This document shows positions 1 through 64,000 of a DNA stretch of 64,000 bases, piece after piece (within the stretch, counting starts at the first letter, position 1; each line of letters opens with the position of its first letter). A program made the translations under genes and the position numbers. The stretch comes from Owenia fusiformis. Taxonomy: Eukaryota; Annelida; Polychaeta; Sabellida; Oweniidae. The DNA is taken from contig CAIIXF020000001.1 in the NCBI GenBank assembly GCA_903813345.2, forward strand, positions 61,800,270-61,864,269, written 5' to 3'. Under the pieces are notes generated by a model. The model was not told the origin of the DNA, did no database searches, and was given only the letters and a program-made list of their open reading frames with translations.

Positions 1-1500
1 CTTTGTAACAGAGATTGTTCAGAATTCTTGTAATTATAAACTAATAGACGATTCATTATAAACTTAGCATTTCTCATTTTCCAATTAGGGATGAAAGACT
101 GCCCACAAGAACAATGTAGCAGTCATTACCAATGTGGGAAATAGATTATATTACATATTAATGGAAACTTAGAACTAGATTATTATTGTTTAGTTCTTCA
201 TTCACACTCTTTTGACTCATTAAAAATTGTCCAAAGGATAACTTCAGTATTTCAACTTTTGTAACATAGAACACTTTTTTCAATTATTTTCCAAAATTGC
301 ATTTGTTTCACTTTGACTGACATATGCAGAATGACATGCTATTATAACACACCTATTGTTACAATCATACTCGTTATTTTTATATAAATTATTAAATGAC
401 CCATACAAATACATAGATTTCCAATTTTAATTTTGGAATGTAATCTTCTTAAAACACGAACACAGGAAGTGTAATAAAAAATAATTACCTAGAAACAGTG
501 TAAGGAGTCTAACTAATAAAAGTTTGAACCCTAAATAACTATTTGAATTTTTCATGAGGCATGGTTCAGCTCCTGGTTGGAGCAACATTCTTCAGGGCTG
601 AATGAAATGAAAAGTACCCTTGAAAAAGATTTGGTCCATTCGGACTCTTTAAATTAGAAATAATACATTATTTGGCTTCTATCATAAGTTATCAGAAAAC
701 CAATTCATTTTCTGTGTACACTACAAGAAACAGACATTCATTCCACAATGATGCATTGAAGATCATTAAGATTGGCTTGTTAGTATTATATTTTAAGCAT
801 TTTATTTGGAACACAAATCAACAGGCAGATTGTCAAACTGATGGGAAATTCAGTGGAAAAACATAAAAGGAAACCATAGTACATAAATAGTATGTCAGTG
901 AATGAATCTTTTTATTAGTGACATTTAATAGGGCAAAGAATCCTAAAATGTGTAGCAAGGCTCCATTGATATTCAGACACCAAATGTAAAAACAGACAAA
1001 AGCTTGTTGTATCCCATTGTTATTTAACATTAATTACCAATCGGGTAAACTAGAAGTTATCTCTTGTCAATATCATAAGCAGGGGGAAAGGCCGAGGGGG
1101 GGGGGGGCGTTATAGTTCCTTGGAGTGCAGCATAACATAATCAATTACATTAATCCTGTAATAAGTGTGCAAGTAATTTGAATATATGGCAATTAATTGT
1201 ACATTTACATAGCAAACATCATTGATAGTTCAATATATTCAGATCAGAGCATCTTAATTGTGATTGCAAGACAGGAAGATGCAATGAATATGTTAGAATA
1301 TAATGATTGTTGCAATATAGCCCTAAATGCTGCTATGAAAAGTCTGTAGTATAAGATCAATTAGATCTGTTTATTCATATTTTCACAGTATCATCCAAAT
1401 TAAAAGATTTAATACCTCTACAGTTTTCCATTTGTCCAGTTGTCCATTTGTCATTATGTTAAACTCTGTCACAAATGAGCTAAAATAAATATGACTTAAA
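1..1500. other. No gene recognised; AT-rich flank
   Basis: I see no coding exon with protein-like composition and splice borders here. The small ORFs at 672-866 (+) and 833-1030 (-) are AT-rich and resemble nothing I know. A run of G lies near 1096-1107. The stretch is probably intergenic. Confidence 0.5.
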
Positions 1501-1502
1501 CC

Positions 1503-1634
1503 TTGTATTCGCAAATTCAACTGCTGGCTGTCAGCTGACGGATTAACCTACTATTTTATCATTAATGAGTTTGCCATAAAAAGTAGGTTAATCCGGTAGT
1601 TGACAGCCAAAAGTTGCATTCGCGAATGTGAGGC
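1503..1634. repeat. Hairpin MITE, copy 1
   Basis: The two halves are inverted copies. The left half starts TTGTATTCGCAAATTCAA and the right half ends TTGCATTCGCGAATG, and both contain GGATTAACCTACT facing inward. A close relative lies at 1912-2088. This is a small foldback (MITE-like) element; the autonomous partner is unknown. Confidence 0.75.
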
Positions 1635-1911
1635 TAGTGTGCATTTGTTAATTGTAGTTCAAGTATATTGTTATATCCCAAATATTGGACCCATCAGCTG
1701 AAATAATGATTACCCAATTAGCATTTGAATAGATTTTAATGCCTCATGCTGTTCAAGCTGGTAGTTTGAAACTGATAGTAGAGGACCAACTTTTGATTGA
1801 CCCAAATATGGATTTCATGTGCTGACTCATGTGGGTTATCATTCATAATATCAATACTGTAGACTATCTTAGACCCTGTTGCTTTGTTAGCTTTTTTGCA
1901 TGTTAATCATC

Positions 1912-2088
1912 TTAGGTTGTATTCCCGAATGCAAGCGGCGGCTAACAGCTACTGGATTAACCTACTTTTTTATTGGTAACTCATTTAAATATGAATTCCA
2001 TTCATTCATATTTAAATGAGTTGCTCATAAAATAGTAGATTAATCCAGTAGCCGCTAGCCATTAGTTGCATTCGCAAATACAATCTAA
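1912..2088. repeat. Hairpin MITE, copy 2
   Basis: This is a nearly perfect hairpin with arms of about 85 bp. The left arm begins TTAGGTTGTATTC and the right arm ends GCAAATACAATCTAA. The centre carries inverted copies of CTCATTTAAATATGAA. It shares the CGAATGCAA and GGATTAACCTACT blocks with the element at 1503-1634, so both belong to one family about 280 bp apart. Confidence 0.8.
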
Positions 2089-2854
2089 AACTTACACCGA
2101 TGACAACATGTTCGTTAGAAACCTCATAAAATAGATTACATAATATTACATCACTGCTAGTTGAAATATTTTCTAGTGAATACACACTAACATTTCTAAT
2201 TAATCAATCTTATCAATGTGTTATTTACAACACCAAATCTAATGGAGAAATCTCACAAAAAACAATCAATGTGTTATTATGCAAACTTTGAGATGAACAA
2301 ATAAATGGAAATCTAAAATTTTAGCAAATTATTCTCAAATCATGACACTGCCTTTAAGATTTATTATATTTCACGTTGACATATACGCGAGTTATGACCT
2401 AATTAACCTGACAATAGAGTGCATTACGCCCGACAGTACAATACATTAACGAATACAATAATAAAGTGTTAAAGAACATTTATCTTTGTTGATCTTAAAG
2501 ACATTTTTGATTTTTATTCCGTTCCAGTGATTGTAATAGATTACTTTTTGATACAATGTTTAGATAATAATAGTAATGGTCTGTTACATTGATTGAATGG
2601 AAACTCTCCTGATTTACCTAATTTCTCCTAATGCAGCCTGCTTTAAGTGGATAACCTCGACTGTGAAGATACATACCTCAGTGTTTTAATGATGGCTGTG
2701 AAATATTGCATTCTGGTTTTCTTCATCTTCAAATTCTGTGTACATGTATATCAAATCACAAATGTTATTTTTGAGGTATTGATTATGTGGACCATTAAAT
2801 ATAAGAGTTAGATAACCATTAAAAAGACTGGTGGTTGTGCTTTTATTACTTTAA

Positions 2855-3686
2855 AGGCCCCATATAAAGTTTAAACCACTTTGGCTTATATTGTTGTCTT
2901 ATACCCAATGTTATCAAAGTGTGATATGTGAAACTTTTTTTTTAATTTCAAAAAGTGGTTTTTGATAGACTTTTTGTTCCAAAATTTGTGAATTTATTTA
3001 AAACCAACTTTTAGAGGTCACTCATATCTTCTAATTAGCCACAATTTATACCAATGCATAGCATTCATCCTCCTATGTTTTTTGCCGCAAAAATTAAGAA
3101 AATCAGTTCATAAACAAGCGAGAAATGAACTTATCAGTGCATGAAAATGGTTCTGAGAAAAATGCATTTCAAAATTTTAGTTCTCATAGAAACCAATGGT
3201 ACAATGATATCTAAAACATAATTTATTCTTCCTTTTAACCTGGTTAGACAATCAACATTGGTTTTTTATGAAAGTCTAGCATATTTAGAAAAGATTGACA
3301 TGGAAAAAAAAATTCAATTTTTTTCAAAAAGTTTTTGCTACCTTAGTGACATCAGTAATGTTTCAAAATATTTTTGATATGCTAAAACATTGAAGTGGCC
3401 CATTAAATATGGCATTTTATTATTGAAATAGTGTGTCCTTTGTTCAATCTTTGCATTGGTGTTAAAAAGATAATCTTTTTTGAAATGCATTAAGAAATAT
3501 TTGATGATTAAGAAATGTCAACTTTTTTTGAAAAATGGCGGGAAATTTGAATATTTGAGAAATGAAATGCTCACAACTTTTTTTTCAAAAATTTTTTTTG
3601 TTCAAAAATCTCTAAAATCACTTTTTAAGTCCTGACAAATAGTAAATGAATGATAAAAAAATATTTTCAAACTTTAGACGGGGACT
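2855..3686. mobile_element. TTAA-flanked non-autonomous element (832 bp)
   Basis: The 5' end reads AGGCCCCATATAAAGTTT. The 3' end, reverse-complemented, reads AGTCCCCGTCTAAAGTTTG. Both ends abut TTAA (2851-2854 and 3687-3690). TTAA target duplication is typical of piggyBac and some Kolobok elements. The interior is T-rich, with poly-T/poly-A runs and no ORF, so it is non-autonomous. Superfamily is inferred only from the target site. Confidence 0.6.
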
Positions 3687-3690
3687 TTAA

Positions 3691-6436
3691 GTAAACTTAC
3701 AGCTTCATTCATTGAAATCGACAAGGACAATAAAGGTATCATTCTGATACTCACACATCTTTCTGTTTTGACAATGACAAAATCACAAAGAATAGCATGA
3801 ATGAAAAGATTAGCATCTCATGATAATGAAAATGAAGACATTTCAAATGTGTATATTTGACAAAACATTTGGAAAACTAATTTTTGAAACTGATGAAAGG
3901 TTGACCAATTTTGCTCAGAAAATTGGATATTATCTCGTTTTTATGAAAATTCTCCAGCAAGAAATGTTGAATTAGGGAAAGGCCATTGAAAATATTTTGA
4001 CAATGTAGTTAAAACATTTTAATTAAGGATTTTAAATATTGAGAAGTATAAATGTATTTTGTTTTTAATGGGAAACACCTATTATAGTTTGCCGCTGATA
4101 AGGCATTTGTGAAATCAATAAACAGTAATGTATGATATGATATTGAATGGTCATTATTCATCAATAAAATGTCAGTCAATGCACTATGATCATCATCTGA
4201 TCATATCAAAACATATTTGTGTTCAGGTGTCATTCTCCTGGGATGTTACCTCTTTCAGCCTACTTCTGCATATTATGGAAAATTGAAATATTGGATTTTG
4301 ATAAAAAATGTTCCATAACAGTTATCATAACAATGAATAATTATTTCTACATTAAATCCATCTGTACCTTTCACCTGCATTTTACAACTACAATCTAGCT
4401 TAGGAGGCTGTAGTAAGATGTTAAATGGTACTCCACATGTACAGATTATTTTCACTCAAACAGTTATGATCAATACACAATGAAAATATCTATGTGATAT
4501 TGGAATTCTAAAATCAAGTTAATTCAAAATCTAAATCAAAATGAGCCAGTAACTTTGTCAATTAAGGAACCAACATTTTGATGCCATGCATATACATGAA
4601 AGTGAGACCTTATTTTGAGAGGTATGGAGACATATGGAATACCAAATTAAAGCTAAAAAGGACCTTAATTCAATTATTTGTTTGAGGTTTTCATCATTGG
4701 TGTTGGATTTGTCTTCATACCTCTTGAGATTTTAAAATTCCTTATTTCCACATGGTTCCTACTCGCCAATATGCAACAACAATAATTTAACTTCGACCTC
4801 CTAAAAATGAAACACTTTTCAAATTAACCCAGATTTTAAAAATTGATGTAGTACATATTTGATTTAATAAAACAATGACACTATTATTCTTAGATGACTT
4901 ACAGTTACCTTACCAATATGAAATCAGTTTAAAGAAAGATTAGACCGAGAACCTACGTATATTGTAAACAAGGCGCCAAATCCATCACTGAATGAATTAA
5001 CTGTTCTTTAATTGATATTAATCACTCTAAATATAATTGAATTACAATATTAAACCCACAGACTTCATTTGAAGTCATTTCCCTTGGTGGACGAGTGGTG
5101 GACGTATGTCAATATTTGCAAGCAGAAGACAACAGGGGAGAATATCTGGCAAAGTTCTGTAATTAACCACTTTGTTCAAAAATGTACTGTTTCTGGTTAA
5201 TTTCTAACCACTTCATTCATATAAATATATAAAACAGTTCTATATATTGGGCTGGTGAGGCACATAATTAAGTGATTCATGAATTCCTTAAAAAAGACCA
5301 CCAATTTAAACCTCCATCAATAGTCTAATATGTATAGAATTTTCATAAACTACTAAAAATAATGCAAAATTTACTTAATATCTCTAGTGGAATTGAGAAA
5401 ATTAAACACTTTATATAAGAGTGATGTATGTCAAAATGAAGGGATTTTCAATAATTGAAAAACTAAAGGCTAAAAACTTTTTAAAACCCTTTTTTCAAAA
5501 AATATCGAAAACAACTTTCTCAGTCAAATCCCAAAACAAATTATTTGCAAAACTTTGCATGGGGCCTTTAAAATCTGCCAAATACATTAGGGCCTTAATC
5601 CCATTTACAGTACTAAAGAGAACATATTTGATTCGTCATTATGGGAGGGGAAGTGGTCATATTGTTGCATTATTACAATAAGCACTCAACGAGGTCTCTG
5701 ATTTATCTGCTTTTATCATGAAATGATCATATCAGAGCAAAGAGATATGACATAAATGTGGTTACATCAAAACACAATATAAAGTGTTTTCTATGGTTTT
5801 ATTATGATTTGGTTAAAAGGCAATGCATATTGCATATAATGACATATGGTTGTGTTTGTAAAACATGCATTTACATATATATATATATATATCATGATAA
5901 ATATCTAACAAGTTAATAAGATATAAATTGGCACTCAAAATGTATGAATTGTACATAGATCAACATGTAATATATTGTCAATCAATCTTGACTGAAGAAC
6001 TCTAAATCACAAAACATTCCCTACTTGTAGTTATGAACTCATGATTAACAGAGTTTTTGACTAGAAGATATCTAAATGATATCAATACATGGATTTGATT
6101 AATATAGGGAACATTTCTCTTAACTAATTTGAAATAGCAACAAGGTGTCAGCTCAAACTCTATACATATTTATGCAAAAATAAATTCTGTAAACCAGATA
6201 AAACAGTGTTCACCTCAAGGGTCAATAAAACTGTTATAAACAGAAGATAAAACAGCAGACCTCAAATGGTCAAGATGGTTAAAATATTGTTCCACCATAC
6301 ATTGTTCATTGTTGTTGAGCAGAGTGGTATCCGTGCATGGAACAATGTTTCGAAAGTGTTCTTCTTTGAGACACCAATTGTTTTTTTTCCATTGTCTTGT
6401 TCTGATCAGACTTTCATTATTATGCTCATCGTTATC
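3691..6436. other. 3' flank of the costars gene; otherwise unassigned
   Basis: No exon is recognised. For the minus-strand costars gene, a possible poly(A) signal (TTTATT on the plus strand) lies at 5798-5803, which would give a 3' UTR of about 0.6 kb. The ORF at 5421-5681 is lysine-rich, low-complexity and probably not coding. A cDNA would be needed to place the true 3' end. Confidence 0.4.
5874..5894. repeat. (AT)n microsatellite
   Basis: A run of about ten AT dinucleotides lies in the 3' flank of the costars gene. It is a simple repeat with no further structure seen. Confidence 0.85.
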
Positions 6437-7021
6437 TTAGAGTGTTGGCATTTTTCCTATTTCATACTCATCAGTCCCCATTCCAGTTGATTGAGGCAAA
6501 CGAATCAGATGAATATCGACGTCATCATCACGACGTTGCCATAGCATTTCCCGATCAAAATACACAAGTCCTTGTTTTTTAGCTCGCATTAACATTCCCA
6601 CTAACTTATTTGAGATTTTTGTGTAAAATTCAAAAAGCACTCCGAATTTTACTGAATATGTACCATCGGGGTTTGATTTTCCAAGATTATGTATAATGTT
6701 ACATAGCTCAATCACCTCTCCCGTTATACGCTCGTTTGCACTTTTCCCCCGAAATTCCGTCTTTGATCCTTCTTCTGGTTTTCCATATCTATCATCATAT
6801 TTATCATTTATGTCTTTGTAAGTAGCCCCTAATCCTTTATATTGTTCTGAAAAGGGATTGATTTCTTGAGATTGCTGATGTTTGTTTACTCTCTCCTGGA
6901 AAGCAGAAGCCCTGTCTGTGACCCCAATAGATTCTGTATTTGGGGCTGCCACTTGTGTAACAGGGGTTCTTTTCTGCTTTAGACCAGCAAGACGAGATTT
7001 TACGTCTCCTTGATATGGCAT
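6437..7021 (-). CDS. Actin-binding Rho-activating (costars) family protein, terminal coding exon
   Basis: The product is 194 residues. Residues about 97-174 form a costars domain: a hydrophobic helix with GEVIELC, the block VKFGVLFEFYTKISNKLVGM, and the conserved REMLWQRRDDDV. Upstream, NPFSEQY (55-61) and YGKPEEGSKTE (79-89) match the linker preceding costars in vertebrate ABRA, so it is ABRA-like rather than the short ABRACL form. ABRA proteins bind actin and promote MRTF/SRF signalling through Rho; that is family knowledge. The N-terminal 50 residues are charged and probably disordered. I chose the Met codon at 7019-7021 because CTTTTTGTTTCAG, a strong 3' splice site, lies 6 nt upstream, making the 27 earlier in-frame codons intronic. 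The whole CDS therefore sits in one exon preceded by at least one 5' UTR exon. It is shorter than human ABRA (about 380 residues). Confidence 0.92.
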   Translation of the reverse strand: MPYQGDVKSRLAGLKQKRTPVTQVAAPNTESIGVTDRASAFQERVNKHQQSQEINPFSEQYKGLGATYKDINDKYDDRYGKPEEGSKTEFRGKSANERITGEVIELCNIIHNLGKSNPDGTYSVKFGVLFEFYTKISNKLVGMLMRAKKQGLVYFDREMLWQRRDDDVDIHLIRLPQSTGMGTDEYEIGKMPTL

Positions 7022-7042
7022 CTTTATCTGAAACAAAAAGTG
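7022..7042 (-). promoter_or_regulatory. 3' splice site before the costars coding exon
   Basis: Read on the minus strand, a pyrimidine tract CTTTTTGTTTC leads to AG, followed by ATAAAG and the start codon. It implies an untranslated first exon at higher coordinates, which I could not locate. Confidence 0.7.
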
Positions 7043-8680
7043 CAAAAGTACATTAGACAGGGCAGACTGTAGGAGTGAATGGGGTTTGGTTAGTTTGAAC
7101 ACCTGTATCTATAGTATTGCATGCCTATGTGTCGTAAGATGGTCTATAATGATAGCAACAGGTGCATCAGTCAATGTTATGGTAGACCTGCGGCTATATA
7201 CATTTATTAAAACACTTATGCTTATACACATTCTAATTCACATATGTCTCAAAGATTTATATAAGATCAATAATTTAAAGTGGCAGCAAAGAAGAGAAAT
7301 AAAAGATAGAGTTGAAGGTTATTTGAAATCGCATAGCAGGCTGTTGAAGATTTAGTTGAAGGTTATTTGAAATATAAATAAAAAATTGTGTCTAACATTT
7401 TCTATTGGTCTCAATCTTTTTCTGCAATGTAAAAGCTAAAACTAATACCCAGAGGTATGCAGTAGCAGGTTCTATTGTTGCAACATCACTCTCTGCGAAG
7501 GGACACTCCAATTTTGAATGGTAGTGGGTGGTCAAGATGAGCCAAGACGAATAAAGTTGACTTTTTCTGACCAGCTTAGCAGTAATATAGCATAGCCTAG
7601 TGCATACAAATAGCCATTTCTCCTTTTAAATCTTGATTGCATTGAAAACATGTGCATAATTAAATTTATTCCAAAATACGTATATTGTATTCCCTTGGAA
7701 ATAAAAAAAATCGTATTGTCCCTCTTAAAATCATATATACTCAAAAAAGGCTTCTGAATGTTACTTATTGGTATTCAGCAAAACCTGGATGTTACATAAA
7801 TAGAACATTTCGGTTAACAACGTATATTATGTATATTCAGTACTCACATTTGAACAATTTTAAAAGTTTCAATTCCCGTAGTAGATTTATAAAAACCAAA
7901 ATTATCTTACCTATTTTCTGAGTGAGATTTCAAAGGATTAATGTATTAGTTTCCAAACTTCACTGGAATTCTCATCTCAAGTTTGAATCTCTAGTTCACC
8001 AGATGCTTCTAATTACCAACCCTGAAATTATAGATAGTCATATGTACATGTGTATAACATGTGAATTACAGTTAAACTTGTGAAAACGGTATGCTCTCAG
8101 AACTGGTCATTAAAATGTTTGTAGAAAAGGATTCCCACAGAGGTATTCCCGAGAGCAGGTTTTACTGTTTAACACAAAATATAGAATTAACTTTAGAAAG
8201 ATCTCCTGTATAAGGGTTACTGGGTGTCTCAACTTATTAAAATGAGAAAGATATATTTTCACCAAAATAAATACAAATTATGATTAAGCAAGACACAACC
8301 CTGTTAAAAAAATTGACAAGGTCACTGTTAAAATATACAAAGGAGGAATAGTGTCATTAAAATGAAGTTTATAATAGTATCTTAATGAGAGAGAAAACAT
8401 CTGGCCTCATGTTGAATTGCTCAAATTGGCAGGTCACAACTAATTGATCCTAACAAATACAAAAGTAAAACATTTATGAGATGTGATTATGCAATTAAAA
8501 AGCAATAATTAGTTTGTTAATTGGCTTTGCAAAACAAATGTATGTTTTGTTAACTTTACTTTCTTGATTATTCATATTTCCTGGGAAATATTGTTAAGTG
8601 ATTTTGCCATAGGACCTAAATTTAAAATATTTTTTGGGATGCACCTGAACCTACTATGATACTATGAATCTAATATATAC
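7043..8680. other. 5' intron/flank of the costars gene, no exon recognised
   Basis: The first exon and promoter of the costars gene should lie here or further right. The region is AT-rich, and the ORFs at 7086-7355, 7532-7744 and 7685-7921 look like chance. Confidence 0.4.
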
Positions 8681-8688
8681 AAGGGTTG

Positions 8689-9310
8689 ATCCAAAAGTTC
8701 CGAACCGTTTGCTCTAAAAATCTTAATACTTTATGAATATTGTTCATATTTGGCCACAATCACCCCATATATAGTAGTTTCATTTTGTGTAAAAATAAGC
8801 AATAAATTTGACCAGTAACATAGGTGTCTGGTTACTATAGCAACATGACAACAGGGTAGGTGGAGCAAGAGTACGACACAGTTATCCTGGTTCACTCTGT
8901 GGCAACTGGAGTCACCGTCAATGGAGCTTATAATTCAAAGGTCAGTTACAAAACCATATCACTCATTTATAAAGTTGTAAACTAGTTTACTTTTATGAGG
9001 TATGGTGATTTATTTTGAGTCAATCAATTAGGTATGACACTTACTCAGTTTAAAAATGTGCCCCAGGTGCTGAAGGAAGATTTTAAAGATGCCATGAGAA
9101 AAAAACGACCAGATCTCCTTGGGAATTTTCACCATGATAATACCCCAGCCAATAGAGCCAATGTTACAATAGAGGCAATCCACGAGTGCTTACAGTCCCA
9201 ACTACAGCCCCAATCTGCCATATTCTCCTGATATGGCACCATGTGACTTTCAAATGTTTCCTGAGGCCAAGAAACCACTGCATGGTATCCATTTTGATGA
9301 ATTTTTCTGT
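8689..9310 (+). mobile_element. Mariner transposon relic
   Basis: The left end AAGGGTTGATCCAAAAGTTC resembles mariner terminal repeats. From 9034 a decayed transposase reads through a DNTPANRANV block, the counterpart of HDNAPAH. After a frameshift it continues YSPDMAPCDFQMFPEAKKPL, the counterpart of YSPDLAPCDFFLFP, which carries the third catalytic Asp. The protein therefore needs at least two frames. The 5' half of the transposase and the right TIR are missing. It is a dead DNA transposon copy. Confidence 0.75.
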
Positions 9311-9477
9311 TAATCATATTAGAATCATAACAAAGACCTTGATTTTATGATTAATGTCCAATATTATATAACCTCAAAGTTTATTCTGGCCATTGCCAAA
9401 CAATGAACAGAATAAAATTTTCGGTCATATATTATGCCATAAATCATAAAATCTCGGTCTTTATTCCTTAATTTTAA

Positions 9478-11149
9478 CTCTTTGAGTGCCGTGGGGTTTT
9501 GGAATTGTTATGACGTCAAAATGCCACGGAAATGACTATAATATTGATGAAAAAATCGATTTTTATGTTTTTTCCACTCCATGATATTTCTTCCACTGGT
9601 ATCTATCTTGATGATATTGCAAGTGTTAAAATACTTTATTTTCACTTTTAGTTACTATGGTAACATGTTGAACGTCACTTAATCAATACATATTTCAGTT
9701 CTTAGAGGGGTTTTATAGCTAAAATTAACATTGGAAATATCGCACGGTTGAAAGAAAAAAACTTTGAAAACTAAACGTAATAGACTAGATGCGAGTAGAA
9801 ATAATCTTGATTTAAGTCATCAAAAAATAAAAATTCATTCAAACTGATGTCATATTTGGAATCTACATGTAGAATTACATCTAGAAATGTGGTTTTGAAA
9901 AGAGTTTATCAACTTTGAAAATTTAATTTCCTTTGAAAATGTGACTTCTAGGTCGGGGAGATTCCCCATAGAGCCCATATTGTAAAATCACAAAAAGTGA
10001 AATATATTTTCTTGTGTTCGGCAGATTATATTTTCTTTTACTGGGCCTATTTTAATTTGTATAACTATCAGATACAAAAGGGTAATATGGAAAAGTGAAC
10101 CACTAAAACTGATGAATATGCAAGTTTAAGGGAATTCTGTAATACCCTGCCATGTTATTTCCCCCGACTCGGCCACCTGGTGGCGAAACTGGTAACTACC
10201 TACTCGCATCTGAGTAATTACTTTTAGTAATGCGCCCGTTCTTGCGCAACACATTTGGCGTAGCTTATTAAATATTTTAAAACAATAATTCAAATTAAAA
10301 TATGATTCAAATAATTATCCTCTTTCTTTTATTACTCCTTCTTTCAAATTAAAGAAATTCAGCATATACGAACAATATACATGCTATGTACAAAAATAAT
10401 GAATAAATATACAATATCAGGATAATTCAAATTCATACAAATTCAGGCTAACTTTAATTGGCAGAACATATTGTGTGATGTGTATAATGAACCATGGTTT
10501 AATTGTGAAAGCCTACTTGTACTTGTTAGTATAGATCGTAAATATAACTACATTGTATACTGTATATGAGGAATAGATCAGGTCGAATTATTTTTAGTGA
10601 ACAAAACAAACATTACGTTTCACTCATATCCATGCATATTTTATTTCAAATACACGAATTTCAAGTATTTACTTCGTACACTAAATTACGTTGACAGATA
10701 CAATCTAACAAACATCAGCGTTGCAAAAATACGAAAATTACGTGCGTTCATAGCATAAAATAAGTTACCTCAGTTAGTTTGCAACACAATTTGTTTAATT
10801 ACTTGACCAGTAACGTATTATTCACCATTTATGGGGACATTATTGAATCTACTATATTCGGGCCGATATTCCATTAAACCTTGCCAACTTGGTTAAAACG
10901 CATTTGATACGATGTTGTAAGATACCCAGCGTCTGTTAAATTAACTTAAATCAAACTGAGTCCGGGTCGATTTATTAAGACCGATCTAAACAAACATAAA
11001 TAAATAAGAATAGATTATTCATTCTCAGTTGATGACATGTTTCCCTGTGTATATAAACGCGTTATTTTGGGCCGATTTTGGGCCGATCTTGGCACTTTAG
11101 CGACATACATTTTCCCATCGGCCGAATCGGCCCAATGGCACTCAAAGGG
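9478..11149. mobile_element. piggyBac-like non-autonomous element with TTAA target duplication
   Basis: The element is flanked by TTAA on both sides (9474-9477 and 11150-11153). Termini are CTCTTTGAGTGCC on the left and, reverse-complemented, CCCTTTGAGTGCC on the right. CCCTT-type ends plus TTAA are the hallmark of piggyBac. The uninterrupted sister copy near 11489-11492 has a single TTAA, showing the pre-insertion site directly. The interior has no transposase ORF. Its middle part (9777-10215) recurs at 36961-37345 in an RMC1 intron. Confidence 0.85.
9777..10215. repeat. Dispersed repeat shared with an RMC1 intron
   Basis: The segment from AATAGACTAGATGCGAGTAG to the CCACCTGGTGGCGAAACTGG region is matched in the same order at 36961-37345. 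Shared landmarks include AGATTCCCCATAGA and TAATTTGTATAACTATCAGA. The second copy lacks the TTAA ends and is probably a fragment of the same element. Confidence 0.8.
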
Positions 11150-11769
11150 TTAAGATGTTTCATTATTGTATGTGGGTTTGATTTATAGTTTTAATTTGGC
11201 AAAGGGACAATTCTACAGACAAATGCTCTAATACAGTCCGATGAGGATTCATTGAAATCTCCGGATAAATTATGAAAAACAAGGAATTTTGGTACCTCAT
11301 ATACCTATATACTACAATAGAGCCCCATATGGTACCTAAACCCATATTCTACAGTAGAGCTCCATACGGTACCTCAATATTATATAACCTCAAAGTTTAT
11401 TCTGGCCATTGCCAAACAATGAACAGAATAAAATTTTCGGTCATATATTATGCCATAAATCATAAAATCTCGGTCTTTATTCCTTAATTTTAAGATGTTT
11501 CATTATTGTATGTGGGTTTGATTTATAGTTTTAATTTGGCAAAGGGACAATTCTACAGTCCGATGAGGATTCATTGAAATCTCCGGATAAATTATGAAAA
11601 ACAAGGAATTTTGGTACCTCATATACCCATATACTACAATAGAGCCCCATATAATACCTAAACCCATATACTACAGTAGAGCTCCATATGTCCCCTTTAA
11701 AGCCAAAAATGTTTTTGCATAGAATTCCCTGGCAGGGAAAAATAAAACCCCTTCGGTAAGTCCTGTCTT

Positions 11770-12530
11770 TTGCTGTATTCCTCAATTGAGTCAAAAGAGT
11801 GCAAAGAGACTCCAACAAGACCTGGACACACTACAAAGATGGGAGGATTCTTGCAACCCAGACAAATTGGAGGCACTGTACTACTTATAACCAAGAAAAG
11901 ATCATCTCGTTTATGTCAGTACTGCTCCCATGACCAACAATTGCATACAGTTGATACTGCTAAGAACGTAAGTGTAAACATCAGTAACACCTCATCTTGG
12001 AATCCTCACATATCTGCCATCACCAAGAACACCAACTCTAATATCAGCTCCTGGCCCAGCAATATGAGGAAACAAGCATACTATTTGTACCTTTGTTAGA
12101 CCACAGCTACTATTCTCCTACTACTACTATCTACTACTATTCTCAGGCTGCCATCCAGCGCTTATCACAGCCTTTGAAACAAACGTTCCAAAAAACGAGC
12201 TCAACACAGTCATAAACATCCACAATTCATGCAAAACAATCAGAAAAAAGGTATGTCAATCAAATACTATTGGGTTCCAGGACACGTTGATGTCAAAAGC
12301 AGTGAACTGGCTGCAGTCACGCTAAACGGGCAGCACTACAGTAGTTGCAAAAAGCGAAAAATATGCAGAGGCTAAAATAAACAAACAAGAAATATACAGC
12401 CTGATCAATAAATCTGTCCAAACAAATTGGCAGAGGCAATATAACATTCCAAAAAAGTTAGCCATATACAGTTGGAACTTAAGAGCTATTTTGGGAGAGA
12501 AAAACAGGTCTGGAATACATTCTGTATCAC
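11770..12530 (+). mobile_element. Decayed non-LTR retrotransposon with RNase H remnant
   Basis: Around 11800-12110, broken frames give LQQDLDTLQRWED, the helix after the RT palm in jockey/I-type LINEs, and TFVRPQL, the counterpart of the LVRPxLEY motif. Around 12260-12310 the frame gives YYWVPGHVDVKSSELA, a typical RNase H block (WVPGHxGxxxNExAD). Several in-frame stops show it is dead. RNase H suggests the I/jockey group, unlike the LINE family at 13078 and 15240. Confidence 0.6.
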
Positions 12531-12535
12531 TAACC

Positions 12536-12566
12536 ATTCTATGGCCACTGAGTGTGGCCATAGAAT
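12536..12566. repeat. Short perfect hairpin
   Basis: ATTCTATGGCCAC, a 5-nt loop TGAGT, then GTGGCCATAGAAT: a 13-bp perfect stem. No poly-U or other signal suggests a function. Confidence 0.7.
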
Positions 12567-13077
12567 ATAAATAAGACACTCTTTGTTGTTTTGAATTTGC
12601 ATTTAAATTGCCCAGCCATCTTATTTTTATTGATGTAAACATAATAGACTCACTTTCATTGATCTTTACACGCAGTCCTAGTTCATACATTCGTCTACTT
12701 CGCAGGATATTTATTCACAAAAGAATTAAAATAAAATTGAAAGAAATATTTTACAACAAGCGGCCATCTTGACTAAATCGCTATAGCGGAAAAAAGGCAT
12801 AGTTTCAAAATGGAGAACGAGACAACGTCTATTTTAAATGAAAACGTTCAATATCTCATCAACAAGACAAGCCGTTACCATTTCAATTCATGAAATATTA
12901 AAAGAACGATTTTTAGAATATTATATAAATTTATTGAATGAAGATTTTACAATAGTTCACGGTGTTCCAGATGGAATCACTTCGAGCCAAGAGTTGGCTA
13001 GAGACTCGAGTAATATGAAGCCAATAGTATTCTTCTAGAAAGTGAACATAGCACAGAATTGGACCGAATAGTCTCTA
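12567..13077. other. Unassigned stretch with start-codon-like contexts on both strands
   Basis: On the minus strand, ATG at 12690 begins MYELGLRVKINE and meets a GTGAGT donor-like site near 12654. CAAGATGGCCGC (minus, near 12770) resembles a promoter-proximal start context. On the plus strand, ATG at 12811 (CAAAATGGAGAACGAG) opens 27 codons. None of these peptides is recognised, and the flanks are LINE relics, so this could be transposon sequence. I make no functional claim. Confidence 0.25.
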
Positions 13078-14602
13078 GAAGTCTAATAGTCCTAAGTCGG
13101 TAACACACATCCCATACTTAGGTATTGACATCACAAATAACTTACGCTGGACTACATATATTCAAACTATTGTATCCAAAGCCAATAAGGTGCTTGGATT
13201 CCTCAGGCGCAACCTCCATCAATGCCCTGAAAAAGTGAAAGCTCAGGCGTACAAGTCACTAGTCCGGCCTAATTTAGAGTATGCCACCTCGGCATGGGAT
13301 CCATACCGACAAAAAGATATTGATATGTTGGAACAGGTACAGAGAAGAGCAGCCAGGTTTGTAACCAAATGTCACTCGAGGGAACCAGGCTGCGTCACCA
13401 AAGCTGTTCAAGACCTACAGTGGGAGCCACTGAAGGAGCGTCGAGAGGCTGCTAGAGTTTTCCTCTTCTACAAAGGAAAGCAGAACCTAGCAGCCATCGA
13501 CGTGCCTCCATACTTCCGCCAACAGATCAATACCAACACTAGGTTGTATCATCCTTTTAAGTTCATACAACCATCAACTAGAACGGATGTATACAAATTT
13601 AGCTATTTCCCTAGGACAATAGCTAAATGGAACACTCTACCTGGTGACATCTTAGACTGTGACAGTCTAAGTAGTTTTAAATCATCATACTATGCCTATG
13701 TCAATAACTGCAATTAAATAGGTGTGTTTTTAATATAGATCTATGTTTTAATGTAAAAGGTCCCCAGTGCACAGCAACAAGCCTGCACTACTGGTAAAGA
13801 GGGGTGATGTCAACGCGGTAGCCTGACAGTCACCCCAGGGTATTTCAACATAAAGGGACTTCCTAGGGGGGTACAGGGGCCAACCAGGAAGGTTCCTTTC
13901 AATTTCAAAAGGAGTTGTAAACCATAGATCTATTTTTAAATGTTAAGGTTTTAAATTATATTCTATTCAAATTCTATCACTGTTAAATTATATATCTGCT
14001 TTATATGGGCTTATTTTATCCCGTTCCCGGACTATGGTCCTGTGAACATCTCAATCTTTTGCCTGTGCGATTACAACATGGGAGAATTTTTTACTGATCT
14101 TACACTTCAGATACCTACTTCAATAGATTCCTTGGTAATTTAGCATTCTTTTCGTGTAGTTGAATCCACAATTGTCTGGGTTTATCGGCAGAACGAAGAC
14201 ATTTTCGTTTTTGATCGCAATATTTGCGTGTAACATTTAACTTATTTCAACCGTCAAATTCCTCCATATTGGTACTTCCGGGCTACATCCGCGACAGCCA
14301 AACGGGGGATTCCCCTTTTAAATCCAACCGCCATTTTGAAAAGTGATGGAATCTCTCTCGATGAAAAAGAGAAAATGTTCCCGTTCTGCCGATATACCCA
14401 GACAATCGGCGGTTCCAATATATTAGAAGTTACATCTTGAGTTCTATAATGCATTGAGGTAGGTATCTTAAGTGTAAGGGGCGTAGATAATTCTCCCAAG
14501 TTGTAATCGTACAGGCAAATGAATGCGATCAGTGCAGGACTATAGTCCGGGAACGGGATAAGGCTTATTAGCCTTTTGCAGATTATTGACATAGACATAG
14601 AA
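13078..14602 (+). mobile_element. 5'-truncated LINE, copy 1 (RT C-terminus and 3' UTR)
   Basis: From about 13095 an open frame runs to the stop at 13715-13717. It shows HIPYLGIDI, LGFLRRNLHQCPEKV, YKSLVRPNLEY, WDPYRQKDIDML and VQRRAARFV, the usual C-terminal region after the RT domain in CR1/L2/jockey-like LINEs. The RT palm and endonuclease are missing (5' truncation). The 3' UTR continues to about 14602 but is split by the TIR element at 14016-14561. Compared with copy 2 (15240-16412), coding identity is very high, so both insertions look fairly recent. Confidence 0.85.
14016..14561. mobile_element. 546-bp TIR element with 8-bp target duplication in the LINE 3' UTR
   Basis: Termini are TTATCCCGTTCCCGGACTAT on the left and the same sequence in inverted form on the right, matching over 27 bp with one mismatch. 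Imperfect inverted similarity continues for about 200 bp on each side. The 8-bp GGCTTATT is present at 14008-14015 and 14562-14569. The other LINE copy reads GGGCTTATTAGCC without interruption (near 16365), so the empty site is visible. An 8-bp duplication fits hAT or P-type elements; the TIR sequence is not a hAT consensus, so class is open. No ORF. Confidence 0.85.
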
Positions 14603-14612
14603 CCCAAAAATA

Positions 14613-14620
14613 ACTTCCGG
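14613..14620. promoter_or_regulatory. ETS-type motif in the probable RMC1 promoter
   Basis: ACTTCCGG lies 220 bp upstream of the RMC1 start codon. ETS sites are common in TATA-less housekeeping promoters. The LINE copy ends about 10 bp to the left, so at most 240 bp of non-transposon DNA separates the LINE from the first coding exon. Confidence 0.35.
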
Positions 14621-14839
14621 TTCAGCTATTTTAGTTTTGTCGCACACATCAAATATTTTTGATTCTTCTCTCTCACGAAAATAGTAGAATAAATATCTCT
14701 TTACCTAACTGATTTGAATGTGTCCACGATGGTTCAAAACAGAAGGTGCCAATCTTGAAATTCTGCGAAAGAAGAAACTTTCGATAAGCAGGCAGGATTA
14801 CGTTTTCACGGCACTGAACGAAAAATATTGAGCGATAAT

Positions 14840-17800
14840 ATGGAGGCGGAAGAAAATGAAAATTTCTATGTTCAATTGAACTCATCTCCTATCCGTTTTG
14901 AGCCAATAAATACGCTTATAAATGTTTTCTTCGATGACTCTAATAGACAGGTAATCGCCTTGATTTATTATTCAGAGGAATGTACAAGAGAACCTTTGAG
15001 ATTTTGCTATTTATTCATTTCATAGAAAATAATCCAAATAGTTGATGATTCCCGGGAAATTACATATATGTCACTTTTCGAAATCAATCCATTTGTCCTT
15101 CAAAATAGGGTGAATCAAACGAGGTTTTCACTATATAAAATAGAACATATGATACGGAATGGTATGAAGATAGGGTCTTTTAGTTTGACCTTCATTGCCA
15201 TATATTGGGTGTCCCAAAAGGTGACCCTATTATGGAATTCGCAATAATAACTTGAACTGGTTCAGATCCTGGCTTGTGGGAAGATCACAACAGGTAGTGC
15301 TCGATGGTGAATCAAGTTCAAAAACTCCAGTAAAATCAGGAGTTCCTCAAGGAACAGTTCTTGGACCACTCTGTTTCCTTGTTTATATCAATGATATGGG
15401 CAACAACCTATCATCCTCAGCCAGTCTTAAACTATTTGCTGATGACAGCCTTTTATTCATGACAGTCGAAAGCAAGCAAGATGCATTAACACTACAGGAG
15501 AATCTAGATAAACTGGTTTCCTGGGCATCAACATGGCAAATGAAATTCCATCCATCAAAATGCTATGTGCTAAATATTCACAAAGGTAAATCCCCTATCA
15601 TTCACAATTACACCATGCTAGGGGAAAACCTTAAGAAAAAGTGAAGTCTCAGGCGTATAAGTCACTAGTCCGGCCTAATTTAGAGTATGCCAGTTCGGCA
15701 TGGGATCCATTCCGACAAAAAGATATTGATATGTTGGAACAGGTACAGAGAAGAGCAGCAAGGTTTGTAACCAAATGTCACTCGAGGGAACCAGGCTGCG
15801 TCACCAAAGCTCTTCAAGACCTACAATGGGAGCCACTGAAGGAGCGTCGAGAGGCTGCTAGAGTTTTCCTTTTCTACAAAGGAAAGCAAAACCTAGCAGC
15901 CATCGACGTGCCTCCATACTTCCGCCAACAGATCAATACCAACACTAGGCTGTATCATCCTTCTAAGTTCATACAACCATCAACTAGAACGGATGTATAC
16001 AAATTTAGCTATTTCCCTAGGACAATAGCTAAATGGAACACTCTACCTGGTGACATCTTAGACTGTGACAGTCTTAGTAGTTTTAAATCATCATACTATG
16101 CCTATGTCAATAACTGCAATTAAATAGGTGTGTTTTTAATATAGATCTATGTTTTAATGTAAAAGGTCCACAGTGCACAGCAACAAGCCTGCACTACTGG
16201 TAAAGAAGGGTGATGTCAACGCGGTAGCCTGACAGTCACCCCAGGGTATTTCAACATAAGGAAAGTTTGTTTCCATTTTAATGAGTTGCAAACCATAGAT
16301 CTATTTTTAAATTATATTCTATTCAAATTCTGTCACTGTTAAATTATATATCTGCTTCATATGGGCTTATTAGCCTTTTGCAGATTATTGACATAAGACG
16401 TAGACATAGACCCTCTTTTTGACAAGTATTTTCTCTGCAATAAACCACTTGGATTCAATGAAAATTTCTATAAAGTAGTCTAGTCAAGTTTTACAAATAT
16501 CACAGAGACTGGTTACATATTATTTCAGGATTGACAAATTCTAAAATACAATATCAGAGCTGCGCAACTAGGCCTTCATAGTGTAAGGATCCTTGATAGC
16601 AAGTTTAGTCTATATCCAATTGACTGAATTTCCTGAGAATTCAGTCTATTGATCATTATGTCCCTCCTGTGGGAAAAAACAGGAAATTTCAGGCACACAA
16701 TTATCAATTTTAGGAAACTTCCCTTCCCAAAAATAAGCATTATAACAATTCTATTAAGTAGTAAGGTACAATTAAATGCTATGAAAAGTAACACAGCATA
16801 TTGTCAAATGGAAATAAAGCTAGGGGAAGTAACAAGTATGCAAATTAATTTACCCAGTCGGCCATTTTGAATGGCACTTCCTATGTAAACAAATATTTTT
16901 CAATCCCAAATTTTAACATATGTGGGCTATAGTCTGAATATTTTCATTCCAAATTTCAAACAAAAATTCAGACTAGAGGATATAGTCTAATAGCAAGTTA
17001 CTACGACGGCCCAGCTGTAGGGGCATAATCCTCTATAGCTCATTTGGAGGAACCTCAGATTTTGGATCCAGGGAGTTTGTGTAAAAAACCGGGTGACCGG
17101 GTAACCGGGTGACCGGGTACTTAACGTTCCTAGCAGGGTTAGGAATTTTTTTTATTTATAACGTTGGATCTGGACAATACGCGTACGTTATTTTCGACGT
17201 CAAGTTTTGAGGTTATTTCACATCATAAGAACGTTTTGACAACGTTAACTTTTAACGTTAAAATAACGTCGGTAATGAACCGATTTAGTGAGAACATATT
17301 GACGTCTTTGTAATGTTTCCTTAACTCACAAACATTTTGAAGCCATTTCCACAATGTTGAAATTCAACCATCCATCGACGTTTGCTGAATATTTAAATAA
17401 CGTCAGATCAATACGGTCCATGAACGTCATTATCGACGTCACGTTTTGAGGTTATTTCAAATCGAAAAAAGTTTCGACAACGTTAAATTTTAACGTTAAC
17501 AATACGCCGGAAATGAACCGACTTAGTGAGAACACAACGTTTTTGTCATGTTTTTTTCCACCAACAAATATTTTGATATTAAAATTTGAGTTACGTCACT
17601 TATGGACCAATAAACGTTCCTATTTGTTATGTTTTCCACACTAACGAACTTTACGGACACGTTACAACAACGTTCTTTTTATACCATCAATATATGTCTC
17701 ATGTTTACTTTGCCTCGATGTGTAAAGAACAAAAATGTGCAACGTCTTCTAGGAACTTATATGCTACTTATGAGCAACGTGACATGGACGTCACTGTTTG

Positions 17801-20800
17801 CTGGATCGATTATTTTAAACAGTGCTCTATCTCATATAGGGTAAAAATATCGAACAGCAGTGCACTCGGTAGGCTAAGTCTGTCATGTCAATTCGCTACT
17901 ATATATCGGGGGAAATGTGGAACTTTGAAAGTTGGTAACCCTGCTAGGAACGTTAGGTACCCGGTCGACCGGGCACCCGGTTACCCGGTCACCCGGTTTT
18001 TTACACAAACCCGGATCCAGGGGTCCTAGATTCGATTTCCAGATGGGCATTGAATTTAGCACACTTAAAATTTCTTTTTCTGGCTTGTTCATGGGGTTGT
18101 TACACTATACTCGTTAGTTAGTATTACGCCTGGGGCACGTTGGTAGCACCTGTCAATCAGATTTGGTCTCAAAATAGCTTGTCTGTATTTCAGGTTTATT
18201 GATTTGTGTAAATGGCTTTTTTCAGATAACAAGGGCTTTGTATAAAAAACCTCCTACCTTATACACACCTACCCACCTACGTGGAACATGATACAGTCAT
18301 TGAAGTGTCAATTTTAAAGATTATTAAATCTCAAAATAGCTCAAATTATTAACATTTCTACAATTCCAGCTTATTTTATGACTAGACAGATGAAAGATCC
18401 ATAAATAAAGGCATATATGCATTTAATATGTAATGACCCGAGGGCACCCCAGGGGAATAAATAACTAACGACCGCGAGCATAGGTCCAACAAGCCAGATA
18501 AAGAAATTGAAAGAAAGTGTGCTTAATTCGATGCCTCGAGTGGGAATCGAACCCAGCTGGGATGTAGTAGCAACTTGCTATCAAGGGTCCTTACAAATGC
18601 ATCTATAACTCATCATAAACTTAAATTTAATAAACTAAGATCTTTAAAGTTGAACCCTTCAAAGACTGTAGATAGACTTGTTAATGATAGTTACATGTAC
18701 CTTATAGTTCCACGATAAAAATTCTCAAAGAATTTGGCTTATCTGAGAAAATACGGAATGTACTAAAAACCCTTCGACCTACAACCCTTCGACCCTACGA
18801 CTAACTGGGTGTCAAGAATTTTTGGAATATATTTTATTGAAAAACCTTTCGACCTCTGATTTCCCAGTCCAGTTTACTAAATGATTACGTATACTGCCCT
18901 GTCAACCCTCACGCATTAGGCATGCCGTTTATGTCACGCCCCCCCCCCCCCCCCGTTGGCGGGTTGGAACAGCGAGCGCAAGCAAGCTGGAAAATTTTTA
19001 GGTGTGCAAAATCTGGCAGTGATCACTGAAGCTGTCCAAAGTTTGAAGGAAGGTGTTCAACATTTGGAAGTCACTCATGTTAGATGGTCCCAAGTTGAAG
19101 AGTAATAGGCTATGGAGCGATTTTTGCATATATAATTTGTGAAAACTGATAAGCATGGGACACTATCTTATGACACTTTGGCAAGTAGGCAGCCATTTTG
19201 AAAAATGGCTTCTAACTTAGTGTGTGTTATTTTGCATATTAACTCGAAAAGTAGTGGACCTATTTTTTCATATTTGATATGTTGATACTCATAAGCATGG
19301 CACATTGGCCAGGTGGCCATTTTGAAAAGTGGCCTCTATTTTAAAGTCTTATTTTACTTTTTTACTAAAACTTGAAAAGTAGTTGAACGATTTTGAGATC
19401 AAAAGTTCGATGGGATTTGCTCCACCTCGCGTTGCTGTTATCTAGTTCTGAAATGTTTCATATCTATGTTTAATAAATATAGTTGTATATATGTGTTTGT
19501 AATAACCTATGCCCTTAAAATGTATATATTCAGGGGGGGGGGCATTCGTGGGTTCAAGTGGGCCACTCCATTGGCCAAATATTCTCTTAAAATCAGTACA
19601 ATTTTTCACGATTCTGAGCATTTTCAAGATTTCTGGGCCACTTGAAAATTGTCAAATGTTCACCCCTTGATCCTTTTGAAAAACTTAAATTGGCAAAAGC
19701 TGGTTATACGAACCTGATATGACCTAGCTTGCAAGCTTTTTCATGAGTTTGTGTTTATTTTCGAACCCGGGCCTCCCGTGTGCTAAGCGAGCATTCTACC
19801 GCTAGACCACCGTGATATTATGAATGGTGGAAGTAATTAAACGCTACTTATTTTGAATGCTATGATTCGGAAGTGACGTCACTTAAAGTTCATCCCCGAA
19901 ACAACCCAAGATTGCGTTTCGGGGCAAAGTCCAGCTTAAATATCTTTAACTCTCTTGGGACAGATTCTTAAGTTCTATACACAAAGTAATATTTCCAGCA
20001 ACTTCATATGGACTGACAAATAGAAGGTCAAAGGGTTTTTATTATGTCCCCACCACGCATATTGTCGGCCTAGGCGCGTCCGTCCGTCTGTCTGTCCGTC
20101 TGTCCGTCCGTACGTCCGGGAGTTTTCTCCAAAACCGCTACAGATATCACCTTCAAATTTTCAGGGATAACTTATGAGTGCATACAGATGTGGATGAAAA
20201 AAAATTAACTCGATACCTACTTCCTGTCGGCCATTTTGAAGTCAAATGCTAAAATCCTTGTCTGCAAACTTTAAGAAAAACGGCTTCACAGTTGCTTTTA
20301 AAACTTTAACATCTTGTTCAGCTCACTTCATTCTAGATCTGATTAGGTTTTGGACCTGTTAGCTCAGTCATGTCAGCCATTTTGAATGTCTTAAGAAAAG
20401 TTAGCGCACGATAATACTTTGTATCATATTGAATGGTGTTTTTGAGTTTTCATATTCTAACTATTTAGTAGCTTTATAAATAATTTCAGATGTACTTTGT
20501 TGTTAAAGCCTATGTTGTTGTTAACAGTATTTATATGTGATAATTTTGTAAAAAGAAATCAGCAAAAACTCATGATCACTTTTTTATTGTCAGCCATTTT
20601 GGATTTTTCCGTCCTAAAATCTTGTCTGTGGAGTCTTGTCTACGTGTTTTCAGGTGAACCGTTTGGTGGATCAATTCTTGATTTTTAGGGATGATTCTTA
20701 GTATAAAAATCTAGATCTGATTAGTTTTTTGGCATTCTGGGTCAATGTCAAGGCAGCCATTTTGGATTTTCTGTCCTAAAATCTTGTCTGTAAAGTCTTG

Positions 20801-23800
20801 TCTACGCGTTTTCAGGTGAACTGTTTGGTAGATCAATTTCAATTTTTCAGGGATGATCCTTAATATGAAAATGTACAACTGATTAGTTTTTTGGCATTCT
20901 GGGTAATTGTCAAGGCAGCCATTTTGGATTTTCCGTCCTAAAATATTGTCTGTAAAGTCTTGTCTACGCATTTCCAGGTGAACAGTTCTGTAGATCAATT
21001 TCAAATTTTCAGGGATGATTCTTAGTATGAAAATCTAGATCTGATTAGTATTTGGGCATTCTGGGTAAATGCCAAGGCAGCCATTTTGGATTTTCCGTCC
21101 TAAAATCTTGTCTGTAGAGTTTTGTCTACGCATTTCCCGGTGAACCGTTTGGTAGATCAATTTCAAATTTTCAGGGATGATTCTTAATATGAAAATCTAG
21201 ATCTGATCAGTTTTTTGGCATTCTGGATAAATGTCAAGGCAGCCATTTTGGATTTTCCGTCTAAAAATCCTGCCCGTAAAGTCTTGTCTATGCGTTTTTA
21301 GGTAAACCGTTTTGTAGATCAATTTCAAATTTTCAGGGATGATTCTTAGTATGAAAATCTAGATCTGATTAGTTTTTTGGCATTCTGGATAAATGCCAAG
21401 GCAGCCATTTTGGATTTTCCGTCTTAAAATCCTGCCCGTAAAGTCTTGTCTACGCGTTTTTAGGTGAACCGTTTTGTAGATCAATTTCAAATTTTCAGGG
21501 ATGATTCTTAGTATGAAAATCTAGATCTGATTAGTTTTTTGGCATTCTAGGTAAATTTTAAGGTGGCCATTTTGGATTTTCCGTCATCAAATTGTGTCGG
21601 TAAAGTCTTGTCTACTCATTTTTAGGATAACCATTTGACAGGATCACCCATAGGTGGGGACATTTTGTACACATTTGTGTTCTTGTAAAAATATATTTCA
21701 AAAATTCTTGACACGCTGTAAGTCGTAGGTTGCAGGGTCGAAGGGTTTTTAGTACATTCCAGAAAATACTTGTCAAAAAGCGAATCACTTCTTTGGGACA
21801 CTGGTATATCTTATTCAGAAGATCTACCCATGCCTAGGGTTAGCAGTTAGCTAGATCAACAAGTTAAACCTTGCTGACCTTATTTCTTATCTGACATCCG
21901 TCGTTGTTGTTGCCTAACCGATTCTGCCCCAAGGGAATTCAGATTTATAAATTTAGCCAGATTTTGGTTTAATTTATTAAACCTGCTGCTTAAGCCTGCT
22001 AGCATGAGTTCTACCTTTAAGTGTCTGCTAATGATTATGCACTTGAACTTGTATTGGGCAAATATAACATGAAACCATGGACCTCTGTCAGTAGAACATT
22101 TTCTGTTAATTTCTTAGGTATTTGCGGTGCGGTCAGGGGGCGCTGCCGGTGTGGTTGTCAAGGGACCAGATGACAAGACTAGCCTTAGCTTCAGGTAACA
22201 GACTCATTTGTAACCACTTGTTCTTCCTATCTTTGTTAGTCAAGGTATCCAAGGTTTATTCTTTGTAATATGCTTGTCTATAGCATAATTCTTATGACAT
22301 CTCGCATTGCTCCATTTGCAGCACAGCTGGGTGGTTTTCTGTGAAAAGAATCACATATTCTTTAAGTCTGATTGAATAATTTTAAGTGGAACATAGAAAT
22401 TAATATCCTTTGTAGTAAACTTTGATATGCTGAACTGACTCAATATAAAAAAGAATTAAGATTGAATTCTTTAATATTTTAGGATGGAAGACAGGGGGAG
22501 TGTAATATCTATTAAATTTTCCTATGATATGAAAGTCCTGGCAGTTCAGAGATCACAAAAATCTGTGGTGAGTTTCAAAAATCTACACAATTTGCATTAA
22601 AAAAAAACCTGTGTATAAATGATCGAGCCAGAGGTTATTGATGCTAGGCCTTTACCATCAGGGTACTATGAATTATATAATCATTTAATAGATACCCTAA
22701 ACTATGTTTATTAAAAAATATTATCTTCCAGGAGTTCGTCAACTTCACCAATGGCAACATTGATACAATGGAATACTCACAGACCTGTAAGGTGAGCAAA
22801 TAAAACTATTCATTTTGCTTTTTAATTTTTTTATTTGTTCAATAATTAGACTCCAGATTGAAAATCTGGAGTCTATTGCTTTTGCCTGTTTTCTTCTTAT
22901 TCTTATTCTTATTATTCTTCCTCTACCCACGTTTTCTCGCTAACTAGAAGAGCTTACTTTAATCTGCCTACATGGCTAACATAGCTCAGTAACCTAGTTT
23001 CTCGGAAATTAGGTCAAATTTTTATCTAGGTCAAAGGTCAAGAACTAGGTCACGTCCTACATTTTCAACATTCTGACATTTATCTTCCTACATCTTTCAT
23101 CTAACTCCTTCATCTTACTTCCATCATGTAGCTTAGAAAAAGCCCTTTCATAAGTGTGCCATCAGATTTTTGATTACTCTTACCGATTTTGAGATATGGC
23201 GTCCAGAAAGTAGGTCAGAACAAAAAATTCTCCAAATTCAACATGTGAGTTATGAAATAAGTGTAGAAGTGTAGGAAGTTATGGCGTTTTGAAAGCTCAA
23301 AAATCGCTAAATTTGGTGCCTATGTTAAGTCAATGGGAAAAAAGACTTTTTCGAAGTGTAAAATACAAGATATAGACTGAGTACAGCTTAACATAATGAA
23401 TGGTTATAAAAAAGGGGACCTCAAAAGCTACATAGCTTCAAAATTTGGACACTAAAATGCCTAGGTCAAAATCTAGGTCAAATTCATTAGTTTTCCTTAT
23501 TTTTACGATTCTGACACTACACTTTAATAATTTACTTCAAAATTTTGTATACAGGTAGCAAAGAGTGTGCTTATAGTGTTAGCCTTTTGCCGTCAGAAGG
23601 TATTTTGACCCACTTTTGAGATATGGTGTCTAAAAAGTAGGTCAAAATAAAAAGTTCTCCAAATTTAACATATGAGCTATGAACTAAGGGTAGAATTTTC
23701 CCAGAAATCCGAATCTGCAAACCAAATTTCAATCCGACTTTCAGTTCGGAAGTTATGGCGTTTTGAAAGCTCAAAAATCGCTGAATTTGGTGCCCCATGT

Positions 23801-26800
23801 TATGTCAATGAGAAAAAAGATTTTTTTGAAGTGTAAAATACCAGATATAAACTGAGTACAGCTTAACATTATGAAAGCCTATAAAAGAAGGGGACCTCGA
23901 AGGCTATCTAGCTTTAAAATTTGGACACCAAAATGACTAGGTCAAAATCTAGGTCAAATTCATAGTTTTTCCTTATTTTTGCGATTCTGACATTACACTT
24001 TAATGATTTGTTTCGAAATTTTGTATACAGGTAGCAAAGAGTGTGCTTATAGTGTTAGCCTTCTGCCGTCAGAAAGTATTTTGACCCACTTTTGAGATAT
24101 GGTGTCTGAAAAGTAGGTCAAAATAAAAAGTTCTCCAAATTTAACGTATGAGTTATGAATTAAGGGTAGAATTTTCTCAGGAATCCGAATCTTTAAACCA
24201 AATTTCGATCCAACTTCTGATTAGATACTTATAGCAGTTTGAAGTCTCGAAATGATATGCGATATGATGATATCCCCATGTTAAGCCAATGGAGTCGAAG
24301 ATAACATTCTTAAGAGTTGTCTAAATGTCTATATTCTAGCTGACTCAGCTTATTCTGAATGACTCAGCTTACAAGTATTTGGATGACTCAGCTTAAAAAA
24401 AGTCTGAAATCTGGAGTCTTAAATTGAACTTGTTCAATTTACATGTCTAGTTATGCACTCTTTTTATATTTTGTGTGACTTTTGAAATAAGATTGAGGTC
24501 AATTAAATCAAAGCCTTGTGTTAAAATGTATTAGTGAAGTGATTTTGTGTTTGCAATTCATGAATTCCCCATCATAAGATGAACTGAATGCTGCATCCTG
24601 TTGAAATTCTGACAATTGCTTAACTCCCTGTTGAATTGTCTGTTGCCAAAAGGGTATAATACTAATATATTTTGGCATATTGTTGAGAAAAAATTCTGAG
24701 AAAGTCATAGACAGATTGTTTTTATATGTTTCAGGGCAAGAGTACTAGAATAATAGGGTTTAACTGGACCAATATCAATGAAGTTGTGTTCATTACAGAT
24801 CATGGCATTGAGTTCTACCAGGTTTGTATGTTTATGTAGTAACATTTTGAAATTGACCACTTGAGTATAAACACTGGAGTCATACCAGATCTTCAACAAA
24901 CACTCAAAGAATTTCCAAATTTTTATTTATTTGAAGGAATGAAACATGTATATATCCAAAATATACTTGATAAGCAAACATGATAGAAGTCAATAGAGAA
25001 AACCATAATAGTTCAGTATATCCTGATATCATATAGATGGCAGAGCTGATCAAAAAATATAATTGACAGACCACTAACACCATCTTTCAATTTAAAAGAT
25101 GTACATCATAACACTAAAAAAGGGCTTAAAAATGTTTTTCTTTACATGAAACCTCATTACAGTTAACCATTGAATTCAATTAATCATTGAATTTGTGTAA
25201 ATCCACGTTTTAACTTTCCTATTTCTGTTGAATGCTTCAGGTGATTCCTGAAACTTAACTTAATGTTCCAATCAAATGTAAAGGTGCATTTATAATGAAA
25301 GTGAAAGTGTTTGATTGTTGTTTGGATTTCCCTGACTTAAATAGTTACATACTGGTACAACCTTCAATTTATAAACGGTGAATACAACTAGAAACCTCAT
25401 TAAAGTTAACCATTGAATTCAATTTATCATTGAATTTGTGTAAATATATATTTTAACTTTCCTATTTCTGTTGAATGCTTCAGGTGGTTCCTGAAAAGCG
25501 AAGTTTAAAGTCCCTGAAGACATTTAGTGTCAGCGCAAACTGGTTTGTATGGCTGGTAAGCATCTTTCTTTTCATGTAAATGGGTTAATATATGAATTTT
25601 TGGAAATGAAGTCATTTATAGATATTCAGAATGCCCTTCTTCACAAGGCCCTTGTCATTTATTTTAAAGGTGTAATTTATTTAATTTTTATCCCTCCTTT
25701 GAAAACAAAATGACTAATAATCATATGTCCAGTATCAAAATTGTATTGCATTTTTGAAATTAAGGAACATCTTTAATTTATATTTTTATATATTTGTCTT
25801 TTGCAGCCAGAAAGTGCAGTTCTACTGTTATCAGCTGGTCCCTATGGAAACAGTATACATCCATTTCATTTTCGGGTGAGTTTTCAATTGAAATGTCATA
25901 GTATTATACAACAAACATTTATCAGTAAAACTTGTGAATGCAGAACACTTTTGACACCTCAAATATGTTATACTTGGAAGGTGTTCTCATAGAGGTTCAT
26001 TTTAAATTAAGTTAATGAGAATGGTACTTTAGTTTTCCACATATGGAGGTGTTCTACTTTACAGGTTCTTCTGTGTATTGAACTTGGAAATATATTAATC
26101 ATTACACTAAGTTTCATCATGATGTTTTTCTAGGCTGGTATGGTCTATAAGTTGCCTAAGTTTGAAATAGACATCCCTGTGATTCCAAAACCTGCCAAAC
26201 TGTGCCTCTTAGAGAGAGATGTCTTCATGGCCAACATGTAAGTACAGTGAAACCTGTATATCCAAATACCTGTCTAATCCAAACATTTCTTAATGTGAAC
26301 ACATATTTTCAGTTCCAAATTTATTATCTTGCATATTTTACTCACGTATATTTTGAATTGTGAACACCTGCTAATTGGTAAATTTCCAGTAGGGTTTGGA
26401 TGAGACAGGTTTTACTGTAAATAGTCAAATCACTAATGGGTTTCTAACATGGTGATAGTTCACGATCATATATATTCTTAGATTTGTTTTCTCTCATTGG
26501 GACTCACATTTTTTGCTGATGTTTGCCTTCTATTTATTTGTAAAGCTCATTGTACCATGACATGACCTTAGCTTGAATCAAATTTTTCTTTTGGGGGGGG
26601 TTCTATGTCTAATAATTTCTGCAAGTTTGTGGTCTGTTATAGGCTTGAGCTATTTATTTTGCTGACATATCCAGAGAGCGGTTAAATCGTAAAATTTAAA
26701 AGGATTTAAATAGGCCTTTTTGAAAGGCAAGGGCGAAATTGAATAAATATGCCCTTAAATGTTCCAAATGAAAGAACTTAGTCAAAAACTGGGATATTTC

Positions 26801-29800
26801 ACCAAAGTTTTTTTCCAAGTTTGGGGTGTTATGTGTTATTGGTGGATTAAAGATTGGAGCCAATGGGAGAAATAAATGCATGGTTTGTACATAGATTGAT
26901 GAATATGTTGTTAACATGTGCTATTAATTCAAATTCAAATATATGGTCCAGTTGATTTGTTTTTTTCACTTAAATCATTCATGAATTGAAGAAGTAATTC
27001 TTTTTTATTGTTATTTTGTCAATTTTCATCAAATTTTCACTGAACAATTGTTATTATTTTAGTTATGGACAACTATACATAGTAGTAGTACGTCACCAGG
27101 CCAAGGCAGGGGCTCCAGGGGCAGAAGTGGTTCTTTATTTATTGCAGAAGTGAGTACATTACGTTCATGTACAATATGTTCATTTTATTGTATGCGTCCA
27201 AGTTTCTATCCTCATATTGTACAGGTACAATATGTAAATCATTATGCTGTACATAATGTATGTACATGCACATATGTATTTTCTTACATTCCATTTACAA
27301 TATGTAAATCCTTATATTGTACATGTTCAAAAATACATCTCTTACCAAACTGAGCCTTTTTGTTATATTCTTCAATTCAAAAAGGAAAAATGGAATATTC
27401 AGTGTCACCTTTCAGATTAAAGTCATTTCTTTTTACTTTTTGTTTTCTGATTTCAAGGGAGAGTCCAGCAAGGAAAACTGATGTCCTTAGATTGGATATG
27501 AGTGGAAGATTTGCACTTCATATTGTGGATAACTTGGTTGTTGTACATCATCAAGCTTCAAAGGTAAACAGTTTTTTAAATCAAGCTTCAAAGGTAAACA
27601 GTTTTTTAAATCAAGCTTCAAAGGTAAACAGTTTTTTAAATCAAGCTTCAAAGGTAAACAGTTTTTTAAATCAAACTTCAAGGGTAAACAGTTTTTTAAA
27701 TCAAACTTCAAGGGTAAACAGTTTTTTAAATCAAACTTCAAAGGTACACAGTTTTTTTAAATCAAGCTTCTAGGGTAAACAGTTTTTTAAATCAAACTTC
27801 AAGGGTAAACAGTTTTTTAAATCAAACTTCAAAGGTACACAGTTTTTTTAAATCAAGCTTCTAGGGTAAACAGTTTTTTTAAATCAAGCTTCTAAGGTAA
27901 ACATTTTTTGTCTACAGCCTTATGTACGTAGAGAACGGTTCATGTGTTATATGGTGATATTGTGTCTTACATGTTTGTATTTATTATTGCTTATTGTTTT
28001 TATTTTTATACTTTCAGACATCTATGATATTTGACATTAAATTAGATGGGGAGTCAGATGGTTATGTCACATATCATCATCCAGTTCTCTCTCCTCTTCC
28101 TATGAAACCAAGCATCATTAGGCCAGTAGGTGAGGAGAGTTTGCGAAGACCAATTTTCATCTGTAAATAAAATTGGAAATGGTTTCTGAATCTAGAGCAA
28201 TTAAAATGGAACTATATTTAAACTATAATTAATTCAACACTTACGTGTGTTTCAGATGCCCCTTTAGGAGCAGAACTGGTGGAGTGTGAACTCTGTATCC
28301 TTTTATATACTCATGAATTAATATGTATTCTAAATTAACAGTGAGTGATAACTCATATCTGATGATTCATATCTTTGACATAGTCCTATCTCATAGAACA
28401 CAGTATTCTTTAACTCACTTGAAGATTCTCAGAGTTGGATTGTATTTCAACCAAATGTCGTCATTGATGCTAAATTGGGTGAGTGCATTAAATCCATCAT
28501 CCAATCACAATCGGTTTATAGTTCAGCATTTTAACAAAATAATGTATCATTATATAGTACCAGTAATTCAGAGTGATATGATGCATTCAAAACACTTCAC
28601 TTTTTCTATGTAGCCCTATGTTGATTATCCATCAACATTTATATTACACACACTTGTAGATTCTGAAAATGCAAATTTTGCCTTTAGGTTGCCTGTGGTA
28701 CGTGCAGTTGAAGCTAGAGCCTCTAGTTACAATGATTCCTGACAAGGTATTGTAAATATTTAGAATAATACAATAATACCTGTTAGGTTGAACAATTGTG
28801 TAAGCGTAACACCTATAGGTACCCAAGGTGTTCACAAAATTAATAAAAATAGATGGCATCAGTATTTCCATGTAAGCATTGACATTGTTTATTTCTTTCC
28901 CATGATGAACAGAATGAACAGAATTAGGAAGAAAAAGAACTTAGTTTGATTAATGTACTATTAATGTACACTGGCTTGTATTCCATTATGTACATGCTTT
29001 GTTATTTACAATGTAAATGTACTTTTATTTTGGAATGTAAATGTATTTGTAATATGTCATGTAAATGCCTTGTTGTTTACATGATTTCCAGTGTAAACTA
29101 ATAGACCTATTGCTCTTGAGACGTGACTGCAAGATGGTGATCCTGACAGTTTGCAAGCAAATGTTGACGCCAGGAACACAGACCAACCTGTCAACAATTG
29201 CAAGGATATTTGATAAACTCAACAAAGTCTATCGACAGTTTCTTGATATAGAGTCACAAAATCAGGTGAGATTTTAAGTCATTATCAGAAGAATTTTCAA
29301 GAAAATATTGTTACATGTAGAATCCGTACATGTACCATTTCACCAACTTGGATTATTGCTGAAAGTTATTAAAAGGTTACTTATACTACATTATGGCGGC
29401 TCCAGACAAATCTACTGGATCAGTCAATTTTTAAGAAGATATGTGAGTTTGATAAATTCAGGTTAATTGAAATCGTCTCCCTTAAAATAAAATCATCCAT
29501 AAATATTGGGAGGTTGAGAGGATGATGCAAGAGCCAATATAAACCCTGGTAATAGTCCTAACCATTTTGTTTTATTCATAGGAAAAGATTTATCCATTAC
29601 ACACAAATAGAAGATCCTGAAACATCACCAATAAAGGTGAACTTTGTGAAAATAAAAATATCCCTTTTACAAATTCTTACATGATTGTATTTCCCTTTAA
29701 ACAGTAGACTACATTAGCATGACTATTTGAGATTTCAAAATGGTCATACTTTTAGACATTGACTAACTTTCTATTTGGCTAATATTTTAATATTTTCTGG

Positions 29801-32800
29801 TTCCCTATTTATTTCAGCAAATGGAGACATTTTCTAGTCGAGAGCCAACTGCGACGCGTGTCCAGCACAATCCAGCCGTGATTGACCAATCAGACATGTA
29901 CACACATGTTTTTTCTGTATTCGTGGATAATAAGGTATTGGAATTAATTTTTATAATTATAATCAACTGATGCACTGGGGATCAACTGGAGACAAAGACT
30001 TAATTATTTGTTTCAGATGGCCAAACTTCCGGTAGAAGAATTTGGTAATAATTTTTGTTCTTGATTTTGTCACCTTTATCTATCAGATTTTAACTTAATT
30101 ATGTAGTGCATAGGTTCCACTTATGCAATATGATTGCATCTCAGATATAGATGAAGTAAATATTTCAATATTTACAAATTAGTTTCTTTGCATGGGAAAC
30201 AAAGAGCTTTTTCTATTTTGTAGTTTAATTATCCCATCGAACGAAGTTCGGAGGGATATAGGGAATGCCTCCGTCCATCCGTACGTACGTCCGTCCGTAC
30301 ATCCGTCCGTACGTCCGTCCGTCCGTACGTATGTCCGTCCATCCGTATGTACGTCCGTCCATCCGTCCGGGCAATAACTCAAATACTTGTAGCCCGATTT
30401 TGTTCATATTTTGTACACATATACCCTATGGCTGTAGAAGTTCTGCTCAAAAGCCGATTTTCAAAATGGCGGCCATTTTAGTGCCGGTTTTACATTGATT
30501 TAGGTGCAATATGTAAAACTGTAATAGCAATATGTTTTAAATTTAAAAACATTATATAGGACATTGATAAAGTTAGAAATGTAGATATTTAAGAAGCACA
30601 TGGCAGCCATCTTGAAAAATGGCAGCCTTTACTCGTTAATTTACGATTTTTGCTGTAACTCAAGAAGTAGTGGAGCGATTTTGTTCATATTTGGTATGTG
30701 AATACTATAAGCAACGCTTACTGTCTAATGACACTTTTGGTAGAAGGCGGCCATTTTTTAAAATGGCCGCCATTTAAACGTATTTTACTCGGCCTTTACT
30801 TGTTATTTTACTATTTTTGCTGTAACTTGAAAAGAAGTGGAGCGATTTTGTTCATATTTGGTATGTGAATACTATAAGCATGGCACACTGTCTAATGACA
30901 CTTTTGGTAGAAGGCGGCCATTTTTTAAAATGGCCGTCATTTAAACGTATTTTACTCGGCCTTTACTTGTTATTTTATGATTTTTGCTGTAACTTGAAAA
31001 GTAATGGAGCGATTTTGTTCATATTTGGTATGTGAATACTATAAGCATGGCACACTGTCTAATGACACTTTTGGTAGAAGGCGGCCATTTTGAAAAATGG
31101 CCACCATTTTAAAGTATTTTACTATAACTCGAAAAGTAGTTGAGCGATTTTGTTCATATTTGGTATGTGAATACTATAAAAAAAAGAAGCATATTACTTC
31201 TTCTGATGAAAACTTGGCTAGTAAGCAACCATTGTGGTGGCCTTTCTTATGTGTGTTATTTTATGATATTTGCTATATATTTCGTTTGTAAAAATGTCCA
31301 TCTCAGAAACATTGCTAAATTCTTGTTTTTAGAAATATTAAAGACTCACTTAACCAGTCAGCACACTAAATCATTATTGTAGCAAAAATGATACGAAGAC
31401 ATGTTTTATTTACAACGAAGACATTCATTTTATTTGGGTATTTATCAAAGTAGTAATATTCCTATGGAGGGTCACATTTGCGTTTGGAAGAACATTGTAG
31501 ATTTTTGACTCTTCGTTATCCCTTTAATTTGTACTTCAGATATTGAAATGTGCTGTCTTTGCTTCAAACTTTCTTCATTTCCTAAGCGAGGGAATTGTTT
31601 TGTAATTATCCAACAATTACGGATGTATTTCTTAGCTATAACAATATTTCCAAAGCAGAAGCTATGCACTACAAACAGGCCAAATATTTAGTTGAAATTT
31701 GAAAATTTCTGAAAACAATCAACCGGAAGCGCAACCATGCTAAAACAAAGACATCATGTCTATGTTTCCAGTTGATCCCTAGTGATATGATGAATTACAT
31801 GATATTGGTGTTAAATGAATTGTCATTGAATTTGTCATTCTCTCATATGTTTTTTTTATTTATTTATTTTGGCTTAAGGATATCAAGCACAAGTTTATGG
31901 TTGCAGTTCTCATAGAATACATCAGGTCACTTAACCAGTTCCAGATTCCTGTTCAGGTTTGTTTGTTTGTTTATTAATCGTTTGTTAATCTTAAGTATTC
32001 AATTTTACATAAGGAAAATGATTCTGTCTTTGTTAGAACAAAACTTTACTAAGAATGTTATGTTGTTCATATTTTAATTGCAGATTAAAGCCACTTGTCA
32101 ATAACTGGAAATATCTGAACTCTGACCTAAAATGATTTCTCTGACCGCTCCATATCTACTTTTAAGTGACCCGTGTTATTTTGTTCATATTTTTTATTGC
32201 AGCACTACCTTTATGAGTTGGTCATCAATACTTTAGTGCAGCACAATTGTTTCTATCAACTTCACCAGTTCCTGCAGTATCACGTCCTTAGTGACTCAAA
32301 GCCTATAGTAAGTTTAAAGCCACTTGTTTTAATACCAATTCCTGCAGTATCATGTCCTTAGTGACTCAAAGCCTATAGTAAGTTTAAAGCCACTTGTTTT
32401 AATACCAATTCCTGCAGTATCATGTCCATAGTGACTCAAAGCCTATAGTAAGTTTAAAGCCACTTGTTTTAATACCAATTCCTGCAGTATCACGTCCTTA
32501 GTGACTCAAAGCCTATAGTAAGTTTAAAGCCACTTGTTTTAATACCAATTCCTGCAGTATCATGTCCTTAGTGACTCAAAGCCTATAGTAAGTTTAAAGC
32601 CACTTGTTTTAATACCAATTCCTGCAGTATCATGTCCTTAGTGACTCAAAGCCTATAGTAAGCTTAAAGCCTCATAGTTTTACCCTTATAGTAAATTCAA
32701 GTGTTGAGATTAAAGTATTATGTGCCCTTAAGGGACTTGCTTTTCTATAATAATGTACAAAATGATAAAAGTTAAAAGCAATCAGGATAGACACAAATTT

Positions 32801-35800
32801 AAACATTGATTTTCCACTTGTTGAGCTTCCAATCCTTTTCATAATTAAATACATAAAGCAATCCTTCCTGCAGTATCCTATCATGTCCTTAGTGACTCAA
32901 AGCCTATAGTAAGCTTAAAGCCTCATAGTTTTACCCTTATAGTAAATTCAAGTGTTGAGTTTAAAGTATAATGTGCCCTTAAGGGACTTGCTTTTCTATA
33001 ATAATGTACAAAATGATAAAAGTTAAAAGCAATCAGGATAGACACAAATTTAAACATTGATTTTCCACTTGTTGAGCTTCCAATCCTTTTCATATTTAAA
33101 TACATAAAGCAATCCTTGAATCTCTACTATTGCACCAATGTTGCAGGATTGTATTTCACTTGTTGAGCTTCCAATCCTTTTCATATTGAAATACATAAAG
33201 CAATCCTTGAATCTCTACTATTGCACTAATGTTGCAGGATTGTATTAAATAAATATCATACTGTTGTTTCAGGCATGTTTGGTGTTATCCCTTGAAAGTG
33301 TCTATCCTCCCACTAATGTTGCAGGATTGTATTAAATAGATATCATACAGTCATACTATTGTTCCAGGCATGTCTGCTGTTATCCCTTGAAAGTGTCTAT
33401 CCTCCCACTAATGTTGCAGGATTGTATTAAATAAATATCATACTATTGTTCCAGGCATGTCTGCTGTTATCCCTTGAAAGTGTCTATCCTCCCAATTATG
33501 TTGCAGGATTGTATTAAATAAATATCATACTATTGTTCCAGGCATGTCTGCTGTTATCCCTTGAAAGTGTCTATCCTCCCAATTATGTTGCAGGATTGTA
33601 TTAAATAAATATCATACTATTGTTCCAGGCATGTCTGCTGTTATCCCTTGAAAGTGTCTATCCTCCCAATTATGTTGCAGGATTGTATTAAATAAATATC
33701 ATACTGTTGTTCCAGGCATGTCTGCTGTTATCCCTTGAAAGTGTCTATCCTCCCAATTATGTTGCAGGATTGTATTAAATAAATATCATACTATTGTTCC
33801 AGGCATGCCTGCTGTTATCCCTTGAAAGTGTCTATCCTCCCACTAATGTTGCAGGATTGTATTAAATAAATATCATACTATTGTTCCAGGCATGTCTGCT
33901 GTTATCCCTTGAAAGTGTCTATCCTCCAGCTCATCAACTAGCCCTAGATATGCTCAAGGTGAAGTACATTTTCAATACTCTGTAGTTAAGGAAGGAAATA
34001 GAAAAGCTGTCAAACAGTCTAGTTGTCTGTGCAGGCAATAACTCATATTCTGGTCTTGTTAAAATTTAATATAGGCTGATACCTTACGTACAGACACCTT
34101 GCGTATAGGGTTAACCTCTCTGACTAATACTGTTTTACTGCTTTGCTGCTATAGTCCTATTATTTTTGGCTGAGAGGTGCCATTTTATTAGATAGAGTTC
34201 ATCTCATCTCATCTGCAGTTCCTGTTAAGTTGTTTGATGTGCGGATTTTAGGCTCAAAGTTTTATATTTACAGTAATCATGTTTATTATGTCACCACCAA
34301 AAGTGGTGACATATTGTTATGGTCTCCGTTTTTTGCGACGGCGGTTGGTGGTTGGCGGTTGGTGGTTGGTGGTTGGAGGTTGGCGTCCGGCGTCTGTAAC
34401 AATTTCTTACAACTTCCTATAACTTAACAAATACTGTTTAGACTGACTTCAATTTTTTTCTAAATCATCTACATGTTCTCAGAAGTTCAAATCTGACTTT
34501 AGATTTGACATTTGACCTTCAATGACCTTCTCAAGGTCAAAAAGGTCTTTTTTCAACTTGCTTCACATTGACTAAATTTTTTTTCAAAATCATCTACATG
34601 TTCTCAGAAATTCAAATCTGACTTTAGATTTGACTTTAGATTTGACTTTAGATTTGACATTTGACCTTCAAATCTGACTTTAGATTTGACATTTGACCTT
34701 CAAATCTGACTTTAGATTTGACATTTGACCTTCAATGACCTTCTCAAGGTAAAAAAATGTCGAAAAGGTCTGTTTTCAACTTGCTTCAAATTGACTAAAT
34801 TTTTTTTTCAAAATCATCTACGTGTTCTCAGAAATTCAAATCTGACTTAAGATTTGACATTTGACCTTCTCAAGGTCAAAAAAGGTCAAAAAGGTCTGTT
34901 TTCAACTTGCTTCAAATTGACTAAAAAAAATTTCAAAATCATCTACGTGTTCTCAGAAATTCAAATCTGACTTTAGATTTGACTTAAGATTTGACATTTG
35001 ACCTTTAATGACCTCCTCAAAGTCAAAAAGGTCAAAAAGGTATTTTTTCAACTTGCTTCAAATTGACTAAATTTTTTTTTCAAAATCATCTACATGTTCT
35101 CAGAAATTCAAATCTGACTTAAGATTTGACATTTGACCTTCAAATCTGACTTTAGATTTGACATTTGACCTTCAATGACCTTCTCAAGGTCAAAAAAGGT
35201 CGAAAAGGTCTGTTTTCAACTTGCTTCAAATTGACTAAATTATTTTTTCAAAATCATCTACGTGTTCTCAGAAATTCAAATCTGACTTAAGATTTGACAT
35301 TTGACCTTCTCAAGGTCAAAAAAGGTCAAAAAGGTCTTTTTCAACTTGCTTCAAATTGACTAATTTTTTTTTCAAAATCATCTATATGTTCTCAGAAATT
35401 CAAATCTGACTTTAGATTTGACATTTGACCTTTAATGACCTTCTCAAGGTCAAAAAAGGTCAAAAAGATCTGTTTTCAACTTGCTTCAAATTGACCAAAT
35501 TCTTTTTTCAAAATCATCTACATCTTTTCAAAAGTTCAAATTTGACTTTACAAGTTCTCAGAAGTTCAAATCTGACTTTAGATTTGACTTTTGACCTTCA
35601 ATGACCTTCTCAAGGTCAAAAGGTATTTTCCAACTTGCTTTAAATTGACCAAATTGTTTTAGGTGGTGACATTTTGTCATGTTAATGCCTTGTTTATAAT
35701 TATTATTCATGCCACATATTCAGTGCCTCAAACTCTATGAATCACCCCTTGTTGCCAAGCTGCAACATGAATTTCCAACAGGAGTGTATAACTGACCAGA

Positions 35801-38299
35801 CTAATAGACATATGTCTTCTCTGAACCCTGGTGGGGTTTCCCCCCTCTTTTACATCCTGATACATCCATGACCTAAAAGTAAAGTCAAGGTTGTCAAACA
35901 TTTGATGAAGTAGCATGGTTGAGTTGGATTATTCTTTATATACACCATATTGTTGGTGTTTAGAAAATGCATGTATCTAAAGTTATATTTTATGTCTCCA
36001 TGTAATTGCAGAGACTGTCTACAGCCAATGAAGAAATTATAGAAGTTTTGTTGTCCAAGCAGCAGCTACTTACAGCTATTAGGTAATACATGTACATTCT
36101 AGCTAGTCTTAGGGTACCAACTACATGTATAGTGTCTGTCTAATTGAGATGAATTGTGCTTTCTGAAATTGGCCATGCCCCTTTATCATGCTCCTTTGTC
36201 ACGCCTCCATGCCATGTCCCTTTGTCACGCCTCCATGCCATGTCCCTTTGTCACGCCTCCATGCCATGTCCCTTTGTCACGCCTCCATGCCATGTCCCTT
36301 TGTCACGCCTCCATGCCATGTCCCTTTGTCACTCCTCCATGCCATGTCCCTTTGTCACGCCTCCATGCCATGTCCCTTTGTCACTCCTCCATGCCATGTC
36401 CCTTTGTCACTCCTCCATGCCATGTCCCTTTGTCACTCCTCCATGCCATGTCCCTTTGTCACTCCTCCATGCCATGTCCCTTTGTCACTCCTCCATGCCA
36501 TGTCCCTTTGTCACTCCTCCATGCCATGTCCCTTTGTCACGCCCCTTTGCCTGGCTATATTGTATATTTACTTGCATAGTTTATTATTTATAAATAGGAA
36601 ACTTTGTTGAAAATGAGACAAGTAAAATGGGTATTTCAATGCAGCAAATTGTATTAATTTATATGTGGGTTCTTATATGTAAAATGAGAACAGGCCCCTC
36701 TACCCTTTCTAACCTGTTATATACTTTCCAGGTTTGTTCGCAGTGTTGGAGCTGTGGATCAGGTATCAGCACGGAAGTTTCTAGAGGCAGCTCTAGTTGG
36801 CCAGGATAGTATGCTGTTCTACACTGTCTTTAAATTTTTTGAACAAAGAAACAGCCGTTTACGAAATAATCCAAGATTTGCACCAGGTACACATATTAAA
36901 TTTATGTGTTATTTGACACAAGATGCCTTTCAATATTAACCCCTTACCTTTTAAATTATCAATAGACTAGATGCAAGTAGAAATAATCTTGATTTACATC
37001 ATTAAAAATTCAAAAAATATTTAATAAGTGTTTATCAACTTTTAATTTAATTTTCTTTGAAAATGTGACTTCTAGGTTCTGGGAGATTCCCCATAGACCC
37101 CATGTTATAAAATCACAAAAGTGAAATATCTTTTCCTGTATTGGACAGACATATTCTTTTACTGGACATATTTTAATTTGTATAACTATCAGATACATAA
37201 GGGTAATATGAAAAGTGAACCATTAAAATGGATGGATATTCAAGTTTAAGAGAACTTTCTAATACCCTGCCTTTCTAATACCCTGCCATGTTTTCTGCCT
37301 GAATTAGCCACCTGGTAGTGAAACTAGTAACTACCTTCTGGCATCTGGGTTATTGAATAATGTTATTTTGACACAAAATAGAGTGCAATATTAATGTGAG
37401 TGCTGTGTAAGTGCTTGACATAATGTTTTGAGCCAATTGGCATCTGATTATATGTACATTAGTATAGGAAAATGTAGAACAGTATAGCATGAAAAATGCT
37501 CCATAATTCAATTTTGCAGTTTTGCATTTTGCTCAACATATTACAAAATTGGATTTATTGAGGTTCAGGCTTACAGTGTGAGGTATCATGTTGGTAAGAA
37601 ATAATTCAAAATATGTCGTCAAGAAAGAATAGACGTAACAATTCATTAAGAAATACATTTTTGATGATTTATTTTAGTGGATTGTAATCTGAAGTATACT
37701 ATAACTAGCAAATGTTGCAGCATTGTATTAACATGGTAGTGGATGCACTGGTGCATTCAGGGGAGGAGGGCAGATATTTGTACCCAAAATTTTGAGGGGC
37801 CTCAACTAAGTTAGTCTTTTTGGGGCTTATTTTTCATTTTAGGCCAATTTATCACTAAATTGGCCTTAAATTTTCTGGTTTAAGGAGCCCAGAATTTATT
37901 TTTTTTGAAATGTGGGCCCTCCACCCTGTTAGCTTCCAGATTCACCACTTGTATGTATGCATCATCTCTGAGACTAATTGTAATAAGATACAAGATATCA
38001 AGTACTCTCTTAATGCTTACTTATTGTTGTAGGAAGAGGTCAATGGATGTATAGTATAGTTCTTACAGGACGTAATTTATGTATAAGTATCTCCTAAATG
38101 GTTGTTATGGGAACAATTTGAAGTCATTAGTTGATTTATTTGATAAAGTGCCTGCAAGCATAAGTGGTTCTGTAAGCAAGTGTTCCATGTTCAATTACAA
38201 TCTGTATCTTTTTTTCCAGGAGAACACTGTGATCAATATGTGAAACACTTTGAAGAAGTCTTTGGTACAGAAGCCCTGGCTTTACCTATGGTCACCTAG
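14840..38299 (+). CDS. RMC1: RMC1 (C18orf8/Mic1), regulator of MON1-CCZ1
   Basis: Spliced gene with exons 14840-14950, 22118-22194, 22483-22567, 22732-22791, 24735-24821, 25484-25555, 25807-25875, 26134-26237, 27063-27149, 27458-27563, 28018-28129, 28256-28294, 28425-28478, 28688-28746, 29092-29265, 29818-29934, 30017-30031, 31879-31956, 32203-32307, 33890-33958, 36012-36082, 36732-36886 and 38220-38299. All have AG/GT borders and matching phases; the sum is 1986 nt, 661 codons, against 657 in human. Recognised blocks include FYVQLNSSPIRFE (exon 1), VFITDHGIEFYQ (5), YGQLYIVVVRH (9), LHIVDNLVVVHHQ (10), SWIVFQPNVVI (13), DQSDMYTHVFSVF (16), LVQHNCFYQLHQFLQYHVL (19) and FFEQRNSRLR (22). The N-terminal half is predicted beta-propeller and the C-terminal half is the Mic1 domain. 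RMC1 is the metazoan partner of the MON1-CCZ1 Rab7 GEF on late endosomes. The Met at 14840 fits the family; an upstream in-frame TTG is rejected. Intron 1 is 7.2 kb and exon 17 is only 15 nt. Five exons are involved in tandem duplications. Confidence 0.95.
15240..16412 (+). mobile_element. 5'-truncated, internally deleted LINE, copy 2, in RMC1 intron 1
   Basis: The frame at 15252-15644 carries the RT palm: GVPQGTVLGPLCFLVYINDM and the catalytic FADDSLLF. The frame at 15641-16123 carries YKSLVRPNLEY and VQRRAARFV through the C-terminus. They meet at GAAAAAGTGAA, which also occurs in copy 1. So a deletion, probably at this short homology, removed the thumb region and shifted the frame by one. 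The 3' UTR matches copy 1 and ends at GACATAGACC. It is in the same orientation as RMC1 and is inactive. Confidence 0.88.
16606..16989. mobile_element. 384-bp MITE with 10-bp target duplication
   Basis: The direct repeat ATAGCAAGTT flanks it at 16596-16605 and 16990-16999. Left terminus TAGTCTATATCC; right terminus reverse-complemented TAGACTATATCC; both continue into CTGAATTT. An internal hairpin (GACTGAATT and its complement) lies near the left end. A 9-10 bp duplication is characteristic of Mutator-like elements; this is inference. No coding capacity. The SINE resumes exactly at ACTACG after the right repeat. Confidence 0.8.
17071..18012. mobile_element. TIR element with ACCGGGT-repeat termini
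   Basis: Termini of about 65 bp are inverted copies: GTTTGTGTAAAAAACCGGGT, three further CCGGGTRA-type repeats, then AACGTTCCTAGCAGGGTTA. The interior is built from AACGTT/AACGTC-rich sequence with a degenerate internal duplication: the TTTTGAGGTTATTTCA block occurs near 17207 and 17443. The host SINE sequence GGATCCA is present on both sides (17064-17070 and 18013-18019), extensible to 10 bp depending on where the terminus is drawn. The ORFs inside are not protein-like. Confidence 0.8.
18431..18600 (-). mobile_element. tRNA-derived SINE, second copy, reverse orientation
   Basis: Read on the minus strand it gives TTGTAAGGACCCTTGATAGC, the B box GGGTTCGATTCCC (18542-18554), GAATTAAGCACACTT, TTATCTGGCTTGTTGG, CGTTAGTTATT and CCCCTGGGGTG. 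These blocks match the SINE at 16583-18150 in order. This copy lacks the segment with the A box, so it is internally deleted. It lies 280 bp from the first copy in the opposite orientation. Confidence 0.75.
19761..19817 (-). pseudogene. tRNA-Ala-like relic, 3' truncated
   Basis: On the minus strand the sequence gives a D arm (GGTCTAGCGGTAGAATGC) and an anticodon arm CTCGC-TTAGCAC-ACGGGAG whose loop places AGC (Ala). It then reads GGGTTCG and breaks off in the T loop. There is no complete T stem or acceptor stem, so it is a pseudogene or a SINE head rather than a working tRNA gene. Confidence 0.6.
20044..21663. mobile_element. Pearl-like element with ~162-bp tandem core (intron 1)
   Basis: Short inverted termini ATGTCCCCACC are at both ends. 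A GTCC/GTCT tetranucleotide tract follows at about 20080-20120. The core has six to seven tandem units of about 162 bp, each with TTTTGGCATTCTGG, GCAGCCATTTTGGATTTT and CCGTCCTAAAAT. This structure of short ends plus a ~160-bp tandem core matches the bivalve pearl elements. ORFs in the array are artefacts of the repeat. Confidence 0.75.
22848..24420. mobile_element. Tandem-core element with GACTCCAGATT ends (intron 4)
   Basis: The left end AGACTCCAGATT immediately forms a hairpin with AATCTGGAGTC (22849-22873). The right end is AATCTGGAGTCTT. A TTATTC microsatellite lies near the left end. The core repeats with a period of about 475 bp; GTGTAAAATAC, CTAGGTCAAAATCTAGG and TTTGAGATATGG recur. 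Three copies of GACTCAGCTTA lie near the right end. No ORF. It has the same layout as the 20044 and 34288 elements but unrelated sequence. Confidence 0.7.
25130..25497 (+). repeat. Tandem duplication of the exon 6 acceptor region
   Basis: The sequence from about AACCTCATTACAGTTAACC to CTTCAGGTGATTCCTGAAA (ending near 25252) is repeated 243 bp later, ending in the real exon 6 acceptor CTTCAG (25478-25483) and GTGGTTCCTGAAAAG. The decoy carries acceptor plus about 14 exon bases, then hits an in-frame TAA. It would create a truncated exon if used. Confidence 0.85.
27551..27910 (+). repeat. 30-bp minisatellite copying the exon 10 donor, 12 units
   Basis: Each unit carries the exon end CAAGCTTCAAAG followed by a donor GTAAAC and AGTTTTTTAAAT. 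Unit 1 is the real exon 10 end (donor at 27564-27565). About twelve units follow at 30-31 bp spacing, most keeping a GTAAAC or GTACAC donor. The first seven are in frame with exon 10 and would add 10 residues per unit (VNSFLNQASK) if a downstream donor were used. Confidence 0.92.
29582..29636 (+). other. Candidate extra RMC1 exon, phase unresolved
   Basis: TTTTATTCATAG precedes and GTGAAC follows. In one frame it reads KRFIHYTQIEDPETSPIK, which looks protein-like. It is 55 nt, so inserting it between exons 15 and 16 breaks the phase unless a very small exon precedes it; AATCCGTACAT (11 nt, near 29321) would fit. The transcript without it already matches human RMC1 in length. Confidence 0.35.
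30226..31300. mobile_element. Tandem-core element with GTCC-rich head (intron 17)
   Basis: It begins TTATCCCATCGAACGAAGTT, followed by a CCGT/ACGT microsatellite tract (30270-30370). Three to four units of about 167 bp follow (30610-31170), each with TTGTTCATATTTGGTATGTG, CTAATGACACTTTTGGTAGA and GGCGGCCATTTT. A right terminus was not found. ORFs of RTDGRTYG or SVRPSVR type come from the microsatellite. Confidence 0.65.
32269..32690 (+). repeat. 70-bp tandem array copying the exon 19 donor, 6 units
   Basis: GTGACTCAAAGCCTATAG recurs at 32291, 32361, 32431, 32501, 32571 and 32641, exactly 70 bp apart. Each unit contains the last 39 nt of exon 19 (from TTCCTGCAGTATCA) plus 31 nt of intron starting GTAAGT. 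Unit 1 is the real exon 19 end. A seventh donor copy occurs near 32892. Confidence 0.93.
32650..33250 (+). repeat. Second-order tandem repeats in intron 19 (~251 bp x2, ~84 bp x2)
   Basis: The block from GCCTATAGTAAGCTTAAAGC to CACTTGTTGAGCTTCCAATC is present twice with a spacing of about 251 bp. A shorter block starting CACTTGTTGAGCTTCCAATC and containing CTCTACTATTGCAC and TTGCAGGATTGTATT then repeats at about 84 bp. These arrays bridge the exon 19 array and the exon 20 array. Confidence 0.8.
33246..33930 (+). repeat. 87-bp tandem array copying the exon 20 acceptor, 8 units
   Basis: The junction TTCCAG/GCATGTCTG recurs at 33368, 33455, 33542, 33629, 33716, 33803 and 33890 (87-bp period), with a first diverged copy at 33273. 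Only the last leads into the full exon 20. The others contain the acceptor and 38 exon bases ending CTATCCTCC, then CAATTATGTTGCAGG. They lack a good donor. Confidence 0.93.
34288..35672. mobile_element. Pearl-like element with ATGTCACCACC ends (intron 20)
   Basis: Inverted termini ATGTCACCACC differ by one base from those of the 20044 element (ATGTCCCCACC). A GGTTGGTGGTTGGCGG tract follows the left end. The core is an irregular array of AAATCTGACTTTAGATTTGA, CATTTGACCTTCAATGACC and TTTTCAACTTGCTTCAAATT blocks, roughly 150-200 bp per unit, about nine units. No ORF. Confidence 0.75.
36203..36545. repeat. 26-bp minisatellite, ~13 units (intron 21)
   Basis: The unit is GCCTCCATGCCATG plus TCCCTTTGTCAC, with C/T variation at CGCC/CTCC. 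Because 26 is not divisible by three and the unit lacks stops, all three plus frames stay open, giving three overlapping spurious ORFs of 140-145 codons. Confidence 0.93.
36961..37345. repeat. Fragment of the 9478-11149 element in intron 22
   Basis: Begins AATAGACTAGATGCAAGTAG and ends in the CCACCTGGTAGTGAAACTAG region, colinear with 9777-10215. TTAA-flanked ends are absent. A short local duplication (CTAATACCCTGCC twice) is present near 37260. Confidence 0.75.
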
Positions 38300-38690
38300 C
38301 ACATGATGAATAGCATATGGACAATATGTGAAACACTTTGAAGAAGTCTTTGGTACATAAGCCCTGGCTTTACCTATGGTCACCTAGCACATGATGAATA
38401 GCATATGGACAATATTACATGATGAATGGCATATGGACAATATGTGAAACACTTTGAAGAAGTCTTTGGTACAGAATCCCTGGCTTTACCTATGGTCACC
38501 TAGCACATGATGAATAGCATATGGACAATATTACATGATGAATGGCATATGGACAATATGTGAAACACTTTGAAGAAGTCTTTGGTACATAAGCCCTGAC
38601 TTTACCTATGGTCACCTAGCACATGATGAATAGCATATGGACAATATGTGAAACATTTGGAAGAAGTCTTTGGTACAGAAGCCCTGAATC
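38232..38690 (+). repeat. Tandem duplication of the RMC1 terminal exon, 5 units
   Basis: CAATATGTGAAACA starts units at 38234, 38322, 38438, 38554 and 38642 (spacing 88, 116, 116, 88). Each unit repeats the terminal coding sequence for QYVKHFEEVFGTEAL and most repeat the stop at CACCTAG. In units 2 and 4 a GGTACATAAG variant gives an earlier stop. Units 2-5 lie in the 3' UTR of the normal transcript. Confidence 0.92.
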
Positions 38691-39307
38691 AATTTACCTA
38701 AAGGAAACCTACATTTACTTTACATATATTAACTGGAAAATCTATGTAGCAAGCATAACAAAATGTATAAAGACTCTTGGTTAAAAAAATGTTGGTCAAT
38801 TGCTATCATTCAGTTCATGTTCACTGACTGTAAAGTATGAAATTATAACATGTGCTTTTGTTATGTTTATAAACATGAATATTATCCCATAAAGCATCAC
38901 TATTAGCTGATTGAATACGGATTTGATTGACAAGCCTAATGGATGTGACTTGCCTTATAAGGTCTAGTAAGCAGCCATGTGGTTCAGAAAGTCTGTCTTT
39001 AAACAATACTGTCTAATTATCCATAGCATGTGAGGCAATGTATTTTGTGAGTATTGTTCAGTCTTTGGTATTGGCGTTTGTCATCTGTAACACATGTTAC
39101 ACTATTGTAATTTCCACCAGTTGGTGACAATTCGTTATGTAGTGTAGATAGTATCATAGGGAATACACATGTTACACATCTCGTGCAAAGATTGAACACC
39201 TCATCTAATAATCAGTCCACAATAAGTCCAGGGCTTAAATACTTAAATATATTGTAATTTATTATTTTAAGGCAGTGCAATCGTTGTACATATTTTATAT
39301 TTATGTA

Positions 39308-39313
39308 AATAAA
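39308..39313 (+). promoter_or_regulatory. Possible RMC1 poly(A) signal
   Basis: AATAAA lies about 1 kb after the RMC1 stop, followed by a T-rich stretch. It would place the repeated terminal-exon units in the 3' UTR. An earlier site was not seen. Confidence 0.4.
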
Positions 39314-39710
39314 CCTCATATAATTTTTTTCAATATATGCAATGTTTTCATGTCATTGTTGAAACGCATTTGTATGTATATAGGTATATCTGATAAATAA
39401 TACATCATTTCGAACTTCATTGATAACTTATAGCTAGCAATACAAAGTGATAAAGGGATAGTATGGTTTCTCAATTTTCCCACAAGTGGACGCATGTTTT
39501 TTTTCATACGAAATTATTGAATGTACACGTCTACCTTGTCACACCGGGCCACGGTTGTACTAAAAGTAAGTTAAATTCAGTAAGTTAAAATTATTTTAAA
39601 TTATTTCATCAATTTTCAAATTATCGCTATGTTACAAGCATGTTATATGACCCTCACTATTTCGTTCTCTTTGTAACAATAACAAAAAACTATATTTAAA
39701 CATATAATTT

Positions 39711-39810
39711 GTCAATATGCGTTCACTGAAAATATTTCAATTCGATCTACTTTTTAATTTGTCAATATGCGTTCACTGAAAATATTTCAATTCGATCTAC
39801 TTTTTAATTT
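39711..39810. repeat. 50-bp direct duplication
   Basis: Two identical 50-bp units in tandem, starting GTCAATATGCGTTCACTGAA and ending CTACTTTTTAATTT. Identity suggests a recent event. Confidence 0.9.
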
Positions 39811-39859
39811 GATGAAAAGGTCTCAAATGTGTAGCAATTGTTGCAGACACCAAATGACA

Positions 39860-40563
39860 TAGCCTTGCCCAAGTCGGTCTCTTTTACTTATCTTGATTTC
39901 TATTATGACCGCGGTAATAATTCAAGATCAGGGCCCCGTTTTTGTACCGTTCGTAGTAACGAACGTTCGTAAGTCCATTGTTTAATTTGCGAATTTCGCA
40001 AAGTTGCATTTTCGTAAGATTCGTAAAGTTTTCGTAACTTTACGAAAATAGTGACGTCATGCCTGTTTTCGTTCGTAGATTTAATACCACCTCTGACCCT
40101 TTCGTAACTTTACGAACGGCCTCTTATTTATTCATTTATATTGTGATTTGTGACGTTTTGTCATTCTAAATCAGAGAACACAAAGGGCAACACCGTTATC
40201 AACGTATTATCAACCTATTTCTATATCTATTTTAGTACTTTTCATGGAATTTTTATTTTTATAAAGTTCTTATTGTATGACTTTGGTTTTATTATTTTGA
40301 TCAACCCTGTTTGTTGTACTATCTGTCCTGACAACTGTGGAATATGACGTCAACCAATTCGTAAATCTTACTCTAAACAATTGGAAAGTTACGAATGACT
40401 TACGAAAGCGTACAAAAATGATCCATTCGCAACTTTACGAATTCGCAACTCATTCGTAACTTTTTAAATATTTACGAATTTACGAATTGCGAACGTTCGT
40501 TACTACGAACGGTACAAAAACGGACTCCAGATAAGTAGAAAAATACCAACTTGAGCAAGGCTT
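39860..40563. mobile_element. 704-bp TIR element with 9-bp target duplication
   Basis: CAAATGACA flanks it at 39851-39859 and 40564-40572. Outer termini are TAGCCTTGCCCAAGTCGG and, inverted, AAGCCTTGCTCAAGTTGG. A second inverted block, CCGTTTTTGTACCGTTCGTA plus GTAACGAACGTTCG, lies further in on both sides. The interior is full of TTCGTAA/TTACGAA. A near-palindrome centred on CCGCGG (39890-39930) is present only on the left. A 9-bp duplication suggests a Mutator-like element. Confidence 0.78.
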
Positions 40564-41150
40564 CAAATGACACTACAACCTTGAGAATTGGCCAGATTTA
40601 TATACGAGTAGAAATTTTAGAAATGGGAATATCTGAGATTGAAAATACCTTGGATATGATATGAAATGATATTTTTATTTTACTTGATGTCCAATGTTTT
40701 AAATAAACCGATGATCAGGAAAATGTTTCCTCACTAGAAGACACGGACTGGGTATTGTGGATGGGTAAGGTAATCTTGGTAAATATTTTAATATGTTTTC
40801 ATGTAAACTTTTATACTTAAAATCTTGAGTAATGGTAATTAATCTGTGATCTATTTCTTTCCATTGGTTTAACTACACGTTTATTTTTAGAAAGTAAACA
40901 TTTGCACCCGGGCATTTGCACTGGTACTTTCTTAAAATGAATGTTGTGACTGTGAAAACAAATATCTTTTAAAAAGTAAAAAACACATGTTTTGAGTTAA
41001 CAGGCGTTCTTTAAATAGTCTATTAATAATGAATTACAGACGCAGATGTTGCAAAGGCATTCGCTTTACCACTTAGCCTATTGTGAAATAAAGTCGAATA
41101 GCCGGTGTCAGCCATAGCCTTGTATCAGAAAAGTTCAAGAGCAGCAACGT

Positions 41151-41686
41151 CACTGGTGATCCACTCGATTACGCTGGTTACCGAAACGGTTCGTTTTGGT
41201 AACAAAATGTCGGAACGTCGGAGGTACGATTTTTCTTTTTTCCTTATTTCACGCGTTGTAGGCAGAATCCCCACAACGTTTTTTCTCACAAACGTGTATC
41301 AGTATCATATGTTTTAGAAAATGTACATGTTTGCGAAAAAATAGCTCAAAAGACAACAGAATCGTCGATTTCAATTCCTCACTTAAGTTACATAAACGGT
41401 TTGGGTTAAAAGTGCAGATCTTAACTGTTTTTCGAAATACCGTTTATGTAACTTAAGTGAGGAATTAAATCGACAATTCTGTTGTCTTCTGAACTATTTG
41501 TTCGCAAATATGTACATTTTCTTAAACATATGATACTGATACACGTTTGTGTTAAAAATGTCTTGGGAATTCTGCCTACAACGCGTGAAATGAGGAAAAG
41601 AGAAAAATCGTACTTTCGATGTTCCGACATTTTGTTACCAAAACGAATCGTTTTGGTAACCAGCGTAATCGAGTGGATCACCAGTG
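41151..41686. mobile_element. 536-bp foldback element with 5-bp target duplication
   Basis: Arms of about 250 bp are inverted copies from end to centre (centre near 41415). Termini are CACTGGTGATCCACTCGATT and its complement. AACGT flanks both ends (41146-41150 and 41687-41691). No transposase. CAC ends plus a 5-bp duplication recall Transib, but the heptamer only partly fits, so class is open. Confidence 0.82.
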
Positions 41687-42237
41687 AACGTCTGTGGTCA
41701 GAGTGAACAAAATGTAAACATGCTTCAATTAAAACCTTTTAAAACTTATTTTATAAAGCCAGCAAAGACATACTCTTTGCTTCGTCTTCAACTACAAAGG
41801 CATAAAATTAGGGATGTATTCATTGCAGGTCGTGTATATACCCCCGTTGCTAGATTTATTGCAATACATTGACTTCTGCACGTTGGTGACGTTGCACCTT
41901 TTAAAAAATAGATCTCATATCTAAGCCTCATCGGGAGGTATCGTGATACAATCTACGAAGATCTACGACCGTGTAACAGTATGCCTGTCTAGATCGATGT
42001 CTTTGTGTCATTGATAAAACACAAAGTGGTGTCTTAGTTTCCAAAGCAATGAACTAAAACTGCGAATTTATCGTTTAGTGATGATGCTAGAAAAGGTATG
42101 ACATTCTTTCGAAATTGCTTATACATGTAATAACTATTTAAAAACGTCCCAATAAATGAGACAATACAAACCTAGAAAAAACCAAAATACTGCAGATTTT
42201 ATAATATGTTTTACGCTCATGTAACAAGTAAAGTACA

Positions 42238-42658
42238 TCTGAGCAGCTTTACCCCCCTAGAATAATATTTCAGGGGGGTACTATATTATCATTCTATAAA
42301 ATCAGTTATGCATTAACTATAGCACTGATTTATACATATTATGTTGCTAGCACTGTAGCCAAGTGTTTCCCAAAGTTATAGGGAGATAACACAATTTATA
42401 GTAATAAATAAGCATATTTTCATTCGTTTTTTAGTCTCGCCAACTTTATTGTTGCAGCTTCAGAGAAATAATTGGCACCAATACTGCTTTAAGAAGTAAT
42501 CTAAAATTATTTCCAATCTATGTGGGGAATTGTAATATAAAGAATGTAATGATACAATACTATTTGGAATTTTAAATATGGCTTTGTTGACCCCTACCCC
42601 TTAGAAATATAAGAAAGTGAAGGTGGCACAATTAGATCAGAAATTCTATAATAAGTAC
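42238..42658 (+). repeat. Long inverted repeat, left copy
   Basis: Begins TCTGAGCAGCTTTACCCCCC and ends CAGAAATTCTATAATAAGTA. It matches 50590-51210 in inverted orientation. The outer tip forms a hairpin, CCCCCCTAGAATAATATTTC followed by AGGGGGG. It contains AATATGGCTTTGTTGACCCC. Confidence 0.8.
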
Positions 42659-42727
42659 TAATACTTCTCCAAGTAGCATTTTAAAAATGTATGTGTGATA
42701 TATAGAGGTAATTTAATGGGAGGGATT

Positions 42728-43491
42728 GAATATGAATTTTATTCTGAGGGAAAATATGATATTGGCCAAGGAAAACATCATATTGACTGAGGGCAATAGC
42801 CCGAGTGTTAATATTGTTACGCGGTATATGGCATACATTCATGGTTGCGCGGTATTTGTGATACGGGTGAATATGCCATACTCACCTGCGGTATATGGCA
42901 TATTCCGCAGGTGAGTATGCAATATTCCACAATGAATATGCCATACATTGATTTTCCTGAATACCCGATACTCCCCTGCGGAATATGTCATACTCACTTG
43001 CAGAATATGGCATATACCGCATGTGAATATGACATATACTGCAGTTGAAAACTTGATACAGAAAGCCTTGATTTGATTGGTTGCGAGAATCGACTCTAAA
43101 TGTAAAACTACGCTGGATTACCAATATAGTTAGTGCGTCGAGTACTAAAATATGAATCCTGGATTGATTGAGTAAGTTTATTACGTGAAATTGGTGACTG
43201 TTACTTCTGCTAAGTTAATATATTCGATACACAGTACTGTTGATTCAGTAATCATTATGATAATTTATTAAGTTTTATTTGTTCGTTCAATCGATGCAAT
43301 TGACAATTGGGTACTTCTGTATCACGTTCTCATTGGTTAGTGTGTATGCCATATTCCGCAGGTGAATCTGTCATACACCGCAAGTGAATATGCCATATTC
43401 GTTGCGGAATATGACATATTTTTGTATCATGTTTACCGCGTAACAAATATGATAGTTCTCGAGGCGAATAAAATAAATAAAATTCATATTC
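42728..43491. mobile_element. TIR element built from a palindromic ATGCCATATTCCGCAGGTGA motif
   Basis: Termini GAATATGAATTTTATT are inverted; subterminal TTACGCGGTA is also mirrored. Inside, the motif ATGCCATATTCCGCAGGTGA and degenerate variants occur many times in both orientations (42820-43040 and 43345-43425), including a long palindrome at about 42875-42920. A non-repetitive 300 bp separates the two clusters. No protein-like ORF. Confidence 0.7.
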
Positions 43492-45520
43492 CACCAACAC
43501 CATCAATAACCTATTTATTAAATTTTTTTTTCTGAAACATAAAAATCAAGAGAAATCCCCGGGAATGGTTCTGATATAGGATCTGATATGTGATTTAGGC
43601 TGATACAGGATCCAATACGGGATCTGATATAGGAATCTAGCTATAATATGGGATCTTTTGAATATCAATTCTATTCCCTGTTTATTTCCCAGGGAAAACA
43701 TGCTATTATGGAATAATGTTAGAATTTTGTAATGATCAACTGTTTTTTTTTTTAATTTTCTGGATGCCTTTGTTAGTCTAAAGGGTCATTTCTTCATGTT
43801 AAATTCTTGTTTTCATATTTTTCTTTTTCTAAAATTTTATCAAGAATTTCTCTTTATAAGTCAAGGTCTTACGATTCTTATTCAGATGCATCAGTCTGTA
43901 TTTGTATGCTCATTATTTCATTTAATATATCCTTAAAAGTACAATAATTTACATCCCAATGATGCCTTGAAGCATGAGCTCTGTCTAGTCCAGCATAGCT
44001 TACCCAGGCAGGCACATGTGCATTTCATCAGCTAAGGGATTCCTTCCAGGGGGAACAGGTAATTGCTATTGAGTCTATGCTGTCAATCTTAATAACTAAA
44101 TATGGTTTAATAGGGAGTAGCCATATCAGCATCTTCTATACCCCCCCCCCCTATAATCATTAAATAGGGACAATTGACGTTACATACTTATTCACATAGC
44201 ACTCCTAAATGCACTGTTTACCACTGAAGGAATCCTACAGTTGATTAAATTCACATGTGACTCTAAACTACACCTTTACCCATGAAAGAATTCTCACTCG
44301 GGAAGTTCAGCTGCATCTTTGAGGATGCATTGTAGAACTGTAAGCTGTTTGTGCTTCCGAGGAAAATTCTTATATGATTTATTCATGGAGGGATTATATA
44401 TTTTATTTGTTTACCCCCCCTGTCCCACTCCGTTCATGAGTATATAGTCACTTACTCCAAAAGTAGTTCATAAAGCACACCTTTTAAAGCCATGGCAAGA
44501 TTCTACAGTTGATACATTTCACCCGTTTCTCTGAGGGTTAAGAAACTGTATAATGTTTGTGGTTTGTGCTCCCAAGGAGAATTTTAATCTACAGTTGTAC
44601 CTTAACCTCCCCTCACCCCATCCATTAACAAAGGTGGAAAATTCTTATATGACTTATCCCTCCCCAATTCATCGATAGAGGATGGCTGATGGACATGATG
44701 GCTGATGGTGCTCCCAAGGAGAATTTTAATCTACCTTAACCTCCCTCTCACCTCATTCATTAACAAAAGGAGATGTAAAATGTCTCCACCTGCCATTTGC
44801 TACAGATGTCGACCATTGACTGCCAACTGCCAACCCTCTAATACCATCCACAAAATACTATAACAAAAGGAGATAGACAGCAGTCACTTATTCCAAAAGT
44901 ATTTCTAATAACATAGCCATAAAGAGATTCTACAGTAGATAAAGTTCACATATACATATGTACCTCTGAGGGTGGTGTGTGGAACTGTTTACAGTTTGTG
45001 CTTCAAAGGGAAATTGTAATATGACTTATAAAGCTTATATATACTACCTCAGAGGGTCATGTTTGGAACTGTAAACAGTTTTTGCTCCCAAAAAAAGGAT
45101 AGGTATCGATATGGTGAACTGAATTCAACAATGTTTTTCTCTTAAACCAATTATTGAAAACATTCTGTAAAAAACATTTATGTAATTTTGACCGATTGAC
45201 AACAATTTAATGCAAAAATTATTTATATACAAGTATATTTTATATAACTGTTTTTGTTAACATTTTTTGTTTTTTTAGTGCAATTGTTTTGTGTTCCTTT
45301 CTACCAATTCTTGAGAATGAAATGAAATATCTCTCCGAATCTTGTTGGAACAAAATAGCATATACAACATTTTCTTAGACCTCTCAATGTTATAGTTATA
45401 CAAAGGAAATTTTGGTTGATTTTATAATAAGTATGCAAAATCTTTTACAAAACCCCCCAAAATAGATAAAAATTAAGTTCAACCTTTAATTTCATTAACA
45501 AGATACTTTTTTAATACGGA
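43492..45520. repeat. Degenerate repeats, no gene
   Basis: From about 44170 to 45100, diverged copies of a unit recur. It contains TTCTACAGTTGATA, CCTCTGAGGGT, GTTTGTGCTCCCAAGGAGAA and ACTTATTCCAAAAGTA. The same unit resumes at about 47380-47640, beyond the element at 45530-47108, so that element interrupted the array. No exon recognised. Confidence 0.5.
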
Positions 45521-45529
45521 GTGGCTCCA

Positions 45530-47108
45530 GGACCGACAATTGTCGGTACTGGAGACTGTCCAGGGGTATTTGCTGGGGTACCGACAATTGTCGGTGCTCT
45601 ATCGTCAACTTGTAGTGCCAGATAGAGAACCGACAATTGTCGGTACGCAAGTGGCTGCTACGTGTTTTTGCTAGAGAGCCGACAATTTCATAAATAAATC
45701 CACTATTTTTACGTTAATACTTAACCTTATCACTGGTAGTCTAGTGGTTAGCGAGCACGACTCAAACACACTCGGTCCCGAGTTCGAATCCCGGCAAGAT
45801 CTTCTTTTTTTCTTTTGAGGGGGGCATAGTGCTTCTTTTGCAGTATGGAATCGTACAGGCATTAACTTGTAGTGAGCCATAATTTATTTCGACTAAAATT
45901 GATTCAACTTCCATCAAAATTGTCCTACAAGCTTCAATTAAAAAAACATTTTAAAGCTCTTTTCTTGTTCTATCTAATGGGTCGATATATACAGTTAGGG
46001 GAGGGGATGCTTTCGCCCCCGTCACTCTCTACCCTTACTACGCCATGGCACAGGAGAAATATCTCATTTAGAATATATCACTGTTTACTTTGCGTTTGGT
46101 AGCTCTCTCATGCGAGATGGAATCGTGGCCATTAACTAAGGGAGCCAAATGCATCAAAAATTGTGCTATAAGGTATGAGTACCGTAATCCAACACCAAAT
46201 TCGAAAATTCATAACAATACTTTGCACATATGGCGTTCGTGATCAACTATAAAACGCTTACCCACCATAGTGTTATATATCAAAATGCACCTGTCCATAT
46301 AGGGGGTTCGATTGACCTACATCAAATTATAGGGAGTCAGGTTACTTTTTGAGATATCAGCGTCCGTTTATTGTAACTCGCGTTTGCTACCACTTCCTCA
46401 ATTCTGATATGACGGGCAAACGCGTAGTAAACATGCTCACGTTCGGAACTATTTTGACCTACATCGCTATTTTCGTAATTCAAATGAAAGTTGAACTCCT
46501 CTTTATTTTGATACCAAATAGTGGCATACTAGGTACCCTAGAAGCCAACTATGGGTTATTTAGAACGATACCACAGGTTTTTAAATGGACTATATAGGGG
46601 TCATACCTTTTGGCGGATGGATATGGAACCTCATACCATAAGCTTCAGATAAAAAAACATTCTAGCTATTTTCTTCTATCTAATGGGTAGCAAACTCCCC
46701 TTTCTACGCCTGATCGGCTCAGGAGAAATATCCTGTCTGTTTAGAATATATATAGCCGTTTATTCTGCCTTAATAGCTCTCTAACGTCTTACTTGTTCAT
46801 GTTTTTTATTGGGCCTTTCAACGTTTACTACCATTCCCTGTTCCCGGGCTACCATTTTTTGACTGGGTTTTGGTAATCCCCGGGTAATCGGGGCTAATGC
46901 CCTCCCCGGGTTTTGCACTTGTTCCCAAAATATCCGTATGATATCTGAAATATCCCCCCGCGCATTGCGCATGCGCCAGAAAATTCGAAATCAATATTTG
47001 TCGGTCCTCTAGCGTGTAAACACAGCATATCTCCCGTACCGACAATTTATTTGTCGGTCCTCTAGCGTGCCACCACATCAGGGTCTAGAGTACCGACAAT
47101 TGTCGGTA
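45530..47108. mobile_element. Element with ACCGACAATTGTCGGT palindromes at both ends
   Basis: The 16-bp perfect palindrome ACCGACAATTGTCGGT occurs at 45532, 45580 and 45629 (48-49 bp apart) and at 47092, with broken forms near 45679, 47000 and 47037. GCTAGAGG/CCTCTAGC joins many of them. The degenerate repeat array continues on both sides, supporting insertion. Inside lies a tRNA-Glu-like relic (45730-45800). No transposase seen. Confidence 0.65.
45730..45800 (+). pseudogene. tRNA-Glu-like relic
   Basis: TCACTGGTAGTCTAGTGGTT followed by AGC resembles the 5' half of tRNA-Glu, including the A box. GAGTTCGAATCCCGG gives a T arm and B box. The anticodon stem does not pair and the acceptor stem is not complementary, so this is a pseudogene or SINE head. 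Confidence 0.6.
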
Positions 47109-47739
47109 CTCTAGCCTTTACGTTTTTAATATCAACCAAACCGTCCTTTGTACGATTACAATATTGAGAGACCACACGTTGTGTTTATGTCGTTTTGTTC
47201 CATTGAGGTTCGGATAAATGTTTCATTTCATTCCGAACATATGATACCAAGAACAAAAGAAGTGTCTCATGTGTTATCTAAAACAATATAGAGAAAAGTA
47301 TATAAATAAATTTCAAATTATAATGTTATGTTACCATACAAAAGATAACCATTAAATTGACATGAGCAAAAGGAGAAAGACAGAAATGATTGTTCAGAAG
47401 TATTTCTTATAATATTCCTTTTATATCTGAAAATAGATAAAGTTTGCAATTTTTGCATGTACCTCTGACTCTGAAGAAACTCCGGATGACTCCCCCTCCC
47501 CCCATTTCATTCAAAAAGGACTGGACTTTTCTCACTTATTCCAAAATTATTTCTTCAAATATCCCCTTTACCCATTTACCTATGTGCAGTTGAGCATAAT
47601 TCAAAGGTTTGCGTGAGACCCCCACATGGGAAGTGGTGGAGGTTTTGACAAAACAAAGATTGAGCTGTCAAACTCAAATCATGGGAGTAACCTATTGAGT
47701 CAACTTCCCCACCCTGGAAGCAATAATAGAGAGTCAATT

Positions 47740-50420
47740 ATAGTTGTTGTTGTTGTTGTATCCTTTATTACCACAAGTGTATATTGTGAGTACATTTACA
47801 ATTTTTTTTTGCATTTAACAATAAAATCACATTTGCATAAGCATATTACGCTTTGCATACATTAGGAATACAGCTTTGGCTTTTAAAATCATTGCTTCAT
47901 CATTGTCTGATTTGAAAGTTTGAAATAAAATGTCATTACCAGTTCTAAATAAATTGAGAAGTGCCACTCTTTCCGCATCTATGGAATTGCAGAAACGTAA
48001 AAAGTGATCCAATGTTCCTATTTCGCCAGTATCACATATATTACATTGTTTGTCATCCCATTTTTTATTTCCATTAAGTGTTTGATTCATAAGCAAATTG
48101 ACCATTACTTTGCAATATTTTAAATCACTAGGGTATTTGAAACTGAGTGCCCACCATTTAAGTGGCTGGGCAAAGCATTTTACACTTACATACAAATGTG
48201 TTGCACTTTTTATAGCACATTTAATCATAAACGTTGCATTTTGGCTTTGACGTAGCCTACCTAAAACTAACTTTCGCCATATTCCCTTTGATGGGTAGAT
48301 ACCTGTGTTTATCATATTAGTTGCAGCATCTAAAAGATCAAATCTGCTTAAAACATTCCATATTGTATTAAGTGGTGACGCAGCACCACCGTGACCATTA
48401 TATTGGAATTCCGTAGCTCGATAAAGAAATACCTGCTTATAAATATTTTTAACCGGTAGTGTTATCAACATAAGGAAGAACATTAATTTATCTAAGGCGA
48501 TTTTATACTCGATGTCCATCCAGCCCAGTGGATCAGTTGAAAATACATTATCAGCAAATTTAGGAAGGCATTGGATGCGTTTTCCAATCTGCCTATGGGC
48601 TGTTTGGATTAATTCAACATCATTATTCGAATAAGAAATGATTGAACTACCGTATAGCATTGTAGGGATAGACAGCGTCCAATAAAGGCGTGATGCCGTT
48701 AGAGGATTGAGTCCACCGCAAGTACTCCCTAGACCAAGTAGAGAGAAATATTTCCTTTTACCAGACGTAACCGCCTTCTCGACATATTCGGAAACGCTTC
48801 CACTAGTTGATAAGGGTATACCTACATGGGTTTGATTTTGCACAATAGTCACCTGCTTGTCGCCAATTTTGAACATAGGCTGTACAGCATGGTGACTATT
48901 TCCAAAAATCATTACATAACATTTATCAGGATGGATATCATACCGCCACTTACGGCTGTGATTGTATGCCAAATTTAGCAGTGCATTCATAGATGTCGTG
49001 CTTGTAGTTATTATCGATGTGTCATCGGCGTAAACTGGACATGTGATATCCAACCCACCAACTAATGCACCCAACTTTAACGATTGCAATTCTAGGATTA
49101 AGTCAGCATTATATAATTGGTACATTAACATAGAATAGACCCCGCCCTGATGAACTCCTTGAAGTACACAGAACGGAGCAGACAGTGTATCCACACGTAC
49201 CATCCACTTGTAATTTTTGTAAGATTCTCGAAGGAGTCTCCATAATTTACCATTTATGCCAATGTTAAATAACTTAAAAAGTAGCCCGTTAAGCCACACA
49301 GTATCGAAGGCCTTACGGATATCAATTGTAGACAAGTATACATTATTTCCTTTGTCAAGATTATGAGCTATTGTCTCTTGTACAATCAGGGATGTATGGA
49401 TCGATGAGCAATTAGATTGAGATGCCCCTTGTAACTGGGGGATATGTGTTAGGATAACTGGCTTGCTTCTGATCAGAAGGATATTATCAAAGACCTTCCT
49501 AAGAACAGACATGAGGGTAATCCCCCTAAAATTGTCTTTTTCTAATGGATCCCGGATACCTGATTTGAGAAGAGGCAATAGTATACCAATTTGAAAGTTG
49601 TTTGGAATAAATTCATTATCAATAATGCTTTGAAGCAGGATCTTAACTACCTGTTGAACCTGAGTACCACCATACCTTAAGTGCTCGGCGGAAACGTTGT
49701 CAGACCCAGTGGCGCGTTTAAGGTTAAGTGAATCTATTGCATGAGATACCTCTTTTAAAGTCAGAGGGTCGGATAAAATTGTGTTACCATTCAAATATGA
49801 CTCTGCTAGCATGCGGTCTATAGCATTGTTAACCATTATCTCATGCTGGTGATCAAAATCATTACTCTGGGAGGGGGTGGAAAGCTTTTCGAAATAAGAT
49901 CGCCACTCATCACATATATCTTTTGGATTAGTCAAAATTTCATTAGTTTCAGAGGATCTGATCAATTTCGAGTTAACTTTACAACCACCTCTACTTTTTT
50001 GAACTAAATGCCAATACATTCTTGGATTCAATCCTTCTGATTCGTGAAGTTTTCTTAATTCATTTTGCTCATATTGATATTGTTCAGTTTTATATCGTTT
50101 CCTGAATAGCTTTTTGGCATTTTTATATCTAATTCGATACTCATTATTGGCGTCTCTCGGACGACCCATATTGCACCATTCATTCCATTTTTTATTACGG
50201 TCTTTTACCAACTCTGAGAGATGTTTTGACCAAAAAGGCTTCAGATGTCTGCGATGTGAAAATGTGAAAATTCCTATTATTAACAATATACTTTTGAAAG
50301 TCTCTACTCTCAGGACTCTTTGAATGGTGCATAATATTTGAGAATGTATAATGTTCATGTTCACTAGGAAAATTCTCATTATGTCAAACTTTACATCGTG
50401 CACTCTATATTAATAGGCAT
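47740..50420 (-). mobile_element. 5'-truncated non-LTR retrotransposon with long intact RT ORF
   Basis: On the minus strand it ends after the ORF with AATAAAGGATACAACAACAA, a (CAA)n tail typical of several LINE clades. The 5' end is cut shortly before the linker HLKPFWSKHLSELVKDRNKK that follows the endonuclease in full LINEs. The open 858-codon frame suggests a young copy. It sits between degenerate repeats (left) and the right long inverted repeat. Confidence 0.85.
47827..50403 (-). CDS. LINE reverse transcriptase (ORF2 fragment)
   Basis: An 858-codon frame. Residues about 50-110 form a basic linker. The RT domain runs from about 230 to 500: KRATGSDNVSAEHLRYGG, FRGITLMSVLRKVFDNIL, STIDIRKAFDTVWLNGL (first catalytic Asp), VHQGGVYSMLMYQLYNADL and VYADDTSII with catalytic Asp460-Asp461. 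The C-terminus has a Cys-His cluster CNICDTGEIGTLDHFLRFC (787-805). No apurinic endonuclease is present, so the copy is truncated and cannot retropose by itself. The protein would reverse-transcribe its own RNA at a nicked target. I do not assign a clade; it is clearly distinct from the LINE family at 13078 and 15240. The first 35 residues of the frame may be host or junction sequence. Confidence 0.9.
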   Translation of the reverse strand: MHDVKFDIMRIFLVNMNIIHSQILCTIQRVLRVETFKSILLIIGIFTFSHRRHLKPFWSKHLSELVKDRNKKWNEWCNMGRPRDANNEYRIRYKNAKKLFRKRYKTEQYQYEQNELRKLHESEGLNPRMYWHLVQKSRGGCKVNSKLIRSSETNEILTNPKDICDEWRSYFEKLSTPSQSNDFDHQHEIMVNNAIDRMLAESYLNGNTILSDPLTLKEVSHAIDSLNLKRATGSDNVSAEHLRYGGTQVQQVVKILLQSIIDNEFIPNNFQIGILLPLLKSGIRDPLEKDNFRGITLMSVLRKVFDNILLIRSKPVILTHIPQLQGASQSNCSSIHTSLIVQETIAHNLDKGNNVYLSTIDIRKAFDTVWLNGLLFKLFNIGINGKLWRLLRESYKNYKWMVRVDTLSAPFCVLQGVHQGGVYSMLMYQLYNADLILELQSLKLGALVGGLDITCPVYADDTSIITTSTTSMNALLNLAYNHSRKWRYDIHPDKCYVMIFGNSHHAVQPMFKIGDKQVTIVQNQTHVGIPLSTSGSVSEYVEKAVTSGKRKYFSLLGLGSTCGGLNPLTASRLYWTLSIPTMLYGSSIISYSNNDVELIQTAHRQIGKRIQCLPKFADNVFSTDPLGWMDIEYKIALDKLMFFLMLITLPVKNIYKQVFLYRATEFQYNGHGGAASPLNTIWNVLSRFDLLDAATNMINTGIYPSKGIWRKLVLGRLRQSQNATFMIKCAIKSATHLYVSVKCFAQPLKWWALSFKYPSDLKYCKVMVNLLMNQTLNGNKKWDDKQCNICDTGEIGTLDHFLRFCNSIDAERVALLNLFRTGNDILFQTFKSDNDEAMILKAKAVFLMYAKRNMLMQM

Positions 50421-50589
50421 TCTTAGCATGTACATTATTTTCTTTTGGCCCATATCTTTCAGCCCATAAATTCCCATCCTCTAGGTCTATATATAAACAT
50501 TGAAACAGGCTTATGACCCAAGAAATTTGTGTTTTATGACATTTGAGAAACATATTCTTGAAGAAAATAATATACAAGGCAGGACATAA

Positions 50590-51210
50590 GTAGTCATCAT
50601 AGAATTTCTGATCCAATTGTGCCACCTCCGCGTTCTTGTATTTCTAAGGGGTAGGGGTCAACAAAGCCATATTAAAAATACAAAATAGAACTTTATCATT
50701 ACATTACTTACATAACAATGTCACACATAGCTTGGAAATGATTTTTGAAAACTACTTGGAGCACTATAAGTGCCTATTATTTCTCTGAAGCTGCAACAAT
50801 AAAATCGGTAAGACTAAAAAGGGGTAAGGGGTAGGGGTCAACAAAGCCATATTAAAAATACAAAATAGTACTCAATCATTACATTCCTTATATTACAATG
50901 TCACACATAGCCTGGAAATGATTTTTGATTACTACTTGGAGCACTATTACTGACTATTATTTCTCTGAAGCTGCAAAAATAAGATTGGTGAAAATAAAAA
51001 GATAACGAAACTATGCTTTTTATTTCGATAAATTATATTTTCTCCCAAACCAATCAACATATCTCCCTATAACTTTGAGAAACGCTTGACTACAGTGCTA
51101 GCAACATAATATGTATAAATCAGTGCTATAGTTAATGTATAACTGATTTTATAGAATGATAATATAGTACCCCCCTGAAATATTATTCTAGGGGGGTAAA
51201 ACTGCTCAGA
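50590..51210 (-). repeat. Long inverted repeat, right copy, with internal 180-bp duplication
   Basis: Inverted relative to 42238-42658. It is 200 bp longer because the block containing GGGGTAGGGGTCAACAAAGC is present twice (near 50648 and 50828). It ends CTAGGGGGGTAAAACTGCTC. Just left of it, 50410-50625 (minus) has a 71-codon frame beginning MAQLDQKFYDDYL that I do not recognise; its first codons are also preserved in the left copy (VAQLDQKFYNKY). Confidence 0.8.
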
Positions 51211-52249
51211 ATCATTCGTCCACAAACTAAAAAGACCCAGACATATATGAATTGATGCTAAATGAAGTCATCTTTCAGAAACATTATGTCTATCAAGTGG
51301 CCCAAGGGAAAGATCAATACCCGGTGATTTCAGCGGGAAGTGGCGTTTCGTTCATTGGATGAGCTGCGCGCGCACGCATAAATGTGATTATCCAATATAA
51401 TTAGGGGAGGGCTATTTGAAGTAGTTTTTGGTCTTAGGCGCGACCCAGGGCTGTTGTCTTAAGGACATTTCGTTGAAAATGAGCCATTCGGCTGATAATT
51501 GGTAAGAGTTTGCGATCTTATAATGTATAACTGTTACTCAGACACATATTTTGACACGATTCTGTTGGAAATAAGCTTTGAACCGAGAGATATTCACGAT
51601 TGATATGCACATTTTTGATTGTGCCATTGCTTTTCTATTGCACAATCCATGTATTGATAGAAGAAACATTAATAATACAGATTGGTTTACCTTCAATACA
51701 TGGCAGACACTACATATCGGTCTATTAATACCAGTTTGTGCCTTAAATAGTTTTATATTTCCATCCACGGCCTGGAGCCTGGGTGTGTTTGTCTCTTATG
51801 TGTATGCTTGTGCATGGACTTCTAATCACTAGCAGAATTTAACATGATCCAAACTCGACATTATAACTCATGCTGTAACATTTTGACTTCGCTGGAAAAC
51901 AATCGGAATTATTTTTCTTGCCAATCAATCATGAATCACAATCAAAATTTCAGAATGATCAATCAGGCAATGGTCCAAATCAAGTTATAACATTTTATGA
52001 TATTCAGCAAGAAGTCCGGTAGAAATACAGAATATTTAAACATCAAAACTGAAAGTTAAAAGCTAATCTGTCAATTTTCTGTCTGCAAAAGAGCGTCCCA
52101 AGAGCGTTTACATTTGACACAATAACAGACTGAGGCTTTGAAATCTAGGATTCCCCAGGAAAATATGACGTCATACTAATTAGCATAAGGATTTCCCTAT
52201 TGGTGTGGGTCGAGCCTTGTTCGAAAACACAATCCATAAATACATGCTA
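51211..52249. other. No gene recognised
   Basis: Short ORFs at 51538-51768 (-) and 51578-51832 (+) overlap each other and show no family resemblance. A GC-richer patch (GAGCTGCGCGCGCACGC near 51360) could be promoter-like but has nothing to anchor it. Confidence 0.3.
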
Positions 52250-52985
52250 ATAGACTGTGGACTATTCTGTAGAAGTGCTCTAGAAATGCATTCTGCTTTT
52301 CATGGAAGGTCACACATTCCAACATATTTCAAACAATCTGTATGATAATGCTGGACACTTTCTGGGTAGTTGGACTTCATGTAGGGGTGGCAGACGACCC
52401 TCAGGCCAATTTATACCCCTACCCCAACAAAACCTTGGGGGTACTTTAATACCACCCAATAAAAAGAATACTAATGCATATCAGATATTTATTGTTTTAT
52501 AGTGGGTAGGGCATGCCATGGTTAGTCAGTGCCAGAAATTTCCAATCTCTGACTTATATGGTTACCATGGAAACAGTTATATCTCATAATCTTCTCAATT
52601 TGACCCCGTCCCAAATGTGTCCTTTAGTTCTCAAAGTGAAATATTTGCAAATCTGTTTGGATTTTGTGGCTGCTACTTTGTCAAAAGTTGAATTAATATG
52701 TATGTATTCACACTAAAGCACTAAAAACTTGATATAATGATCCCATAAATTAATAATATTTATCACATGTAGTCACACACAACTGCTTTAAGGGAAAAGT
52801 GGGCGTGGCACTTTTTGGTACTTGTGTAATTGTTGCAGCATTAAATGAAAAACACATATTACACTAACAACAATTGACATTTAATTAGCATCTACTAACA
52901 TTGTGTAACATTGTAATATGTTCATTATCATTATTAGATACTTTAAATATTTTATATAAGTGTTATCATGACCTTTCCCTATCAT
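52250..52985 (+). repeat. ~740-bp inverted repeat, left copy
   Basis: Begins ATAGACTGTGGACTATTCTG and ends near TTTCCCTATCAT. It matches 56082-56820 inverted along its length. Landmarks are TTCATGTAGGGGTGGCAGAC, ACCATGGTTAGTCAGTGCCA (inverted in the other copy) and AAAGTGGGCGTGGCAC. ORFs here are shadows found in both copies. Confidence 0.85.
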
Positions 52986-55900
52986 TGGTCATCAATGGTC
53001 AAATTAACTTTTAGTCTTTTAGAGGTCCTTAGTCTTTTTAGTTTGTCAAAGTCGTATTCATTGACTTTTACCTAGAATATGAATGGTTCCATTATTAATC
53101 AAGAGCTATGAGTTAAAATTGATTAATACATTTGTCAGGGTTAGAGCCATTTTATGCAATTGAAAAGTAATGGACCGTTCCATCCTTTGAGTATGATGTT
53201 ATCTCATACTGGTGTGATTTGCATACTTGTAACAGTTATGACTTGCATTAAGTTATATGAACTCATTTATCATAAAACAACCCTCCACTAGTATCTCTCA
53301 TAATACCTCTAAATCATCTTCATATTCATGGCCTTAATCGAGAAGGAGGGAGGGGTTACAAACAGAGAGCAAGGACACTGATCAGCACCAAGCGAAGGCA
53401 ACGGCCGTAACCTTCGCATCTAAGATGGCGGACGGTAATTGTCGATTTAGATATTTTTTACTTTCATTGAATTAAACTACTTTAGAGTTGACATTATGCT
53501 TTGACATTTGTACCAAATCAGGCTTAAATGACAGTGGAACTATTGAGTATGATAATTTTTTCATATATCGTGCATGAGCGCCACAGTTCAACGATATCTC
53601 ACTCCGCGGTAATACTAACTAGTAAAGGGGATGTAGTAAACATAAATAAATGATAGGTGAAATGTTATGCCCTGCCTTAATACATAACTAAGATTTCTTA
53701 TTTTCTCGGACAAATGGTGTCTCACAATTGACTAACTGATTCTATTATCAATACATCAACATCAGGTAATGCATGATCTATCCAATGGATTAAAGATAAT
53801 ACTTGATTCTAATATGGCAAAATAAATCATTCCATGTATGAATTGCATAGTGCATCATTTTGCAGATATTATATGATGCATTCATTGACTCATGGTTAAC
53901 AAGGTACGGGTATAACTACTTTTAGTATTTCGCAATGAAATATAAACAATTTACACATTTCCAAAATGCTGTACCTTCAGTGATTCCTTCAATATGGATA
54001 GTGGTTTGTTATGTTGAAACTTAAAATAATATCTAAACAAACCTGTTTAGTGTATAAGAACAATAAAAGTAAATATATTTAATATCAATTATTATTAGAT
54101 ATATGAATATAACCTAAAATAAGAAATCTTGTTCACGTATTCCATTTTAAAATTGGTTGAATGATTTTGGCACAGTAGAAATGATGACAGTCATAATTTA
54201 TAACTTATACCTAAGTAACTTAATATTATGCGTAATATGCCCTGATGCTGTAACATAAATGGTCTTTTATAATCAGGTATGACTGAAATTGGACAAGATC
54301 TTATAAGGTTACAGTTTCCATATAACGTATGTTCCATATTACTACCCCAAATCTCCATACCAGTAGTTAAGTTTATGAGTCATAATCTCTCATAGTTTCT
54401 GATCGCAAATGCCTATCCTTGTCTAGAATATGTCATTTTATCAATTTTATGAAATGATTGTTACATAAAAAAAGTATACATTGTCAATTACACCCCCCCC
54501 CCTCCCACACTAAAACTCCATTTTCTTTATCAATCTTTCTACTTCTGTTAATATTCTCTGTCCGGATTCCCCAATTCTACATACTGTCAAGTAAACATCT
54601 AAATTTTGTAACAATTTTGTTCTAGCTATTGCTGTTGTTTTGAAATGTTGACTTTTCTTGGGGAAAAATTGTTTCAAATCTGACAGAAGTTTTTAGCCAA
54701 TATCATTCAATTCATCAATATTCAAAAGCAGAGTTTCGAAATGCCCTTTGTGCCTGTATTTTCATATTTTTTTTACGAGAATCAGAATCTTATTCTACAA
54801 AACGGATGTTCATGGAAGTAGCACTAATTATTACATCATTGCTATTAATCGTGTGATTTGATTGGCTAATTCAGTACCATGGGACTAAAAATACCATAGC
54901 GTATTTCACAGCTCCCTGAATTATTGGCATATAAAATATGTATCCCTTATTGCCCTGCGTATTGCCCGCCTGGGGATTCTGACAACTGCACCTTCATGAT
55001 TTTTGCAATATGTATTGCCCGCAGCCCGTAGGTATTGCCCTCCATAGAATGAAATATTTGCTTAATATTTATTACTGCTTCGGGCTAAATATCAATTTTG
55101 TTATAAACTGAGCAAAACGCCACCTTTAACATGCAGCTAATTCTCCCATCTAACCAACAGAGCCTCTTTTAACATATCAAAATTTAAAAATTGCCACTGA
55201 TTCAATTTATTCAATCAAATCTAAAATGGTAATACCTTTTTACTGCTTCGAACTTCCTTATATTTTATTTATACCATAGGAGTAGGATGTTTGTCTGTTT
55301 CAATTGATGCTTTCACCAGAAACATGGATATCACTAATTTTGAGTCATATTTAAAATGGTATGCATGAATAGACCTGTGTATTTTATACCAAATAGAAAC
55401 ACTTCCCTGGAGAGTTCTAAATCTCTCTATATAAACAGCCTAGTTTCCCACATCCCTTGTTGACTTTGCTCCCATATTTCCTGTGAAGCTGTGGAACAAT
55501 TTTCTTGTTCTTCACAATATTCCATTTTACTGTAAATCAATTAATAAGGCCAATTTATATCACCGGCTTCCCTAGGTCATTTAAATGCCTTGCAATTTTT
55601 AATCAGCAATAAAGAATAATAGGTGAAATTATCAAATAATGAAAAAGTTGCAAATCTTGCTGTCTCATTGACATAATTTTAAAGAATCTTTAACATTGAC
55701 TTATTGTTTCAGTGGTCCTTTTAAAGTTCATATATACACAATCTGAACAACATCCAGTCTCAAACACAATCTGATTATCATCAAATTTCAAACACAATCT
55801 GAACATCATCAAATTCATTGCAAATGCAGGTTTACTTTAATCCAACAGAATTAATATGATAAATCAATAGACTAAGTGAAATATGTCGAGTCAATGGTAA

Positions 55901-56081
55901 ACACTAGTATCTAGTCCAACTAGCACAAGTGCTGCCATCTACCTACTAGTATCAATCCATCTATCCATATATATAGCACCTAATGAGGTCACTACTTCAA
56001 GAAAGCTTTTTCCCCTGTCTATGGTAAAAAATAAATGAAACAGAAAAGTTAGTTTGACACCATTGGTGATGCCCACCTTCT
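52986..56081. other. Segment between 740-bp inverted repeats; candidate promoter and first exon only
   Basis: Non-repetitive except for a C-run (54493-54501) and three CAAACACAATCTGA-type repeats (55740-55810). One candidate first exon lies at 53425-53434. No transposase or other long ORF, which argues against an autonomous element bounded by the repeats. Confidence 0.4.
53425..53434 (+). other. Candidate first coding exon of the acyl-CoA synthetase gene
   Basis: A locally GC-richer stretch leads to TCTAAGATGGCGGACG, then a GTAATT donor. AAGATGGCGG is a classic start context at housekeeping promoters. Splicing to the acceptor at 60025 gives ATG GCG GAC G/GT CAG TTG TGG, in frame with the synthetase and reading MADGQLWFRMQNRCG. 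The distance is 6.6 kb and other exons could lie between, so this is a hypothesis. Confidence 0.35.
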
Positions 56082-56820
56082 ATGATATAGGGATAAAAGG
56101 AAGGTTCATGATAACACTTATATAAAATATCTTAAGTATCTAATAATGATAATGAACATATTACAATGTTACACAATGTTAGTAGATGATAATTAAATGT
56201 CAATTGTTGTTAGTGTAATATGTATTTTTCGCTTAATGCTGCAACAATTACGCAAGTATCAAAAAGTGCCACGCCCACTTTCCCCTAAAAGTAGTTGTGT
56301 GTGACTATATTTGATAAATATTATTGATTTATTGGAGCATTATATCAACTTTTTAGTGCTTTAGTGTGAATATATACATATTTATACAACCTTTGACAAA
56401 GTGGTAGCCACAAATTCCGAACATATTTGCAAATATTTCACTTTGAGAGCGAAGGGACATATTTGGGAGGAGGTCAAATTGAGAAGATTTTGACATATAA
56501 ATACTGTTTCCATGGTAACCATATAAGCTAGACATTTTAAATTTCTGGCACTGACTAACCATGGTATGCCCTGCCTACTAAAAAACTATGAATGTATGAC
56601 ATGCATTAGTATTCTTTTTATTAGGTGGTATTAAAGTACCCCCAAGGTTTTCTTGGGGTGGGGGTATAAATTGGCCCGAGGGCCGTCTGCCACCCCTACA
56701 TGAAGTCCAACTACCCAGAAAGTACCCAGCATAAGCATACAGACTGTTTGAAATATGTTGGAATGTGTGACCTTCCATGAAAAGCAGAAGTTACAATTAT
56801 CAGAGTAGTCCACAGTCTAT
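56082..56820 (-). repeat. ~740-bp inverted repeat, right copy
   Basis: The reverse complement begins ATAGACTGTGGACTACTCTG. Divergence from the left copy is moderate, with small indels, so the pair is not very recent. Confidence 0.85.
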
Positions 56821-57650
56821 AATTTCTAAGGAGATAGGAAGTGTATAACGTGTTTATCGATTTTGTTTAAAGATTTAATCAATTATCAAATTGTTTAAGT
56901 GGATAAAGTGGTCACACTTGCTTCAATTCATAGCGAAATCGACGGATAGAAACTGACCGAATTCCCGATATCCTACCCCGTATTACTGTAGGCTACAAGC
57001 ACAGTGACCTACAGAGGGCGCTATCACAAACAAGTACTGGACGAACCGATAAATTCCCGGGTATTGTAACGCCCTTGAGTGGCCCTTGAACTTCCCAAAA
57101 TCCATGCTATATCCTGGCCTATATAGAAATCGGGGATTTTTTGTTTACATAGGCGTACGTCGTACCTACATTGGCATCTTTACATAGGCATACGTCGTAT
57201 CTACATTGCCATCTTTACTACTCAGGCTGATAATGTCAAACTTATCCGTGCAGTTTTGAAAGTTCCAAAATAGGCGAAAGAAATGCTCCCGTTATCAGCT
57301 GCAGCCTCGTTTACGAGGTATTTGACTCCTGGGGATTCCCCCAAAAAACGTAGACTCGTATACGTGACTACTGCGGCTGCAATACAAAGTTAGTATTATT
57401 AATCTCCGATGGTTTCAGCAATTCAACAAAACACAAATTATTCTTAGGGGACTAAAGTAAGTGAACACATTTGGGAACTCAACTAAAAGTAAAACGTCTT
57501 TTAACAGGATTTAGTAACTATGTTACAACTGTTTTAAATCAAAAGCTCATTCTGCTTCTAAAATAGGTCAAAGGGACATCGTATTATCGTGTAAGAAACT
57601 GTAGGGTAATAGTATAAGTACTTAACATAACTCGCCAAGTTATATATATA
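56821..57650. other. No gene recognised; short direct duplication
   Basis: A 34-bp near-direct repeat around ACATAGGCGTACGTCGTACC and ACATAGGCATACGTCGTATC lies at 57148-57228. Nothing else supported. Confidence 0.4.
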
Positions 57651-59988
57651 CAGGGTGATCATAAAGTAAGATCAAAAGTGCTCTAACTTTTGTAACTATT
57701 AATGGATCTACATGTAGCTCATTTTCTCACAGAATGTTGATCTACTAATTATACATACACAAAATAAGTTTTGATATGTTACATTTAATATTGTGCGTTC
57801 TATGGTAACCATGGCAACCCAAGTCAAGCCCCGGAGCAGTCAAAAAAGAAAGAAAATAGTGTGATGTTTTCTTTCTTAATGGTTTTATACTTTGGGAATA
57901 CCGCCATATTTTGTTATATTCAATGCATTCTTCTATATTATTATTTTCTCACTGTTCATTTTAGGTGTTCTATATATTTGCTATCATGTTCAACACACTT
58001 TTTCGATGTTTAATCCAGTCCATGAATACATGTTTGAATGCCACTCGCAAGAAAAGACCAAAGTTGGTATATCAATTCATCCTGCATTGAGATAATGTAC
58101 CTTGCCAGACAGCAAGTTTAACATGGAAGTAAATGGAAAGCTAAGGGTTTGAACAACTGGGTATGGCCCTTACTCACCAGACATGGCTCAATCAGACTGT
58201 ATGGGAACTTAAAATATGAACTATGGGGAGAATTTTTGATTAAAGACGAGGATCTCAAAAAGTTTTTATTCGACGGGGTGCATGTGATAAGTGAAGGTGG
58301 TTTTAAACATGTGTTCATGGACTTGATTGAATGTCCCTAAACATGTGTTGAACATAATAAATGTAACATATCAAATTTTATTTTGTGTATGTGTAATTAG
58401 TACGAGGGGTGATCAATAAGTAATGGACGCTTTTTTACACAGATGCTTTTTATAGACCAATTCCTTCGATTTTCTTACCAGTGATACATCATTCAATTAT
58501 CTCTCAACTCTAAAGATTTGAAGACAATGTATATATTACATGTTGATATATCTTTATTTCCGTGAAGGAGGTACAGGTACCCCGGATCCGACATTTACGT
58601 CACATATTCTGAAGCTATTTTAGATTGTTTAACATGCAATGCAGTTGAATGCAGGCTGAACAAAACAAACCATTATGGCCATGAATTACCCCATTTTTTA
58701 TGCCATAGTTGATTTTGAATATTTTATCATCACTATGTGGTATTCATGCCACATTCATTCCACAGGGCTCTATAAATACATGTAGGTTCCATCAAGTGCT
58801 ACATGTACACAATTCCTCATCCTCTTAACTCAAGATTGTGAGACAAGGCTGAATACATTCTCTGACATGGTAGGAAGATGCAGTTGCATGAGTTGTTTTA
58901 TTTCATCAATGTCAATAAACCTGCATCCTTTCTCTATAGAAATATGTAATGTCCGGGGCTAAGGCCGTCGGTGGCGATATAATACTTGTATAACAGAAAA
59001 CTAAAGTTAAAATAGTATATAAAATCGTCTATTCCAACTAAACAAACACAGTGTTCTCTGTACAATCTCAAAGCAACTACTGAGGCTGGGCCAACACCCA
59101 AACTCAAGTGAGTTTCCATATATGGAAGTAACACAATACAAAACAACATTGAACATACATGAAAAGCTAAAAACTGGTTTGAAACAAAAGAAAGTGAAAA
59201 GGCAAGGCATGGCAAACAAGAGGATTAAAACATTTGGCACTGATACAATAGTAACCTAGGGACCTGTTAAAATGGGAATAAGGGAAATATATAGGACTGA
59301 TCAATATGAAAAGTGAGAAATATGAAAGTATGAAAATGGCCATGTTACAAATATGTAGTATAGAAATAAACAAGTCACATGTGAGCAGATCTGGACAATA
59401 TGATGCATTGGCCAAGGGCTCAATTTTGAGGTCCAGGGATATTGTTTTCTGAACATTTTGAGATCGTGGGCAGGTGCATTGTCCATATGGAGTAGGGTGT
59501 TCCCTTCTCTCACCACCCCTTTCTTCCACAATGCTTTCTCAAATTGACCTGCAAACCCCTTCCATACAACACTCTGATATTACAATACTTTCTGTTTATG
59601 TGTTACCAGTCAGCAAATATTTCAAACAACACAACACTTGTTGCATATAAAAAGTTCGAATCTAACTGAAATTTACCAAACTGGCTAAAAACTGAATATG
59701 TGACGTAAATGTCGGTCCCGGGGTACCTGTACCTCCTTCACGGAAATAAGGATATATCAATATGTATTATATATTTTGTCTTCAAATCTTCAGAATTGAT
59801 AGATAATTGAATGATGTATCACTGGTAGGAAAATCAAAGGGATTGGTCTATAAAAAGTATCTGTGTAAAAAAGCGTCCATTACTTATTGATCACCCCTCG
59901 TAGATCAACATTCTGTGAGAAAATGAGCTAGATCCATTAATATTTACAAAAGTGAAAGCAGTTTTGATCTTACTTTATGATCAACCTG
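57651..59988 (+). mobile_element. Mariner/Tc1-like element (outer), deleted, carrying a nested element
   Basis: TIRs start CAGGGTGATCATAAAGTAAG on the left and, inverted, CAGGTTGATCATAAAGTAAG on the right; similarity extends about 150 bp. TA flanks both ends. Near 58090-58215, in shifted frames, a transposase remnant shows DNVPCQTA and YSPDMAQSD, the usual last two catalytic-Asp blocks. Without the nested element it is about 0.84 kb. Its right end is 34 bp before the synthetase exon's splice acceptor, so it sits in the 5' intron. Confidence 0.82.
58403..59900 (-). mobile_element. Mariner-like element nested in the right TIR of the outer element
   Basis: Termini CGAGGGGTGATCAATAAGTA and the inverted copy, flanked by TA (58401-58402 and 59901-59902). 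TIR similarity extends about 200 bp, including GTGAAGGAGGTACAGGTACC. On the minus strand, frames around 59170-59530 give NTLLHMDNAPAHDLKMF and, shifted, YCPDLLTCDLF, the mariner DNAPAH and YSPDLAPCDFF blocks. The N-terminal half of the transposase is absent or unrecognisable. The outer TIR reads GTTGATCTACTAATTA when intact, and the insertion splits it at that TA. Confidence 0.85.
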
Positions 59989-60009
59989 TACATCTGAAAT
60001 ATATAGTCA

Positions 60010-60024
60010 CTAATTTGATTTCAG
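60010..60024 (+). promoter_or_regulatory. 3' splice site before the synthetase exon
   Basis: CTAATTTGATTTCAG: a branch-like CTAAT and a pyrimidine-rich tract end in AG. It implies a 5' exon further left and that the in-frame codons before 60025 are intronic. Confidence 0.65.
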
Positions 60025-60041
60025 GTCAGTTGTGGTTCAGG

Positions 60042-61808
60042 ATGCAGAACCGTTGTGGCATCACACTACCTACAAAACCACTTTCAAAGTCTTACCTCCA
60101 TGGGGCGTCTTGTCACCCACTCGAAACATTAACTCTTGCTGAAGCTCTGGAAAATACAGCCGTGAAATACCCCCAGAAAGAAGCGATGATTTATTATTCG
60201 ATAAACAAAAAGAAGGATGTGTTAGTGTTCGAAGAATGGCAAAGCAAATCGAGAAAAATTGGTGCAGCATTGAAGAAACTTGGCATCAACCGCGGTGACA
60301 ATGTCGCTATACTGGCGCCTAATTGTAATGAGTTTCTAATCGCTGCATGGGGCGTCCTCTATATCGGAGCTACTGTAGTCTGCCTAAGCTACGAACTAAA
60401 AAGTGGGGAGGACATTTTCAATAAATTATCGATCACTAAATGCCGAGGTCTCTTTATATATAATGATAACAATCCTATGACCAAACAAGTTCTAGAACGT
60501 CTCATGAATTGTGATAAAGGCTGGTATCGTTATGAGTACGCAACGCCGGTGGTTGTTACCATTGGGATTACCTTTGATGGTACTAAATCATACGATCAAC
60601 TTTTGTCCATCTCTAAACAAGCTGACGTCGATGATGTCATCAAGAATATGTTCAAACAGAACTGTGAAGATATTGCCTTCATAGCCTTAACATCAGGTAG
60701 CACAGGAGCACCTAAAACAGTCCCTATAAACCATCAATCCATATTAAATGCATACTACTTCTCATGTAAACTCAGAGGTGGAATGGACGAAGGAAGCATA
60801 TTCTTTAATGATGGCCCGTTCACTTGGCTCGGGGGTCTGATGCTGCCTGTTAGCGTTGTCAGGTTGGGTGTAACGGGTGTATCGATTCATACAAGTGCGA
60901 CTGTGAGTGAAAGGCAAACTGATTTCACACTAAAGTGCATAAAATCTGAGAGATGCACCCATATCATGGCGATGGCCTACCTCATGTATGATATCATCAA
61001 AAGTGATTCCGAGATGAAATATAGTATAACAAGTTTGGAAACCATATTTATCGGTGGACAGAAAGTTCCAATAAATCTTGTGGAAGGAATGAGAGATGTT
61101 TTCAAAGCTCTTACAGTTGTAAACCTCTATGGGGCTAGCGAAATTGGCGGTGCTGTTGTAACTACAGACATATGCGACCCTCTTGTAGTTGATGGCCGCG
61201 TTACAGTTGGATTCCCAATCCCTCACGCTGAAGTGAAATTGATTGATGAAAATGGTTACATTGTTCCCATTAATCAACCTGGGGAGGTATGTCTGAGGGG
61301 GCATAACTGGGTCAGCAAGGCTTTTCAAGATGAACATGGCTGGTTTCACACAGGTGATATTGGGGAGATGGATTCAGCTGGAAGACTGTACATATTTGGA
61401 CGTTGCAAAGACATGATTAAACGTGGTACGCTTTCAATAGTTACAGGTCCACTTGAACAGACCCTTGCTACGAATGAGAGCATTGAAGGTGTGTACGTGG
61501 TAGGTGTACCAGATGAAAGACTCTATGAGGAGATATGTGCTTGCATTGAAGTGAAACCTGGTGCCAACCTTACTGCTGAAGATATGAGAAACTGGTGTGA
61601 TGAGGTGTTCACTGCAGAGGGAACAGCAGATGGCAAAAGCATGGCGCCAAAATATTTTGTGTTTGTTGACAGCTTTCCTCTCCGACCAAATGGCAAACTT
61701 GATAGGATTCAGTTGAGAGCTACGGCCATGAAACAACTTCACCTGCCATACATATCTGATGGTTTCGCTCACCGTGATTCTAATTCTACAGGCTTGAAGG
61801 CAGAATAA
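60042..61808 (+). CDS. ACSF2-like acyl-CoA synthetase (ANL superfamily)
   Basis: 588 residues from the Met at 60042. The enzyme would activate a fatty or other carboxylic acid to acyl-AMP and then acyl-CoA. Motifs in order: N-terminal SYLHGASCHPL typical of ACSF2; P-loop LTSGSTGAPKTVPI (about 216-229); the substrate/adenine-pocket motif LYGASEIGG (362-370); GWFHTGDIG with ATP-ribose-binding Asp near 439; hinge GRLYIFGRCKDMIKRG (447-462); and the C-terminal catalytic Lys in RPNGKLDR (about Lys552). All key residues are intact and length is usual for the family (about 600). No clear mitochondrial presequence and no C-terminal peroxisomal tripeptide (it ends LKAE). The 1.77-kb coding region is one exon, unusual beside the 23-exon RMC1. 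It could be a retrogene or a family member with a large exon. A splice acceptor at 60024 shows there is a 5' exon; an upstream GTG start at 59952 is rejected. Confidence 0.93.
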   Translation: MQNRCGITLPTKPLSKSYLHGASCHPLETLTLAEALENTAVKYPQKEAMIYYSINKKKDVLVFEEWQSKSRKIGAALKKLGINRGDNVAILAPNCNEFLIAAWGVLYIGATVVCLSYELKSGEDIFNKLSITKCRGLFIYNDNNPMTKQVLERLMNCDKGWYRYEYATPVVVTIGITFDGTKSYDQLLSISKQADVDDVIKNMFKQNCEDIAFIALTSGSTGAPKTVPINHQSILNAYYFSCKLRGGMDEGSIFFNDGPFTWLGGLMLPVSVVRLGVTGVSIHTSATVSERQTDFTLKCIKSERCTHIMAMAYLMYDIIKSDSEMKYSITSLETIFIGGQKVPINLVEGMRDVFKALTVVNLYGASEIGGAVVTTDICDPLVVDGRVTVGFPIPHAEVKLIDENGYIVPINQPGEVCLRGHNWVSKAFQDEHGWFHTGDIGEMDSAGRLYIFGRCKDMIKRGTLSIVTGPLEQTLATNESIEGVYVVGVPDERLYEEICACIEVKPGANLTAEDMRNWCDEVFTAEGTADGKSMAPKYFVFVDSFPLRPNGKLDRIQLRATAMKQLHLPYISDGFAHRDSNSTGLKAE

Positions 61809-61821
61809 TGAGTTTTATGAC

Positions 61822-61827
61822 AATAAA
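61822..61827 (+). promoter_or_regulatory. Poly(A) signal of the synthetase gene
   Basis: AATAAA begins 14 nt after the stop codon; T-rich sequence follows (TTTGTTATCATTTTTG). This would give a very short 3' UTR of perhaps 30-50 nt. Confidence 0.6.
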
Positions 61828-64000
61828 GGCTGTAAATATGTCGCTTTGTTATCATTTTTGCCACTGACCTTTCAAAGTCCAGTCAGTATACGAAGGTACA
61901 TCCATAAATTACCAGAGTAAACCAAGACTTGAGTGTTATGTTGATATTAAATATAGAGTCCCAAAATTTTGAGTGATAAAGGTCAAGGTCAAAATTTAGG
62001 TCATTTTCTTTATTTTTTGCGATTACCACAATATTCTTCAAATTTTGCTTGTGAAGAATAGAACACATTCGTTTTCTTTCTCATTTTTTCATCAATATCA
62101 GATGTCTATAGAGTCTAAAAACGATTTAGAGAAGTTTTACGAGAGTTTAGGGATAAGGCCTCATATGGTGCAAACTTGCAAATGTATTTCAAAAGAAACT
62201 TCAATCATTCATCGCATGAATCCGTTACATATCATCCATTACATTACCAAAATCGAAACTAAAAGTCTGTATAATATTACGTTTTAGTAAATCAAGTAGG
62301 CTAGCCCATTACCATATAAAATGTAGAATTAATAAAAATCAACTGTTTGAGAAATATTGTACATTAATTTACGTGCCCTTTGATTTACATACAAGTATAT
62401 TAAGGCCAAGTAAGCACAGAACGATACGAGCGAGGTTAAGTTACACGTTTTCAAGAGAACCTATACGTGAGCATGCAATATTTCGACCCCGGGGATTACT
62501 GTTACGCCCTCAATCCACTTTTCCTGGGACTCAATTACAATTATTTTCCGTATACCAGTAGATACCTTTTCAGCCAAGAAAACAGTTCAAATGGAAGAAT
62601 TAACTCCACAGAGTAATCTCGATTTGAAGAAATGGTCTTGGTACGAGATAACAGAGGTCCATAATTCTACACGTTCGCGTACAAGTTATCTTTTAAAAAC
62701 GTGTATCTTATCCTCCCCATTATTGTAAATTTATGACACATGTACATTACTCGAGTCTGCCTTGAACCAGAAGAACGAGATAAGTGTTGCACTTACTTTG
62801 TCGTTTATTTTTAAGTGCCCGCTTTTTCTGGCTACGTATAGCACAGAGTTTACACCAACGACTCTTCACTAGCTAATTAAACTAAAAAATAGTTGATTTT
62901 TATATATCTACATCATTTAGTAGGGTTTAGGGATATAAGCCCTGGGTTCAGGGCATTGTATGCTGAATCATACCATTGGAGGCATTGTTTCCAAATATTT
63001 GCATGACCGCACAAACTCTTTTCACACATGGCAAAATATTTTCTACAAAATCACCTAAAAGAAACAAAATCACTAAACGAACATATGTTTTATGAAACTT
63101 TTGCAAGGGCCATCAAGTTGGTAACGCATCAATTTCAATCTGTGAGTCTAACTCACATGGTGTTATCATCATATCTCATTGGGACCCTTAGTTTCCATTG
63201 ATTATCACAAAAAACAAATTCAAAGATTATACTGTATTATTATATTTCATTAATTAATTTCACCCCATGCATGCACTCAAGTTTGCCTCTCAGGACAAAA
63301 CCGACACTTAGAGCCTGTTTTGTCAAACGGTCATAAAATCTTGACCATTTCGAATAAACCGATGAATTTAATAGAATGAAAGAACATTGAACAAGGTGCC
63401 AAATATGACTTAAAACGGTTAACCCATACCGGATGACTGAGTTACTAAGATTTGTTTGGGTTACTTTTTTTGGCTCACCATGTACATGTGTTAGATCGTA
63501 AATCGATAACTCAAATGTAAAACTAATAATCATATTATCGGCCTTACAACATTACAGAGGTATGTTAAAAAGCTTATAGAATCTCAAACACAATGCGTTT
63601 CTGACTGCAGTATTCTAATTACTTTTCAAGTATATAACCTACAGAGTTGGCCAAAAAACGTCCACATTTTTGTTTCTGCTACAACGTTGTTGATATTACA
63701 CATGTATAAACTATATATCAATTGAAAGACAATTCAATTTCCAACAAAATGGTATGCAATTCATTATAAATGAATATTTGTCTTAAAATATTATTGTCTA
63801 AAATATTATTTTACCACAGGGGTCAAAATCATGATTTACCAATTGCTGAATACAGATTGCCAAGAACTGACCAGACAAATCTAATCCCTATGTCAGCCTT
63901 GGGAATATGATTCTAATTATAGAAGGTCAAAATTTTTCATTTATATATCAAATGAAAGAAAATTGATTTACGAATGCGATATTATTGAGTTATTTTACCA
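61828..64000. other. No gene recognised; possible transposon end at the window edge
   Basis: The ORF at 62045-62287 begins with MSIESKNDLEKFYESLGIRP after an AG, but I do not recognise it and no donor is evident. Near 63641, ACAGAGTTGGCCAAAAAACG resembles a Tc1/mariner terminus whose body would run beyond the window. Confidence 0.35.

Follow-up and report, generated by a model that had tools for sequence, protein, structure and literature searches.

The window analyzed here, a 64,000-nucleotide stretch of the Owenia fusiformis genome, contains RMC1, a conserved animal gene. When joined, RMC1 exons E2-E22 give a single open frame of 619 codons, the product of which aligns, from query residue 1 to 616, with human RMC1 (E 1.3e-248) and also matches both of the Pfam families RMC1_N and RMC1_C. 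The first-pass annotation had counted 23 exons; our model contains 22, and the exons formerly numbered 19, 20 and 23 are exons 18, 19 and 22 here. The additional exon was presumably a stretch near 29.58 or 30.02 kb, and the frame is lost with either. The gene and its repeats are as follows.

14858..14950, plus strand: RMC1 exon 1, ends approximate (tblastn with the human N-terminus, E 2.5e-8)
20591..21637, plus strand: 162-bp array in intron 1, off borders (TRF; transposon origin assumed)
22118..38299, plus strand: coding exons 2-22 of RMC1 with introns (one frame, human RMC1, Pfam)
25148..25496, plus strand: two 106-bp copies, 243 bp apart, 93% alike (repeat search)
27550..27909, plus strand: 30-bp array, 11.9 copies (12 units) (TRF)
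30270..31123, plus strand: intron 16 arrays of 4/16/20 bp and of 167 bp, off borders (TRF; transposon origin assumed)
32264..32671, plus strand: 70-bp array, 5.8 copies (TRF)
32628..33117, plus strand: 251-bp duplication, 98%, inside intron 18, beginning in the last 70-bp unit (TRF)
33066..33246, plus strand: 91-bp duplication, 97%, inside intron 18, overlapping the 251- and 87-bp repeats (TRF)
33227..33927, plus strand: 87-bp array, 8.0 copies (TRF)
34280..35690, plus strand: transposon-borne arrays in intron 19, outside the border set (dispersed element)
36193..36543, plus strand: 26-bp array, 13.5 copies, purely intronic, in intron 20 (TRF)
38234..38686, plus strand: mixed 88/116-bp array (TRF rows of 88, 116 and 204 bp)

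The repeats on RMC1 exon edges are real. Four splice junctions lie inside local duplications, as had been proposed: the acceptor of exon 6, the donors of exons 10 and 18, and the acceptor of exon 19. Each 106-bp copy contains the end of intron 5, the acceptor and 13 nt from the start of exon 6 (25484-25555), and the last of the two copies forms the genuine exon edge. This pair (25148/25391) is spaced, forming no continuous array, and is absent from the TRF list. Exon 10 (27458-27563) contributes its final 14 nt and its donor to the first unit of the 30-bp array, and exon 18 (32203-32307) contributes its final 44 nt and donor to the first unit of the 70-bp array. In the 87-bp array it is the last unit that holds the acceptor of exon 19 (33890-33958) together with the opening 38 nt of that exon. 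The first unit of the mixed 88/116-bp array takes in the 66 nt that end coding exon 22, stop codon included, and the remainder of the array lies in the 3'UTR. The earlier count of five exons at arrays holds as four duplicated junctions plus one array at the coding end, with a different exon total and numbering.

In a genome search that skipped simple and very common words, the 70-, 87- and 88/116-bp arrays had no match beyond their own locus, and thus lack the recurrence at many places that marks a transposon-borne minisatellite. The element at 34280-35690 recurs widely, with at least 80 matches among those listed (40 of 4044 candidates were scored). The intron 18 repeats of 70, 251, 91 and 87 bp form an overlapping chain (32264-33927), and because the arrays of exons 18 and 19 share this one nested cluster, the RMC1 events are not all independent, contrary to the original description. 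Nor is the 26-bp array the sole intron-only repeat outside known transposons, as the 251- and 91-bp duplications qualify too.

The copied edges carry decoy splice sites that score near or equal to the true ones. The decoy acceptor at 25241, in the exon 6 copy, has the same score as the true acceptor (6.4), while 11 decoy donors in the exon 10 array score 4.9-7.1 versus 7.1 for the true donor, and seven decoy acceptors in the exon 19 array score 12.5-13.0 versus 13.0. Read-through from exon 10 into the 30-bp array would keep the frame open across six added units, and the 70-bp array holds five further donors along with five open 30-nt acceptor-to-donor segments, which read YHVLSDSKPI. This anatomy, with the exon itself complete, fits the first-pass suggestion that arrays are tolerated because extra splice sites are hidden; the decoys would then be silent, and exon definition would be what keeps them so.

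Several units contain AG|GT-like junctions, as might be seen if RMC1 were caught part-way through intron gain by tandem genomic duplication, a known route (PMC3443670) that the initial reading raised as a possibility. The units, however, already include intronic DNA and a complete donor or acceptor, introns 5, 10 and 18 never have donor and acceptor in one repeat, and the protein model aligns to human RMC1 without insertion at the array sites. Intron gain in progress is accordingly an extremely improbable account of these arrays.

Whether RMC1 by itself has a border excess depends on the null used, and at best the excess is marginal. Random placement of whole arrays gives no excess, either as borders in arrays (4/41 versus a mean of 7.69) or as clusters on a border (3/5 versus a mean of 2.86). 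We judge this null to be wrong for array birth sites because expansion lengthens the intron; it was run on RMC1 only, where it removes the excess, and the control result below rests on a collapsed null in which each array is cut to one unit and then circularly shifted. One-unit placement in the unexpanded gene gives 3/7 versus 0.97 expected (P 0.044), and 3/11 versus 1.94 (P 0.30) when the assumed transposon-borne arrays are kept. Contrary to what had been implied, RMC1 is also not unusual beside the controls: TRF finds a border array at 3 of its 21 exons, and the figure for the control exons is 14 of 148 (Fisher P 0.45).

The control sample comprised 44 windows from seven conserved families in one genome, with profile-matched exons as the only annotated ones. 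The exon list held 470 of 514 Pfam matches, and the 148 exons examined are those inside fetched windows; the 44 matches omitted were repeat copies of kinesin (17) and SNF2 (4), 18 from a single myosin cluster and 5 lone ones. Twenty ten-kb windows came from 37 planned from a first exon list and none as such from 118 planned from a second, and the random part consisted of 24 windows from 90 exons drawn among the 224 eligible exons of that second list (no internal stop, <400 bp). Two loci had been chosen because an array was already visible: L028 (kinesin, 159 bp x 17.9) and L029 (SNF2 family, 137 bp x 4.8). All counts exclude them, and their genes were barred from the random draw. As window L023 overlaps L016, only its positions up to 6143 enter the counts. 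The automatic splice borders proved wrong at three or more sites, and edge sequences were read by eye for the edge arrays and some near-edge ones out of 43. One L012 donor was repositioned after this check; L042, with only ~4 bp of exon in its array, left the edge set and L031 entered it, so the total was still 14. L038 (39 bp x 2.8), whose exon has poorly defined borders, and L016 761, whose array takes in 4 bp of exon, were kept out of the edge set.

Across these windows, 14 of 43 arrays cover an exon edge versus 3.94 expected (0/20,000 shifts), an excess of about 3.5 times the collapsed circular-shift null. Without the richest window, 11/37 lie on edges versus 3.52 (1/20,000 shifts), and among randomly drawn exons 4/11 versus 1.02 (235/20,000 shifts). 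Computed by formula, the collapsed null gives 14/40 versus 4.29 for the first 40 control windows (P 2e-5). Restriction to arrays touching 200 bp beside exons gives 14/23 versus 5.12 (automatic borders, without the last four windows), and the excess persists at 300 and 500 bp as well. The bias toward exon borders put forward for RMC1 is thus found in the sampled genes (14/43 versus 3.94) and not as a peculiarity of RMC1. Because control genes have edge arrays above chance, exon edges may be starting places of tandem repeats.

These counts bear on the alternative of plain chance, in which duplications fall evenly along genes and those at borders are merely kept, as the exon remains intact, with no bias in where they arise. 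The behavior of RMC1 agrees with it: the gene has no excess under whole-array permutation, a collapsed-null P of 0.30 with the assumed transposon-borne arrays, and a rate no different from control exons. The control windows (0 of 20,000 shifts reaching 14/43) and the excess retained close beside exons argue against it, and we consider chance with tolerance unlikely. As for assembly artefacts, copy numbers may be inexact; yet substitutions distinguish the units, arrays of up to 3.4 kb are complete in the assembly (L014), and nothing obvious would draw an artefact to exon edges. We consider artefacts a very improbable source.

The excess is located in the purer arrays (>=90% identity), where 11/26 are on edges versus 2.11 expected, while the more diverged arrays have none (3/17 versus 1.82); identity is just 77-79% in three of the 14 edge arrays (L012 7922, L023, L043). 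That the excess is confined to purer arrays disfavors longer persistence of old arrays as its origin. Exon GC is also an unlikely cause, as non-edge arrays are not GC-rich (mean 0.316 versus 0.342 in flanks), which disfavors GC-rich seeds. The control edge hits divide into seven donors and seven acceptors. Both this equality and the purity of the arrays would agree with the idea that a process at splice borders, such as co-transcriptional R-loops, polymerase pausing or junction breaks, makes the duplications, but the array at exon 22 covers a stop codon and no junction, a single case. We regard such a process as distinctly unlikely.

The account that we consider probable is that exon-edge arrays arise by edge duplication that is tolerated and then expanded, with a bias in birth or expansion. 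A short tandem duplication would have one breakpoint within the exon and a second in the intron next to it (the 3'UTR for exon 22). The original exon would stay intact at one end, and surplus copies and decoy sites would land in the intron with little harm. Slippage or unequal exchange could then expand the unit, to between ~2 and 34 copies in the observed cases. Duplications with one end in an exon most likely survive because a whole exon remains. The bias itself appears to lie in birth or expansion rather than survival, and its most likely source would be exonic DNA acting as a preferred substrate, with wholly exonic duplications purged. The equal donor and acceptor hits, together with the stop-codon edge in RMC1, favor exonic DNA over any single splice motif; the anatomy does not distinguish hot exonic DNA from hot splice borders.

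A broader reading, offered tentatively from the DNA sequence of a small sample in one genome, is that exon edges are a general hotspot of minisatellite birth in this genome, with exonic-start duplications several times commoner than intronic ones, an array at roughly 1 in 10 conserved exons, and silent extra splice sites and in-frame mini-exons held in store. A limited literature search found no title or abstract reporting a genome-wide excess of exon-edge arrays. If exon edges do attract tandem duplications, one shared mutational source, measurable in any well-annotated genome, would underlie the growth of introns, alternative splicing and possibly the gain of introns. Many exon borders would become arrays of equal splice sites, which would provide a natural experiment on how one of several identical sites is chosen in splicing.

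Three known systems resemble these arrays. In tandem exon duplication, a complete exon with both splice sites is copied beside the exon. RMC1 likewise has extra exon sequence beside an exon, but its units carry a single real exon edge and no whole exon, and the 30-nt segments of the 70-bp array are part of exon 18. In intron gain by tandem genomic duplication (PMC3443670; PMC2891723 for Drosophila), an AGGT-containing piece of exon is doubled, and the new intron lies between the copies. Duplicated DNA with splice-site-like sequence is common to both, but in RMC1 an existing exon edge and its part of the intron were copied into an old intron. In RMC1 introns 5, 10 and 18, the two ends never lie in copies of one exonic segment: the donor of intron 18 belongs to the 70-bp array and the acceptor to the 87-bp array, and introns 5 and 10 have one end repeated. 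Human segmental-duplication genes contain internal tandem repeats at exon-intron boundaries that were found by TRF (PMC2812944). They occur in recent human paralogs with variable copy number, half lie within coding exons, and transcripts show novel introns. They share with RMC1 the minisatellite-size units across exon-intron boundaries detected by TRF, and arrays of this type occur at RMC1 exons 10, 18 and 19 and at 14/148 control exons. Unlike those human repeats, the present arrays are in conserved genes, copy one exon edge and are known from DNA alone, and their excess has been measured against a shift null in a gene sample.

Tandem repeats overlie exon edges of RMC1 at five places, as the first-pass annotation had described and as Tandem Repeats Finder (TRF) and a repeat search bore out. 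The gene lies on contig C1 of a 498 Mb genome in 525 contigs. Its first exon is at ~14858, and exons 2-22 encode 619 codons without a frame break. The protein model matched human RMC1 (9l0d_C, E 1.3e-248, query residues 1-616), a second solved relative (8c7g_A, E 1.5e-127), and both Pfam RMC1_N and RMC1_C. The model has 22 exons rather than the 23 counted earlier; the surplus exon is probably one of two open stretches, at ~29.58 and ~30.02 kb, and neither candidate fits the frame between its neighboring exons. The repeats, all on the + strand, are as follows.

Exon 6: a 106-bp segment present twice, 243 bp apart, comprising the end of intron 5, the acceptor and 13 exonic nt.
Exon 10: 12 copies of a 30-bp unit that includes 14 exonic nt and the donor.
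Exon 18: nearly 6 copies of a 70-bp unit that includes 44 exonic nt and the donor.
Exon 19: 8 copies of an 87-bp unit that includes the acceptor and 38 exonic nt.
Exon 22: the final 66 nt of coding sequence, stop codon included, are part of a unit repeated into the 3'UTR.

Intron 18 is almost entirely nested duplication, with repeats of 70, 251, 91 and 87 bp that overlap each other (32264-33927). Because of this overlap the arrays of exons 18 and 19 form one cluster, and the claim that the RMC1 arrays were independent events is not supported for these two. By eye, intron 17 (32057-32083 and 32176-32202) appears to carry the acceptor region of exon 18 a second time in diverged form, beside a 14-nt stretch that the 70-bp unit shares. 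The cluster may therefore have grown from an older duplication. The 70-, 87- and 88/116-bp arrays had no match beyond their own locus in a genome search that skips simple and very common words. The arrays at 34280-35690 are part of a dispersed element (80 matches listed, with 40 of 4044 candidates scored).

When complete arrays were placed randomly from exon 2 to the stop codon, RMC1 borders showed no excess, either for borders inside arrays (4 of 41 versus a mean of 7.69) or for clusters on a border (3 of 5 versus 2.86). Arrays grow after birth and lengthen their intron, so the position of the first unit is the fair question. With arrays collapsed to one unit, three of seven were on a border versus 0.97 expected (P 0.044), a count that omits four arrays taken as transposon-borne, one stretch of which was checked by genome search. 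Retaining these gave 3 of 11 versus 1.94 (P 0.30), and treating intron 18 as a single event gave 2 of 4 versus 0.27 (P 0.02). These P values prove little, since the gene was chosen for its striking look.

Arrays in other genes of the same genome were on exon edges more often than expected by chance. Seven Pfam families were searched, and the counted sample consisted of the 20 windows of 10 kb richest in exon matches plus 24 exons drawn at random, each with flanks of 1.3 kb, totaling 148 exons and 43 arrays with a unit of at least 25 bp. Edge arrays were those extending 10 bp or more to each side of an exon edge. When TRF was run with a shift test, 14 of the 43 arrays were on an edge versus a mean of 3.94 under collapsed circular shifts, and 14 was reached in 0 of 20,000; this covers 44 windows of one genome, conserved families only and partially annotated exons. 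Seven were at donors and seven at acceptors. The excess was evident in the 10-kb windows on their own (10/32 versus 2.94; 2 of 20,000), in the random exons on their own (4/11 versus 1.02; 235 of 20,000), and without window L012 (11/37 versus 3.52; 1 of 20,000), where one chaperonin-family gene has three edge arrays (G000:C11:133694-143693) and is a second case like RMC1. With automatic borders, exons with a stop-free match gave 10/43 versus 2.61, one of the ten (L042) failing a check by eye, and arrays touching the 200 bp beside an exon gave 14/23 versus 5.12 before the last four windows were added. Unit identity was just 77-79% in three of the 14 edge arrays (L012 at 7922, L023 and L043).

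RMC1 is at the high end, yet ordinary for this genome. TRF edge arrays were found at 3 of its 21 exons (exons 2-22) versus 14 of 148 control exons (9.5%, interval 5.3-15.4%; Fisher P 0.45). Arrays cover 0.27 of RMC1 (exon 2 to 3'UTR). The 20 control windows average 0.119, and three of them exceed the RMC1 value.

Individual edge arrays are clear on inspection by eye. One adaptin-family exon has its final 69 nt plus donor in ~34 copies (L018), an adaptin-family exon in L014 has 132 nt plus donor in ~23, and a chaperonin-family exon has its acceptor plus 41 nt in ~3 (L015). Two cases conspicuous in the match lists were excluded from the counts, namely part of a kinesin exon in ~18 copies at 159-bp steps (L028 546-3389; G000:C2:23266345-23269188), most open across 52 codons and preceded by an acceptor-like site, and a SNF2-family acceptor plus 83 nt of exon in ~5 copies at 137-bp steps (L029 1374-2029; G000:C2:4915373-4916028). 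The GC-rich (0.42) array at L026 1-1588, with 17.7 copies of a 91-bp unit, resembles the edge of an unannotated exon and was counted as non-edge. Elsewhere, twelve similar myosin-head matches in a row at irregular spacing (G000:C9:37986009-37994334; profile positions about 18-84) probably represent alternative exons within a muscle myosin gene.

The excess was concentrated in the less diverged arrays. At identity of at least 90%, 11 of 26 arrays were on an edge versus 2.11, and with three or more copies as well, 8 of 15 versus 1.34; in more diverged arrays it was absent (3/17 versus 1.82; 5345 of 20,000). Longer survival of edge arrays would predict the opposite, and birth or expansion is therefore favored. 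Base composition is an unlikely cause, as arrays off annotated edges had a mean GC of 0.316 versus 0.342 in their flanks, and edge arrays had 0.391, in line with the exonic portion they contain (exon matches, 0.423). A duplication running from an exon into the adjoining intron would leave a whole exon at one end and should be almost neutral, while a wholly exonic one would alter the protein and mostly be purged. That would account for finding exon-derived arrays at edges, the stop-codon edge of exon 22 among them. Such filtering alone would give no excess over intron-only arrays, so exonic DNA or the border itself would have to duplicate more often. Of the two, exonic DNA is probably the preferred substrate, given one case at a stop codon and hits divided evenly between donors and acceptors.

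The arrays carry decoy splice sites about as strong as the true ones, scored with position weight matrices from RMC1's own introns with the true site left out. Donor scores were 7.1 for the true site and 4.9-7.1 for 11 decoys at exon 10, and 3.1 (a weak site) and 3.1-3.7 for five decoys in the array at exon 18. For acceptors, the exon 19 site scored 13.0 and its seven decoys 12.5-13.0, and at exon 6 the decoy equaled the true site (6.4); the 87-bp units have an additional acceptor-like site scoring ~10-12. Exon 10 reads through six added units in frame with no stop, and splicing from the donors in those units would add between 10 and 60 residues. In the exon 18 array there are five 30-nt segments, each bounded by an acceptor-like and a donor-like site and readable in frame without a stop (YHVLSDSKPI; one of the five differs by a single change). 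Exon definition may select the complete exon among candidate sites.

Among the titles and abstracts from our literature search, none reported a genome-wide array excess at exon edges. Repeats across exon-intron boundaries, with new introns in transcripts, have been described in human segmental-duplication genes (PMC2812944). An accepted way for introns to be gained is the tandem duplication of exon DNA that contains AGGT (PMC3443670), with cases in Drosophila (PMC2891723). RMC1 had been proposed to show this process part-way, but its arrays differ from such gains in lacking their anatomy.
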